This document shows positions 1 through 64,000 of a DNA stretch of 64,000 nt, in pieces; position 1 is the first letter of the stretch, and the number at the start of each line of letters is the position of its first letter. A model generated the notes under the pieces. It worked only from the letters and a program-made list of their open reading frames with translations. It had not been told where the DNA came from and ran no database searches. This stretch comes from Physcia stellaris (Eukaryota; Ascomycota; Lecanoromycetes; Caliciales; Physciaceae), in contig JABSSW010000041.1 in the NCBI GenBank assembly GCA_018902385.1, positions 372,001 through 436,000 on the forward strand, read 5' to 3'. The position numbers were made by a program, and so were the translations under genes.

Positions 1-121
1 TTTAATATTCGTAACAAAAACGTTTTTTCAAATTTTTAATAAACAATGTATTTCATGTTTTTTTTGATTCGTAACGATCAAATTTTTTATCAAATTTGAA
101 AAAATTTTCAATCATAAATTG
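1..121. other. AT-rich hypermutated repeat debris
   Basis: This stretch has almost no CT, AG, CC or GG dinucleotides and matches the debris right of 3387. It is the left part of the host sequence into which the LTR element at 122-3382 inserted. The last five bases (117-121, aattg) recur at 3383-3387 as the target-site duplication. No gene is visible. Confidence 0.7.
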
Positions 122-318
122 TGTTGGAAATACAGTCTCCGCGGGTGTGCTGCAGTCAGGATCCAGTTGGTATAACCTGACGAAAGAAGGACTAGTGCTT
201 CCTTGTTGGGATTAGCGCCTTGGCACCCGCACACTTCTTGTGCTCGCACTCCATGTATGTTACAAGAATAACGAGATTCAAAACAATAGAATGGTAGTCA
301 CCCATGATTCTTTCAATA
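122..318 (+). repeat. 5' LTR of the non-autonomous copia-type element
   Basis: This is a 197-bp terminal repeat beginning TGTTGG. It aligns without gaps to 3186-3382. The exact right end is ambiguous by three bases because ATA after the CA also occurs in the flank; the 5-bp duplication favours ending at 318. Confidence 0.85.
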
Positions 319-578
319 GGTTATGAGAACCGGATTAGCAGCTTTCGCTATACCATCAGGACCAGCTACAGCATGAGCGCACGTAGTACCTAGCCGTCGG
401 GCAGTACAGCAATCGGTTTGCAGTACTCCAGCAGTAACCAACTCCATTGGGAGTATCCAGTCTTGTCAGACCAGAAATCGACCTAGTTGCATTGGCAGCA
501 CTCAGTACTATCCAGTACACCCTCAGTTACATCGGTAACAGTACCTACCTTACGAATTCGCCATCTACCTACCTTACG

Positions 579-1916
579 ATGTCGAAATATCTCGAATCCT
601 ATCACTCAGTCAGAATGACGACTTCTACCTCTCCTACGAAGTCAACAGCCTCTGCGAGTCCCGCATCGTTCACCTCCACCTCTACTTCGGGGCCTGATAT
701 CCTTCCTTGGTCACCTCTTCTATGCACCTGTCTATCCGCGGATGATCCAAGAACCAAGCAAGACCTTCGATCGCTGTATCACGAGCACACGAACTCAAGC
801 CTTACTAGTGTTTCGCGATGCAGTTGGTTCACTCAAGCGAAGAGAGCACAAGAGAGTTACCATTTACGAAAGCATGAGTTGGAGGTCAAGAGCAAACTCA
901 AGCAGGAAGCAAAGGAGTTGGCAAAACAGAAAGAGGAGGCCCGAATAGCTCAGAAGCGAGCAGAGGGATATACGTGCAGGCGTTGCAAGCATTCGGCCAA
1001 ATTCGATAGCAACACCAAGCTCCACGAGCATATCCGTACTCGTCACGCCAAGAAGCCGAAATCGAAGCCTGATTCGCAGCAGTCAATGCCCTCACCTCCT
1101 GCTTCGTCACCTCAATCGATAACCTCCTCACCCCCATCGTCACCGAAACTCTTACCTCTCTCGATGCCCGCACCAGAAATTGTACGCGAGCGTTCAGAGA
1201 GCGTATCACCGAAATCAGTAGCCGAGTCACTAGCTACTCCTTCCGAAACCCCGTCAGACTCCTCGTCGGTTGCAACACCAAGAAAACCGATATCTTGGGC
1301 AGAAATTGCCTCACGACCAGTCGTTGCACCGAAGCCCTCTCGTCTCCCGATTGCGACACCCAAATCGGTGTGTAAACCGTTGGAGAATGCAAGCTTTGCT
1401 TGCCCGCCTACTGCACCGAGGCCCTACCTCACCGTGGACGACCTGTTCCACATGTTCGCTGGGAAGCCGAGCCCATTTGGCCTGCAGCGGCACCAAATGC
1501 GTTCCTTGCCTCCGCGCGGCCCTGGCAAATGCAGTCCCGCAAGCAAATGTGGCCCCATACAAAGCCGCATTACGTCATACTTCCATGCGGCGGCCTCACC
1601 TGCTTCGAAATCGGCCAAATCCGAAGCATCTGGGCCAACACATGCCCGCGGAAGCGTTCCGCGCCAGTTTTCGGTCTCGCGGTGGCCCTCGGCCTCACCT
1701 ACCTCTTTTCCTTCTCGATTTGCTTCGGTGCGCCCCTCTTTCTCGGCATTCTCGCGCCCACCTCCTGTTTGCAGGCATTGCCAAGGGCGTTCTGCCACCT
1801 ATCGGCCTACCGGTTGGGCCATGCCAAATGCCTCCAGAGTTGAGAACAATGGGATACCCAAGGGGATGCGCTATTGGCGTTTCGCTCCTCTCCACCCTAC
1901 TTTGGGGGAGTATTGA
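579..1916 (+). CDS. C2H2-like zinc finger ORF of the non-autonomous LTR element
   Basis: This open frame of about 445 codons starts at the first in-frame ATG (579); the frame is open from 447. The N-terminal third is Ser/Thr-rich. It is followed by a basic, probably helical stretch rich in Lys, Glu and Ala (about 860-965). Then comes a zinc-finger-like motif at about 975-1046: Cys-x2-Cys, Phe, Leu, His-x4-His, with two residues more than usual between the second Cys and the Phe. The rest is Ser/Pro-rich, with a run of Ser-Pro repeats at about 1085-1260, and is probably disordered. It occupies the place of gag in the element and could bind nucleic acid; that is inference. A clearly homologous, decayed version with the same finger lies at about 60936-61313 on the minus strand. 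No known enzymatic domain is present. Confidence 0.6.
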   Translation: MSKYLESYHSVRMTTSTSPTKSTASASPASFTSTSTSGPDILPWSPLLCTCLSADDPRTKQDLRSLYHEHTNSSLTSVSRCSWFTQAKRAQESYHLRKHELEVKSKLKQEAKELAKQKEEARIAQKRAEGYTCRRCKHSAKFDSNTKLHEHIRTRHAKKPKSKPDSQQSMPSPPASSPQSITSSPPSSPKLLPLSMPAPEIVRERSESVSPKSVAESLATPSETPSDSSSVATPRKPISWAEIASRPVVAPKPSRLPIATPKSVCKPLENASFACPPTAPRPYLTVDDLFHMFAGKPSPFGLQRHQMRSLPPRGPGKCSPASKCGPIQSRITSYFHAAASPASKSAKSEASGPTHARGSVPRQFSVSRWPSASPTSFPSRFASVRPSFSAFSRPPPVCRHCQGRSATYRPTGWAMPNASRVENNGIPKGMRYWRFAPLHPTLGEY

Positions 1917-3185
1917 CCTCCTCGGGGTCATTACTTTGGGGGAGTTAGCATGTTGTTTGTTTGTTTTGCCCGCCCACCCCACCCTATTAACCGTTGATCG
2001 GCCATGGCCTGGGGGAGCATAAAAGTTGTTGTTGTTTTAATGGATTTCGATATCCCGCCCCTCCCGCCCAATTTCGGCCTGGGGGAGCTTTAGATTGTTG
2101 TATGCTTTGTTTTATTGTTTAACGAATATGGTAGGGACTTACCTTTGTTGTGGCTTCGTCTTGATCTAACACGACTAATCAATTGCCTCTTTTCCCTACT
2201 ACCCTTGAGGCTTAGTCGCCCGATAAATACGAAGAAAAGAGAAATACAGTGATGACAGTACAGTCTCGAAGGAACGTACGAAGGCACGTACTGACCTACT
2301 GTACAATTGTTAGAATGAAGGAGAAGCACTCTATCAGACAGTATAACTTCGAAAAAATATACTGGCCAAGATGCTCACGTTCAGATAGTACCGCTTCGGG
2401 GGAACGTACTATGCAGTCATTACATCCTCGACCTTGCAAAACAAAAACTCGATCAAGAAGGACAAATAGTGCTGAAGATATCTGACCTTTTCGCATACTA
2501 ATCGACCTGGTTCTCTGACAGGTCTTAGTCAGATCAAGAAAGCTCGATTCTGCACCCTTTGCATCGATGCATGCTCGACGCATTCGATGCATCACCTTCC
2601 TTATCGATTTCTCGACCATCTCCAGCTTCTCGCATCGCATCGGCATACCTTATGGACTTCCTACAGCCAAATTGCATAAATATCGAGCCATTAATGTCGC
2701 AAGAAGTACCTGAAAACCCTGAAATCCACAATGATGCTACCAAATCATGATGTAACCCGCACTCTCGTCAATATCGCACTACTCAGGCAATTGATACTTG
2801 CTCTATGATGTACCTTCCACTCAATTCTAGATACCAGATCCCACATCGATGCAACATTTCATGGAAATGCATATTCAGAACGTCGCAATCCTTCAGATGC
2901 TCGATCGCACGCCTTACAATTCGACCTTACGTCATATCTGAAGCCAATACGAATATCGGACCTCGATTCGTTCGTTTCTGCAATCTCCACATCGATGCAT
3001 GACCTCGGTCAAGACATACCACGTTGAGAAAGCTTGATCGAAAACTCCAGGCAATACATCGCTGAGGAAATCAAAATCTACATCGCTGAGAAAGCTCCAG
3101 AACTCGTCGCGCTGGGGAGCTTGCACGAAAACTCCAAGCTCGATAAAATACAGAGCAGGTGACACCAGCGATTGCTGTGAAAAAG

Positions 3186-3382
3186 TGTTGGAAATACAGC
3201 CTCCGCGAATGTGCTGCAGTCAGAATCCAGTTGATATAACCTGACGAAAGAAGAATTAATGCTTCCTTGTTGGGATTAGCGCCTTGACACCCGCACACTT
3301 CTTGTGCTCGCACTTCATGTATGTTACAAGAATAACGAGATTCAAAGCAATAGAATGATAGTCACCCATGATTCTTTCAATA
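3186..3382 (+). repeat. 3' LTR of the non-autonomous copia-type element
   Basis: This is the partner of 122-318, with 185 of 197 positions identical. It is followed by the target duplication aattg at 3383-3387. Confidence 0.85.
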
Positions 3383-5189
3383 AATTGAATTTTTTTGAAA
3401 TTTTTGTTAATAATTTTCTTCGAAATTCGATTGATTTTCTGTTAATAAAAAAATTCATTTTTTTTTTCAAAATTTTTTTTTTATTATGTATTTGCATCGA
3501 GATTTTTTGATAAATGTTTACGACAAAAAAATTAAAAACGAAAATTTTTTTTTCAAACGATGATTTTGTTGATTATTTTTGATAATTTTCGATTATTTAT
3601 ATTTACGTTTTTTAAAATTTGATTTTCGTCGTATTTTTAATCGAATTTTTCATTTTATGTTCGAATTTTTGTCGATAAACGATTTTTTCGTTTTTATTAT
3701 GTTCAATTTTCATTCATATCGTAAATAAATGATTTATAATAAAAAATTTAAAAAACATTTTTTTGTTTCGTCATTCATTTTTTTTTTCGAATTTATTTTT
3801 GTCGTTAAAATGTTTTTCGAAACAAATTTACGTCGAATTTTTTTATGACAAAAAATTTTGATATAATAATGTAATTTGTCGATATTTTAATTTTTTGATA
3901 ATAATTTACGTAATTAATTTTATCGTTTTTTATTTTTAATAACGTTTTTGTCAATTTTTTTTTGATTTTTTATTTTTCGATTATATATTGTCGTTTTTCA
4001 TTTTGACGTCGACATCATTTTTTTCGATTTTTTTTGATTTTGTTGAATAATTATTTTCGTTCGTTTTACGTTTCAATGTCGTGAAAAAAACATGATTTTT
4101 TTTTAATTTGCGTTTTTTTTTCAAATTTATTTTTATCATTAAATTAGTTTTTTCGTTTTACATTTTTTTTTCAGTTTTTTTTACGATTTGTCGAAAAATT
4201 TTTTCAATTTTTTTTTTTTTTTTCGTATTTCAAATTAATAAACGTTTCGATATTAACATTTTGCGTTAACGCGATGTTCATTTCAATTTCGTATATTTTT
4301 TTTCGATTTTTTTTTTTCGAAATCAAATATTTTCATTTTTTTGTAATTTTTTGCAATCGCGTTTTTAATTCAATATTCGTCAAATTCGTACAAATCGATT
4401 GCGATCATGTGAATTTTTCAATCACGATTTTTTTAAAATTATCGAATAAATCGTTTTTTTTGACATAATTCAAATTTATATCACACGATTAATTTTTGTC
4501 GTGACGATTTTCAATTTGATATATTTCGAAAAACGAATTTTATTTTCGTTTATTATGATTATTATTATAAATTTTTTTCGAATATGTGATTTCGTTTATT
4601 GCGTAAAAATTCGTTCAAAAATGAAATTTAACGTAAAATTCGAATCGACAAACATTTTTTGATATTTCAAATATTAAACAATGATTTGCGAAATCTGATT
4701 ATTGTTTGAATATAAAAATTTTTCATTAAAAAATTCGTTAATGAAATTTGAAATAAAACGAAATTAATGAAACGACGATAAAATTTTTGAAATCGTTTGT
4801 TGAATTTTTTTGCGAAACGTTTCATGCGTTTGTAAAGATTTTTAATTTCATTATATGTCGACGTAATGAATTTGATCGAAACACATTGTTTTTTGTCATT
4901 TTATAAACATGATTGATTTTTTTTATTTGTTTTGCAAATTGTACATTTTTTTTGCTTTTTGTCGTAAAAAATCTTTTTTTTTTCGATTGAAATTTGATTG
5001 TAATTTTATTGCGTTTGTCAATTGTGTTTTTGTTCGCGAAATTATAATTAATAATTGTTTCAATTCAATATTAATGTTGATATTTTTTATTCAATCATTG
5101 AAATCAAACATTTTTTCGTTTGTTTTTACAATTTTTATGAATTGTATTTGCGCTTTATTTTTTGTTGTTCGTTTTTGTTGAATTTTTTA

Positions 5190-6130
5190 TATAAACGAAA
5201 TCAATGAAACAAATGACGCATTCGAATTATTTCGTATCGTTTTCGAATTCGATGATTTATTTTTCATAATTTTATTGTTAAAATCGAATTTTTTCGAATT
5301 TGTAAAAAATTTCGATGTTTGATTTTGTTGAAATCGATTATTGTTAAAATTTTTCGTGCGACGAAACATTTTGATTTTGAATTTTTTAAATTCATTATTT
5401 TTTTCAAAATGAAATTTTAATCAATTTCGTATTCGATCGCATTTTTTTTAACGATCAACATTTTTTTTGTTTTCACAAAATTCGCATTGATTGTTTTGAT
5501 TCAAATACATTTGTTTATCGTTTAAATTTCATTCGTCGATCATTTTTTGTCATTTTGAAATATCATGAATGTTTGTTGAACAACAATCGTGTTCGATTAT
5601 CGAAATTTTTGTCGTACGAAATTTTTTTGAAAATGATGTTTGTTGTGTTGTCGATCGTTTTTTCTTTTCATTTTTTCGAAACAAACGATTTTTATTTTTT
5701 TTAAACGTTTGAAAATGAAAACATTATTTGAAAAAATGTTCGATTTTTTACAATTATAACAAATAAAAAAATTGACATTGTTGAACGACGTTGCAAATAA
5801 TGCAATTGCAAACGTGTAATACAAAAAATATTGTAAATTTTTTTTGAAATTTTTTTTTTGTTGTTTTTATATTTTTGATTTTGATATTTTTGTTGATTAT
5901 TTCGATTTTGATTGTTTTAATTTTGATTTTTTTAATTGTATTTTTGTTTTTTTTGATTGAATGTATCATTACGATAAAAAACAAAAATATTTTCGACATT
6001 TGTTTGTTTTTCAAATTGACGTTTTTTGAATGATGTTGAAACGTTGAAATCGACAAATTGACGAATAAAAATCGAAATGATTTTGTTGTTTTGATTTAAA
6101 ATAATTGTAAACATACGATTTGTTGAATTC
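5190..6130 (-). mobile_element. Gag-like fossil with zinc-knuckle remnant
   Basis: Minus-strand frames across this stretch are basic and Asn/Lys-rich. They include a remnant resembling a retroelement CCHC knuckle (a CYNC motif followed by an Asn/Phe-rich spacer) at about 5700-5765. The element is badly broken and its ends are not visible. Its position between other LTR elements fits an older LTR retrotransposon, but I cannot assign a superfamily. Confidence 0.35.
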
Positions 6131-6764
6131 ATTTTTCGTTATAATTTCGTTATCGAATTTTTTTTGTTTTGATTTTCGATAATATTTTTGATTAATTTGA
6201 ATATAATTTCAAAATCGTACGTCGAATTTTTTTTTTGTGCAATTATTTTTTTTAACGATTTTTTTTGTCATGTCATCGTTCAATTTCGAAATTATTTTGT
6301 ATAACATTTGATTTTGTATTTTTTTGAAAAATATTCGTTGAATTTTTTTCGTTTTTTCAACATATTCATTCAACGATTTTTTTAATTGTTTAAAATTATA
6401 TAATGCATTTAACGTCGATTCGTATTCATTTTTTTTTTTTTAAAAATTTCTTTGCGAAATTTCTTTTAAAAATATTTTAATTTTTTATCAGAATATTTTT
6501 CTGATCATTAATTTATTTGATTGCGTTTTTTTTAATTTTGAATATCACGATGTAACATTGAAAATTTTTTTTGTTTTTCGTATTTAATTGTGATTGAATC
6601 AAATATTGAATTTCGATGAATCGTAATCATGAAAAAAAATTTTTCGAAAAATATTCGTGAAAGTTCGAAATTTGTATAATTTTCGAAAACATTTTTTTGA
6701 TAATCAATTACGACAAACGTTTTTAACGTATTGATATTTTTGAAAATATAATAAAATATCCATT

Positions 6765-7560
6765 AAAATCGCTTAACGCGAATGATCGACCGGGAAGAAT
6801 TCTGGTCAATCCTGCGTCCGTATTCGTTAAAGCCGATAACTCCCACCAATTGAGAATTCAAGTTCTCAATCGGGGCATACGCCAAGACCACCTCAAAACG
6901 CTTCAATAATCTGCAATTACTTCGCATTTTGCACACCAAGCAACAACCACATATGATTTTCATGTATCCAGTCAAAGTTGTAGAACAGAATCAGCGCATT
7001 CCAACGCTGCAAAAATAATAGAAATCGACTCATTATCGCAATAGTTCTGACGCTTCGAAGACTTCGTCGTTGTCAAATCGCCAATTGAGGTGCCTGCGGA
7101 AGTGTTTCCGCTCAATTCTTCGAAGCCTGTACAGTTACTTCGCATCTTGCATCTCAATCAACAACCTCATATGATTTTCGCGTATCTAGCCAAGATTATA
7201 GAACAGAATAAGCGCATTTCAACGCTTCAAGAATTGTACAAATCGGTTCATTATCGCAATAGTTCTGGGGGTTCGAAGATTACGCCGCTGCCAAATTTGT
7301 GCCTGCGAAGGTGTGTTGCGCCCGATTCTCGGCGATGCCTGCAGCGTTTCAATGCGATTTCGATCATAACTCAATGCGCACTCGATGGATATTCGATATT
7401 ATTGATTATTTGAATAGAGCTCATAATGAGCTTCAAAATGAGCCTTCGTTTGTATATTTTACTTACTGGGTGTAAATTTTATTAAGATGCGAAGTCGCTG
7501 ACATCGCAAAGCAATTGCGGGATGTCGATCTTCGCAATCTTATCAGATTCAAACCTAACC
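6765..7560. repeat. Tandem-repeat island that escaped hypermutation
   Basis: This stretch keeps ordinary composition, with many CT, AG, CC and GG, between two fully mutated flanks. It contains about two and a half tandem units of roughly 210-218 bp. The phrase acttcgcat recurs at 6919 and 7137, and gtgcctgcg at 7090 and 7299; the sequence between them is similar. A short open frame on the plus strand (to 7413) has no recognisable product. The units are diverged, so the array is not brand new. Confidence 0.65.
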
Positions 7561-7792
7561 CTGAAGTTCTGCATGGAATTTTTTTGAAAAAATTCACGGG
7601 CAAACTTGTTTTTGAAAATAATAAATTGTTTCGTAAAATGTTGTGAAAATATTTTTACAAAAATCGTTTTACGATAAAAATAAAAATTTTTTCGTTGAAA
7701 TTGTTTAGAAAATGAAATCAATTCGTCGATGAAAATGAAAATTCGATTTTTTGATTTTGAAAATTCAATAAAAATAACGAAATTGTTTATCG

Positions 7793-8016
7793 TATCATGA
7801 ATCGTGTTTGAATAAACGTAATATTAATTATTTAAACGAAAACAATAAATTTGCAAAAACAAATAAATACAAAATATTAAAATTGCAAACAATGTGCGAC
7901 GTCAAGTTTTAAATCACGTTAATTTCAACGTAAAATTAAAACATAATTCGTTGTTCGATCACATATTATATCAATTATCTATTTGTCAGATTTATTTGTC
8001 AAACATGTTCGTAACA
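7793..8016 (-). repeat. 3' LTR of the outer gypsy fossil
   Basis: A 224-bp repeat that matches 20920-21143 with about 14 differences. On the minus strand it starts TGTTACGA. It is flanked on the left by the duplication tatcg. Confidence 0.85.
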
Positions 8017-9931
8017 TTATTTTTTTTTTTCGCGAACGTCGTCTCGACGATTCGTTGTTATTTCGAAATTAAAAAATTTTGTTGAAAATTTTGTCGATTG
8101 ATTTGAATGTTTGCAAAATTCAAAAATTTTACGATTATTATTTTTCATTTTCAGATGTTTCGTTATTGTTTCAAAATTCGATAAAATTTGACAATAATTT
8201 TTGAAAATGTTTTTGACACGATTCAATTTTTCATACGACGTAAATTTTGATTGTAAATAATATCGAAACGATAACGAAAATTAGAAATTGCGAAAACGTT
8301 GCGAAAATAAAATCGAAATAAATATATTGAATTCGAAATTTTCAAATTTTAATCGAATGTAATTTCGATTAATGTCAACATGACGATTTTTTTTCGAAAA
8401 CGACGACGATTCGTTGAAAAATTTGATTCGTTAACAACGTTTTGAAAAATTGAAATTAACGTTTTGAACGATTTTGAATTTACAATCGTAAAATGAATGC
8501 GATGAAAATCGTTCATCATGTCGCGAATATTATCAAATTTTGAATTGTCGACATAATATCATGTTCGATTATACGATCAATTCGATCAATTAACACGATA
8601 TTGAAAACGATTGTAATGATATCGAAATTTCAAAATATCGTTCATTTTTCATTCGAAATTTTCGTTGATTATGACAAAATCAAAAAATTCATTGATTTGA
8701 TTTTCGAATAAATCACGAAAATTTTTGCGCAAAAATCAACAATGAAACACATCGTAAATATGCATGATTTTAAACAATTCGAATCGATATAAATTGTTCA
8801 TACGTTATAATATTTTGTAAAAATTTAATTTTTTGTCATCGAATTTGTTAAACGATTTGATCGTTTTGATATTTCGTCGATCGAAAAAAACGAAATTTTT
8901 TTCGACGTATTTTACGATTTTTCGATGTTTGTTGATTTGAATTGTTATACGTTTTTGAATCATTTTTGCATGATTTCGTACGTAATTGAAAATACTTTGC
9001 ATTGTGTCGATAATATTTTTTGTTTTGATAATCAAAAATCGTTTTTTCGTTGTAACATACGAAATAAAATTTAATAAAAAATTTATACGAAAATGAAAAT
9101 CTTTATTGATGAAAAATGAAAATAATTTTGTTATTGCAAATATTGCGTTGTTGTTTGCAAATTCGATTATGAACAATTAAACGTTTCAATCGTTTTGCAT
9201 GTAATTGCAATATTGTCGTCATTGTTTTTCGATATTTTGATTGATTTTTTCGATTTGTTCATCGATTTTTGAATGAAAAACAATGAAAAATTTACATTTG
9301 ATGTCGAGAATTCGACAAAATATTTGTCAAACGAACGATATGAATTGAAAATCTCGATCAAACGTTATCGAAAAAAATAATTCATGTGTACGAAATACGT
9401 AATTGATGAATATTTTGATCGTAATTTCAACATTGATATTTTCGTCGTCGACGATACAAAACACGTAATAACGTTTTTTGTTAAATTTGTCAATTATCGT
9501 GCATATGATATTATGATCGTGAACGTCAAACAATTCGATAATAAAATTCATTGATATGTCGATTCAACGTTGCAAAAATATAATCAAATAAATAAATAAA
9601 TCGTTTTTGCGATTTTTGAAAATTTTCGTGCGTTAATATTCATAACAATTACGCACGTATCGACAAATCGTTTTACGCATGTTAAATCAATAATAATCGC
9701 GACGTATAAAATTTTTCATGCGATTAAAATCTGAATGTTTCGAAACAGAAAATTCATGAATTTTTTTGAAAAAATCAACAAGTAAAAAAACATCGACGAA
9801 CATTTAAAATCGATTTTTTCGATACAAAACGTCGTTTTTTTCAATGCAATTTCGTAAATCAATTTCATTCATTGAAATGAAATTTTGTTCGATAATTTCA
9901 CGATAAATCGTGCAATCATCGTCAATTTTGT

Positions 9932-10251
9932 TGTAAGAAATAAGAATTCAGAATCTTCGAAAATGCGATTCGCATTTCGTCAAGCAATTCGATTATCGAA
10001 ATTCGAATGACTTCGAAGAAAATCAATCTCAATCATTTTACAACTCGATCAACGATAAACTCAACAAACTCATATTGTCAGTCGAAGTCGCCCGAATTCG
10101 TACGATTGAATAAATAAAATGTGAATAAAAAGCAATTGCAAAACGTAGTCTGTTCTGTAACGATTAATGAATCAATATATTACATTTCAAGCTATACATC
10201 TCTGATGTCAATAATTCATTAGACTATACTATTTCTAATACGAATCTTACA
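9932..10251 (+). repeat. 5' LTR of the nested chromovirus
   Basis: A 320-bp repeat paired with 16252-16571. The left flank carries the duplication tttgt. Confidence 0.88.
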
Positions 10252-13200
10252 TTCTAATCGCTATCATACTTCAGAATGATGTCACTCGTGTATACTTAAC
10301 AGAATACAATTTTGTTGTCTCGCATACATCATGTCGAACTCTGATAATGATTTGCTTTTTGAATTTGTCGAGAATGCTGACGTATCTCTTTGATTGATCT
10401 ATTACAAACAACAAGTCGAAAAAAATCATAAAAAAGAAATCAAACTGCAAGCTCGAAATATTGAACGTTCGAAATCTGTAATTTCTACTTCATTTGTCTC
10501 TATTTCATTTACTTCTGTTTCTGATTCTGTTTGAAAGTTTTTCGTCATGAAGATTATCGAGACGACATCGAATCAATATGAAAAAAAGAACTACAAGAAG
10601 TGAAAAAGATATTGCAAACAAATGAAAAATCAATTCACGCAAAACAACGTGAATCACATAATTCAATTTTCGAATTTAGTCAAGATCGCATACGCTGATA
10701 TTTATCTTAAATCAAATAGCAATGCGAACAAATTTTGAAACGCAAAAATCGATTCTCATTCAAACAAACAATACATCTGAAACGAATTCAAAATTTTTTT
10801 GAAAAGCGACATCGAACGAGCAATCACGTTGCAACAAAATCTCTTGAAAAAATATCGCAAGCACAAACAAAATCACAATCAATCGATTAAAAATTACAAT
10901 GTCGAACGAATAAATATGTTTGCTGAATTGAAATTCGAGTTCAAGCTCACGAAAGCGATGAAATTCAATGATTTTCGTGACGAATTACGTCTGAAACTTC
11001 GCTGCATGCTTCTTAAAAAAAAAAAAATTTTCACAAAGACGAAATTGTTTGAACGACTCAAGCGTATGAAAAACGCTCAAATTCTGAAAAAAGAACTCAA
11101 AAACTTCAAAAAACGTAAAATTTCGTTCGATATTGACAGCTCTGAAAACGAGAACGAAAAGTTCAAAATTGCGAAATTCAAAAATAAGAAAATCAAAAAT
11201 ATTAAAATCAATTCGAATCACGAATCAATCAAGTCGAAAAATATTCGAATGTATCGTTGATTCGTCAACGAATTCAAAAAAATTCAAGACAAAAATAACT
11301 GTATAAATTGTGACAAATCAAATCATCAAATCGAAATCTATACAAACAAAAAAAACAAAATCATTTCCGCTGATCAAATTCTTGAGCAATCAAAAAACTA
11401 ATCGACTTGATGATTTTCGCTCAAGTCGTTAAAAAGAAGAAATTTTCGAACTTCGATTTCGATACGTCGTTTTTCTCAAACATGAGCAAAAATCATGCTA
11501 ACAAGAAAAAAAAACGACGCAAAAAATTTAAAAAACTTTGATTCGTAAATGCGTCAAAGTCAAAATTAACATACAAAACGAAAACAAAATTTGAAACGAA
11601 TCGAAAGCAATACTCGATACAGAGACGAAAATTAATTGATAAGTCATGTCTATGCGAAAAAGTTGAATTTTCGTCGTTCTGAAATTCTAAACTGTGATAC
11701 AATAACAATTGACAATCATCGTTTGAAAACGTATGACGTTTATTTCGTACAATTCGAAATGTCAAACGTCAAAAGAACTAATCGCTTCTTCGAAAAATCG
11801 TTTCTGATCGTGAATTTGAACTGAAATTTAACGTTAAACATGTTCTGAATACAATTTTCGAAAATCAAAGTGAATTGAAACGACGACAATATCAAAACTT
11901 GACGTTGCAAAAAGAAACATCTCATTCTCATCACATGTCGTATCGAGAACATCGAATCAAAACAACTGATCATAAACGTCATCGATAACGAAGTCGAGAC
12001 GTATTTCATGTTCGTACGAATGTATACTGACAAGCAATTCGACATGCATGAAATGCATGTTTCAAAACGAATTCAAATAAAATTTGTTTTGTTTGAAATG
12101 AAAAAAAAACTCGATGTCAAAATCACTCTTCTCGATATCTTGAAAACGTATGAAAAATTCGATAGCGAAAATAAAATCTACGAATTATCGAATCATGATT
12201 CAAACGATCATGCTATTGATTTGAAAAAAAACAAAAAATCGTCGCATGAATCAATTTATTTTTATTCGAAAATGAATTTCGAATATTACGTGTTTACATC
12301 GAAAAACATTTAATTAACGATTTCATTCGATTTTCACAATCTTTTGCAAAAACGCTCATTTTGTTCGTCAAAAAAAAAAACGATAATTTACGATTATGCG
12401 TGAACTACAAAAATCTTAATGTTTTCACGATAAAAAATAAATATTCTCTATCGTTAATCGATGAAAATCTAAATAAACTCAACAAAATCGTCAAGTATAT
12501 CAATATTGACTTGACTGCTGTTTATTATCGATTGCGTATCAAGCATGAAAACGAATAAAAAACAATTTTTCGTACTCGATATGATCATTTCGAATATAAC
12601 GTATTTCTCTTCGATTTCACTAACGCTTCGACGACGTTTCAAAGTTTCATCAATAGAATTCTAGCGATTCGTCTCGATATTAACGTCATTGTATATCTGA
12701 ATGATATAGTAATTTACTCGATGAACGTCGAAATTCATGTCGACGATGTCAAATAAATTTTTGATCATTTTAAGAAAAATAAGCTATACATTGTCTTTGA
12801 GAAATGCAAATGATTCGTTGACGAAATAGATTTTCTTGAGTTCGTCGTTTTTTCTCAAGAAATGAAAATGCAAAACAAAAAGATCGAAGCTATTCAACAA
12901 TGATCAATATTTCGCAACATATTCGACATCATGCAATTTCTCGACATCGCTAATTTTTATCGACGATTCATTAAACATTTCAATAAAATTGCTGAATTTC
13001 TGATCGTCATGTTAAAGAAATCACAAAAACTTCGAAAAAATATTCGTAAACGCAAACGAAATCAAAATCGAAATCGCAACAAATCATCGAATATTCACAT
13101 CTTCTTGATCAACGAGACATTGAAAGTTTTCAAACAATTTCGCAAAACATTTATCGAAACATCAATCTTACGTCATTTCGATTTCGAGCGTGTTATTCGA

Positions 13201-16200
13201 GTCGAAATCGACGCATTCGACAAGACTCTAAAAATCATTCTATGTCAACAAAACGACGAGAATCATTGACATTCTGTTGCATACTTCTCGCGCAAATTGA
13301 TTTCGATCGAATGTCATTACGAAATTCATGACAAGAAATTGCTGATTATTGTGACTTCGTTCAAGCAATGAAAACACTATCTCGAGAGCGCAAAAAAGCA
13401 AATTCTTGTTTTTATTGATCATCGCAATTTGAGACAATTTATGATCACAATTAAATTGTCGTCACGTCAAATTCGATGAGTTCAAAAACTGAATCGATAT
13501 AATTTCTTAATCGATTATCGTCTCGATAACAAAAACTTTGTTGACGAACTTTCAAGACGATTTGATCACATGACGATTACTGAGAAAAACGTCGAAAACA
13601 ATCGTCAAATCTTGAAACAATTGCAAAAATCATTGATCGCAAACTCGAAACGTTTCGAAAAGATGCAAATAAATGCGATCAAAATCATGAATGCGATGCA
13701 TGTCATGAAACGATTCATGAGTGCGATGCATAGCATGAAGCGTCGATCGCATTTAAATGATTCAACAATCGAATCAATCAACGTTGTTTCGAAAACATTT
13801 GATTCAAAAAATTCAAAACGAGATCGAATTTCAATCAGCGTTGTTTCGAGAGCATTCGATTCAAAAAATTCAAAAAATTCGAAACACTCGATTGAGCAAA
13901 AATCAAACGTGACATTCATAAAGTGAAAAATTTTTGTGTTAAAATCAACGATTGTATTTGAGTGCGCAATGCATAGAATTCGAATACAGATTGCTTTACG
14001 AGAGAAAACGACATATAACGACAAGTCAACATTTTCATTGTTGAATTTCGTTCGTGATTTGATCGTTAAAAATCAATTCGTTTTTGAAATATGTCGAAAA
14101 TTAATTATTTCGAGAACAGAAACAAACAATTGACAACACAAAAATGAACTTTTGTATTACGACGATATCGTTTACATTTCAAAAAACTTGCGTGAGAACG
14201 TTATTCGTGCACATCACGATAATTCGTTCGTTAATCATTTCGACATCGAACGAACGTTGAAATTGATACGTCGAAAATATTATTGATCGAATCAAAATTT
14301 ATCGAAATTTTTGAAATGCGACAACAAATCAAAAAACATTGTGAAACATGCGTCGTTTGCAAACGAAACAAAATTGCACGACACAAATCATACGACGAGT
14401 TTTTTTTTCTTTCGATTTTTGAATTTAAGTGAGCTGATTTTTTCATGAATTTCGTGACAGAACTTTTTTCAAATAAAACATAAAATGAAGCGATTTACGA
14501 CTCGATTTTAATGATTGTGAATCGTTTAACGAAGATGATTCATTACATATCAATAATTAAAACGATTTTCGCAAAAAATCTGATCGAAATTTTATTTCGC
14601 GAAATCATTCGATTTCACGATTTCTTTTCGTCAATCGTTATCGACAAAGACTTCATTTTCACGTTCAAATACAACGATGCACTGTGTTACGTCTTGAAAA
14701 TCAAACGTAAATTGTCAATCGTTTTTCATTTTCAAATCGATGAACAAATCGAACGAATGAACAACGTCATGAAGCAATTTTTTCGCGTCTTTGTCAACTT
14801 CGAGCAAAATGATTGAGTAAAACTGTTGTTCATGATCGAGTTCGTTTACAACAACAACAAGCATGCATTCACAAATATCTTTTCGTTCGAAATTATGTTT
14901 GAATATTTATTTCGCATGTTCTTCGAGAAAACATGAAACAACAAAACTAAATTCAAATTCGCAAAGAAACACGTTGAACATCTAGCTGAGCTACTTCGAA
15001 TATTGAAAGACAATTTACTCGTGACACAACAACAACAAACGATGTATAAAGACGAACGCACGAAATCAATGTCATACAACGTCGAAAATTACGTGAATTT
15101 GAACGATAAAAACATCAAAACTAAACGAAACAAAAAGTTGAAATAAAAATTCTTTGAGTCATTTCAAATCTTAAAAACTATAAAGAATCAAGCTTATCGT
15201 TTAAATTTACTCAAACGTTGACGCATTCACGACGTCTTTCACGTTTTTCTTTTGAAGAAATTCAATTTTAAAAGAAAAAAAAACGCGCATACGTCACATT
15301 TTTCTGAATTTTTCTATCAAATTGAAAATATTGAACTCGACGAAAACATGAAAATGAAAATCACGAAAAAATTTTATGAAATCGAAATCATCAAAGACAG
15401 CAAAATTTTCAAAACAGATGAAATTTCAAACAAATTCTACAACGAATTCGATTTTTATTATCTCGTGAAATGAAAAAATTATGAAAACGCGATCTGAAAA
15501 TTTGCATCGTTTGTCAAACATCTTCGAAAAACTTTGCGACAATTTCATAACGAGAATTCGAAAAAATCTGATATCAATAAAAAAACAAATCATCGAAAGT
15601 CAAAAAAAAAGTGAGTTGAAATACTTATTGCATGTTAACACATTTTCGTTTTCAAAAACTTTGTGTGTTATTTATTGTTTAAAACTTACGACGCATGAAA
15701 AATGAATTGTGTCAAAAACATTTTCAAAATTGTTGTTCGATTTGATCGAACGATGAATCGTTGAATAAAAGATGTGAAATGAAATAAAAAGAATTTCGAA
15801 AATCTGAATATCAATGCGATCGCGATTAATGAACGTCTATCGCGTTACACATTTTCTCATGATATCGATGCTGATATTCGAAATAAAGAAATGAAAAGAT
15901 GAAAAAATGTTCGAATTCAAAACTTTCTGTCAACAAATCAGTTGTCAATCATCATATCGAAAATTGTGAATGATACGAAATCAAACATTCGATCATGAAA
16001 GCAACAGACAATTGATTCATCAAATTATGTTTTTTTTGAGTCATTCAAAAAGATGTTCTCTCAGATTTTTAACGCAAATTGACTATTGAATTCGAGCAAA
16101 AATATTTTGAAATGCGAAAATCACGATCATAGTGATTTTTCAAGTCAATGCAAAATCAAAGCAAGCAGAACACGTCAAGACAAACAAAATACGTCAGAAT

Positions 16201-16251
16201 TTTTGTTAGCATATTGATTTCAAAAAACTTCGATGTTTAGAGAGAAGCGTA

Positions 16252-16571
16252 TGTAAAAAATAAAAATTCAAAATTTTCGAGAGTGCGATTCGCATTTCGT
16301 CAAGCAATTCGATTATCGAAGTTCGAATGACTTCGAAAAAAATCAGTTTCAATCATTTTACAATTCGATCAACGATAAATTCAACAAACTCATATTGTCA
16401 ATCGAAGTCGTCCGAATTCGTACGATTGAGTAAATAAAATGTGAATAAAAAGCAATTGCAAAACGTAATCTGTTCTGTAGCGATTAATGAATCAATATAC
16501 TACATCTCAAACTATACATCTCTGATGTCAATAATTCATTAGATTATACTATTTCTAGTACGAGTTTTACA
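16252..16571 (+). repeat. 3' LTR of the nested chromovirus
   Basis: A 320-bp repeat paired with 9932-10251. The right flank carries the duplication tttgt at 16572-16576. Confidence 0.88.
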
Positions 16572-19500
16572 TTTGTTGACAACAAAAATTCGTTTATAAA
16601 TAAATTCGTCAATTTTCATCGCGTGAATTTCGAGTCGTTTCGAAATAAACAATATTTATTTTCGATATTGATGTCGTTCGTCAATATCGTTTTTTGATCG
16701 TGAATCAAACATACGAATCAAAATATTTGTTTTAACGTTCTGAATTTCGAATTGAAATTAAATGACAATATTGAATTTCGAAAAAATTTTTGCTCAACGA
16801 ATTTGACGAAAAATTAGTTTTTTTGACGTTATGAAAATTTTCAAATTTTTGTGATCGATGAAAATTTTGATCGATTTTTCAATATTTTCAAATTCAAAAC
16901 GTCAATATTTTAAATAACGAATAATGATCAACAATTTTTTGTTATAAATTTCGTAATTGTATTCGATTGAAATCATGTTGCAATTATAAAAAACAACGAA
17001 ATGCAAAACTTTTTCGTCGTCGTATTGAAATAATATTTTCGCATTAACGTAATCAAAAAAATCAATTTTCAAAATGATTTGTTTGATTCGATCGTAATGT
17101 CGTAATATGAAAATTTCGATCATCGTTTTTTTGAAAAAATTGAAAATCTTTTCGATTTCAGCAATTTATTCGAAATTCACGAATTTTTTGATCATTCGAA
17201 TGAAAATTCGAATTTTTTTCGAAAAATCACGAATGAATCGTTTGTAAAAATTGACGAAATTCACGAAAATTTGCATTTTTTTCAAATTTGTAAAACGTTT
17301 TCAATTGACAATGATTTTTATTTTTTTCGAATTTATGCGAAAATCATTTATCGATAATATAACGTTCAAAAATGTCATTTTTTTTTTGAAAAATTCGCAC
17401 TTTTCAATATTCATTTGTAATTTGATTTTTTTGAGTTTTTTCAACATTTTACGAACGTGAACGATATGTTTTTTTTTGAATTTGTTGTAAATGAAAATAT
17501 CATCTAAATAAATTTGACAAAAATCGTTCAAAAAATTGAACAACAAATCGTTCATGTAATGTTGTCAATTCGCGAATTCGTTAATCAATTCGAAAAATAA
17601 TATTCGATATTTGTACGATTTCATGAATAACGAATGTGATGAATTTTTCATTTTTTCATTCATTCGAAATTTGTTGAAAATCGATATAATATTCAGTTTG
17701 ATCAAATATTTGCAATTTTGCATTTTAATTAAAATTTTTCGATCAAAAAATGAAATATCGATTGCGTTTCGTGATGTGATTAAATCGTCGATAATTCACA
17801 CACAAACGTAATTGATTATTTGATTTGATTGCAAATAAAACGAACGAAACGTATGTTGTTTGATTGAATACGATGAAATTTTTTTGAAAATTATTTTTCA
17901 AATATTTTTTGAATTTTTGAAATTTGAATTCGAACAAAAAATATATTCGATTTCGAAACAATGTATTGTTATCGTTTAAAAATTCGATTTTGTGATCGTA
18001 AATTCGATGCAACGACAATTCAATTGTTTTTTAAAAATCGAATATTTTTGACAAATGTTTGAAATATTTCGATATTTTTTTCATTATACGTTCAAAAATC
18101 GACTTGATTTGTTCATGTTTCAGAATTTTTTTGATCATGACGACAATTTTCAACGATTCAAAATTTGCTCGCAATGTTTTGAATGCGAAATCGATTTGAT
18201 TGATCGTAATGAAAAAACATTGCATTTTTTGTTTTCGATTTTTGAAATCGACGAATAAACAAAAAAAAATCGCATCAATTATCGCGATATTCATCGAATC
18301 GTTTAAATTCAATTTCGAGAATAAAAAAATTTCGAATTGTTGTTTTTTGATTTTTCAACGTTTGTTGCGTTGTTTTTTCAAATTTTTTTTTTGACGAATG
18401 TCGTTTTCGTAATCGTTGTGATATCAATTTTTGAATGATTTGATTCAACGACGAACGACTCGTCATTTTGATCGATTTTCGAATGAATAAAACAATCGAA
18501 ACATTTTGAATCGAATACGTTTGATTCGTTTTGTATATAAAACGTTGAAAAACTAAATTGCGAACGAAATAAAATCGTATATCGAAATTTTATTGCAACA
18601 ATATGTTTCGCGTTATTTGTTTTCGATAAAAAAATATCGCGATGTCAATTAGATACGTTTTATCGACGATTTGAATCAAAAAATTTCAAACGTCGAATTT
18701 GCATTGTTTTGATGAATATATTGTCATGATAAATACATTTGAACGATTTGAAAATCAATTTATCGTAAATCATATTTAAAATAATTTCATGTTTGTTCAT
18801 TCACGATTTTTTTAAAATTATCGAATGATTGTTCAAATCGATAATGAACAAAAAAATTGTTAATTCGAAATGCAAATCAATTGTCAACTTGAAATAAATG
18901 ACATAAATTATTGAAAAAATTTGACGATCGTCGAATTCGATAATGAATTTCGATTTTAATAAAAATACGAAATTTATGTTCAACATGTTGCATATAAATT
19001 GCGCAATTTTTTTATCAATGAAAATATAATCAATTGCATCAATATTTATTAAAATTTCTAATTTATGTTTATTATCGTTGAATGACAACGTAAAATTGAT
19101 GATTAAAAATCGTTTGACAAAAAAATCAAACAATTCGTCATGATGAATAAAATTTTTTTTTAAACATTCATCAATCGCGTTTTTGATGTGAATTATCAAT
19201 TTTTCGAATTAAATTCGTTCGATTCGTTAATCATGTTCATGTAAAACATTTGCATTTTGTGTCAATGACGTTTTTGATGTTTGTAAACGTTCGAACATTT
19301 TTTTTATACGTGATCGATTTTATCGCATATGAAACATTTGTTCGTAACGATCAATTTGTTTGTTATCGAATTACGAATTTTGATTTCAACGCTAAAACAA
19401 AAATAAACGACAAATTTCACAAAAAAAATCGAAATAACAAATTTCGTAAAAAGCATCGAAATCGAAACGACAAAAATTGATTTGAATTGAAACAATTCAA

Positions 19501-20919
19501 AACGTTGTTGACGTGTCGCGATTTTTTTTTTTCGAAAATTCGATTGTCGATTGTATATTTGTTACAAAATGATTCGAATTTCATCGAACGTAATGAATTC
19601 AAGTGAATATACATTCATTGTTTTTTTCAAATTTCAAAAAATTTTGTTCATCAATTTTTCGATTTTGATGATTTCGTTATAATCAATTGAATTGTTAAAA
19701 CGAAAAAAAATGAAATAAAAAAATTGAAAATTTTGAATATTCATGATCAATGTTCGAAATTGATTACGCATATTGCGTTTGAAATCAAAATTTTCGTAAA
19801 TAATATTCAAAAATTTCAACATCATATGTCAAATTTTGAAATAATTCATATCAATATCACGAATCGATTGTATGTGATTATCGACATTATTTTCAATTCA
19901 ATCAATCACAATAATGATTGCGATCATGTTCGTGTCGTAATAATCAACGTTGATCGTCATTTTATCGTGTATTTTTGTTTTTTAAACACGTCAGATAAAT
20001 TTTATTTCATCGATGAATTTAAAAAAATTTGAATGTATTTTGAAACGTCGTTTGTTTTTTTGAAAAAAATTAATTACGTTAATTTTATCGTCGTTTTTTT
20101 TATCGTCGACGTCAAAATTTCGTGCACGATCGCGAATTTTGATCAACAAAACGTCGTGATCTTTTTTCAAAAAAATATAATTTTTTTGTTTGATCAAAAG
20201 TAAATCACGTTGTTTTTCGTATTCGTTTTTCAAAATATTCAATTTTCGACGAATTTTATTTAATTCGATATTCGTATTGATCAATTCGTCACGATCGACG
20301 TTGACAATATTGTACAAATTTTGATATTGAATCAAAACGTTCAAATAATTATTACGATCGATGCGTAATCGATCAAATTTTTTTAAAAAATCGACAATTT
20401 TATGATTGATTCATCATTTCAACTGATCGATAATGACAATATTTAAAAAATGAATGATTTTTTTATTTTTCATTTTTATGAATTCGATCGATGATACAAA
20501 TCGACGACGTTTGAATTGATTAACGAAATTTTCGTCAAAAAATTATCGTTAATTTTATGTAACATGCGATTCACGTTGACGCGTAACGTTTTGAAACGTT
20601 GTTTCATCGAAATAAAAAATTCGAAAAAAATTGTTTCGTGATGATTTCGAATCATAACTGAAAATGAAAAATTGAAAATGATAAAAAAAAAAAAATCAAT
20701 CGAATCAATTTTCGTTTTTTATCGTCGATTGCGTGAGAAATCGATTTGTTATTTCACGATTTTCATCAAATATTTCGTCAAAAAATTTTTTTGATCGTTT
20801 GTTTGATCAACAGAATTTTTTCGTCGTTTGTTTCGTCAAAAAAATTTAATCGATTTGAAATTTTATTTTTGAACGTTCGCGTATCACGACGAGCGATAAA
20901 AATTGAAAATTTATTGTAA

Positions 20920-21143
20920 TATCATGAATCGTGTTTGAATAAACGTAATATTGATTATTTAGACGAAAACAATAAATTTGCAAAAACAAATAAATACAAA
21001 ATGTTGAAATTGCAAACAATGTACAACGTCAAATTTCAAATCACGTTAATTTCAACGTAAAATTAAAACATAATTCGTTGTTCGATTACATATTATATTA
21101 ATTATCTATTTGTCAAATCTATTTGTCAGACATGCTCGTAACA
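20920..21143 (-). repeat. 5' LTR of the outer gypsy fossil
   Basis: A 224-bp repeat paired with 7793-8016. It is followed by the duplication tatcg at 21144-21148. Confidence 0.85.
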
Positions 21144-21148
21144 TATCG

Positions 21149-22240
21149 CAAAAAATTTTGATAAATCAATAAATTCAATTGATAATTCAAATATCGAAAT
21201 GATTACGAATGTTAAAATAATTTCGAAAAATTCGTTTTTCAATGTTTTGTTATTTATCGACATTGTAATTTTTGATTTTTGAACAAATGATTTAATTGAA
21301 TTTCACAAACGAATTTTTTTTGTTTGTTTTTTTTTTTCGAATTTTGTACAAATCAAAAATAAAATTTATGTCAAAATTCGATTTTAACATCAATTTATTT
21401 TCAAAAAAGATTTATGATAAATGTTTTCAATTTATTTCGATGAAATAATTGAAAAATGATAAATTTTAAAAAAAAAAATTATGACAAGATGTTTTTTTTC
21501 AATCGTTGAAAAAATGAATCAACGAAAATGTTCATTTTTCGAAAAATGCGAATTCGATTGATTTCGATTAAAATCGATTATGATAAAATTGTTAAAATTG
21601 ATAACGAAAAATGCGTTTATTTTCGAATAAACAAATCGATAATAAATAAAATGAATTGTTGAATGATTTTGCGATATGATAAAATCGTAATTTTAATAAT
21701 TGATGTAATAATTGTGAATAATGTTTTTGATGATAAATAATCGTTATTGTATTGTAAATTTTGAATTTTGACGTTTGACGATTTTCAAACTTTTTATCGT
21801 AATTTCAATTTCATTCGACGTTTTGTATTTTCGTGACATTCAATTTCGAATCTTGATTGCGAATCAATGATAAAAATTTAAATAATTTTTGACTAAATTA
21901 TCAAATGAAAAATTCAGTTTATTATAAAAACAACAAGAAAATCGATATTACGATAAAATACAATTGAATGATAAAAATGATTAATTTATTATTTACGATC
22001 AGAAATCAAATATGCATTTTGATGATTAATTAGCGATCATATCGATTATAACATTTGCAGATTTTACAACGAGCGAAATAAAAATTGATTGCGTCAGTGA
22101 AACGTTTCAAGACTTAAACACACGTGATTGCGTTAATCTAATCCTGTCACGCTAAAAAAACGCGCTGAATTGTGATACAACTGATGATGATAAAATTCAA
22201 AAATTATTTGATTTTTTGTTGATTTTGATTCGTTCAAAAG
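21149..22240. other. AT-rich debris up to the edge of the gene-bearing island
   Basis: Hypermutated AT-rich DNA continues from the outer gypsy to about 22,060. It then changes over roughly 150 bp to normal composition by about 22,240. No gene or element part is recognisable. Confidence 0.65.
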
Positions 22241-22917
22241 ATTTAGGATTGCGATGGGGTACATGTTAGACTGCGCCTTCGAACATTTCGATGACCGAGT
22301 GTTTCACCCTCGTGCGCGGATGAGGTAATAGAAAGATCTAGTAGGTAGAACAGCAGGTCAGACGTTGTCATAAAAACGTACACATTCAGCTATTCCTAGA
22401 CTGTCCAAGACTGGTCACTAACACCATGCAACTCAGAACTTGACCTAAATCCTAAAGGCCAAAATCCCTAGACTCGACTCTCTCGCCATGTAGATGCAAC
22501 CAATGGGAAGGTCAGCGTTCTCAATAGCCTAGGGGAGAAGTAAGTGATCTGCTTTGCGGCTTATGAGCCGTGTTCACTCACTATCGAGTGTCTTTAGGCA
22601 CAAACAGCTTGCACGACGCCCTCATCAATCATATCAGGAAAGACACATCTTAGGCATGCCGGATGCGTCCCATAGCATTGATAGTGTCTAAAGCACCTGA
22701 TCTCCTCACAGTGTCGACCATTGTGAGAATTAATCACGACAGGTTGATGATATCCGTGTCCTCCCTTCTGGAGAGCCTGGGTGCTGTCCGTGGTTGGGGC
22801 GTTCTTGTCGCCTGTCTGCTGTTTGGTCTGAGAAACTGCAATGGGATCTGATCCATGATATGCTAATGCTGAATTGAATTGCGGCTGTCAGTTGTTTTCT
22901 CTAGATTTAATGAATCG
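22241..22917. other. Gene-poor edge of the normal-composition island
   Basis: Composition is normal and only short frames are present. This lies downstream of the secreted-protein gene and may hold its 3' end: a possible extra intron begins at the GT about six codons before the stop at 22918, which would add a short last exon around 22,790-22,890. I cannot decide this by eye. Confidence 0.4.
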
Positions 22918-23398
22918 TTAGAAGGAATTACCAATGGTAGGATTGCAGCCTCCTAGGCGATTACAATCTGCCTTAACTTTCCCTAGATTAATCGTGGAAT
23001 TGGCCGACTTCTTGAAACGGCGCGGTAGAAGATCTTCTCCAGGGTTCAACGCCTGATAGTGGCTGACAGAGTGGCCGTTTACCCCGTTATAGACTTCATC
23101 GAGATGCCTGGTCCTCCCAAATCCATCAAGCATCTGCCCGATCTGGTTGGGACTGAGCTTCTGGTACTCAATGACTGTCCCATTAGGATGGAAAGATCGA
23201 AGGACGCCGTCGTCGCCAAGGTGTGTAACGCAATCTTCGTGGAAATCCATGGCGTGCAAGACCTCGCGATAGCTTGCTTCCTTCTGTAGGGGATTAGCGT
23301 CGATCGTTGCACAGAATTAAGTAACCTACTGTTGGAAGCGCAGTGATAGATGCAGCAAGAACAAAGACAAAGAACGCCCAGATCAAACGTACTGCCAT
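22918..23398 (-). CDS. Small secreted protein (two exons), effector-like
   Basis: Exon 1 is 23398-23330 and exon 2 is 23283-22918. The 46-nt intron (23329-23284) starts GTAGGT, has a branch-like GCTAAT and ends CTACAG, and it keeps the frame. The protein is about 144 residues. Residues 1-20 form a clear signal peptide (Met-Ala-Val-Arg, then a hydrophobic run with Phe-Phe-Val-Phe-Val-Leu and Ala-Ala, ending near Thr-Ala-Leu-Pro), so secretion is likely. The mature part is small and polar, with one NGT sequon and an NST sequon, a dibasic Arg-Arg and Lys-Lys pair near residues 113-117, and three Cys. The odd Cys number may mean a missed last exon. I do not recognise a family. It lies about 0.7 kb from the AT-rich edge, a common setting for effector genes, but that role is inference. 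Confidence 0.6.
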
Positions 23399-24638
23399 CT
23401 TGAACAACTTTCGAACAATATTTGCTCAAGCTGACAAGATCTGATGCTGTGGCAATGAACCCCGAAATGAATTCTGCTTGCCTACTGCTCAAGGTGTAGA
23501 GATAGGGGCGTCTGGAAAGAGGGGGAGAGGGCGTGATAGTGCAAAGAATTCACAGTCGGCATGACGTTATACCAAATTTATAGCGATGCAGATCAACCTA
23601 CCGTGAATCGCCAAGTGTCACACAGTAGTGCCGCTCTCCGCCCAAGCCCCTCTTACTGGTGCATATGCGTTGATTCATCTGCCGATAACAAGTCGTAGAA
23701 GAGGCGGTCAGAGTCCTGGGAAGCAGTCATTCAAGACTTTACGTTCATTACCCATTGATGTGGTTTGAACCAACGCCAGCCCTCGAGATACCGGCCCATT
23801 ATCCTTATCTCCATTGGCTTTTGACAACTTACCCCTGAAAGCGTCTGCGAAAACATCTCAGAGCTCTACTCGTACGAGTATTACCCAAGGCTGGTTGAAG
23901 CAATCGCGTAGCATATAATATACATTGATAAAGAGAATGCGCCTCTTTATCGTCCTTTACATCCAAAATACAAACACCATACAGTCCTCATCTCTCTCGT
24001 ATCCACAAAAACTCTAAGTCTGGTCCTAAGAGAAAAAAAGGAGTACTAGTTGCTCGAGGGCTGAGATCACTCATTAGTGCGACAGAAGAGTCCGTCAATC
24101 AGCACCCACAGTACCAGGTAACACTATTCATATATCGATGGATGATCCTCTCGTTACTGCCCCTCAGACCACCTGAAACTCGCCAAAAAGCTATTGCTCG
24201 AAGTCCTCGCTCCTACGTGGGAAGAGCGTACTTGGCTCATTCTGTGGCTGTTTCTGGTGGGTGACTCCTAGCCTTGGCTCATCGGAGTCTTCATTCAACC
24301 AAAGATTGCTGGGCCTGTATATGGGACAGAATAAGATTAAGCCAGTAGGAAAAATCATGATCTAGGGAAAATTGGACAGTATACTGGTATTAGAAGCAAA
24401 GGGGCTTAATGTGGCCGGAAAGGTACACGACTGGAAGATTTGGAGTGCCTCTATTTCACGATAACCCGAGGGAGCAAGACAGAGTACACTTGTATTCCCC
24501 ACGGTCCTTGAAAATAGCCAATGCTTAAAAATCGACCCAGAATCTGCCTAAAGTCGTAAAACCAGAACGCCATGCTCAACCCGCTCCATCCTCTGCCGCT
24601 GTTACGTATCCCACCCCCGCTGTGCTCAGATCAGAAGG
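23399..24638. other. Intergenic region upstream of the secreted-protein gene
   Basis: No coding frame I can support. It should contain the promoter of the gene ending at 22918. A TATA-like gcatataatatac lies at about 23,910-23,925, but it is far from either neighbour, so I do not call it. Confidence 0.4.
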
Positions 24639-24947
24639 TTAAATTGGTAATCCCTCGGCCATGTCGACATCCTTATCCATTTCTGGACCATCGACCAGCT
24701 TCAAGTCCACCATCATCTCCAAGATCTCGACTACCTCCTGGTCGAGCATGTCGGAGTCCTCCAACAACTCCACGACGATTTCCATCTCCACGACGTAGGC
24801 TATTTTCGCCTCGTCCGTCATCTCCAAGTCGTCGATTTCCTTGGAGAGTTCCATCTTCTCCATTTCGTCCGTTGTCTCTTGTTTTCGGGTGGTCCGTTTC
24901 TTGGGGGTATGGATCCTGCGGCTGGCCATCTGATTGAATGAGACCAT
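24639..24947 (-). CDS. Hypothetical acidic small protein (doubtful)
   Basis: A 102-residue minus-strand frame from ATG at 24947. The first 25 residues are basic (Lys/Arg-rich). The rest is strongly acidic, with Glu, Asp and Met dominating and a repeated Glu-Met/Glu-Leu pattern that could be helical or coiled coil. The opposite strand is also open here because the region is a purine/pyrimidine-biased, imperfectly repetitive tract, so the frame may be accidental. No known domain. Confidence 0.25.
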   Translation of the reverse strand: MVSFNQMASRRIHTPKKRTTRKQETTDEMEKMELSKEIDDLEMTDEAKIAYVVEMEIVVELLEDSDMLDQEVVEILEMMVDLKLVDGPEMDKDVDMAEGLPI

Positions 24948-25365
24948 AGCTCGCCGTTGGTTTCGGTCGTTGTCTTTGGTGGTTCGGAGACTGGTGGATC
25001 TTAGTTTCTACGAAGGGGTAGGCGTTGGGGAACAATCGTTATGCGGATGGCTACTTGATATCGGTAACTGGGCTTCTGTTGCTGATTGTGAAGAAGAGGA
25101 TATTGCCAGGACTACGAGGATTGTTGGCTTTATGCTTCTTCGAGCTACTGCGCCATGAGTCACTGCATATGAAAATTCGAGGCTTCCGGTTGAAAAATAA
25201 AAAGCGCCACAAAAAACTTGTTGGGATTGGGCGTGACCCACCTATTCAACGAAACTAAATCAACAGAAAAACAACTTCGCATGAGCAGCTATCGGGTGGA
25301 GCAGACACTACCAAAAACCACAACCCCCATTTCCGCACACACGCTTTCAAACTTTGTAAATTCGA

Positions 25366-26061
25366 CTACGCTAGCAGACTCAGTGAAGGCGACGCGCCGA
25401 TACTAATGCAGTCAGGCTTTGGTAATTGGCTCTGTGTTATCGCCAACTCTGCTGGGGTTGACTTCCTCTTCTTGCACCCGGAAAACATGCACAGACGTCC
25501 GACCGCGTTCCAACTGAGCTCCCATTGTCCCGTCCTGCCGTTTTCTGCTGCTGCGGACTTCAGCTGAGCGCGTATCTCCTCCAATTCTCGTCCGAGCCAC
25601 TTCTTCATGTCGGCAGATGTCATCTGGCGTTGGATATTGGCCGGGTTGCTCCAAAATTTCAGCATGAATGGGAGGCTGGATGCTATCCGATATAGTCTCG
25701 CCATTGACAGAATACGTTTTTTACTGATTATTGGCTGATCCGCAGACTTTCGGGGCTTTGACTCGACGGCTTGTAGTCGATGCCTGATAATTCCACTAAA
25801 TTGATCCAGCAATGGCGAAAAAGTCGATGGAAACTCCACATGCACATCCACGTCCGTATGTGGCAAGGGCTGCTTGATGTGTTTGCCAAACCATGATGAT
25901 TCGGAGGTATGTCGGACAATAATTTCTGGTATGACATCGTTGAGGCCTTCGAGCAAGCTATCGATCAACTGGCGGCTGTGTTTGTACGGCGAAGATCCTT
26001 TTTTGATCTGCTCTTCGATGTTGATATAAGCGTTGTCGAGTTTGATCATAGCAGTCTCCAT
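25366..26061 (-). CDS. Hypothetical protein, about 231 residues
   Basis: The longest frame on the left side of the island, taken from the first ATG at 26061; the frame is open a little further to 26079. Composition looks protein-like and mixed. A stretch with His, Asp and Val (about residues 68-80) is followed by a basic middle and a Cys-Lys-Lys-Arg-Lys segment near residue 200. There is no signal peptide or membrane segment and I recognise no family. An upstream exon is possible, because short minus-strand frames continue to 26327 (Met-Lys-Gly-Thr start), but I see no convincing splice pair. It could be the 3' part of a decayed gene. Confidence 0.4.
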   Translation of the reverse strand: METAMIKLDNAYINIEEQIKKGSSPYKHSRQLIDSLLEGLNDVIPEIIVRHTSESSWFGKHIKQPLPHTDVDVHVEFPSTFSPLLDQFSGIIRHRLQAVESKPRKSADQPIISKKRILSMARLYRIASSLPFMLKFWSNPANIQRQMTSADMKKWLGRELEEIRAQLKSAAAENGRTGQWELSWNAVGRLCMFSGCKKRKSTPAELAITQSQLPKPDCISIGASPSLSLLA

Positions 26062-28833
26062 AGTTGGCGAGCATCTCAAGTCTCCTTAATTTGACGTAAT
26101 AAATACTTGTCTGATGTTGATGCTCATCCGGTGTAGTGACTTGAAAGAGAAGGCGAAGAGTGATAAGGTTTGTTCATGGCCTGAACGACGGCTGAAGCGA
26201 CGTTTTGGAAATGATTAAATATGTGAACTTGTGAAGTCCTACGTTTCTGATGATCTGCCATTTGCAGCTGAATGGGTTTTATGACAGATTCTGGAATATT
26301 CGAAATCGCCATTGTTGTTCCTTTCATGTCATGCCACTGCAGCGAAAATCCGTGAATACACCAGCTTGTTTGTCAGCTTCATGCTATCAGACTATCTCCG
26401 ATTCGTCGCTACCCAGATGGATCGTAAATTATGAGAAAAACTCGTCTGGAACGAAGTATCGCCAGTCGTTGCTCATTGACAATCAGATCGTCACTCGGGT
26501 GTAGTCGTGGAAGCACAAGCTTCACTCCTCGTGCTTTTCAACTGCTAGAATCGAAAATTCGACAGGGATTTTTTCGCGATCGGAATGACCAAAACAGAGA
26601 CTCTTTCGATCAATTGTAAGGAAATCGTTTCTTAGGAGGCATCGGCTTTTCGATCTTCTTGTCCTTAAGATCAATGATCACAACCCAACATCTTTCACAC
26701 AATGATGATTTGTGAGGATAAACGCTTTCCAGTCATCTTGATTTCGACGATTCCCGCAAAACCACTCAGAGTACATCTCTCTCGGCCGCCTTCAAACAAC
26801 AGTTGAGTCATTTTCACCCGGTTCGCTAGAGTCTGAAATATTCTCGATCCTTGTGCTGTAAAATCCAGCCTTTTCGTTCCCTCATGCCTGCGTTTCAGGT
26901 CAGGGTTGTTCAGAAGCGTAACTTGATCGATCAATAGTGCACATCAAAAGATATACTCTGCATGACGTACCGCGACATACACTGAAATCGGCGAACTTCG
27001 TCCTGTGGAATTGACTGGCGATTATGGTATTTCGTACGAAACATCACTACCGTCAGCTGTGGGTTCTTGAAGATTCGGATGGTTGTCATTGTGATTGTGA
27101 TATATTGTGTTCCAGATGGTTAGACACAGGCTAGAGAAGAAAGATAGAAAGACCCCAGACATACAACAGACCATCACCCTCTTCAGCAGGGAGGCGCATA
27201 CAACAATATAGAATGGAAAGTGCACACAGCGTTACAAAGAAGAAGGTTTTTTCGTGTAAGTGAGACCAGAAAGTCAGGATAAGTCCTGGCTTTTGATGCT
27301 TGAATTTGTCAGTCGTTCTTGATGCTGTAAAGCTTTTAATCTTCAATTAGACTGATGATTATTAGAACGCTCTGCCCTTGACTATCTTAACTCCCTTGTA
27401 GATTATCGAGTGGATGGATCCCAGTCTGTAAATTGGCTATTGATGTGCCATCAAATTCTTCGTTTCAAGAACTCTTGGGGCCCACATAGAATTATAGCAA
27501 AACATTCAGTCGGTGTCTTTATTTTGCTCAACATGAAGGCATCATAAAAGCTTTGCGATTTTGACTTTGAGTGAGCCTCTGATAAGTCAAAAACACTGAA
27601 GTTATAGCCATCTTAATCAAGTTACCCGGGCGCTACCTGAATGGACTTCCAAGATTCTCCTTTGATATCGACAAGTCCATCTTCGTTACCTTTTCCGGGA
27701 GAGGGACGAATGGTGTAGCTATCAAAACCTTCTTCTCTGAGCAATTGATGGATGTCAGCATATCAGATGTAATACCAGCCGGATTTCTCGATTTCTCAGT
27801 TCTGGATATTCTTTTCTCCAGTTTTGTCTATCAATCTGATACATCGATCGTTTCGAAAATGGATTGATGAATTGATTGTGGCTTGAAGTCATTCAACATC
27901 AAATCCTTACCTTGAAGCGAATTGAAGTCTATTTCAATCTTTCAGTGACGATTCCAAGCTCTACTCAGCATGTCAGTTTCATCAATGAGCCATTTCAGCA
28001 TTACATTCCCCAGGACATTCCGTTCCAAGATCGGTTCCTCTCTCTTTTCCTGTGTCGCGGGGAAGAAAGTCATCGTCCCCTTGAGTACCCGAAGACCTAC
28101 TATGTTTTTCGCTGACTTTATGACAAAGGGTCGTTCGTCACATGCCTTCGTGACGCCACTGACTCATCGAAATAACGATTCTCACGCCGGAATACTCCTT
28201 AGTCTGTTGTCGCTGAGCGGTTTCCGAATTGGGTATCTTCGTCTCTGGATTCAAAACGTGTTCTGTTCGGAGAAAGTACGTTCCTTGATTGACCGTCGGT
28301 GAGAAGACGTGTCTATGGAGACTGACGACGGACAGCAGACGAAGTATCAACGGTATCTGGACTTTGTCGTGCGATGTTATCACGCTTTGAATCGCCTGCG
28401 TAATGTCCTTTGGAGAGTTAATCTACGGGTGTGCGTTGTAGTGAACGGATCTTTCGGGGTTGATTGTGAAATATCTCAATTCTCGATTTCGGAGTCTTGT
28501 CACTCTTTCCGAGTACTTTGTCTAAGTTCCTGGCCGGAGTTTTGTACCGAACTGAACGAAAAAGGGATGGAGTTTGCCTATACTGTTTCATAATGGATCA
28601 TCCTTTGTCCCGCTCCTCAGAGCCCGATTTTCTTTCATTTGAAGGCGCCCCCGACGTTATGAGTCGCTGATGAGATGATGAGATCGACGAAATCCTGTCT
28701 CAAGTCTAAATAGCACTGAATACCGATTAGATACCTATTATGATTGTACTCAACAGCAAATGTTAGATCAAGATCTTATTGTAGTTGAGCACAATGCAGT
28801 TGTGAGCCTGACGAAACAACTGAAAATACACAC
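26062..28833. other. Long stretch without a supported gene
   Basis: Only short frames on both strands (for example 26695-26934 minus and 27970-28302 plus). Some have protein-like composition, so this may be old coding sequence that has decayed. I recognise no domain, no splice-joined reading frame and no repeat. Confidence 0.4.
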
Positions 28834-28853
28834 CCTGACTCATTTGAGTCAGG
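28834..28853. promoter_or_regulatory. Inverted pair of TGACTCA/TGAGTCA sites
   Basis: CCTGACTCATTTGAGTCAGG is a perfect 9-bp inverted repeat around TT. Each arm contains the seven-base core bound by Gcn4/CpcA-type bZIP regulators (TGACTCA). A second imperfect inverted GACTC...GAGTC pair follows at 28864-28877. No convincing gene starts nearby: the first ATG to the right is at about 29,136 with a 34-codon frame. The target is therefore unclear. Confidence 0.35.
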
Positions 28854-29389
28854 CCGAGCCATCGACTCACCCGAGTCCGGAGCAACCACAGCCCCAAAAG
28901 CTCAACCCCTGTCATGTATATAGCGATTAGCTTCTCAATGCATCATCGACCAGACGTTGTATTGCAAACAGGAGGCAGATGGAAGGCTGGGGGGCCACTT
29001 ACCAAAGAACAGCCAGGGAGGCCAGACCGAGATGTCAGCCATGGCCCTAATATATGAGAGTGGGGCTTTCTTCAAGTTACACCGTAGCAAATTTCTCTTC
29101 CTCTAGATCGAGACAGAGTTTTTCTTGCCAAACTTATGGCGTCATTACGATTCTTTGTCAGTCGTATGATCAGTCCCACAAAGAAGTCTGATAATAACGG
29201 GTTTCCCAGGTACTTGCGTTCGGCGACGTTGAGTTCATGAAGTACAGACTCAACGATAATTGAAGTTCCTAATCAATGCTTTGTATTGTACTTATGCTGA
29301 TGTCCATGCGCCAGGAATAATCGACAGTCCTATTAGTGTTCGCTGACCTAAATCATGAATCCATGCTCTTGAGTCGCACTTTCTAGAGG

Positions 29390-30290
29390 CTTATGTTTCC
29401 TCGCAAAGCATGAACTGATCGTACGCGAGTGATGCCGCGTTAGCCTGAACGACCTGGTCGTAAGAATTGTCAAGATTGACAGTGTAGAAGTGGCAGATTT
29501 TGGTCTGCCCCATGCGATGGACGCGGCCGGAGCATTGAGAAGCATTTAATGCCGAGGGTCAGGTGTCGGGGAAAATGCGGTCGCAGCAGTCCCCCTGCAT
29601 ATTTTGTCCAAGGTTACCAAGCTTGGTACTGGTAGCCAGGACGTCCACGCCGCTATTCTTCCTATTGAATTGATGAATTCTTCCATGGCCATTGCTCGCT
29701 CCGCCGGCTTATGTTTTGCTTGAATGGCAATGATTTGAAAGCCTAAGCTTCGCAAGACTATTTCAATCAGTCACTGTGTGAACGATCACTCACAGAAGAC
29801 AATGCACTTGCAATCTTGTTTGCGATATATGTGATATAGAAGGAAAATGATGAAGCACACTTTGACTGCGTCTGTCAAAGTGACGTGAACGTACTCGTCG
29901 CGATTGCCGAATGAATCGTATTTGATCGCCGGCCGAGTCCAAGTCCAGTACATCGCTGCCCCATTGTCGGCCTTATATTTCTCGAGTCAGCTTTCAAGGG
30001 TTTTCTTGCCAGTGGACGCGATTTCCCCGTGGTAAAACACGTCCAGGTCGGGGGCAATCGTGGCATGGCACAGCCGCCGGTGGGTAGCCATGTCCCTAAG
30101 CCCGGATTCATCCTATTGTCGAAACCTTTGCCCAGCCCCGGGATCGCCCTATCGTAGATTGCTGCATACTGCTGGAGTTGGTTGTCGCGCCTCTCCAGCT
30201 CACAGTGTACCCAGTTCGCATGCGGGATGTGAGGTCGAAAATTGATTCTTTGAATATGGTTATGAGTTTTGCATATGAGCACCTCGATGT
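29390..30290 (-). pseudogene. SNF2-family ATPase C-terminal lobe, decayed
   Basis: On the minus strand, pieces in different frames line up in the order of a SNF2/helicase C-terminal domain. First comes a segment with YAAIYDRAIPGLGKG at about 30.1-30.2 kb. Next are FCE and LRSLGFQIIAIQAKHKPAER near 29.7-29.8 kb and VLATSTKLG near 29.63 kb. Last is the motif-VI-like GRVHRMGQTK at about 29.51-29.53 kb, followed by FYTVNLDNSYDQVVQANAA. At least two frame changes and several stops interrupt it. Two of the stops are TGA where Trp is expected (in FCE-x-SFTQ-x-LIE), which fits GpG to GpA change. The N-terminal ATPase lobe is not recognisable upstream. It looks like the remains of a host chromatin-remodelling or DNA-translocase-like gene copy. 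Confidence 0.7.
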
Positions 30291-33200
30291 ACGCGAAGCT
30301 GCTTAATATGGTATCCCGACATGCTATGCTTAAGCTAGCTCCGATTGATTCGATTCGAGACTGATGAAACGGTCTGTAATCTAGTTGCCATATTCGCTTG
30401 GTCGTCTTCTGGAGCTCTTTGCTTTTTGCAAACTAGCGTCACTGTTGTACTTGACCGAGTAATCTCCTCTGTCCGACCTATGGCAATCACAATCGCAGGC
30501 AAAAGCATAGATGTAGCCGGCTGGGCTGGAACAATTGGCTCTCTCTATCCATATCTGAAGCTGGTAGGCGCTGGCAGATCGGGCGAGGGATTACTAAGAA
30601 ACCCCTCCACCGGACCAGGGAGTTGCCAGTCTACAGACGTGGGCCAGTCGTCTATATTTCTTGCTGGCACTGAGTTATTACTTTAATCTCTCACATGTAT
30701 ATCTTGTTAGTTTAATTTTGCTTCCTTGGTTGGGATCTTATTTCAATCCTTACGTACGCTGGTTAGCCGACGAGACATCTCGAGGGTTTTAATTATTGCG
30801 CCTGTGTCCGGTATAGTATAGATAGTACAAGATAGGTGAGTCGCATTGATCCGTATTCTCCGCCCGACGCGTAAGCTTTTGCCCAACCAAAATTGCGAAC
30901 TTATTGAGTCTCGAGCTGAAATTCAACCAATTCCAAAAACGTGACGGAAACCGTGGAAAAATGTTCCAAAGAGATGTTCTGTTCATTGAATCCGAGGTGA
31001 TCGGTATCTCAGTACCACAATATTGCTGAATTCTCCCTCACTAGTAACCGCCAATTGAGATATAGGTGTCCGTATTGCACTAAGGTCGAGCCTGTGGGTA
31101 AATGTGGCATGCAGTGTGGGGTTCCTGTATGATCTGGCTGATCTGTTCCGGCCTCAGAACTTATTTTGTGATTGATCGTGGGAAGAGAACATTCGCAAGC
31201 TTTAATAAGCTGTCGCTAAATCCAGGGACAACTGCGCCGGCTGCTGGGCTGCGGCCTCACACAAAGCTTCGTCATACGAAGCCCCAAACTAAGATCGCTT
31301 TCAGCGAATTATAGTGAGCTTGTAGATTAATTCGATGAGACCGAATGATCACTTTATTCAGATTAGATTAGAAAAGTAAATTTTCTTGGAGCCAATATTA
31401 AATCCGAGGATATGGTTAAGCTCGAATAATACTTGTCATCAATAATACCTTGCTTGAACCAATAATGTATAGAGTATGGAACTTTGATCCGTGAGAATCT
31501 TTTGATACTATGAGAACATAGCTTTCTGAGTAGAGACCCACGAAATAGAGAGTTAGATATTTGTGCAGAAATGAGTCTTGCAAACCGATGAGTTGAAGCA
31601 TGAAACCATTTTGTATCAACGAGATAAGTTCAGACGATGAATGGATGGGCTTGCTGACTGCGACTATGCTAGCAACGGAGCTTGTGAATTGTTGAGGAGT
31701 AGGATATAAGTGGAAGCTTTAGATGATCGTGCAGACGAAGCTGAGTGTTTGCCGGGCGATTTGGAAGATCCAGAATCTCTTGAAAGATCTCGATGGTTCC
31801 GAGTCTAACAGACTTTTTCTCGTCAATCGCGAGCGGGAGTTCAAAGATCGATCGTAGAAAGCCGTGCTATCTCGACTCTGTAGGAAGGCGGCTGTCGGAA
31901 ATTTCCGCCATCAACCTCATAGAGCTCATGGATTAAGGGATCGTTGGGCTCACGGATCAGGAACGAAACGACCTTCTTAAGCAATTTTTTGCCATCCTCG
32001 ATGGTCTTCCGGTATGTCTCCCGTAGCTCAATGACGTTCACTTTTTTGATTTCAAGCGGTGGTCATGAGTTGTTTTCGATGAGCTCCCCAAAAGACCTCA
32101 CACGAACGCCTATACCTCAACTGATATCAGTTCTCATCTTCTACGTAGTCCTTCATGTATGTCCATACGGAATAGAAGTTGCTGGGCGTAAATGTCTTGG
32201 TGAAGAGACCACTAAGGAGCTTACAGGTGGTAGATTTTCGAGAAAATCTTTGGGTCAGAGTAGTCGATTTCCAGTAGACGAAGGCTTGGAGTCCCAGCAG
32301 AGCACCAAAGAGACGTCAGAAGCAACCTTAACCCTTACGTCGACATGATACGTTGGGCGGAGCCGGAGTACTAAGAAACTGGTCAATTATGCTTTCAGAA
32401 TTAATCCAACAGGGGACAAGTCCCTCTGAAGTTTCGGCAAAGCAGCACCCGTCTCCGTAATTAAGTCTTATCATTAACCATTTTAAATCTCCCATTCACT
32501 TCTCCTTTACTTGAGATTCCTTAAAGACTTCGATGTACTTTACCACATCTGATCTGACGCCGTGAAGTCGTCCGACGAAGGTCTGCGATCAAGCTTCAGT
32601 GGTATGTGTGCCGTTGAAAGCGTCTTGCATCTGTAGTCTAACCAGTGACTCCGCAAATTGCGCCGCGCGGAATCCTAGGAACCGATTCAGTCCAGTCGCA
32701 ATAAGATCGCCCACATTATCCTTTAGGTAAGCTTCTCAGTCGCGTTGGAAAGCTTGGATATTCTCGGTTTGCACGTAGCATCTGTTTGGCTTTTGCTAGA
32801 AGTTATGCACAGATCCGGATGCGGAATTTGTCTTCGGCGTGTTGAATTAATGAAATCACTTTGGTATGGGTAGCCTTTGATTTGGAAAACCTTTGGGTAA
32901 ACATGATGGAGCTGTAATCAGAGCTACTGTAAAGAAGAGAAGAGTGATTGTCTGTTAGAACTCGAGAAGTGAAAAGCATAATTGAGACTTTGAGAAAGCA
33001 CTATTTAAGCTGGGACACTTACTCGTTGAACTCGTTGATCCCTCATCCAAAGTCAACTGTGAAAAAACTTATTACACTCTATGAGTCATGTATAGGAACC
33101 AAGCTTTACGGACCTTCTCAGAGGTCATAATTGATGATTGACGCGAGAGTACTTCCTTCATGATATTGGCTTCCTTGGCCGGAAACTGACGGCTCATAGC

Positions 33201-33839
33201 ACGTTAGCGTTTATGTAGTCAATGGAAATCACCTAAGAAGTGGCCCATAGCATTTTTTTCCCTGAACACTGTTTTATTCAGTTGAATTGAGCTTGACTGG
33301 CAATGCTAGTACCAACTTGTAATCTACAGCGAGTGATGAAGTTTCGATAATACACTAGATAACAGCCAAGTCCCAGTCACGAACGGTACTCTGGTCTGCC
33401 GATCCTGGGCGAGGATGACAGTCCTTGCTGAGAATCTAGTTTACGGGACGTAGCTGGCATGAATGTGAGTAAGTTCTTAGATACGTTTTGTTACCGCAGC
33501 GCACGGGTGCAGAGTCTTGTGGCCGAGTAAGCACTTACTTTGTAGACCGGACCTAGCGAAGAATCACCATCGCGGGATACGGTGTTATTTAGCCACCCCC
33601 CACGAACGTTGATTGGAAAAAAATCAGTCCTAGACCCCTGCTCATCAAACGAAACGCTGGTAGCTTCGAATGAGGTCATTTGATGGTATTTATAATGACT
33701 TCAAATCAAAGGGTTTTACCGCAATTCTTCTTAGACTGATTCATTCGGGATTGTGTTGTCACTTGCTTTGTTCTAGATGCAAGCTATGCTCATTCGGTGA
33801 TTCCTTCCAGTCTTCTGGGAACGTTTTCTTTAGCCAGAG
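30291..33839. other. Gene-poor stretch with coding-like scraps
   Basis: No complete gene can be supported. A plus-strand frame at 30345-30686 (113 codons) and a minus-strand frame at 31841-32041 (charged, Lys/Glu-rich, protein-like) are the best scraps. The latter could be another remnant of the SNF2-like relic or of another gene. The rest is short frames and moderately AT-rich DNA. Confidence 0.35.
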
Positions 33840-34260
33840 TCCCAGAACCGCGGATTCGGCGCGGGAACAAGGGGGCGGAGGCCGTCTCGACGTGAGGGAG
33901 CAGGAGCTGAAGGGAGCAGGACGAGGTCAGAGGAGCGAGAAGAGTGCGAGGAAGAGGCTGGAGAGCGGGAGTCGGAGAGGTAGACGATGTCTCTGCAGCC
34001 CACAAGACAGCCAATATCAGTCGGAAAAGCTCAAGCGAAACCTCAGGTCCAAGGCGACTTACGGATCACGGGGGGGAATGTCGACCGCCAAAGCCTGCCT
34101 GCCTGGTCGCGAAGCGGCATAAGCATCCCCAAGCGGGGACGCACCGACAGCAGACACGGTCCGACGAGCACCACCGAGAGAAGAACCACCAGGCACGGAC
34201 ACCCGAGCACCACCAGGCGACGAACGAGCACCAGCGGAAGACAGGCCAGGGATGAATACA
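33840..34260. other. Short GC-rich tract open on both strands
   Basis: A purine-rich segment (33.85-33.98 kb, many gag/gga) runs into a segment with repeated gagcaccac and accaccagg phrases (34.16-34.23 kb). Several frames are open on both strands, as expected from the composition, and none has a recognisable domain. I treat it as low-complexity DNA rather than a gene. Confidence 0.4.
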
Positions 34261-36921
34261 GGGTCCCAAAAGCCTGTTTTCGTTGTCGAAATACTCAATC
34301 TTTCGTGCTTTGCTAGTGCGGTATTTTGCCAGTATCCTCATGTTTCGTAGGTCTTGACTTCGCCTCCGGCTGCCCTAACGCCTCCAGCACGACCAGCGTG
34401 ATTGCCAGCACCACCGCTGTGATTATCGTAGTTCCTTTGAAGAATTCTCACAACACAGCCGGAGGGCAAGCTTGTGGCGAGAATTTAGTCGATGTGGTGA
34501 CTGCTAATGGTACGCACCTCCCAGAGTGAAAATGTTCAAAGATCATGTTGGATTTTTCATCAGTTGTAAGCCCCTGCCCAGGCTCAGATGCCTTTTGACT
34601 AAAATTACCAGAAGATCCAGAGTCTGAAATAGATTACTAGCAGAGATCAAACAAATTTGAGGTGATACAGAGGAGTCATATGTTCGCTGACTAAATAAGT
34701 GCAAAAACACGCCGTGACCGTCGTCTGAAAGGAGGGCGGGAAGAAGTCTCTTGCCCGATCCTGACTGAATGAAATGTTACGATGTTGGGTACTGACGCTG
34801 ACAAGAGAGTCAAGCTTCTAGAAGAACTCGTAGAAGAATTGTAGCACATTGTGATAAAGGTTTCTCATCTTGATAGATCATAGATGATTAGGAGATTATA
34901 TATTCAAGAATGTATTGAGCTGTAGCAAGTCCTCGATTTCCCAAAATCTTATGAGAGTAGAACCAGTCACAGCGCTGACAGTGTTTCAATATTGTCATTT
35001 CGCTTTTCTGACATTTCTGGCCACTGTATTTGAGGATACAACTGTTCAAGGACACCCATGACTGACTTTGTTTTACTATTGGCTAACAATAAGTCCTTCT
35101 TGTAACGCGAATGCGGGAAAGTTGAATTGCATCTTCATGCGAGTGGCTTGTAACGACTAGTAGAGAGCCTTGTTGCAGCCCGCGGCCCAACTGTTTCCGC
35201 TGTGCTTACATGTAAGTAAGACTTGCGAGCAATCTGATAGATTCTGGATAGCCAATCGTAGCTCACTCAGTATATCGAAGAACCTGATTCTTTGCGCTTT
35301 TTTGAACACATCAGGGAGTTGAACATAGTCATCGAGTATAGCTGCGATGTCTTTGAACTGCCTTCTGAGAGAAAAAATCCTTCTCTTCAGATATTGATCA
35401 ATTGAAATAAGCGTCTCGACTCAAAGATGAGTTGAGAAGTTCTGCTGGGAAATTGGCAGTACAAACCATCTGCTCGTTGATGATTGAATAAAGCAAGACC
35501 ATAGTAGAGATCTTCCCCATATCTACGGTAGCCGGTGGGGACGCGAGCTGAGGCTCGGAGGGCATAATGGGGCGTAATTATTCAGGATAGTATATTGAAC
35601 AGAACATTGTATTGGGAAATTGAAAGTTGAAGTGATTGATGATGATGATGGACGGATGGCAAATCTATGTTAATTTGGATATTGTCAGTGATGAACGAAG
35701 AAATTGATAGCTGGAAATAAGGATTGGGCAGAGCGACCTAGTGCTGTCAAATGTCCTTAAGATCTGATGAATGGGGCTCCCATTCCCCGGCCATAGCACT
35801 CCCATTCCCCGGCCATAGCACTCCCATTCCCCGGCCATAGCAGTTGATGATTACAGTCTAGCAAGCATCAGTACAGCGTGAATGTGCTAAGGCTATTGGC
35901 TTAGGACATTTCCATATTAAGCCGAGTAATCCATTCCCCTCTTTATCTTAGAAGCGGAACATTAGCCAATACTCCAACGCTTTCGCTTCTGTAAGGGTTG
36001 ACTATCGAGTCTTCAATCTTAAATTATTAAGAATGATCTGCTGATTAGGAACTGTATATGTATAGATTCAGGCCAGTAAAAAGTGTTGAAAGATAAGCCA
36101 CCTTTTCCTTCGGACCCGATACAATGATATAAGTGACGGGTAAGTTGAAACGATTGCATATCCATCATCATTGGATCTTGATATATTTTAAGAAAGCTAT
36201 AGAGGCAGGCTCCAACTTATCTGGAACGTCTCTTTCCGTTTCATTGTGACAGTTCTCGATCCCATTGACACATTGAGCCTATCAAGCGGGGATAAGGTCC
36301 GAAAAAGGTTGCAGGTAAGCGGTGAATGTCTGGGACATGATCTATGAGGTTTTATTAGTGGCTACCCACAACGGACGTTGTTCCGTCAGGAATAGCCCTA
36401 TCGGAGATCTGCCTGGTGCGTACACCGTAAGGAGACTAGACTAGACTGACCGTGGGGCGAGTGAACGGATCGCGTAAGGCATTATATACAGCATCAAGGT
36501 AGACTCAATGACAGTGTTCATTGTCACATGGACTGACAATGAACTGGCTTGATGTGTCTTGACAGCATACCAACGCGTTAAGGGAAGAGAAGGACAGATC
36601 AATTCTAGGAACGCTTGGCAGATATTTGCCTAGAACTAGCGGATGTCGGCGCGAGCACCCGAGCAAGGGTTCAGTCTCGTGTCAAGCTGCGGGCGGATGA
36701 TGACCTCACCAGATTCTCACCTCTAGCTTTCGGTCTCCCCTATCTCCAACCTTCTACAATGTTGGACTCAGGAGCATCACCGAAGCCCACTGGACAAAAT
36801 CCGATTTCGTTCCAGGAATCCATTACATCTGACAGCGGCGATAAGCCTCTACTAACGATATCTAGTCTACCATCAGTAGCCAGGTTAAGAACCCCCGTGT
36901 AGGAAGCTACTTCCAGGTTAA
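34261..36921. other. Intergenic stretch downstream of the SDR gene
   Basis: No supported gene. It contains the 22-bp triple repeat at 35777-35842 and otherwise shows only short frames. A plus-strand frame at 36615-36902 has no ATG near its beginning and ends 20 bp from the SDR stop, so I do not count it. Confidence 0.4.
35777..35842. repeat. Perfect 22-bp tandem triplet
   Basis: Three identical 22-bp units stand head to tail (starts 35777, 35799 and 35821). Each begins ctcccattccccgg and ends ccatagca. Perfect identity suggests recent expansion. Confidence 0.9.
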
Positions 36922-38090
36922 CTACGTTTCAAGATATCGTTCCAAGACCTTCGCTGTCTCCAAAATACTTTGATCATAGGGTATATATCGAATCTCAGCG
37001 GCCTCCGATGCTTGGGTGCTGTTGCAGTTTCCGCCTCTCCCGATGGATCTGAAATCCGGTAAATACCCCTTTCCCGGCTCCCCTCGCGGAATGATATCTC
37101 TACGCTCAGGGTAAGCTCTCCTCAAAATGTCTACGACTGCTTGTGGAGGCCCTAGTCCAGCAGAAGCCGAGTACCGCTGGTTGGCGCTTTGGGTCGGGTG
37201 TTCCATGCACCAAATATGGATTTTTGCCACGTCGCGAACGTCGACGTAACCATTCGTGCCGAAGCCAGGCAGAACCCCGTTGGCATTTCCGGAAAACATT
37301 TCCCAGATTGGCCGGAGGGTCACGCTGAGAGCTGACGGAGCCGATGGCGGTTCGACTGGCGGACCAGTAACGACGCTGGGATTAATACTAGAGACGGAGA
37401 AGCTTGGCTAATATCTACTGTCAGTTAATCACAGTATGTATATATATGGAAGCTCGCCTACCCTGTGCTCATCTTTGTAGCACCAAAGCGCTCTCTCCGC
37501 CATGGTTTTCGATGATTGGTATAAAAGCTTGGTGGCGGCTTGTGGTCCCATTTTTTTGCGCATGACCTCCACGTAATCGGACCATTCACTTGCTGTACGA
37601 TCATGGCGCCGCGGGTGGCGCGGGTCCATCGTCACAGCAGCCGAAGACAGGAAGATGAAGGACTCGAGCTGAGGTCCAGCATACGTTGAGGCCGACTGCA
37701 AGATCTCAATGCAGCTTCTCACTGCTGGGGGCACCCAGTCTTCCCAATTCTGGAGACCGAAATCCATCGGCGACGCTGTGTGGTGAATAGCGCAGACCCC
37801 TAGCCGAGAAGTCAGCAATTTTCTTCATCTACTCCAAGAACAGCAGCGCTACCGTTGACTGCTTCGTTGAAAGCCCCAGGCAAAGTGATGTCTGGAACCT
37901 CGAAAATCTCCACGCGAGAGGAATAATCCCGATATGCATGGTCAAGAAGGGTAGTTGCATTTTCCCTTGACCTTGAGGTTCCTCGGAGGTTATAGCCCTT
38001 GGAAAGAATTTCTAGTCCAAGGACTGAGGCTATGTAACCATTGATCCCGGTGACTAGAACAGTTTTACCGATACTTGGTGGTGGAGGCAT
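36922..38090 (-). CDS. Extended short-chain dehydrogenase/reductase (NAD(P)-dependent), three exons
   Basis: Exon 1 is 38090-37853, exon 2 is 37799-37462 and exon 3 is 37407-36922. The introns are 37852-37800 (GTAGCG...GGCTAG, branch-like GCTGAC) and 37461-37408 (GTAGGC...TTAG, branch-like ACTGAC). Joined, they give 353 residues, the usual size for the epimerase/dihydroflavonol-reductase-like group. The N-terminal Rossmann fold shows VTGINGYIA near residue 14, the dinucleotide-binding Gly pattern. The active-site YQSSK (Tyr-x3-Lys) precedes MAERALW near residue 163. A SINPSVVTGPP segment follows the second junction, at the place where this family has its substrate-loop NP motif. It probably reduces or epimerises a small carbonyl substrate in the cytosol. 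It diverges from the synthetase gene at 39845, and the 1.75-kb gap could hold a shared control region. A tailoring role is inference. Confidence 0.85.
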
Positions 38091-39738
38091 TGCGACAAGG
38101 TACGGTGGACACACGAACCTCCATAACCAGTAAATACCGTGATGGAAAGAAACATATCTGTGTGATCACACACCATGGTATTACTGTTAATTGCGACTTC
38201 GGAAGTCGTACCATGCGCTGATGCAAGACTGCAGATGATCATGGCCCAGAGACAAAAAGCGACTACGTGCGCCTATCGGACGTGGTAGAGCTATCAGAAC
38301 GTCGATCTTTTCCAGCAGTTGTCGATGCAGTGCTGATGTCAAAATCACCGATATTGGAACGCACAGTGATGGGCTTTAGCTATTGCCGTCAGACGAAAGA
38401 TCGACACATTTCACACATCATGCCATACTTCGTCAACTCTATGGAGGTAGGTGCATTTCTGTATCTACTACACGCGTCTACTTGAAGCCTTTCGCTTAGT
38501 CTCCTTATTCGAGCTTAGTGAATTTAGTCTGACACAAGGTTCGGGATCCAACTTTCATCGCCGAATCGAAGATCAACCACACTAATGCAGTCATCCTTGG
38601 CGGGTATGCTGGGCTGGACTCCTGAGACAAATGAGAGATGTCTTCCTAATCAAACCCCTACGATAAGACATTGGGCAGGGAAAACAGTCTACCCATTGGG
38701 TGCTTACTAGCTTCCCCACTGGGTACTATACATCATGCCGAGAAAGCACCGTTGAAGGGTCTTGCCGTCCCGTGCCTTACGTTCGAACACTAACAGCGGG
38801 CTGACAACCAAAATGGGCTCGAAGAAGCATTGATTTGTAAGCCCCGAACTCACCGAACATGAAACATCTCACAGAGATCGCCGGTAAGCATTCCTGACAG
38901 CGACATACTAACTTACATCTTTTTACCCATATCTTGTACGACGCGACACAGCACACTGACGCTGCAAAAAATCAAGAAGCAAAGCAGCTTAGTCCTCAGC
39001 TTGACCCTCGTCCTAGAGCGACGCTGTGCGTGTCAGATCACTACTGTTTGTATAATGATGCAGACATAATGGCATTTCCTATTTTCAGAGAATAATTTGT
39101 TGGTATCGCGTATGCATGGTGACCTTCGCCAAGGCCGATCTCGCACGAACGACAACATCACTACCGCGAGAGCAAGCGGCTCGGGTTTCAAAAAGAAACC
39201 TTAAGAAATCTTGCGATCATTCTGGGCTTGCTGCGGCTCCATTGAATACCTTTCTGGTGGTGGAAGGGCTTATCAAAACAACTTGGGATCATGGACTTCT
39301 TTTGTTACGAAATTCCACCGGAACATCAAAATCTGATACATCTCACGCAAAACCCGCCACCTCCGACATTTGGATCAGATGCCGATTCTAGACTCATGAT
39401 GCATCAGAGAAGATCGACACCCCATTTCCGATGTCGGCCTACGAATAAGTGGACGCCGATTAACGGATATGTTACGGGTGTGCTCGACTGCACAGATCAT
39501 GAGCATACAGCCTTGTCATGTCTTCAGCTTACAAAGACTCGTCTGGTCGATCAGTCTCCCTTCCTGGTCTTCTTTTCCAAAGCACAACGGGATACATGTT
39601 AGGGCGGCAGAAGATCAACGTCTGGTCGCGTAGCAGATAAGAGAATCTAGTAAATAGCCCGAAGGGCAAAAAGCGGTCTAGCATGGCCTGACGACACCGT
39701 GGGTGTCGCTCTACAGGGGGGCTTTATCATTTACCACA
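38091..39738. other. Divergent intergenic region between the SDR and synthetase genes
   Basis: This should contain the promoters of both genes. Plus-strand frames at 39116-39391 and 39291-39602 overlap in different registers and show no known domain; the second begins Met-Asp-Phe-Phe-Cys-Tyr. They could be a decayed or spliced small gene, but I cannot support one. Confidence 0.4.
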
Positions 39739-39745
39739 TATAAAG
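39739..39745 (+). promoter_or_regulatory. TATA-like element of the synthetase gene
   Basis: TATAAAG lies 106 bp upstream of the ATG at 39845, within acatataaagctc. The distance fits a fungal promoter with a short 5' leader. Confidence 0.45.
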
Positions 39746-39844
39746 CTCTTCATAGACCCGAGGGAATGACCTGGAGCCATTGATGAGGCCTTTGTAAACT
39801 TTACCAAATCGCTCAGACATCTTTTGAATCCACTTCTTCTCTCC

Positions 39845-42703
39845 ATGCCGGAAAACCCAACCAGTATCATCCATTTACTGGAAACAGCAGCCTCCACCAA
39901 TGCTGGCATATCGATTTATGCACCGGGGAGTGCTCCCTCGAGGTACGATCGCACGACATATCATGACTTCCTCCAAAAGGCCTATATCAATGCTCAGTCG
40001 GTCCGCCATATCAAAGGTATATCGAAGGATTCCATTGTATTACTGCACTTTGACAGGCATTCTGACCATTTCGACTGGTTTTGGGCCGTTACCATCGCAG
40101 GATTCACTCCAGCGATCTCCACACCTTTTGTGAACGACCTCGACCAGCGAAGGAAACACCTCAAGCACCTCTACAATGTCTTCCAAGATCCTATCGTACT
40201 CACTACTTCCGCCCTGTCGTCCGAATTCCTTGATGTCGAGCAGCTTAGAATTCGTACCATTGAGTCGATCATGCAGACCAAACAGCAGACCAACGGGCAC
40301 GTGGACGGCAACATGAACGGGACCACCAATGGCTCTACCAACGGCCATCGCAATGAGGCCTTTGACGACAATTCGCACTCAATGGAAGATCTTGCGGTCC
40401 TAATGCTTACTTCCGGAAGTACTGGGAACGCCAAAGCTGTTTGTCTCCGCCATAACCAGATCATCCAGTCTGTCAAAGGCAAAAGTCGGCATTTGGAGCT
40501 CTCTTCAGACGACGTGTTCCTCAATTGGATTGGGATGGATCACGTTGCAAACCTGCTTGAGATGCATCTGAACGCCATGTACATGTGCGCTGAGCAGGTC
40601 CACGTCCAAGCCTCGGACCTTTTGCTGGAACCCTTGACCTTTCTCCGTCTGGTGGACAAACACCGTGTATCATATGCCTTTTCTCCCAATTTCTTCTTGG
40701 CTTCACTGAAGAGAGCGTTATCTGGGATTGATACACAAGCCACAAACATTGATCTCGACCTGTCTTGCCTGAGATCACTCATCTGTGGAGGCGAAGCCAA
40801 TGTCGTGTCAACTCTTGATGCACTTGGCGATCTTCTTCTTCAATTCGGAGTCAAACCTGGGTTTCTCCGGCCCGCTTTCGGCATGACGGAAACTTGCGCT
40901 GGATCAATCTATGGCAGAGATTGTCCTTCCTATGAGATTGAAAGAGGCATGGAGTATTCATCAATAGGCTCTTGCATTCCAGCTATGGAAATGCGCGTTA
41001 CCAAGGACGAAGGGTCTCAAAAAGTTGTCAATCGCGAAGCCGATGTTGACGAAGTCGGACATCTCCAACTCACTGGGAATGTTATATTTAAAGATTACTT
41101 TAATAATCCGACAGCAACAGAAGACTCTTTCACCGAGGATGGTTGGTTCATTACTGGCGACAAAGGATACATCGATGCACAGGGTAAGCTGAACCTTATT
41201 GGAAGATCGAAAGAGACTATTATCATCAACGGGGTCAAATACTTTCCTCATGAATTGGAGACAGCAATAGAGGAGAATTTCGTTTCTGGTGCAACACCTT
41301 CCTATACTGTGGTCTTTCCACATCGGCCTTCCAACTCACAAACTGAAGAGCTCTGCGTTGTCTACTTACCAAGCTTTGAGCAGGGTGACGCGAAAGCCCG
41401 TACGGAAACCGCCGAAGCAATCTCCAATGTTTCAATGATGGTCGCGAGCATTAGGCCGTACCGCATTATCCCACTAACCAAAGAATTGCTCCCCAAGTCA
41501 TCCCTGGGCAAGCTATCAAGGGCCAAAATCCGAGCTGCTTTCGAAAGCGGGGCTTACCGCGGATTGGAGGAAGAGAACAACAAAGCCATCAAGTCATATC
41601 GAGTATCAAAGCAGGAGATGCCAACGACAGAACTGGAGACCATGATATCAACAATATTCTGCGAAATGTTTGATCTACCGCCAGATGTAGCATGGGTTGG
41701 AAGCAGTCTCTTCGACTTCGGCATCACCTCGATCGAACTAATCGCTTTCAAGCAGCGGGTCCAAAACAGGATTGCGTTTGGTCGTGAGATACCGGTGCTC
41801 ATGATCATGAAGAACCCAACCATTCGAGGCATGGCGGAAGCATTGCAAACTCTGGCGCAAGGATCTCGACCGTATGATCCAGTCGTTACGCTCCAGTCCA
41901 GAGGCACTAAAACACCTCTATGGCTCGTACATCCAGGCCACGGTGAAGTGCTTGTCTACATAGGACTAGCGAAGTTCATTACTGATCGACCCTTGTATGC
42001 CTTGCGCGCACGTGGGTTCGAGGATGGCGACGATTGTTTCGGGTCTAGTGGGGAAGCTGCTGAAAGTTACTACGCACACATGAAACAAACCCAACCGACA
42101 GGACCTTATGCTATTGCAGGCTGGTCCCAAGGTGGAATCCTTGCCTACGAAGTCGCCAGGCTCATCGAAGCCAATGGCGACAAAGTCGTTCTCTGCGCTA
42201 TCCTCGACACAGCGCCAAATATCGAATCGATGATCGGTGACCGTGTTGGTAAAATGGATGTGCTGATCCAATTGGGGTACCTCCTGGAACTCACTTCCAA
42301 AAAGCAGGCCATGGAGGAATCTGCCGCGATTCACCAAATGACTCATGAAGAAGCGTTGGCATACATCCTCGAACTCACGCCGGCTAAACGCCGCCAAGAA
42401 TTAGAGCTCGATTTGCCGAAGCTGACCACGTGGGTGGAGGTGATGTATTCTTTGTTTGCGATGTTGGACGGCTGGGCACCAACTGGCGATTTGGAAACCA
42501 TCGACGTGTTCTACGCAGCTGACTCGGGATTGGTGAAACAGGATCTGTGGATGGAGTATATCAGACTATGGAACGGCTTCTCAAGGACTACGGTGGGTCT
42601 CCATGAATGTACGGGGGAGCATCACACCATGTTGACCGAAGAGAACAACACACTCTCTTTCCAAAAGGCGCTTAAGGCAGCTTTGAAGGCAAAGGGTATT
42701 TGA
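39845..42703 (+). CDS. NRPS-like synthetase, adenylation-thiolation-thioesterase (A-T-TE), aryl-pyruvate-dimerising family
   Basis: A single exon of 952 residues from the first ATG. The adenylation domain (about 10-570) shows LTSGSTGNAKA at about 188, the family block DHVANLLEMHL, SPNFFLASL and FGMTETCAGS. It also has TGDKGY, GRSKETIIINGVKYFPHE at about 453, and the A10 Lys in SSLGKLSRAKI (Lys556). The thiolation domain follows (about 595-670), with FDFGITSIEL and the phosphopantetheine Ser629. The thioesterase (about 695-952) has HPGHGEVLVYIGLAKF, the nucleophile Ser761 in GWSQGG and a late His-His near 926. There is no condensation domain. Known members of this layout (atromentin, didemethylasterriquinone, microperfuranone and butyrolactone-type synthetases) activate two aryl-pyruvates and join them into a quinone or furanone. 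The exact product cannot be read from sequence. Oddities are an Asn-Gly-rich run at about 148-165 and Trp in the GxSxG box. Codon use is normal and the gene is not hypermutated. Confidence 0.93.
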   Translation: MPENPTSIIHLLETAASTNAGISIYAPGSAPSRYDRTTYHDFLQKAYINAQSVRHIKGISKDSIVLLHFDRHSDHFDWFWAVTIAGFTPAISTPFVNDLDQRRKHLKHLYNVFQDPIVLTTSALSSEFLDVEQLRIRTIESIMQTKQQTNGHVDGNMNGTTNGSTNGHRNEAFDDNSHSMEDLAVLMLTSGSTGNAKAVCLRHNQIIQSVKGKSRHLELSSDDVFLNWIGMDHVANLLEMHLNAMYMCAEQVHVQASDLLLEPLTFLRLVDKHRVSYAFSPNFFLASLKRALSGIDTQATNIDLDLSCLRSLICGGEANVVSTLDALGDLLLQFGVKPGFLRPAFGMTETCAGSIYGRDCPSYEIERGMEYSSIGSCIPAMEMRVTKDEGSQKVVNREADVDEVGHLQLTGNVIFKDYFNNPTATEDSFTEDGWFITGDKGYIDAQGKLNLIGRSKETIIINGVKYFPHELETAIEENFVSGATPSYTVVFPHRPSNSQTEELCVVYLPSFEQGDAKARTETAEAISNVSMMVASIRPYRIIPLTKELLPKSSLGKLSRAKIRAAFESGAYRGLEEENNKAIKSYRVSKQEMPTTELETMISTIFCEMFDLPPDVAWVGSSLFDFGITSIELIAFKQRVQNRIAFGREIPVLMIMKNPTIRGMAEALQTLAQGSRPYDPVVTLQSRGTKTPLWLVHPGHGEVLVYIGLAKFITDRPLYALRARGFEDGDDCFGSSGEAAESYYAHMKQTQPTGPYAIAGWSQGGILAYEVARLIEANGDKVVLCAILDTAPNIESMIGDRVGKMDVLIQLGYLLELTSKKQAMEESAAIHQMTHEEALAYILELTPAKRRQELELDLPKLTTWVEVMYSLFAMLDGWAPTGDLETIDVFYAADSGLVKQDLWMEYIRLWNGFSRTTVGLHECTGEHHTMLTEENNTLSFQKALKAALKAKGI

Positions 42704-44460
42704 AAAGGAGGAGACCGAACGATCCTTTCCCATATCAAAGAACTTTACGAACGTTATGATAGCTTTCAATATCTTCTTCGAATCAAACCCAGCTTAGACC
42801 CAAAAACCACCCAGCCAGTGCTCTTCCCTATCATATCCCCCGATGGTGAATGACAGCAGGAGTCATCCAAAGTGACCCCTACTAACCCAATACCCACCCC
42901 CCTAAATACAGATTAGGTGACCTTACTACTTGTAGCACACAGCAGTAGGCCCACAGGCCCATAGCCCACTTCCATACCTGAAGGGTGAAGACCCAAGACT
43001 CAGTTTGGGGGTCACACAAAACGCATGACTTACTGCTCGCTTATCATATTAGCGCTCGATATGATGTGATGCGATTTTGCCCTCTCATGCATCGCCAGTA
43101 ATATACTCATTGTGAAAAGCACGGCTTTGGACACGTTCAGAGCCACAGAACTCGGCAAGAATTTGGATATCTTGCGCTTCACGGTTTAGAGTTCCGGGTA
43201 TCCGTATTAAGAAACTGTAAACGGTCGCCAAGAATCTTTCAGCACCGAGGAAGAGGTTGGCTGCGGAGGCGTAGATACTTGGCCTGGGTGGCATAACAAA
43301 GGACGGATGCCAAGCCATCGGTGGCTCTGGAGGCTTCTCTCGGTGCCTACCGCTGCTCGCGCAGCTGATGTCACCGATGAAGAAGTGAATGTGGCAACTC
43401 TACTATTTTTAGCTCGAATCTTTCGAGTAGCTGGACCGATACATGAGATCTAATATGTCGAGCGAGAGTTACGTACAGATGGAATGGTTACTCGATAACG
43501 TCGTATAGTAATATTCTAATATTTCATCCTCTATATCATTATAGTAATTAGACCAATGTACACCTGTAGAGCATTTCTGTAAATGTATGAATGATGTCTT
43601 ACCTGGTTTAACAATAACAGATCAGGTGGCGTGCTGAGAAAGATGAAATGCGGAAAGGTCGCACCGGTTTTGTTCACCTAAAAGACTCTGGACTGATATT
43701 GTGAGGAGAATGTCAATGCCGTAAGAGAAAGCTGCGAGTTGAAGTTCGGTAAGTATATCGTGGATAGTTATAAGTGAGTGGAGCGGTAGATATTGCCATT
43801 CTTCTCGCCCCCCCTCCCCCCCCTAGCTTCAACCCGTGATTGTGCGTGACTATGCAACGTTGAAAGGGTTTAGAGTTAGAGCTGCGTAGCTCGAGAAGAA
43901 TTGAGGCTGTCCTTTACGCTGTGTAGTTGGTTTTTGAAGCGAAAAAGTAGAAACGGCATTGGCCACGCGTGGATTGTTGGAGGCTTACCATGACATATCG
44001 TCCAGGCAAGACATGGGTGCTGGTGATGCTGATGCACAAATGACGAAATGAAAGAGACTTGAAGAACTTGAATCCTAAGTCAAACCAAAAATTCGTGTCT
44101 AATTCCTTTCAATTTTCATCTTTCGTCCCTTTTTTTGCCTCGCTCATTTACTTCTGTTTCGACTTTCTTCGGCATGTTCACCTCATCATGAGACTTTTTC
44201 TTCTTTTTTTCGCTCCATAATTCAGTCGCAGAGGCAAGGGGGGGTAGCCAAGCTCTGAGATCCGCCCTGCCGCGCTGTTTCGCTCATGCAGGAGACCTAC
44301 AGGCCGGCCAGGCCCAACGGGGTTTTGTACATAGCAATGACAAAATCCTCCCCCAGATTTGCTCCATGTCCAGTAAGAAGGCGATACTGCTACGGGTGTA
44401 GATAGTCCATAGAAAGGTATATCATCGCCCAAGGATATCTCTTTTCGTGTATTACATGCA
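42704..44460. other. Intergenic stretch between synthetase and NLR
   Basis: No supported gene. A minus-strand frame at 43085-43318 (77 codons, basic, no domain) and one at 44178-44432 are probably chance frames. A C-rich run lies at about 43,806-43,825. The region holds the 3' ends of both neighbours, which converge. Confidence 0.45.
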
Positions 44461-47400
44461 TCATAAATCCCAATCCCTCTTTAGCTCCTCTAACCATTCA
44501 GATGTCGGTATATGCTTGCCTTTGTAGCTCACGATCCCTTGAGGTAATTTCTCTGATACAGCGGGTTGGTGAAAGAAGTCGTGCTGCGGGTTACAGTGCA
44601 TAAACCGTCCTTTACCGGCTTTGATGATCTTGATGCAGTCATTGCAGAACCCTACGTTTAGACACATCCGACAGAAATGGAAATCTTGAGCCTTCTTTGC
44701 GTTGAATCCGCAATTGCAGCATTGTATCTGGCCCTGGCCTGCAGGTGACAATGACCTGATAATTTCATTACGAGTTGGACCTGGGGTATCGGCGTCGGAT
44801 TCTGTCGATGTGTCCTCTGGACATTGAGCTTCGAAAATCTCCTTGAGCTTTGCTGACTCCACTTCCCAGTCAAGCAACGAATGCGCAGCACGCGCGTGAT
44901 CGTCATCGTTAGCCATTATCAAAATATTGAAAAGCTTATTGTAGCCCGCCCAGTCACTCCAGGGGTTCCCGTCTGTAAGAATATTGATTGCTTGTTTGAC
45001 GTATGCTGTGAACATATTTCGAGCCAACGAACCTCTTCCCGTTAGCTGGTACGCCTTGCATTAAACCAGAGTATTATCTTGCGGGGCGTATACGTATGAC
45101 AGTTTCTCTGCGGCCTCATGTGGCAATGAAGTGGCCCACTTCGTAAGGTTTTGGAGCTTCTCTATATGAGCGTTGCAGCCGACCGTGTCCTTTCCAGATT
45201 TGAAAGCTCTGTCAAAGTACCGCATAGCAAGCTGTCGAGATATAATGAGTCGAGCGCGGCCAAGATCCGATTCTGCGCTCGAGGCATAAGGTATCCTAAG
45301 AACCCTTTCCCAGGTACGGACCGCAATAGGTTCATCCCGAAAGTGTCTCAGTGTGAGCAAGCCCAGGTGGAAAAGCAGAAGGCCCAGTTTGGCACTGGTT
45401 CTAGCTGCTTTGACAGCTGCCACCATGCTCTCTCTAATAAATTCCAGTTCGCCAGACTCGCATGCGGCGTTGACAGCAATATCATAGAAATCGGTGATAG
45501 CAAAGTAAAATTGAATCCTTTGCAGACTGTACCAAGCGAGGTAAGTCCGTTTCAGGCACAATTTCAGCATGCAGCTCTTTTAGGAAATCAATAATTGCCG
45601 CATGCTGTTTTCGTCTCTCCATTAAGTAGAGGATACTCATAGTGGTGTCCTCGAAATCTGGGTTTATGTCAAAAACCGCCTTGTAGCTCTTCAAGGCAAG
45701 GTCATAATCTCCAAGCTGTAGATACCAGTCACCCAAGATTGAGTGGACTGTTGTCAAGAAGTCATTCGCTTCGGCCATTCGCATGTTTTCGCTATCAGCG
45801 TGGAAAGCTTGTATACCATCCAGCTGACAGCTAATAGCGTTATGCAAATCTTTTTTTATCGCATGACAATTTGCCAAGGTTGCCCAAGCCCAGAAGAGGT
45901 TCGGATCTCGCGTGAGTGCGATGTCGAGGTATTGGATGGCCTCATTGAAATGCATCCCACTGCAAAGGATTCGACCAACTTTAAAATACCAGGCAGCATT
46001 CTCCTCAAAACCTGCCCATCTGGCGATCTCGACGATTGCCTGTGGCTCAAGCGTCTTAATATTTGGATTGTCTCTGGGGAGTGGTAGTCTGACGTATACA
46101 CTTTAGCTGTTGCGGTGCTCGATCAGTGAACACTCCTCAAATGATGGTCTTGCGTTGTATGCCTCACCCTTTCCACATGTAGCCAGACAGAGTCGAAGAA
46201 AGGCACCCACCGCCACTGATTGTCTTTTAGCCATAGTCCAGCCGCCTCTAGTACAATGAAATGTACCACATCCACATCTGATTTAAGAGATGCAGTCCAT
46301 TCCCTGTCATCGCTACTCAGGTCAGAAGTAACGTCTTTGTCCTTGAACCACTTGAGTACTATGGAGCTGTATTTATCTCTGTGTCCCCAGGCCTCCCGAT
46401 GTTTTGAATCAGACACCCAGCGCGAAAGGACTTTCTCATCTCGCATGGTTCTTATGAGCGCGATCCCAATAGCAGACTTGTTTTCGGCAGAAACAAGGGA
46501 GATGTTAATTTCTCCGAGATGTTTCGGCCAATACGCCGGAGCATAGGCAAAGCAACATTTCCATGTCACCCAAAGATTTTCCTCACACCACAAGCTGAGG
46601 CATGTCCTGAGAATCGAGACTTCCGCTTCATGGATATCGATGCCTACATCAGCTATAATTGTGGGAGTATTAGTCCTGAAAAACTCGCCAATGCTTGCGT
46701 GTGCGAGATGCACCACTGTCGTAACTGGATCAGACTCAATAACCGATACGTTGGAACATTCATCGTTCGACCCAACATCTATTTCGATTTGATTGTCATC
46801 ATTTGACTCCTGGTCCTCATCCCCCAGTTCAGGCCATTGGGCATGCTTATTCTGCGGGTCTTCGATAGTAAGATTGTTTTCCCGAAGGACTGTAAAAAAG
46901 TATGCGTAACGGTTCCTCAATAAATCTGTAAAGCCATTCAGCAAGATTTCCTGCTTCAGCGTCACCCATGGGAGATACCTTCGAGGTCAACGAGGCCGCG
47001 CCCGTCGGGTGCCTTGATGCACATGATGAACTCGAGCTCGGCTAGGGTAAGCGGGCGTTTGGCACAAACAATCCAAGCCAATAGTTCGTTGAAATCGGCA
47101 ACCTCCTCTGTCATCATTGTGTTGGAGAAACGCTGCAAAATATGTCGAAAAGTGTTCGACAATCCTTTCGGAAACTTTGCGAGGATTTGATCAATCTGTT
47201 GAGCTTTGTGCGTCGTTGCAGTCCTTCATGATCATATCTACCCACAGGAACATGCCATCTGCACCTTCAACAAGCTTTGTTTCGGTTTCGTGTCGCACTT
47301 CGCTAGAAAGTCGTCGGAGAATCCTGATCTTCGCCAGACTGCTTCTGATGTACTCGCTTATATCGCTAGACGTCTTATCGCTCGAGACAGAGATAGTCGG

Positions 47401-49120
47401 AATGGAGAAGTCTGCCGAGAAACCCTTGATCAGCATTTTCCTGTCAGATCCGTCGCAGTGCCGAATATGGGATAGTAGTATATTTGGGACATGTTTCGTA
47501 GGTCTTGCGACACAGTCACAGGAAAGAACAGCGGGAAGCCGAGACTACGTACCCAGAATACTATCAATGTCCCAATTCATGTCAGGGCGTCCAACCAAGA
47601 TGACTTGCAACCGGACTTCGGCGCATCCGATTTCCGGAGTTTAAAGATCCCTTAGTAATTCGAGAAGTTCCTTTCGATCTTCTTCGAAGGCTTCATCTAA
47701 ACCGTCTATCAAGAATAATATGCGGTGTTCAGATCTATCTTTGCAAAAGTAGTCAAGAAGTAATCGTTTCCAGCACGATGCAGCCGAGCGGATTTCTCCT
47801 ATCACTCTCAACGTATTCACGCAGTGCTTTGCGTAATTGGGGTTGCTGAAACATATTTGATATGCAAGACTCCTCAGCGCGCTGTTCAGTGACCGTAGCT
47901 CAGGATCATAGTCTTTGAAGAACCAGTACGCAGTTGACAAATTTCCAGACTCGTAAAGGCGCTGGGAAGACAAATGCGTAAGATAGTCGACAAGATTCGA
48001 CGATAGAAAGGATTTGCCTGTTCCCGGCCCTCCAAAAACCCACAGAATAGGATTGGTTCTTGCCATCCACTCCCGAAAGCGTGGCTCTTCTTGAATCCAA
48101 TCACCAGTGCCGGGTACTCTTTTACGTGACATTCTGTCGTGAATCTCTTGCGGTGCGAACAGTGGCTTGAGAGTTTCTCTTATTCTCTGAAGTTGATTGA
48201 GTTCATCCTCGCTCTGCGGCGCTTTTACTGATTCTACAAAGGGTTCAAGGGTCAGCCATGATCCATTCATAATTGTATCAAGGTAGAAATTAGGACAAAG
48301 ATTACCATCAATAGTGAAAGTCAATGCAGATAACTGCTCCTTTACCTCGTTCACAGCTTTGAAAGTTGTCGTAACCACAGAAAACGTCAGCGCTCCAACC
48401 ATCCTCTCCTCGCTCTCGATAAGTCTACGAAGGTTTGTAAGCTCGGATTGAACGTTGGTATCTTGCCCGAGTACGATGGTCTTGAAGTATTTTTTAACTC
48501 TACCATCGCGTATAGCTTTGGCCGAGTGATCGGTGATAGCTATCAAAGATATCAGGATCTTAGTGACAACCTCCTGAAGCTCTTGCGTGATGTTGTTTCT
48601 TGCATGAACGCTAAGGCGAGCTGTGAAGTCTTTTATTTCATTGAATAAGTCAATGATCGCGTCATAGCAACCGCTCACATCGTGGGCTGCCTTTCGGTAA
48701 ATTAATTCCCCGAATCTCGTTTTTGGGCCTTCGTACTTGCATTGATAAGATATTTTACGGCTCCAAAGACCAGAGCGCTAGGGGGAAAGACTGTACTCGA
48801 TCCTCCAGCTGCAACGTTGCTTATTAGCTCAATAGGTTTCAAAGCACCTCCAAGGACATTGAAGAGACTCCGTCTCTTGCCTCTGAACTCGGAGAAGCTT
48901 GTTAGATCCCCGTCAATATCATGCAACAAAGCTTCTGCGGTGTTAGGTGGTGGATTGTTGACATTGTCCAATCGGTGACCAAGCATTCGCTCATGTTTGG
49001 CTTTGACCAAGCAGTGATCAGTCTAATGCTACCAGGCAGCGTAGGAAAAAGGGCGATACCGAGAGCATCTGCCCAGATATTCGCGAAGCGCGCCTCATTC
49101 TGTCGACTTGGTGGTGACAT
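44461..49120 (-). pseudogene. NLR-type STAND protein: Goodbye-like domain, NACHT, TPR and C-terminal zinc finger; apparently decaying
   Basis: The start is ATG at 49120. Introns I can place are 49059-49001, 46978-46926 and about 46167-46074; one more probably begins at the GTACGT near 47552. N-terminal frames (49.1-48.3 kb) resemble the fungal Goodbye-type STAND domain, ending with DVSGCYDAIIDLF and FTARL. NACHT follows (48.1-47.2 kb) with Walker A GGPGTGKSF and Walker B ILFLIDGLDE, then VGRPDMNWD. A winged-helix-like part has FLWVDMIMK and FRHILQRFS. TPR-like helices (about 46.0-45.1 kb) include WAWATLANCHAIKKDLHNAI and LGDYDLALKSY. The C-terminus (44.75-44.55 kb) holds Cys pairs CCNC, CRMC and CNDC and His, a ZZ-like finger. 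The reading needs frame changes near 48715, 47185 and 45520 and meets in-frame TAA at 47641 and near 45062. It is therefore likely a pseudogene, or carries assembly errors. Intact relatives mediate non-self recognition and cell death. Confidence 0.75.
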
Positions 49121-49395
49121 GATACCCCTTATCAACCAAAGTGTGCTGTTTGGGAGTATGTCCAGAATCCAATTTTTTTCACTCTACTTGCCTGAGGCCG
49201 TGCTATGCTGTGATAGATACTCTACATAAGCGATGGGAATAAGCAGGCGGATGGTTATGATCCCGCCAAGACGCTAGATGTCCGACTGTGTTGGAGAGAA
49301 GGAGTGCGAAATTGCCCGAGCAACGAAACACTACCTAGAATCAATAGGGTTAGGCCCTATTGGCATGACATAGAGACATTGATAAAACATCATGT
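49121..49395. other. Promoter side of the NLR gene and right edge of the island
   Basis: A short normal-composition stretch upstream of the NLR start. It passes into hypermutated AT-rich DNA at about 49,395 with no visible element end at the border. Confidence 0.5.
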
Positions 49396-49740
49396 GAAAT
49401 ATGCAGTTTGTACATATTTACACATTCATAATCATCATTTTATAGAGTTATTTTTGAAAACATTACGTTATATTATTTCGTACGTTTTCACGATGTGCTA
49501 GTGAATCACTTTTTTGAAAATTTTGTCAAAATAAATCGAACGTCAAAACAAATCGTTGTCAATCGTCTTTTGACAAAGATATCGCAATTGAAAAGTAATT
49601 CATTTGAACATTACAATCAAACAATTTCACATCTATTTGATTGCGACACATTAAAAACAATGTTCAAATTATCAGCATTTCAAATTACGATATCGACAGA
49701 TTCGTATTGACGTCGTCATCAAAATCATTCAATATTAATT

Positions 49741-50060
49741 TCAATATCAATATCAACAGTTCGAAAACGACATGTCGTTCAAATTTCTCAATATCAATAT
49801 TAATAAATTAGAAACAACGTGTCGTTCAAATCATTCAACATTAACAAATCAGAAACAACGTGTCGTTCAAATCATTCAATATCAACATCAACAAAACAAA
49901 AAACGAAATGTCGTTCAAATCATTCAATATCGAATATCATTGAATTCGAAACGACGTGTCGTTCAAATCATTTAATATTCAATGTTCGTAAATCAAAAAC
50001 AACGTGTCGTTCAAATCATTCAATATCAATATCAATATCAATATCAACAAATCAAAATGT
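49741..50060. repeat. 48-bp minisatellite, about six copies
   Basis: The core tgtcgttcaaat recurs near 49773, 49820, 49861, 49909, 49956 and 50004. Spacing is about 48, 41, 48, 47 and 48 bp. Each core is followed by a variable atcaatatcaa tract. Confidence 0.8.
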
Positions 50061-50365
50061 TAGAAAATTTTGTCACATATCAGAACACGTCGCAATGATA
50101 CAAATGTTTACGAAAATATTTCGATGTTGATACAATATTTAACAATTACGAAAATATTTATATCAAAAGCAATACGAGCAATCAAAAAAATAGAAAATGA
50201 AAAAAGAAAAAAATACTCGATTGCGAATTTGTTATTCAAACATTCAAAAAGAAAATCGAAAAACGAAAACAAATCACGAAGATATTTTGATTTGAATGTA
50301 CAACAAACGATGAAAAAAATATCGAAATTACGAACAAAAATTTGATTGCAACAATACGAACAATC

Positions 50366-50394
<29 letters not shown>
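50366..50394. repeat. Homopolymer run of 29 A
   Basis: An uninterrupted A29 lies inside the approximately 190-bp duplicated segment; the left copy has only seven A at the matching place. No element end adjoins it, so it reads as slippage, not a poly-A tail. Confidence 0.85.
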
Positions 50395-50401
<7 letters not shown>

Positions 50402-52199
50402 TTGAAATTGTCATTCAATCATTCGATCAAAATCGAAAAACAAAAATCAATCACGAAAATATTTTGAATTTGAATGTACAGCAAACGATTGAGAAAATAT
50501 CGAAACTACGAACAAACGTTTGAAAATTCAATGATTTATTTGCGTATTTATTTATCGAGTTCAAAACATTAAATTATCAATCAAGTTTTTGCGATACAAA
50601 TTGCGATAAAAATATCTCGATTTTGATACAAAACGTTCAACAATGAAAATATCTCAATCTCAATGAATGAATATCAATAATCATGAAAAATTACAATGAT
50701 TCGAAATTCGTTAAACGTTTTTTCGTCAATTGCGAACAAAAATTCAAAAATTTGTCAATTCATTCATGAATATATGCAATGAAAACTTGTTTCATTGACA
50801 AAACAATCGAGTGACTCGATCAACAATCAAAAATTCAAAATATTCTTGATTTGAAAAAGTCAAACGAAACGAACAAACAACGATTTATTGCTTTAATACG
50901 ACAGAAATATTCAGATCGAAAATCGTTAACTCGTAAGCAATGAATGATTCAACTCAAAAAATTCAAACAGAATGAAAAAAATCATTCGAACAATATTATT
51001 TACGCATTTATGATATTCTTAAAAATCTTGATGAAAAAAATAGAAAAAAGAATGAAAATGATGCATCATTTTTTTTGAATTATATTATCGAGAACTTTGC
51101 GAACGAATTGAATGATCGTCAATTTCGATACAAAATGTTTTACAAATATTTAATCACGTTTTCAATTTCGAAAATTTGAAATCTTTATGAAATATACGAA
51201 GCGATCGAACAAATATCAAACATCATAACAAACAAAAAAAAAACACTAAAAAATTTATACGAGAACGAATTATTAGATGTTTTACGAAAACAAAATGCAA
51301 AAATCGTCGTAAAATTCGTTATTATTAACAATCAATCAAAATCATATACACAGAAATCGAAATCAATATTTGTTGATTGTATCGAACGATATCGTTCACA
51401 ACAACATAAAAAATTCGAAAACACGATGCAGAAAAAAATTGTTAAAAAGAAATTGATTCAATCATACATCGATAAAAATTTTTCGAATTTGAACGTTTCA
51501 ACTCTGAATAAAATATTTGAAAAATTTCAAACTATTTCGCATTTTTTCAATTCGATTTTCGAAAACATGATGACATTTTTTAATCAATCAAAATCAATTT
51601 GCAATTTTGTTTCTAATGAACAAAATATTCGATTTGAAAAGTTCGCGAAAAGAAAAAAATCAAATGAAATTTATGATTTTGAATCGAACAAATGATTTGT
51701 GTCTATTACGTCACATGAAATCGTTGTTGTCAACAAATTTTCGATCATTTCGCAGAAAAAATTTTATCAAATGTTGAAAAATCGTTCAATATCAAATTTT
51801 TTTTCATTTGTTGTTTTATTTTCGCGAATATCGAAATCGTGATTTATTCAAAATTGACGCGAACGATTTCAAAAAATTGTTAACGAGTTTTCGTCTGTTA
51901 CGAAAAAAATTGTATGCAATTTGTCAAAAAGTTGTAATGAAAATATCACGAATATTTCTGAAAAATCTGTTATTTCAAAATTGATCGATTGATTTGTTTT
52001 TACGAGTTTGCAAAAATCATCACGCAAAATCAACATTATTAATCAATTTTCGTCTGTTTTGAAACAAACATCGTTTGAAATATTAAAAATCAATGCAATT
52101 TTCGTGAATATCAATGATATCGAATCAAAAAAAAATGAAATTTTTGTTTTTGAATCTAGTAATTGAATTGTCGTTTTTGTTGAAAAAAAGAAAAATTAA

Positions 52200-52351
52200 T
52201 GTTGCGTATTTTCTTCATTGTTATGTACAAAATTGTTGATGTTTTGAACATAATCGATTTGTAAACAATAATTTTGCAAAACAAAATAATTTTGCAAAAT
52301 CGATTTCGTTGAACAAAATGATTCAACAAAACAATTTTCAAAATTTAATTA
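52200..52351. repeat. Direct repeat, distal copy (possible end repeat of the DIRS-like element)
   Basis: About 150 bp beginning tgttgcgta and ending near caaaatttaatta. It returns at 52591-52719 and continues at 58639 after the copia insertion. The spacer between copies is about 240 bp. Two direct repeats close to the recombinase end of a DIRS-like element recall the split direct repeats of PAT-type elements. Confidence 0.6.
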
Positions 52352-52590
52352 TTTTTTCTGTCTTTGCGATTGAATTACGAAACGAAAAAACAAAAATTTT
52401 CAAAAAAAATGAAAACGTCGAAAAAAATCAAAAACAAAAAATGAATGAACGAAACAAAAAAAAAAACGAAAAATGAAAAATGAAATAAATGAAACATTGA
52501 TTTTTTGTTTGATTAAAAAATCAATTTTTTCAAATTTTTTTCATTTCGTCATTTTTGCATTAACATTCATGTTTAATTTGAACGAATTAA

Positions 52591-52719
52591 TGTTGCGTAC
52601 TTTTTTCATTGTTATGTACAAAATTTTTGATGTTTTGAACATAATCGATTTGTAAACAATAATTTTGCAAAACAAAATGATTTTGCAAAATCGATTTCGT
52701 TGAGCAAAATCACTCAACA
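52591..52719. repeat. Direct repeat, proximal copy, split by a copia insertion
   Basis: This matches 52200 onward. It breaks at the copia target duplication caaca and resumes at 58634-58670, where caattttcaaaatttaatta follows. This gives the insertion order: repeat first, copia later. Confidence 0.65.
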
Positions 52720-52915
52720 TATTGAACGAATGTAAATGATTGTCATTGCATTATATGCAATATTATCGAAATTACGTACAGAAGTAAATACAATTTGATT
52801 GCGCAAATGTTTTTAATAATAATCGATTTTGACACGTTTCGTTTAGTCGATCAATCAAAAATTTTGATTCTATTCGTGTTCATATTTCAATTTTTTGTTA
52901 TCGTACTTTTCAACA
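52720..52915 (-). repeat. 3' LTR of the copia fossil
   Basis: A 196-bp repeat paired with 58438-58633, next to the duplication caaca. Confidence 0.88.
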
Positions 52916-55900
52916 TTTTCACTCGATGACAATCATGTTCATTGCATTCGTGAATGCGACTTTCATTGAGTTTCAATTTTTGCATTGATTGTGATTTTCA
53001 TTGAGTGTTAATTCGTGCAACGACGTAATTTTCATTGAATTTCAATTTCTACGTTCATTGATGAAGAAAACATTGAATTTTTCTGATCAGAAAATCGAAT
53101 TCGAACGATTTCGAAGAAAATCATTCTGAATTATCATGCAATTCGAATCTGAGCACGATCAACGAGTTTTTGTTTTCAATCATAGTTTGTCAAATTTGTA
53201 CAATCGAATCATTATCGCTTCAAAATGAAAGAAATGACGTAATTTTCATTAAATTCGAATTTTTTTAATCATTGATCAAAGAAACACTGATTTTTTTTGA
53301 TCAAAGAATTAGATTCGAACGATTTCAAAAAAAATCATTCTGAATCATTATGCAATTCGAGTTTGAGCACGATCAACGAATTTTTGTTTTCGATCATGAT
53401 TCGTCAAATGTGTACGATTGAATCATCAGCACGTTAACATGAAAAAAACAATTCTAATTATTAAGAAAAATTTAATTAATTTTTGATTTTTTCAGTTTCA
53501 ATTGTTTCACGAATTTCTTGAATTTATTTTTTGACAATGATTTAATCAAATCATCGACTATCATGTTTGCATTTGAAACGTAATTCAATTGAATCAAATT
53601 TTTCTGATGCAAATTTTTGATGTTGTGATAAATCACATCAATGTGTTTTGATCGTTTATGAATATGTGCGTTTTTGATCAACAAATTAGCGATTTGATTA
53701 TTTTTCAAAAATTGCATTGATAAACAGATTTCATGTTTATCGTTTTGAATGATTGTTATTTGATTCAATTCGATTTTAAAATATTTGATGAAATTCAAAT
53801 CACGAAAAAGTTGTGTTATTCATAGTTTTTCTTTAGTACATGTCGATAAAATCATATATTCAATTTCAATGATTGAAATAGCGATCGATTTTTGTTTACG
53901 ATTCATTCATCATATTGATTTTTCAACGAACATGTAAACGTATTCGAGAATCGACTTTTTGTTCAATTTATCGATTGCATAGTCAGAATTCGAATAAATT
54001 TTGACTTTGAAATTCTCATTGTTGTTCAGTTTCAAGTCGTATACAAAATCTAAATCGATGATCGATCGAATGTAACGAAGCAAAATTTTCATTACTTTAT
54101 CGTGATGTTTCGCAAAGTCATTGAAATATTGATTTAATCGTTTTAATGCGAAAACGATATTTGAACGAATGTGTATGACAACATACATGAATTTTTCAAT
54201 TTTGTGTTGATAATTTTTTGAATCAATTCGCTCGTCGTTCGATTCAATTGATTTGAATGAATCGTAATCGTTCATGAATAACTTCGTACGTTCGTGTTTA
54301 TCGATATTTATATGCAGTTCATTCAACATTTCGCTCAAATAATGAATTTGATTCAATCGAATAATTCGTTTTTTACGATCGCGAGTGATTCTAATGTCAA
54401 GAATTTTTTTCATTTCTTTCAGATTCTTGATTTTGAATATTTTTTTGAACTCATTTTTGAATCAGTTGACTTGCTCATTGAATTTGACGACAATAAAAAT
54501 GTCGTTCACGTAAAAAAGCAATATAATTTCTCGTTTTTTATGACGAAACATGCAAAAATCAATCGAAATTTGTTCGAAATTCAATTTATGCAACTTTTTC
54601 ACACAGCGCTCGTGTCAATTTCTAATTGTTTGTTTCAATTCATAAAGATTTCGACGAATCAGAAATGTTTGTTCAAAAAATAAATTCACGTCGAGTGACG
54701 ATTTCATGTAAATTATTTTCTTTAGAAACGACTTCGTGAAAGCATTGTTGACGTTCATTTGATGACATTCGAAATTCTTCAACGCAACGATGACAAAAAA
54801 CAGACGAAAAATATCGAATTTGACAATTGAAACAAAAATATCTGTATAGTCGATTTCATACACTTGCGAAAAATCTTTTGTCACGAGTTTGATTTTTAAT
54901 TTGTTCAATGTATCATTCACATGCATTTTGATTTTGAATATTCATTTACTGATGACGATATTGACGTCTTTCGATGAAATGACGACGTTTCAAATCTCAT
55001 TGATTATTAACGTCGTCAGTTCGATTTGAATGATTTCAAATCAGAATTTGTTTCAAATAGAATCATTGACGATTTTCTGATAGTTTTCGAGTACAAATAT
55101 GACTAGCTTTTCAACGAATTGTCGATTTGTTTTCTTTGTTGTTGCAAACAGAGTTCACTCATCATGTTCGCACGTATCGAAATTCTCGATCAAAAAAATC
55201 ATCATAACGCGTGCAATTTTGCTACGATGTTCATCTCGCTTTTTTTCATTCGTGATATCTCGTTTGCGTTTGAAAATTGTCACGTGAAGAAATTGTTGTA
55301 TCATGCGTGAAAATTTGATAAAAAATGCTAATTTAGCGCGCGTTTGAATTGTCGATTTTGTCGTAAACTCGTTGATTTCATTTTTTTCATTTGATGTATC
55401 GATAAATTCATCGTTCTTTTTCATGTGCATTGATTGAATTTTTTTTTTGTTTTTCGAAATCATAAACGCAATAGAAATCGAAAATTTCGCAGAAATTAAT
55501 GCAACAAATGCTGATGCAAACGTCGATGTCATCGAAACGATTGCAAATGCAAAAATTATTTTGCGTGATTTTTCGACAAATCGTTTTTCGAATAATTCGT
55601 TCATTGTAATCGTGAACAAATTCAACGATTCGTTTTTTCATTTTTTACGTTCAAAGAACACTATTTTGTGATGCTTAATGACATCACGACGATCGAAAAT
55701 TCATATCTTGTATTGAGTCGTGATGTTTTCGTCATAATTCATGAACACGTTTGATTTTTTTGTATTGACGAATTTATTCTTTTTATTTTTTTCAAACAAT
55801 GATTTGATATCAACGAACGAATAGCATTTACATTCTCAAACGCGTATGTGATTTATTGACGACTTGATATTTGTTCAAATTTCAATAAAATTTGTTGAAT

Positions 55901-58437
55901 TGTCGTCAATTATTGATTTCGTGTTCATACGATTGCGAACATATGCATTTGTTTTTTCTGTTTCAAATCAAAATTCTATAAACAATTTTGCATTTTGAAT
56001 CATTGTTCGAATTTGATTTTCGATCGTTTTTATGACACGCTTTATTACGTCATTTTGAATGAAATTATACGAAACGATGTACTGTGAAACAATGTCGATA
56101 AATTCGTATCAAAAATCGAATATAAATTTCAATTTTTTGACATTGTCACAACGTATTGTTTGTAATTTTCGCTGAATTTCTAATTTCATTTTCAATTTTC
56201 ATTTGTTGAAAGTTTTTGATGCATCGACTCGTTTGCGAAAAGATAAAATTCACGTTCGTCGAGAATGATTATTCACGATTTTTAAAAAATATTCGTAGTC
56301 GAGTTTTGAAACGAATAAAAATTCACAAATATCGATAAATATCAATTTCAATATGTGAATTTTGCGTTCGACTAGACGACGATTATGTGCATTAATCATT
56401 TTCGTAATCGCACATATTTTGCATGAATCGTTGCGATTTTCAACAATGAATATTGATTTGCGTAAAATTGTGATTTTGTGCAAATTTCGAAGTTTTGCAG
56501 ATTTCATATGATCAAAACGTCGATGTTATAACTCGTATAAATCACGTTTTTTTTGATCAGCATTTGAGTCAATATTTGAATCAACATTTGAATCAATATT
56601 TGAATCAACATTTGAATCAATATTTGAATCAACATTCGATGATTGAAAATCGATCTCGATATCATTTCGAGAATCAATATTTGCATCGAGCAAGATTTCG
56701 TTCAAGTTCACGATTGTTGACATTGCAAATGAAATAAACAAAATTTTAAAAAATTTAATTGCAAACATCGTGTTGTTCGTTAACAATGCGTACTTTTTAA
56801 ATTCTGATGTAATTTTGTCTATTATGTAAACATCTTTTTGAACGAATGCTCGAAATATTTCAACGTTTTGTTTATTGCGCATGAACAAGTTATCGTCATT
56901 GAAATTTTTTATCAAATTTTTTTGATAAAGTGTTTGTCGAATAGAAAATTGACGTCGAAATCAAATACATAAAACATTTTCGTTAACGTGTTTTCATCAT
57001 TTTTGACGCGTATCGTCATTGAATCACATTGATTTGAATACAATTTTTTTTTTTCGATTTTGATCGTGCGTTTTTTAATCGATTTAAAAAATTTATTAAA
57101 AAATCGAAAATCGTCAATCATGTGTGACGAAACGTCGATATTTGCAATTCATACGAATTTGAAAAATTTATTGATCAATTTTTTTGACAAAACGACGATT
57201 TTTTTCATATCGTTTTTATTGTTTGAATCGATGTCGATGTCGAAATTGAAATTGTTATTAAACGAAAAAGAATTTGCGACGTTGTACGTTTTATGTTTTT
57301 TGTTTTTATTTTTATTTTTGATTGTGAACAGTTTTTTGATTTGTTGTTTTTTTGTTCATTTTTTTAATGTTTTCAAAAGATTGCATTCGACGATTTTGTG
57401 TGAATCGTCACAAAAAAAACAATTTTTAGTTTTTTTCGTCATGACTTTGAAACGACGACGAGAATTTTCATCAAAATTAAAAAATCATCGTTGAAATATG
57501 CGATACGATTGACGACGATTGTTTTTGATCATCAATGTCGATTCGACGATTTTGTTCGCAATGAATTGTGTTTTTTTTTTTTGCAATTTTTAAATAAATT
57601 TATCGACATCGAAATTGTTTTGTGCGTCGATTGCATCACGAATGACATCGTATTCGACAAACAAAAATGTTAAAAATGTTTGAAAACGACGTTTTGATTT
57701 GAACAGATTCGTCATATCTGATTGCATGTTTGCAATTTTGCGATTTTTCTTGATGATATCGATATAGACGATTTCAATAATCACGTTTGAAAACTTTTTG
57801 TAATTTATAAATTTTTGCAAATATTGTCTTTCAATTGTAACAAATTTTTGTTTGTATTTGTTGACAAAAACTTTTCAAATTTCTTTGACAATTTTCAATT
57901 TCGTCATCAATTTTTGATCATCGTCATCGATACATTCGATAAATTGATATTGTGTTTTTGCGTCGAATTTTTTTTCAATGTTTTTTTCATCAAAGTTCAA
58001 ATCGACGTTTCAATTTGATTTTCGAAAATCATTCGACAACAGTTTCGACACATAATTTGAATCGACGATCATTCAGATTTTTTCGTCGATGAATCATTGT
58101 TTCATTAATTTGAATCATTTTTCGCAATTTTGACGAGTAAAAATATCGCAAACTCGACGCGCGTTGAATTTGTTGAATTCGAAATCGTTCATGATGCGTG
58201 ATATGATATGTAAATACGTAAATTTTTTCTATTTGTTGTATTGCGTGAAACATTTTCACAATCGTTCGTTCATTCGTTGAATTGATGATCGAACTCGAAT
58301 ATGTAAAGCATTTTTACAGTCTTGACGCGATCGAATCGATGAAACATTTTTATTGCTGTTTGATTTTCGTGATTTCGTGATCGAGCGATTGACGTTGACA
58401 ATTACAAAAAATTTATGCTAATTCGAATCTCATAATT

Positions 58438-58633
58438 TATTGAACGAATGTGAATGATTGTCATTGCATTACATGCAATATTATCGAGATTACGTACAAA
58501 AATAAATACAATTTGATTGCGCAAATGTTTTTAATAATAATCGATTTTGACACGTTTCGTTTAGTCGATCAATCAGAAATTTTGATTTTATTCGTGTTCA
58601 TATTTCAATCTTTTGTCATCGTACTTTTCAACA
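58438..58633 (-). repeat. 5' LTR of the copia fossil
   Basis: A 196-bp repeat paired with 52720-52915, followed by caaca at 58634-58638. Confidence 0.88.
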
Positions 58634-58804
58634 CAACAAAGCAATTTTCAAAATTTAATTACTTTTTCACAATTTCAAAACACGTCGAGAAACGACGTCG
58701 TCGTCAAAAAAACGAAAAAAAAAACAATTCAATCGCTCTGATAATGTCGCGATGCATAAAAAATGTATTTTTTGTTATTTTCGATATACAACAAAAACGT
58801 TTCG

Positions 58805-59002
58805 TATTAAAAAAATCATGAGTGATTATCATTTTATTGTTTTGAATTTCGTTGTTCGATAACATACATGCAAAATGAAAGCACAAAAAATATGCGAATG
58901 TCAAGACATTAATTTCAACAAAGACGCATTAATTTTGTTTTCGTCAAATTATATCAATTGAATTTTGACTGCAACACATTTGCGAAAATTGTATTTTCAA
59001 CA
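58805..59002 (-). repeat. 3' LTR of the second non-autonomous copy
   Basis: A 198-bp repeat paired with 61993-62190 and homologous to 3186-3382 in reverse complement. Confidence 0.85.
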
Positions 59003-61992
59003 TTTTTTCACAGCAATCGTTTGTGTTTTCTGTTTTGTATTTTAACGAGTTCAGTTTGAAGTTTTCGTGCAAACTTTTTCAACGATGTAATTTTCTCAAC
59101 GATGCGCATTCTAGAATTTTCTCAACGACGTATTGTTTGAAACTTTCGAGCAAACTTTTTCAACGTGATGAAATCATGCATCGATGCGAAGACTGCAAAA
59201 ACGAACGAATCGAAATTCGATACACGTATTGATTTGAGATATGACGTAACGTCGAATTGTAAAACGTGCGATCGAGTGATTGAAAACGTTTGAGATTTTG
59301 AATTTGTTTCTTCATGAAGTGACGCATCGACGTGAAATCTGATATCTAAAATCGAATAAAAAATACATCATGAAGCAAATATTTTGTGTTTGAGTATTGC
59401 GATATTGACGAGTGCGAATCACATCATGATTTTGATAGCATCATTGTGAATTTTAGAATTTTCAAATATTTCTTGCGACATCAATGATTCGATTTCTATG
59501 TAATTTGATTGTAGAATGTTCATCAAATATGTCAATGATGTGAAAAATGATCGAGAAACTGATAAAAAAAATAATGCATCGAATGCGAACAAATTTCTGC
59601 GAACATACATCGATGCAAAAAATGCAAATTCGAACTTTTCTGATTTGACTAAAATTTGTCAGAGAATCAGATCGATTAGTATGCGAAAAGATCAGATATT
59701 TTCAGCACTATTTGTTCTTCTTGATCGAGTTTTTTCTTTCTTCTTGATCGAATTTTTAGTTTGCAAGATCGAAATGTAATATGATTGCATAATACGCTCT
59801 TTCGAAGCGATATTATGTGACTTCAAGTCGTATCTGTACAGTACGCTTCTTCGAAACTGTACTGTCGAGTATGTAATGACTGAATAGTACGCTTTTTCGA
59901 AACGATACTATCTATTTTGTTTTTTCTTTTCTAACAACTGTTCGTACAGTACGTCAAGTACGTTTCTTCGAGACTGTATTGCTAGAATTGTACTCTATTC
60001 ACTCTCTCTCTCTCGTATTTATCGGGCGATTAAAGTCTCAAAAATAGTAAAAAATAAAAACGATTATCAGTCGTGTTAAATTAAAACGAAGTCACAACAA
60101 AGATAAATCTCTATCATATTCGTTAAACAATAAAACAAAACATACAACAATTTGTAAAATTCTCTTCAGATCGAAAATAAAGCGAGAAAAACGAGACATC
60201 GAATTCATTAAAACGACAACTTTTATGTTTCTTCAGATCGATCAACGATTAATAAAAAGAAAACGAACGAACAAAACAACAAACAAACAACATGTTGACT
60301 TTCTCAAAGTAATGACTTTCTCGAGAAGAAATCAATACTTTTTCAAAGTAAAATGAAGAGAAGCGAAACGTCAATAGCGCATTTTCTTGAATATTTCATT
60401 GTTCTCAATTCTGAAAACATTTGACACGACTCAATCGATAAATCGATAAATGACAGAACGCTCTTGACAATGTCTGCAAATAGAAAATCGACGAGAAATC
60501 ATAAAATAACGAAAAAGAAACGAAATAAATGAAATCGATCGTGAAAAAATCGAAAATTGACGCGAAACGTTTTCGCGAACATGTGTTGATTCAAATGTTT
60601 CGAATTTGATTGATTTGAAAACAAATGTAATCATTGCATGAAAGTATAACGTAATGCGATTTTGTATGAAGTCAGATTTGCAATTGTTTCTGTCAATGAT
60701 TTTCGAAAAAAAAAACGCATTTGATGTCGTTGCAAATCAAATGAATTCGACTTTTCAACGAACATGCGATAGAAATCATTCACGATCAAATAAAATCTCG
60801 ATGATGTAAATGTTCGAGACGAAATGAGCGAAACAAGCGAGCAACAAATTGCGAGCTTTTTCAAAATATTGTAAATCGATTTTGATGTCGCAATCGAGAA
60901 ACGAGAGAGTTTCGATGCAACGATTGATCGTGAGACTATTTTCGTTCAAGATATCGACTTTTTGATGTTGCAATCGACAAGAATTTTGAAGAAAAAATAA
61001 CTAATGACGCGATTACTGATTTCGATGACGAAAAAGATGAGAAAATTATCGATTCAAATGACGTAAAAAATGAAACAATTGATTGCGATTTCGATTTCTT
61101 CGCATGTCGAATACGAATATGCTCGTGAAATTTGATGTTGTTATCGAATTTGATTTTGCAACGTTTGCACGTATATTTTTCGATTCGTTTTTTGATCAAA
61201 CGAATTTTTTTTTGTTGTTTTAACAACTTTTTCGTCTTTTGTTTTATTTTGCTTTTCATGATCAATTCGTGTTTTCGAGCATGATAGATTTTTTGTGTTT
61301 TTTTCGTTTGCACGTATCAATTGCAACGCAAAATTTTGACATTTTCAATCAAATGCATGCTATAAAGCGTTTTGAGATTTTGCGTCATTGAATGATCATC
61401 AAATACGTGATCGCAAAAAACAAACGAAAAGAATAAAAAATCAAATGTCGAGATGATCGCAGAAGTAAAAATAATAATGAATGCATTTTTTGAATGTTTG
61501 CATACGATTTCTGATGCACGAATCGAGAGAAACGAGAATTTTGATGACGAAAAAATAAATTCGACTACTCGTGACGATGACGCAAAAAATAAAAAAAAAG
61601 ACGCAATCTTCGAGTTCTTGCGTACAATTTCTAATACAAAACTCGAAAAAGTTGATAATTTTGATGAAAATGACATGATCGTCAAATCGAATGTAAATGT
61701 TGAAGTCGTCGATCTGATTGAGTGATAAATAGACGAATTCGCGAAGAATTCGTAAAATAGATAAAATGTTCGAAAATTGATTTGTATCAAGATATTGAAT
61801 GTTGTCGATGCAATTGAGTCAATTTTGATCTGACAAGACTGAATATTTTCAATGAAGTTAATTATTGTTGAAATATTGCAAATCGATTGTTGTATTGCTC
61901 GACGACTAGATATTACGTGCGTTGCGTTCTATGACATGTTGTAATTGATATTAGATGTAATAACGAAAATTGTTAACTCGATTTTCATAATC

Positions 61993-62190
61993 TATTAAAA
62001 GAATCATGAATGATTATCATTCTATTGTTTTGAATCTCGTTGTTCGATAACATACATGCAGAATGAAAGCACAAAAAGTGTGCGAATGTCAAAACACTAA
62101 TTTCAACAAGAACGCATTAGTTTTGTTTTCGTCAAATTATATCAATTGAATTTTGATTGCAACACATTTGCGAAAGTTGTATTTTCAACA
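61993..62190 (-). repeat. 5' LTR of the second non-autonomous copy
   Basis: A 198-bp repeat paired with 58805-59002, followed by the duplication tttcg. Confidence 0.85.
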
Positions 62191-64000
62191 TTTCGAATTT
62201 TTATTTTTTTAAAAATTTGATCAAATCGTCAAAAACGTTCGCATTGCGAATTTCAATTGCAACGTCTCGACGAAAAAAATGATTTGAATAATGATTTTCG
62301 AATTTCAAATTCGTAATCGCGTTTTGTAATACGATGATAACGTAATTTGCATTGAAAAATTTTAATTGATCGATTTGAAATAATAAAAAAAACGTCGAAA
62401 CAAAAAAACGTTCGAAAAGATTGCGTAATGAAATCAACGTACAAACGACATCGTCAATGATCGCAATGAATATCGAAATCTTTTTGCGAAATGAATCGAT
62501 TTTCGAAACATAAAACGTCAAAATGAAATGATCGTCGAAAAAAATCATCGAAAAACGAATAACGTTTTATTTGTTGAATTCGAAAATACGATCAACATTT
62601 GATCAAATAAATTTATCAATACGCAAAAAATCTGCAAAAATCAAACAAAATGCGACGTGCAACGTTGCATTTCGTCTAATGCGAATATCGAAAAACTGCA
62701 GAATATTTAACAAAATATCACGAATAATAATTTTTTTTTCACGTTTTTCGTTTTTTTTATATATACGTTTGATTTCATCGATTTCGCGTTGCAACAAAAA
62801 CTCGTTGAAAACATTAAAATCGAATATATTTTCGATTCACGCAAACAAAGCGTAATGTCGTGATATAAATTTTGATAATTTTCGATTTGAATCGTCGTAT
62901 GCTCAATGAATTCACTCAATCGTCGATAACGAAAACGAAAAAAAAAATGTTTGAATGTCATCAAATGCGCAAAATTTCACGTATGATTTAATTGCGAAAT
63001 TGTATGTTTTGCGAATATTCGAAATCAAATTTTATCACAAAAACGTCTTTGTCATTTTGTTCAACGAAATTTGAACGTATTAGTATTTTGAAACATCGTC
63101 GTTGAATGTAAAATCTAATTCGAGAATTGATCATAACGAATTTGCAATTGTGAATATTCGTCAACGATTTTATCGTGTTCATCACGTGAAAATAAATCAA
63201 TCAAATGATTGAATTTCGAGTTTAATCATTTCAATTCGACGATGATATCGTGAAAAGCAAACAACATGACGACGTTTCGAAACGACGTCATTGTTAAATC
63301 GTGTATCGTGTCTTTAATGAATTCAAAACAAACGATTTGATTATCGCAATAAATGATGATTTTGTTGTTTTCGAAATAAAATAATCATTAACGCAAAACT
63401 TTCAACACGATTCGCATTTTTTTGATTTGAATATCGAACGTGCGATTACGATAACGAGTTGAATATCGTAAATTGAATTTTTCGAGAAATTTGTTCTGAC
63501 GATTTCGAAGTCAGAAATTTTTATGTTTCAATTGTTTGAAACATTTGTTCAAATGTGATTCGAAAATCGAAACGAAATCGTTCGCAAAATTTTAACGTCG
63601 TTTCATTGAAATAAAAACGTTTGTCATCATTGCAAATTCAAACGCATTATTTCAATAATTTTGCAAAATTTGTTGACGTTTCGAATTCGATCTCGAGCGA
63701 TATAAAGTGAAATGAAAAAAAAAACGTTTCGAAACGACGATTCTCGTGCAAAAAAACAGAAAATTCACGAAAAAATCGATTTCGCGATACGTGAAAAACT
63801 TTTTGATAAGAATTTCGTTGACAAATTTCATTGTTTTCGTCAATTTTGTTGAAAGAAATCTGATTTTCATAATTTCGCTGTCGAGTTCGATGTCAAGAAA
63901 TTCGAATTTTGTGTCAAATTTCTTTTTTTTTCGTTTGTTTCGAAATCGAAATTTTGACAAACATGTTGTCATATTTTCTTGAATGATTTCGAATTTGTAA

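Follow-up and report, generated by a model that had tools for sequence, protein, structure and literature searches.

Retroelements in Physcia stellaris carry C-to-T mutations led by CpC and CpT, pointing to a RIP-like process with a shifted 3′-neighbour preference

Retroelements in a 64,000-nucleotide stretch of the Physcia stellaris genome (GCA_018902385.1, contig JABSSW010000041.1, positions 372,001–436,000; hereafter the window) were probably inactivated by repeat-induced point mutation (RIP), or a RIP-like process, with the 3′-neighbour preference CpC > CpT >> CpA > CpG, a reading to which we assign a probability of roughly 0.8. The mutations, C:G to T:A transitions, occur on both strands; the 3′ base is decisive, and TGA stands where TGG is expected. 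They are found in repeat-derived AT-rich blocks and are absent from sampled gene-rich DNA. C-to-T mutation of repeats is known in many fungi; on the best reading, what is new here is a 3′ preference moved to pyrimidines, with CpC first.

Three features of the window frame the description:

3388–22060, no strand: AT-rich block 1, GC 0.265; CpC/GpG eliminated, CpT/ApG depleted, CpA and CpG retained
49401–64000, no strand: AT-rich block 2, starting at about 49401 and continuing past the window end; signature as in block 1
6740–7610 (approximate), no strand: island within block 1; CC/GG 31/23 and CT/AG 43/37, near expectation

Throughout the AT-rich blocks, whose 1-kb windows mostly have a GC content of 0.21–0.34, CC and GG are almost absent, CT and AG are depleted by about 35–95%, and CA and CG are retained. 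The first-pass annotation had described positions 8341–8700 as devoid of CT, CC, AG and GG, with 26 CG and about 19 CA; a direct count agrees, giving zero for each of the four dinucleotides, 27 CG and 19 CA. Base-composition shuffles of this segment predict 47.7 ± 4.9 occurrences of the four combined, with a minimum of 30 in 20,000 shuffles. The further claim that the same holds across both blocks stands for CC and GG, which are close to zero everywhere except in the island, where 43 CC and 31 GG would be expected. For CT and AG it stands in old stretches such as 3388–6739 (10 CT and 6 AG against 150 and 113 expected) and holds only in part in the younger Gypsy element, where just 36% and 52% are lost (210 CT and 175 AG against 327 and 366 expected). 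The left block edge and the island edges are sharp, the latter at 100-bp resolution. An Rfam search at gathering thresholds gave no matches in the window.

The repeats on which the analysis draws are these:

9932–16551, plus strand: Gypsy (Ty3)-type LTR retrotransposon, LTRs 9932–10231 and 16252–16551, with domain matches
9932–10231, plus strand: first Gypsy LTR, 40 copies aligned across the genome
16252–16551, plus strand: second Gypsy LTR, the pair of 9932–10231
7780–8017, plus strand: high-copy older repeat family, second window copy at 20907–21144, 22 copies aligned
20907–21144, plus strand: second window copy of the older family, relative of 7780–8017
52708–58633, minus strand: Copia (Ty1)-type LTR retrotransposon, LTRs 52708–52915 and 58426–58633, with domain matches
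116–3382, plus strand: lightly mutated element, an early-stage example, with direct repeats 116–318 and 3180–3382 at its ends
58805–62193, minus strand: heavily mutated inverted relative of 116–3382, end repeats 58805–59005 and 61993–62193

Pieces of the Gypsy element match Integrase_H2C2 over the cut-off and RT_RNaseH_2 slightly below it (E 6.8e-6), while those of the Copia element match RVT_2 over the cut-off (E 2.2e-13) and gag_pre-integrs under it (E 0.0012). The Gypsy element retains 4 CC and no GG against 179 and 130 expected, and the Copia element neither, against 112 and 129. The two Gypsy LTRs are 93% identical, and their 21 differences comprise 20 at CpT, 1 at CpC and no transversions; between the direct repeats 116–318 and 3180–3382, 13 of 15 differences lie at CpC or CpT.

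The coding frames of the two retrotransposons bear the same imprint:

12757–14508, plus strand: decayed Gypsy frame of 584 codons, chosen as free of TAA and TAG; TGA 10, TGG 0, Gly 0, Pro 0
53475–56525, minus strand: decayed Copia frame of 1017 codons, chosen as free of TAA and TAG; TGA 18, TGG 0, Gly 0, Pro 0

These are the longest TAA/TAG-free frames, compared with maxima of 189 and 180 codons in 50 shuffles per block, and TGA/TAG-free frames reach just 222 and 236 codons in the two blocks. TGG is missing from all 20 TAA/TAG-free frames listed. Frames from the blocks had been noted as nearly free of Gly and Pro, and in the five long frames checked, codons for Gly, Pro and Trp are missing altogether. 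In keeping with a separate prediction, long retrotransposon frames are broken by TGA, expected from TGG, and not by TAA or TAG. At the protein level, the mutation eliminates codons for Gly, Pro and Trp and creates new stops as TGA from TGG; codons for Gln and Arg, from which RIP stops usually arise, stay in place.

Alignments of repeat copies resolve the preference by 3′ neighbour; the fraction of T was tabulated for each CpN column, using either all columns or only those in which C is the majority. Among 40 genome-wide copies of the Gypsy LTR, T occupies 483/515 CpC, 1520/2157 CpT, 181/1440 CpA and 2/1360 CpG positions (all columns), with CpA falling to 33/1280 in C-majority columns. The Copia LTR (22 copies, all columns) has no CpC columns left, and T fractions of 380/461 at CpT, 42/682 at CpA and 2/440 at CpG. 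The older family at 7780–8017 (22 copies) likewise has no remaining CpC column, with 443/506 T at CpT and, in C-majority columns, 54/762 at CpA and 5/440 at CpG. In a light family (40 copies), T occupies 160/940 CpC, 70/1289 CpT, 29/1356 CpA and 2/488 CpG positions in C-majority columns. CpC is mutated ahead of CpT, CpA is a minor target (2–7% where C is the majority), and almost no change is seen at CpG in columns of clear polarity. A majority of C-to-T changes falling on CpA or CpG, which would have spoken against a CpY preference, was not found in the aligned copies.

CpG columns with a T majority are the exception to the rule that the 3′ base strongly determines which dinucleotide is hit. 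With all columns included, CpG reaches 276/786 in the light family (CpC 254/1044, CpT 217/1468, CpA 106/1472; in a first pass over 21 copies, CpC 142/692, CpG 102/467, CpT 64/952, CpA 35/914) and 104/544 in the older family. The excess comes from 8 columns in the former and 5 in the latter, with C in few copies only; we read these 13 columns, whose polarity is unproven, as subfamily differences. Apart from them, the three further families agree with the Gypsy LTR spectrum. Transition/transversion cells number 562/63 in the Gypsy LTR (40 copies), 107/6 in the Copia LTR and 117/18 in the older family; at 417/354, transitions do not stand out in the light family.

Comparing the light element 116–3382 with its heavy inverted relative, 290/335 CpC, 243/367 CpT, 47/389 CpA and 39/315 CpG sites have changed; the reverse direction gives 0/2, 35/180, 31/382 and 31/320. 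The CpA and CpG changes are about symmetric in both directions and are therefore background. Residual differences between older repeat pairs are not led by CpY (52708/58426: 6 CpA, 6 CpT; 7780/20907: 8 CpA, 2 CpG, 6 CpT; tandem pair 53019/53233: 12 CpG, 6 CpA, 14 CpT), which we attribute to exhaustion of CpY sites; they leave room for a slow CpA process alongside.

The CpY depletion signature is confirmed as real and is not restricted to the window. Fifteen regularly placed 10-kb stretches (150 one-kb windows) were sampled from the genome, and AT-rich DNA (GC < 0.345) occurred in 3 of them, making up 19 one-kb windows with observed/expected ratios of 0.12 for CC, 0.40 for CT, 1.27 for CA and 2.70 for CG. 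In the 129 windows with GC > 0.42 the same ratios were 0.94, 1.07, 1.11 and 0.88; 2 windows were intermediate. CpY depletion in gene-rich DNA, named beforehand as contrary evidence, was sought in the sampled windows and was absent, composition there being normal. Confinement to repeats is supported by 129 kb of normal gene-rich DNA, taken to be single-copy from its composition, and by the sharp left and island edges.

Because C before C or T is struck and C before A or G mostly spared, the usual detection indices miss this mutation. TpA/ApT is 0.45 and 0.40 in the two blocks, where Neurospora-type RIP would raise it, and (CpA+TpG)/(ApC+GpT) is 1.36 and 1.42, where it would lower it. As had been anticipated, the indices score the blocks as unaffected: none of the 33 AT-rich 1-kb windows passes under either of two threshold pairs. 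These values and the spectra, with CpA minor, rule out Neurospora-type RIP. CpG-type mutation as in Basidiomycota (Masc2) is ruled out by the spectra, including 2/1360 at Gypsy LTR CpG, and by CpG standing at 2.7–3.0 of expectation in AT-rich windows.

A genome search for RID- and Dim-2-type methyltransferases, suggested by the first-pass annotation, returned three Dnmt1-type genes, one DIM-2-like (L010) and two RID-like (L009, L011). L010 matches PDB 9bap, which we take to be Neurospora DIM-2, with E 2e-181. In the RID/Masc1 catalytic region EQT replaces ENV; L011 carries EQT, and L009 has EET and so falls outside this motif definition. L009 and L011 are 40% identical across 174 aa, and 34% across a stretch of 149 aa nearer the N terminus.

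The repeat spectra and the normal gene-rich DNA support the RIP-like process with a CpY preference proposed at the outset; the responsible enzyme we infer. A candidate RID/Masc1-class cytosine-5 methyltransferase would act on recognised duplications and convert or mark C preceding a pyrimidine, using up CpC sites first and CpT next, and CpA and CpG would survive because the enzyme's reading of its target is altered. Tentatively, the divergent L009, or else L011 with an altered target loop, might read the 3′ pyrimidine in this CpC-led, CpG-protecting fashion. Protection of CpG amounts to up to three orders of magnitude in the Gypsy LTR and is smaller in other families.

Slow deamination of 5-methylcytosine offers a passive route to the same end without a RIP burst, in repeats methylated at CpY by the DIM-2-like or another methyltransferase under MIP-like silencing. 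The DIM-2-like gene is present and the gradation of families from light to saturated also fits gradual decay, but the Gypsy LTR transitions (21 to 0 in the pair, 562 to 63 cells over 40 copies) are too one-sided for mutation accruing alongside ordinary substitutions. Moreover, the accessible text of PMC4352252 gives CpG as the leading context of known methylation decay in fungi, against 2/1360 at Gypsy LTR CpG; we regard this route as unlikely.

Less probable still is an origin in ultraviolet damage or in an AID/APOBEC-like cytosine deaminase acting on DNA, even though the change is mostly C-to-T with a strong neighbour effect. APOBEC3 and ultraviolet light read the 5′ neighbour (TpC/CpC) and would deplete TpC, which is enriched here to 1.4 of expectation, ruling out 5′-context mutation of either kind; here the 3′ base decides. 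The 5′ neighbour matters less, the T fraction at CpT being.72 after A,.45 after G and.74 after T. A six-frame APOBEC_N search gave no matches, as did its search controls. The strong AT-richness of the blocks might suggest an artefact of composition or assembly (AT drift, odd codon use, chemically deaminated reads), but AT drift cannot bring CpC to zero while keeping CpA and CpG, and shuffles never come near the observed counts. With sharp edges on the left and around the island, and with certain dinucleotides accounting for most differences between copies, we give this explanation practically no credence.

The process favoured here resembles the RID-dependent RIP of Neurospora crassa in its C:G to T:A changes on both strands of repeats and in the accompanying RID-like and DIM-2-like genes. 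The N. crassa order in the accessible part of PMC5496416 is CpA > CpT > CpG > CpC, whereas CpC leads and CpG comes last here, and TpA is depleted rather than raised. Trichoderma reesei is likewise an ascomycete whose RIP has its own preference, given there, with one sign of the order missing, as CpA and CpG about equal, then CpT > CpC, so that CpC is last in that fungus and first here. CpT is a major target, with a RID/Masc1 gene present, also in CpT-signature RIP (Botrytis, Sclerotinia, Magnaporthe; Anisogramma), a group that includes the RIP-positive controls of a 2021 Ascomycota survey, and a RID motif has been proposed to accompany CpT. In the accessible portions of PMC4352252, PMC10998396 and PMC7882544, CpA is co-targeted where reported and no CpC signature is named (the term CpC is absent from the main text of PMC4352252); CpA is minor and CpC leading here. 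Basidiomycota (CpG/TpCpG) and Tuber (CpG) share repeat-associated C-to-T change, with CpG as target according to the accessible text of PMC4352252 and PMC4014442, whereas CpG is the best protected context here. CpC changes are the most frequent per base in a Rhizoctonia AG8 table (one per 214 bp, versus 370 for CpG), which, as far as its accessible text goes, counts differences from one nucleus to another, whether in genes or in repeats. MIP of Ascobolus, by the Masc1-class enzyme, also targets repeats and only methylates them (PMC4352252, accessible text), unlike the mutation seen here. In the accessible open literature, the Clutterbuck 2011 survey excepted, signatures are CpA, CpT or CpG, and no CpC-led repeat signature was found.

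RIP surveys often rely on TpA/CpA indices, which the mutation-saturated blocks described here escape; with 0/33 windows passing, some 'RIP-negative' fungi may be misjudged. If the re-aimed enzyme is real, CpC-led RIP could be widespread yet go uncounted, since it registers as an absence of RIP on the standard indices. The nearly reversed preference and the two RID-like genes form a natural contrast for asking which region of RID determines the dinucleotide that is targeted.

One round of RIP should leave strand asymmetry; overall this is weak, the per-copy z scores of the two strands correlating at 0.56 and 0.66, and it does not enter the argument for RIP made here. Individual copies appear strand-asymmetric, for example L052 and the repeat 3180–3382.

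The absence of CC, CT, AG and GG (0 each) from 8341-8700 and the presence of 19 CA, both reported by the first-pass annotation, were confirmed upon recounting, with CG corrected from 26 to 27; the four absent dinucleotides together are expected 47.7 +/- 4.9 times (minimum 30 in 20,000 shuffles). The proposed extension of this signature to both AT-rich blocks (block 1, 3388-22060; block 2, 49401-64000) holds, with refinements. CC and GG are essentially zero, and CA and CG lie near or above expectation throughout both blocks, but depletion of CT and AG is uneven, with about 5-7% of expectation left in the oldest-looking stretch and 64% (CT) and 48% (AG) in the Gypsy element. An 871-bp island inside block 1 (~6740-7610), with both edges sharp at 100-bp resolution, is little affected, and is perhaps too short or too diverged as a target. 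Within this otherwise saturated block, the island holds a diverged 165-bp tandem pair (6914/7132; 81%, spacing 218). The left edge of block 1 is sharp, whereas at its right edge (22001-22400) the depletion fades over ~300 bp (22.0-22.3 kb), possibly by leakage into flanking DNA.

The signature is real and strong, and it is also found outside the window. The window corresponds to C41:372001-436000 of a 43.97-Mb genome in 147 contigs, which its DIM-2/RID-type genes suggest to be fungal. From this genome we sampled 15 regularly spaced 10-kb stretches on contigs C1-C3 (150 of 43,974 kb), scored as 1-kb windows. Nineteen 1-kb windows with GC <0.345, from 3/15 stretches, carried the signature of the blocks (fraction of expectation: CC 0.12, CT 0.40, CA 1.27, CG 2.70, TC 1.43), and two were intermediate (CC 0.60, CT 0.83). 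Depletion of cytosine before a pyrimidine (CpY) was looked for in normal-GC DNA and was not found in the 129 1-kb windows with GC >0.42 from these contigs (CC 0.94, CT 1.07, CA 1.11, CG 0.88).

The blocks and their flank hold four repeat families:

9932-16551, block 1: Gypsy-type element; stop-to-stop pieces match Integrase_H2C2 (over cut-off) and RT_RNaseH_2 (below cut-off)
52708-58633, block 2: Copia-type element; stop-to-stop pieces match RVT_2 (over cut-off) and gag_pre-integrs (below cut-off)
116-3382: third (light) family, direct repeats at its ends, lightly mutated
58805-62193: third (light) family, inverted, heavily mutated
7780-8017: fourth family

We take Integrase_H2C2 and RT_RNaseH_2 to mark Gypsy, and RVT_2 and gag_pre-integrs to mark Copia elements. 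Inside the lightly mutated element, 438-1916 (+) is a 492-aa open frame with a zinc-finger-like stretch noted by eye; a Pfam search with this frame gave no family above cut-off.

A first genome-wide look gave candidates for every family (Gypsy LTR, 182; Copia LTR, 75; light family, 220; fourth family, 349), part of which were scored. Of the scored copies, 40/40 entered the alignment for the Gypsy LTR, 40/40 for the light family and 22/40 for the Copia LTR; for the fourth family, 22 of the 42 matches listed were aligned. Both strands were counted, and columns were discarded if <60% covered or if >10% of letters were other than C/T. Since the best-scoring copies were aligned, those dissimilar to the query are under-represented, and since columns with T in every copy are invisible, CpC and CpT are understated.

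T fractions by dinucleotide over aligned copies, all columns
Family; CpC; CpT; CpA; CpG
Gypsy LTR; 483/515; 1520/2157; 181/1440; 2/1360
Copia LTR; none left; 380/461; 42/682; 2/440
Fourth family; none left; 443/506; 54/762; 104/544
Light family; 254/1044; 217/1468; 106/1472; 276/786

Tabulated by the next base, changes in the Gypsy LTR are concentrated at CpC and CpT as opposed to CpA and CpG, in agreement with the preference first proposed. Its T-majority columns comprise 13/13 of CpC, 39/54 of CpT, four of CpA and none of CpG; without those four, CpA falls to 33/1280. Expressed as -ln(1-p), the values are 2.78 for CpC, 1.22 for CpT, 0.026 for CpA (C-majority) and 0.0015 for CpG. The CpG totals of the fourth and light families stem from 5 and 8 T-majority columns, respectively, with C in few copies; C-majority columns give 5/440 and 2/488. 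The light family C-majority columns otherwise show 160/940 for CpC, 70/1289 for CpT and 29/1356 for CpA. The 5' base is weaker in effect (CpT T fraction.72 after A,.45 after G,.74 after T).

Eight repeat pairs inside the window differ by 136 transitions (75 CpT, 17 CpC, 26 CpA, 18 CpG) and 31 other changes. CpY accounts for 21/21 differences of the Gypsy LTR pair, 13/13 transitions of pair 116/3180 (plus 2 other changes) and 13/15 for pair 58805/61993. Pairs 52708/58426, 7780/20907, 53019/53233 and, in the island, 6914/7132 are less CpY-dominated, or not at all; together with the T-majority CpG columns, they are the chief misfit with a pure CpY account. We read their non-CpY differences as background change after CpY sites were exhausted. 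The tandem 214-bp pair 53019/53233 (53019-53446) has 12 CpG changes, the highest of the eight.

The annotation had suggested a process akin to repeat-induced point mutation (RIP) with an unusual target preference, and the general RIP features that could be tested are all present. The CpA preference of Neurospora-type RIP is absent, which rules out that identity; the process works like RIP, with an unusual target order. In open-licence papers, the RIP order is given as CpA>CpT>CpG>CpC in N. crassa, and CpA~CpG, then CpT>CpC in T. reesei (PMC5496416). CpA, CpT and CpG signatures are linked to Dnmt1 classes in ten fungi with one or two RID copies, where a RID motif is suggested to accompany CpT (PMC4352252); the term CpC is absent from that main text. 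CpT to TpT dominates in RIP-positive controls (PMC7882544), and CpA occurs together with CpT in Anisogramma (PMC10998396). CpC is a lesser sign in other fungi: in Stagonospora, where CpA dominates, CpC and GpG are depleted (PMC2621366); in Monilinia, double changes of CpC to TpT accompany classical CpA (PMC8959702); and in Rhizoctonia AG8, whose nuclear variants are described as CpG-biased, CpC is the commonest class per base (PMC4014442). Further cases are CpA-led (PMC4522978, PMC7493409, PMC5555474), and classical indices are used in PMC5602860. A CpC-led repeat signature was not found in the consulted passages of these open-licence papers.

The genome also encodes one DIM-2-like and two RID-like cytosine methyltransferases, the type that had been proposed as a search target. 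A six-frame, exon-by-exon search for C5 cytosine methylases, which further genes could escape, gave 4 matches at three genes, all in normal-composition DNA. L010 (contig C3) is nearest to PDB 9bap (E 2e-181), presumably Neurospora DIM-2. L011/L012 (C5) has an EQT motif, and L011 is open across one GT-AG intron. L009 (C6) has EET; over 174 residues it matches L011 at 40% identity, and the two also have an N-terminal region in common. The L009 match contains two TGA; it is open with a first intron and a second in several possible placements, 3/13 of which retain the conserved FACLQ stretch, so the gene is probably intact. By sequence, L009, L010 and L011 are candidate enzymes for the mutations.

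C-to-T changes before a pyrimidine would convert TGG to TGA and destroy GGN and CCN, and could not create TAA/TAG from CAA/CAG. We took the ten longest TAA/TAG-free stretches per block, with TAA/TAG absence as the selection, and length and content as the test. The longest span 584 and 1017 codons (blocks 1 and 2) versus <=189 and <=180 in 50 base-composition shuffles; TGA/TAG-free stretches reach only 222 and 236 codons. TGG is absent from 20/20 stretches, and those of 1017, 584, 420, 392 and 350 codons hold 18, 10, 7, 7 and 5 TGA. The expected near-absence of Gly and Pro was borne out, with none of either in 5/5 stretches checked (of 20), each of which retains 13-32 CAA/CAG. By comparison, the 977-codon gene frame taken as control (39773-42703) contains Gly 67 times, Pro 39 times and Trp 11 times. 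This open frame (39770-42703, 977 aa), in normal-composition DNA, is NRPS-like, with AMP-binding, carrier and thioesterase domains. At 44461-48777 (-), neighbouring frames with a P-loop-like GGPGTGKS and maybe TPR-like repeats possibly represent, by eye, a NACHT-type gene.
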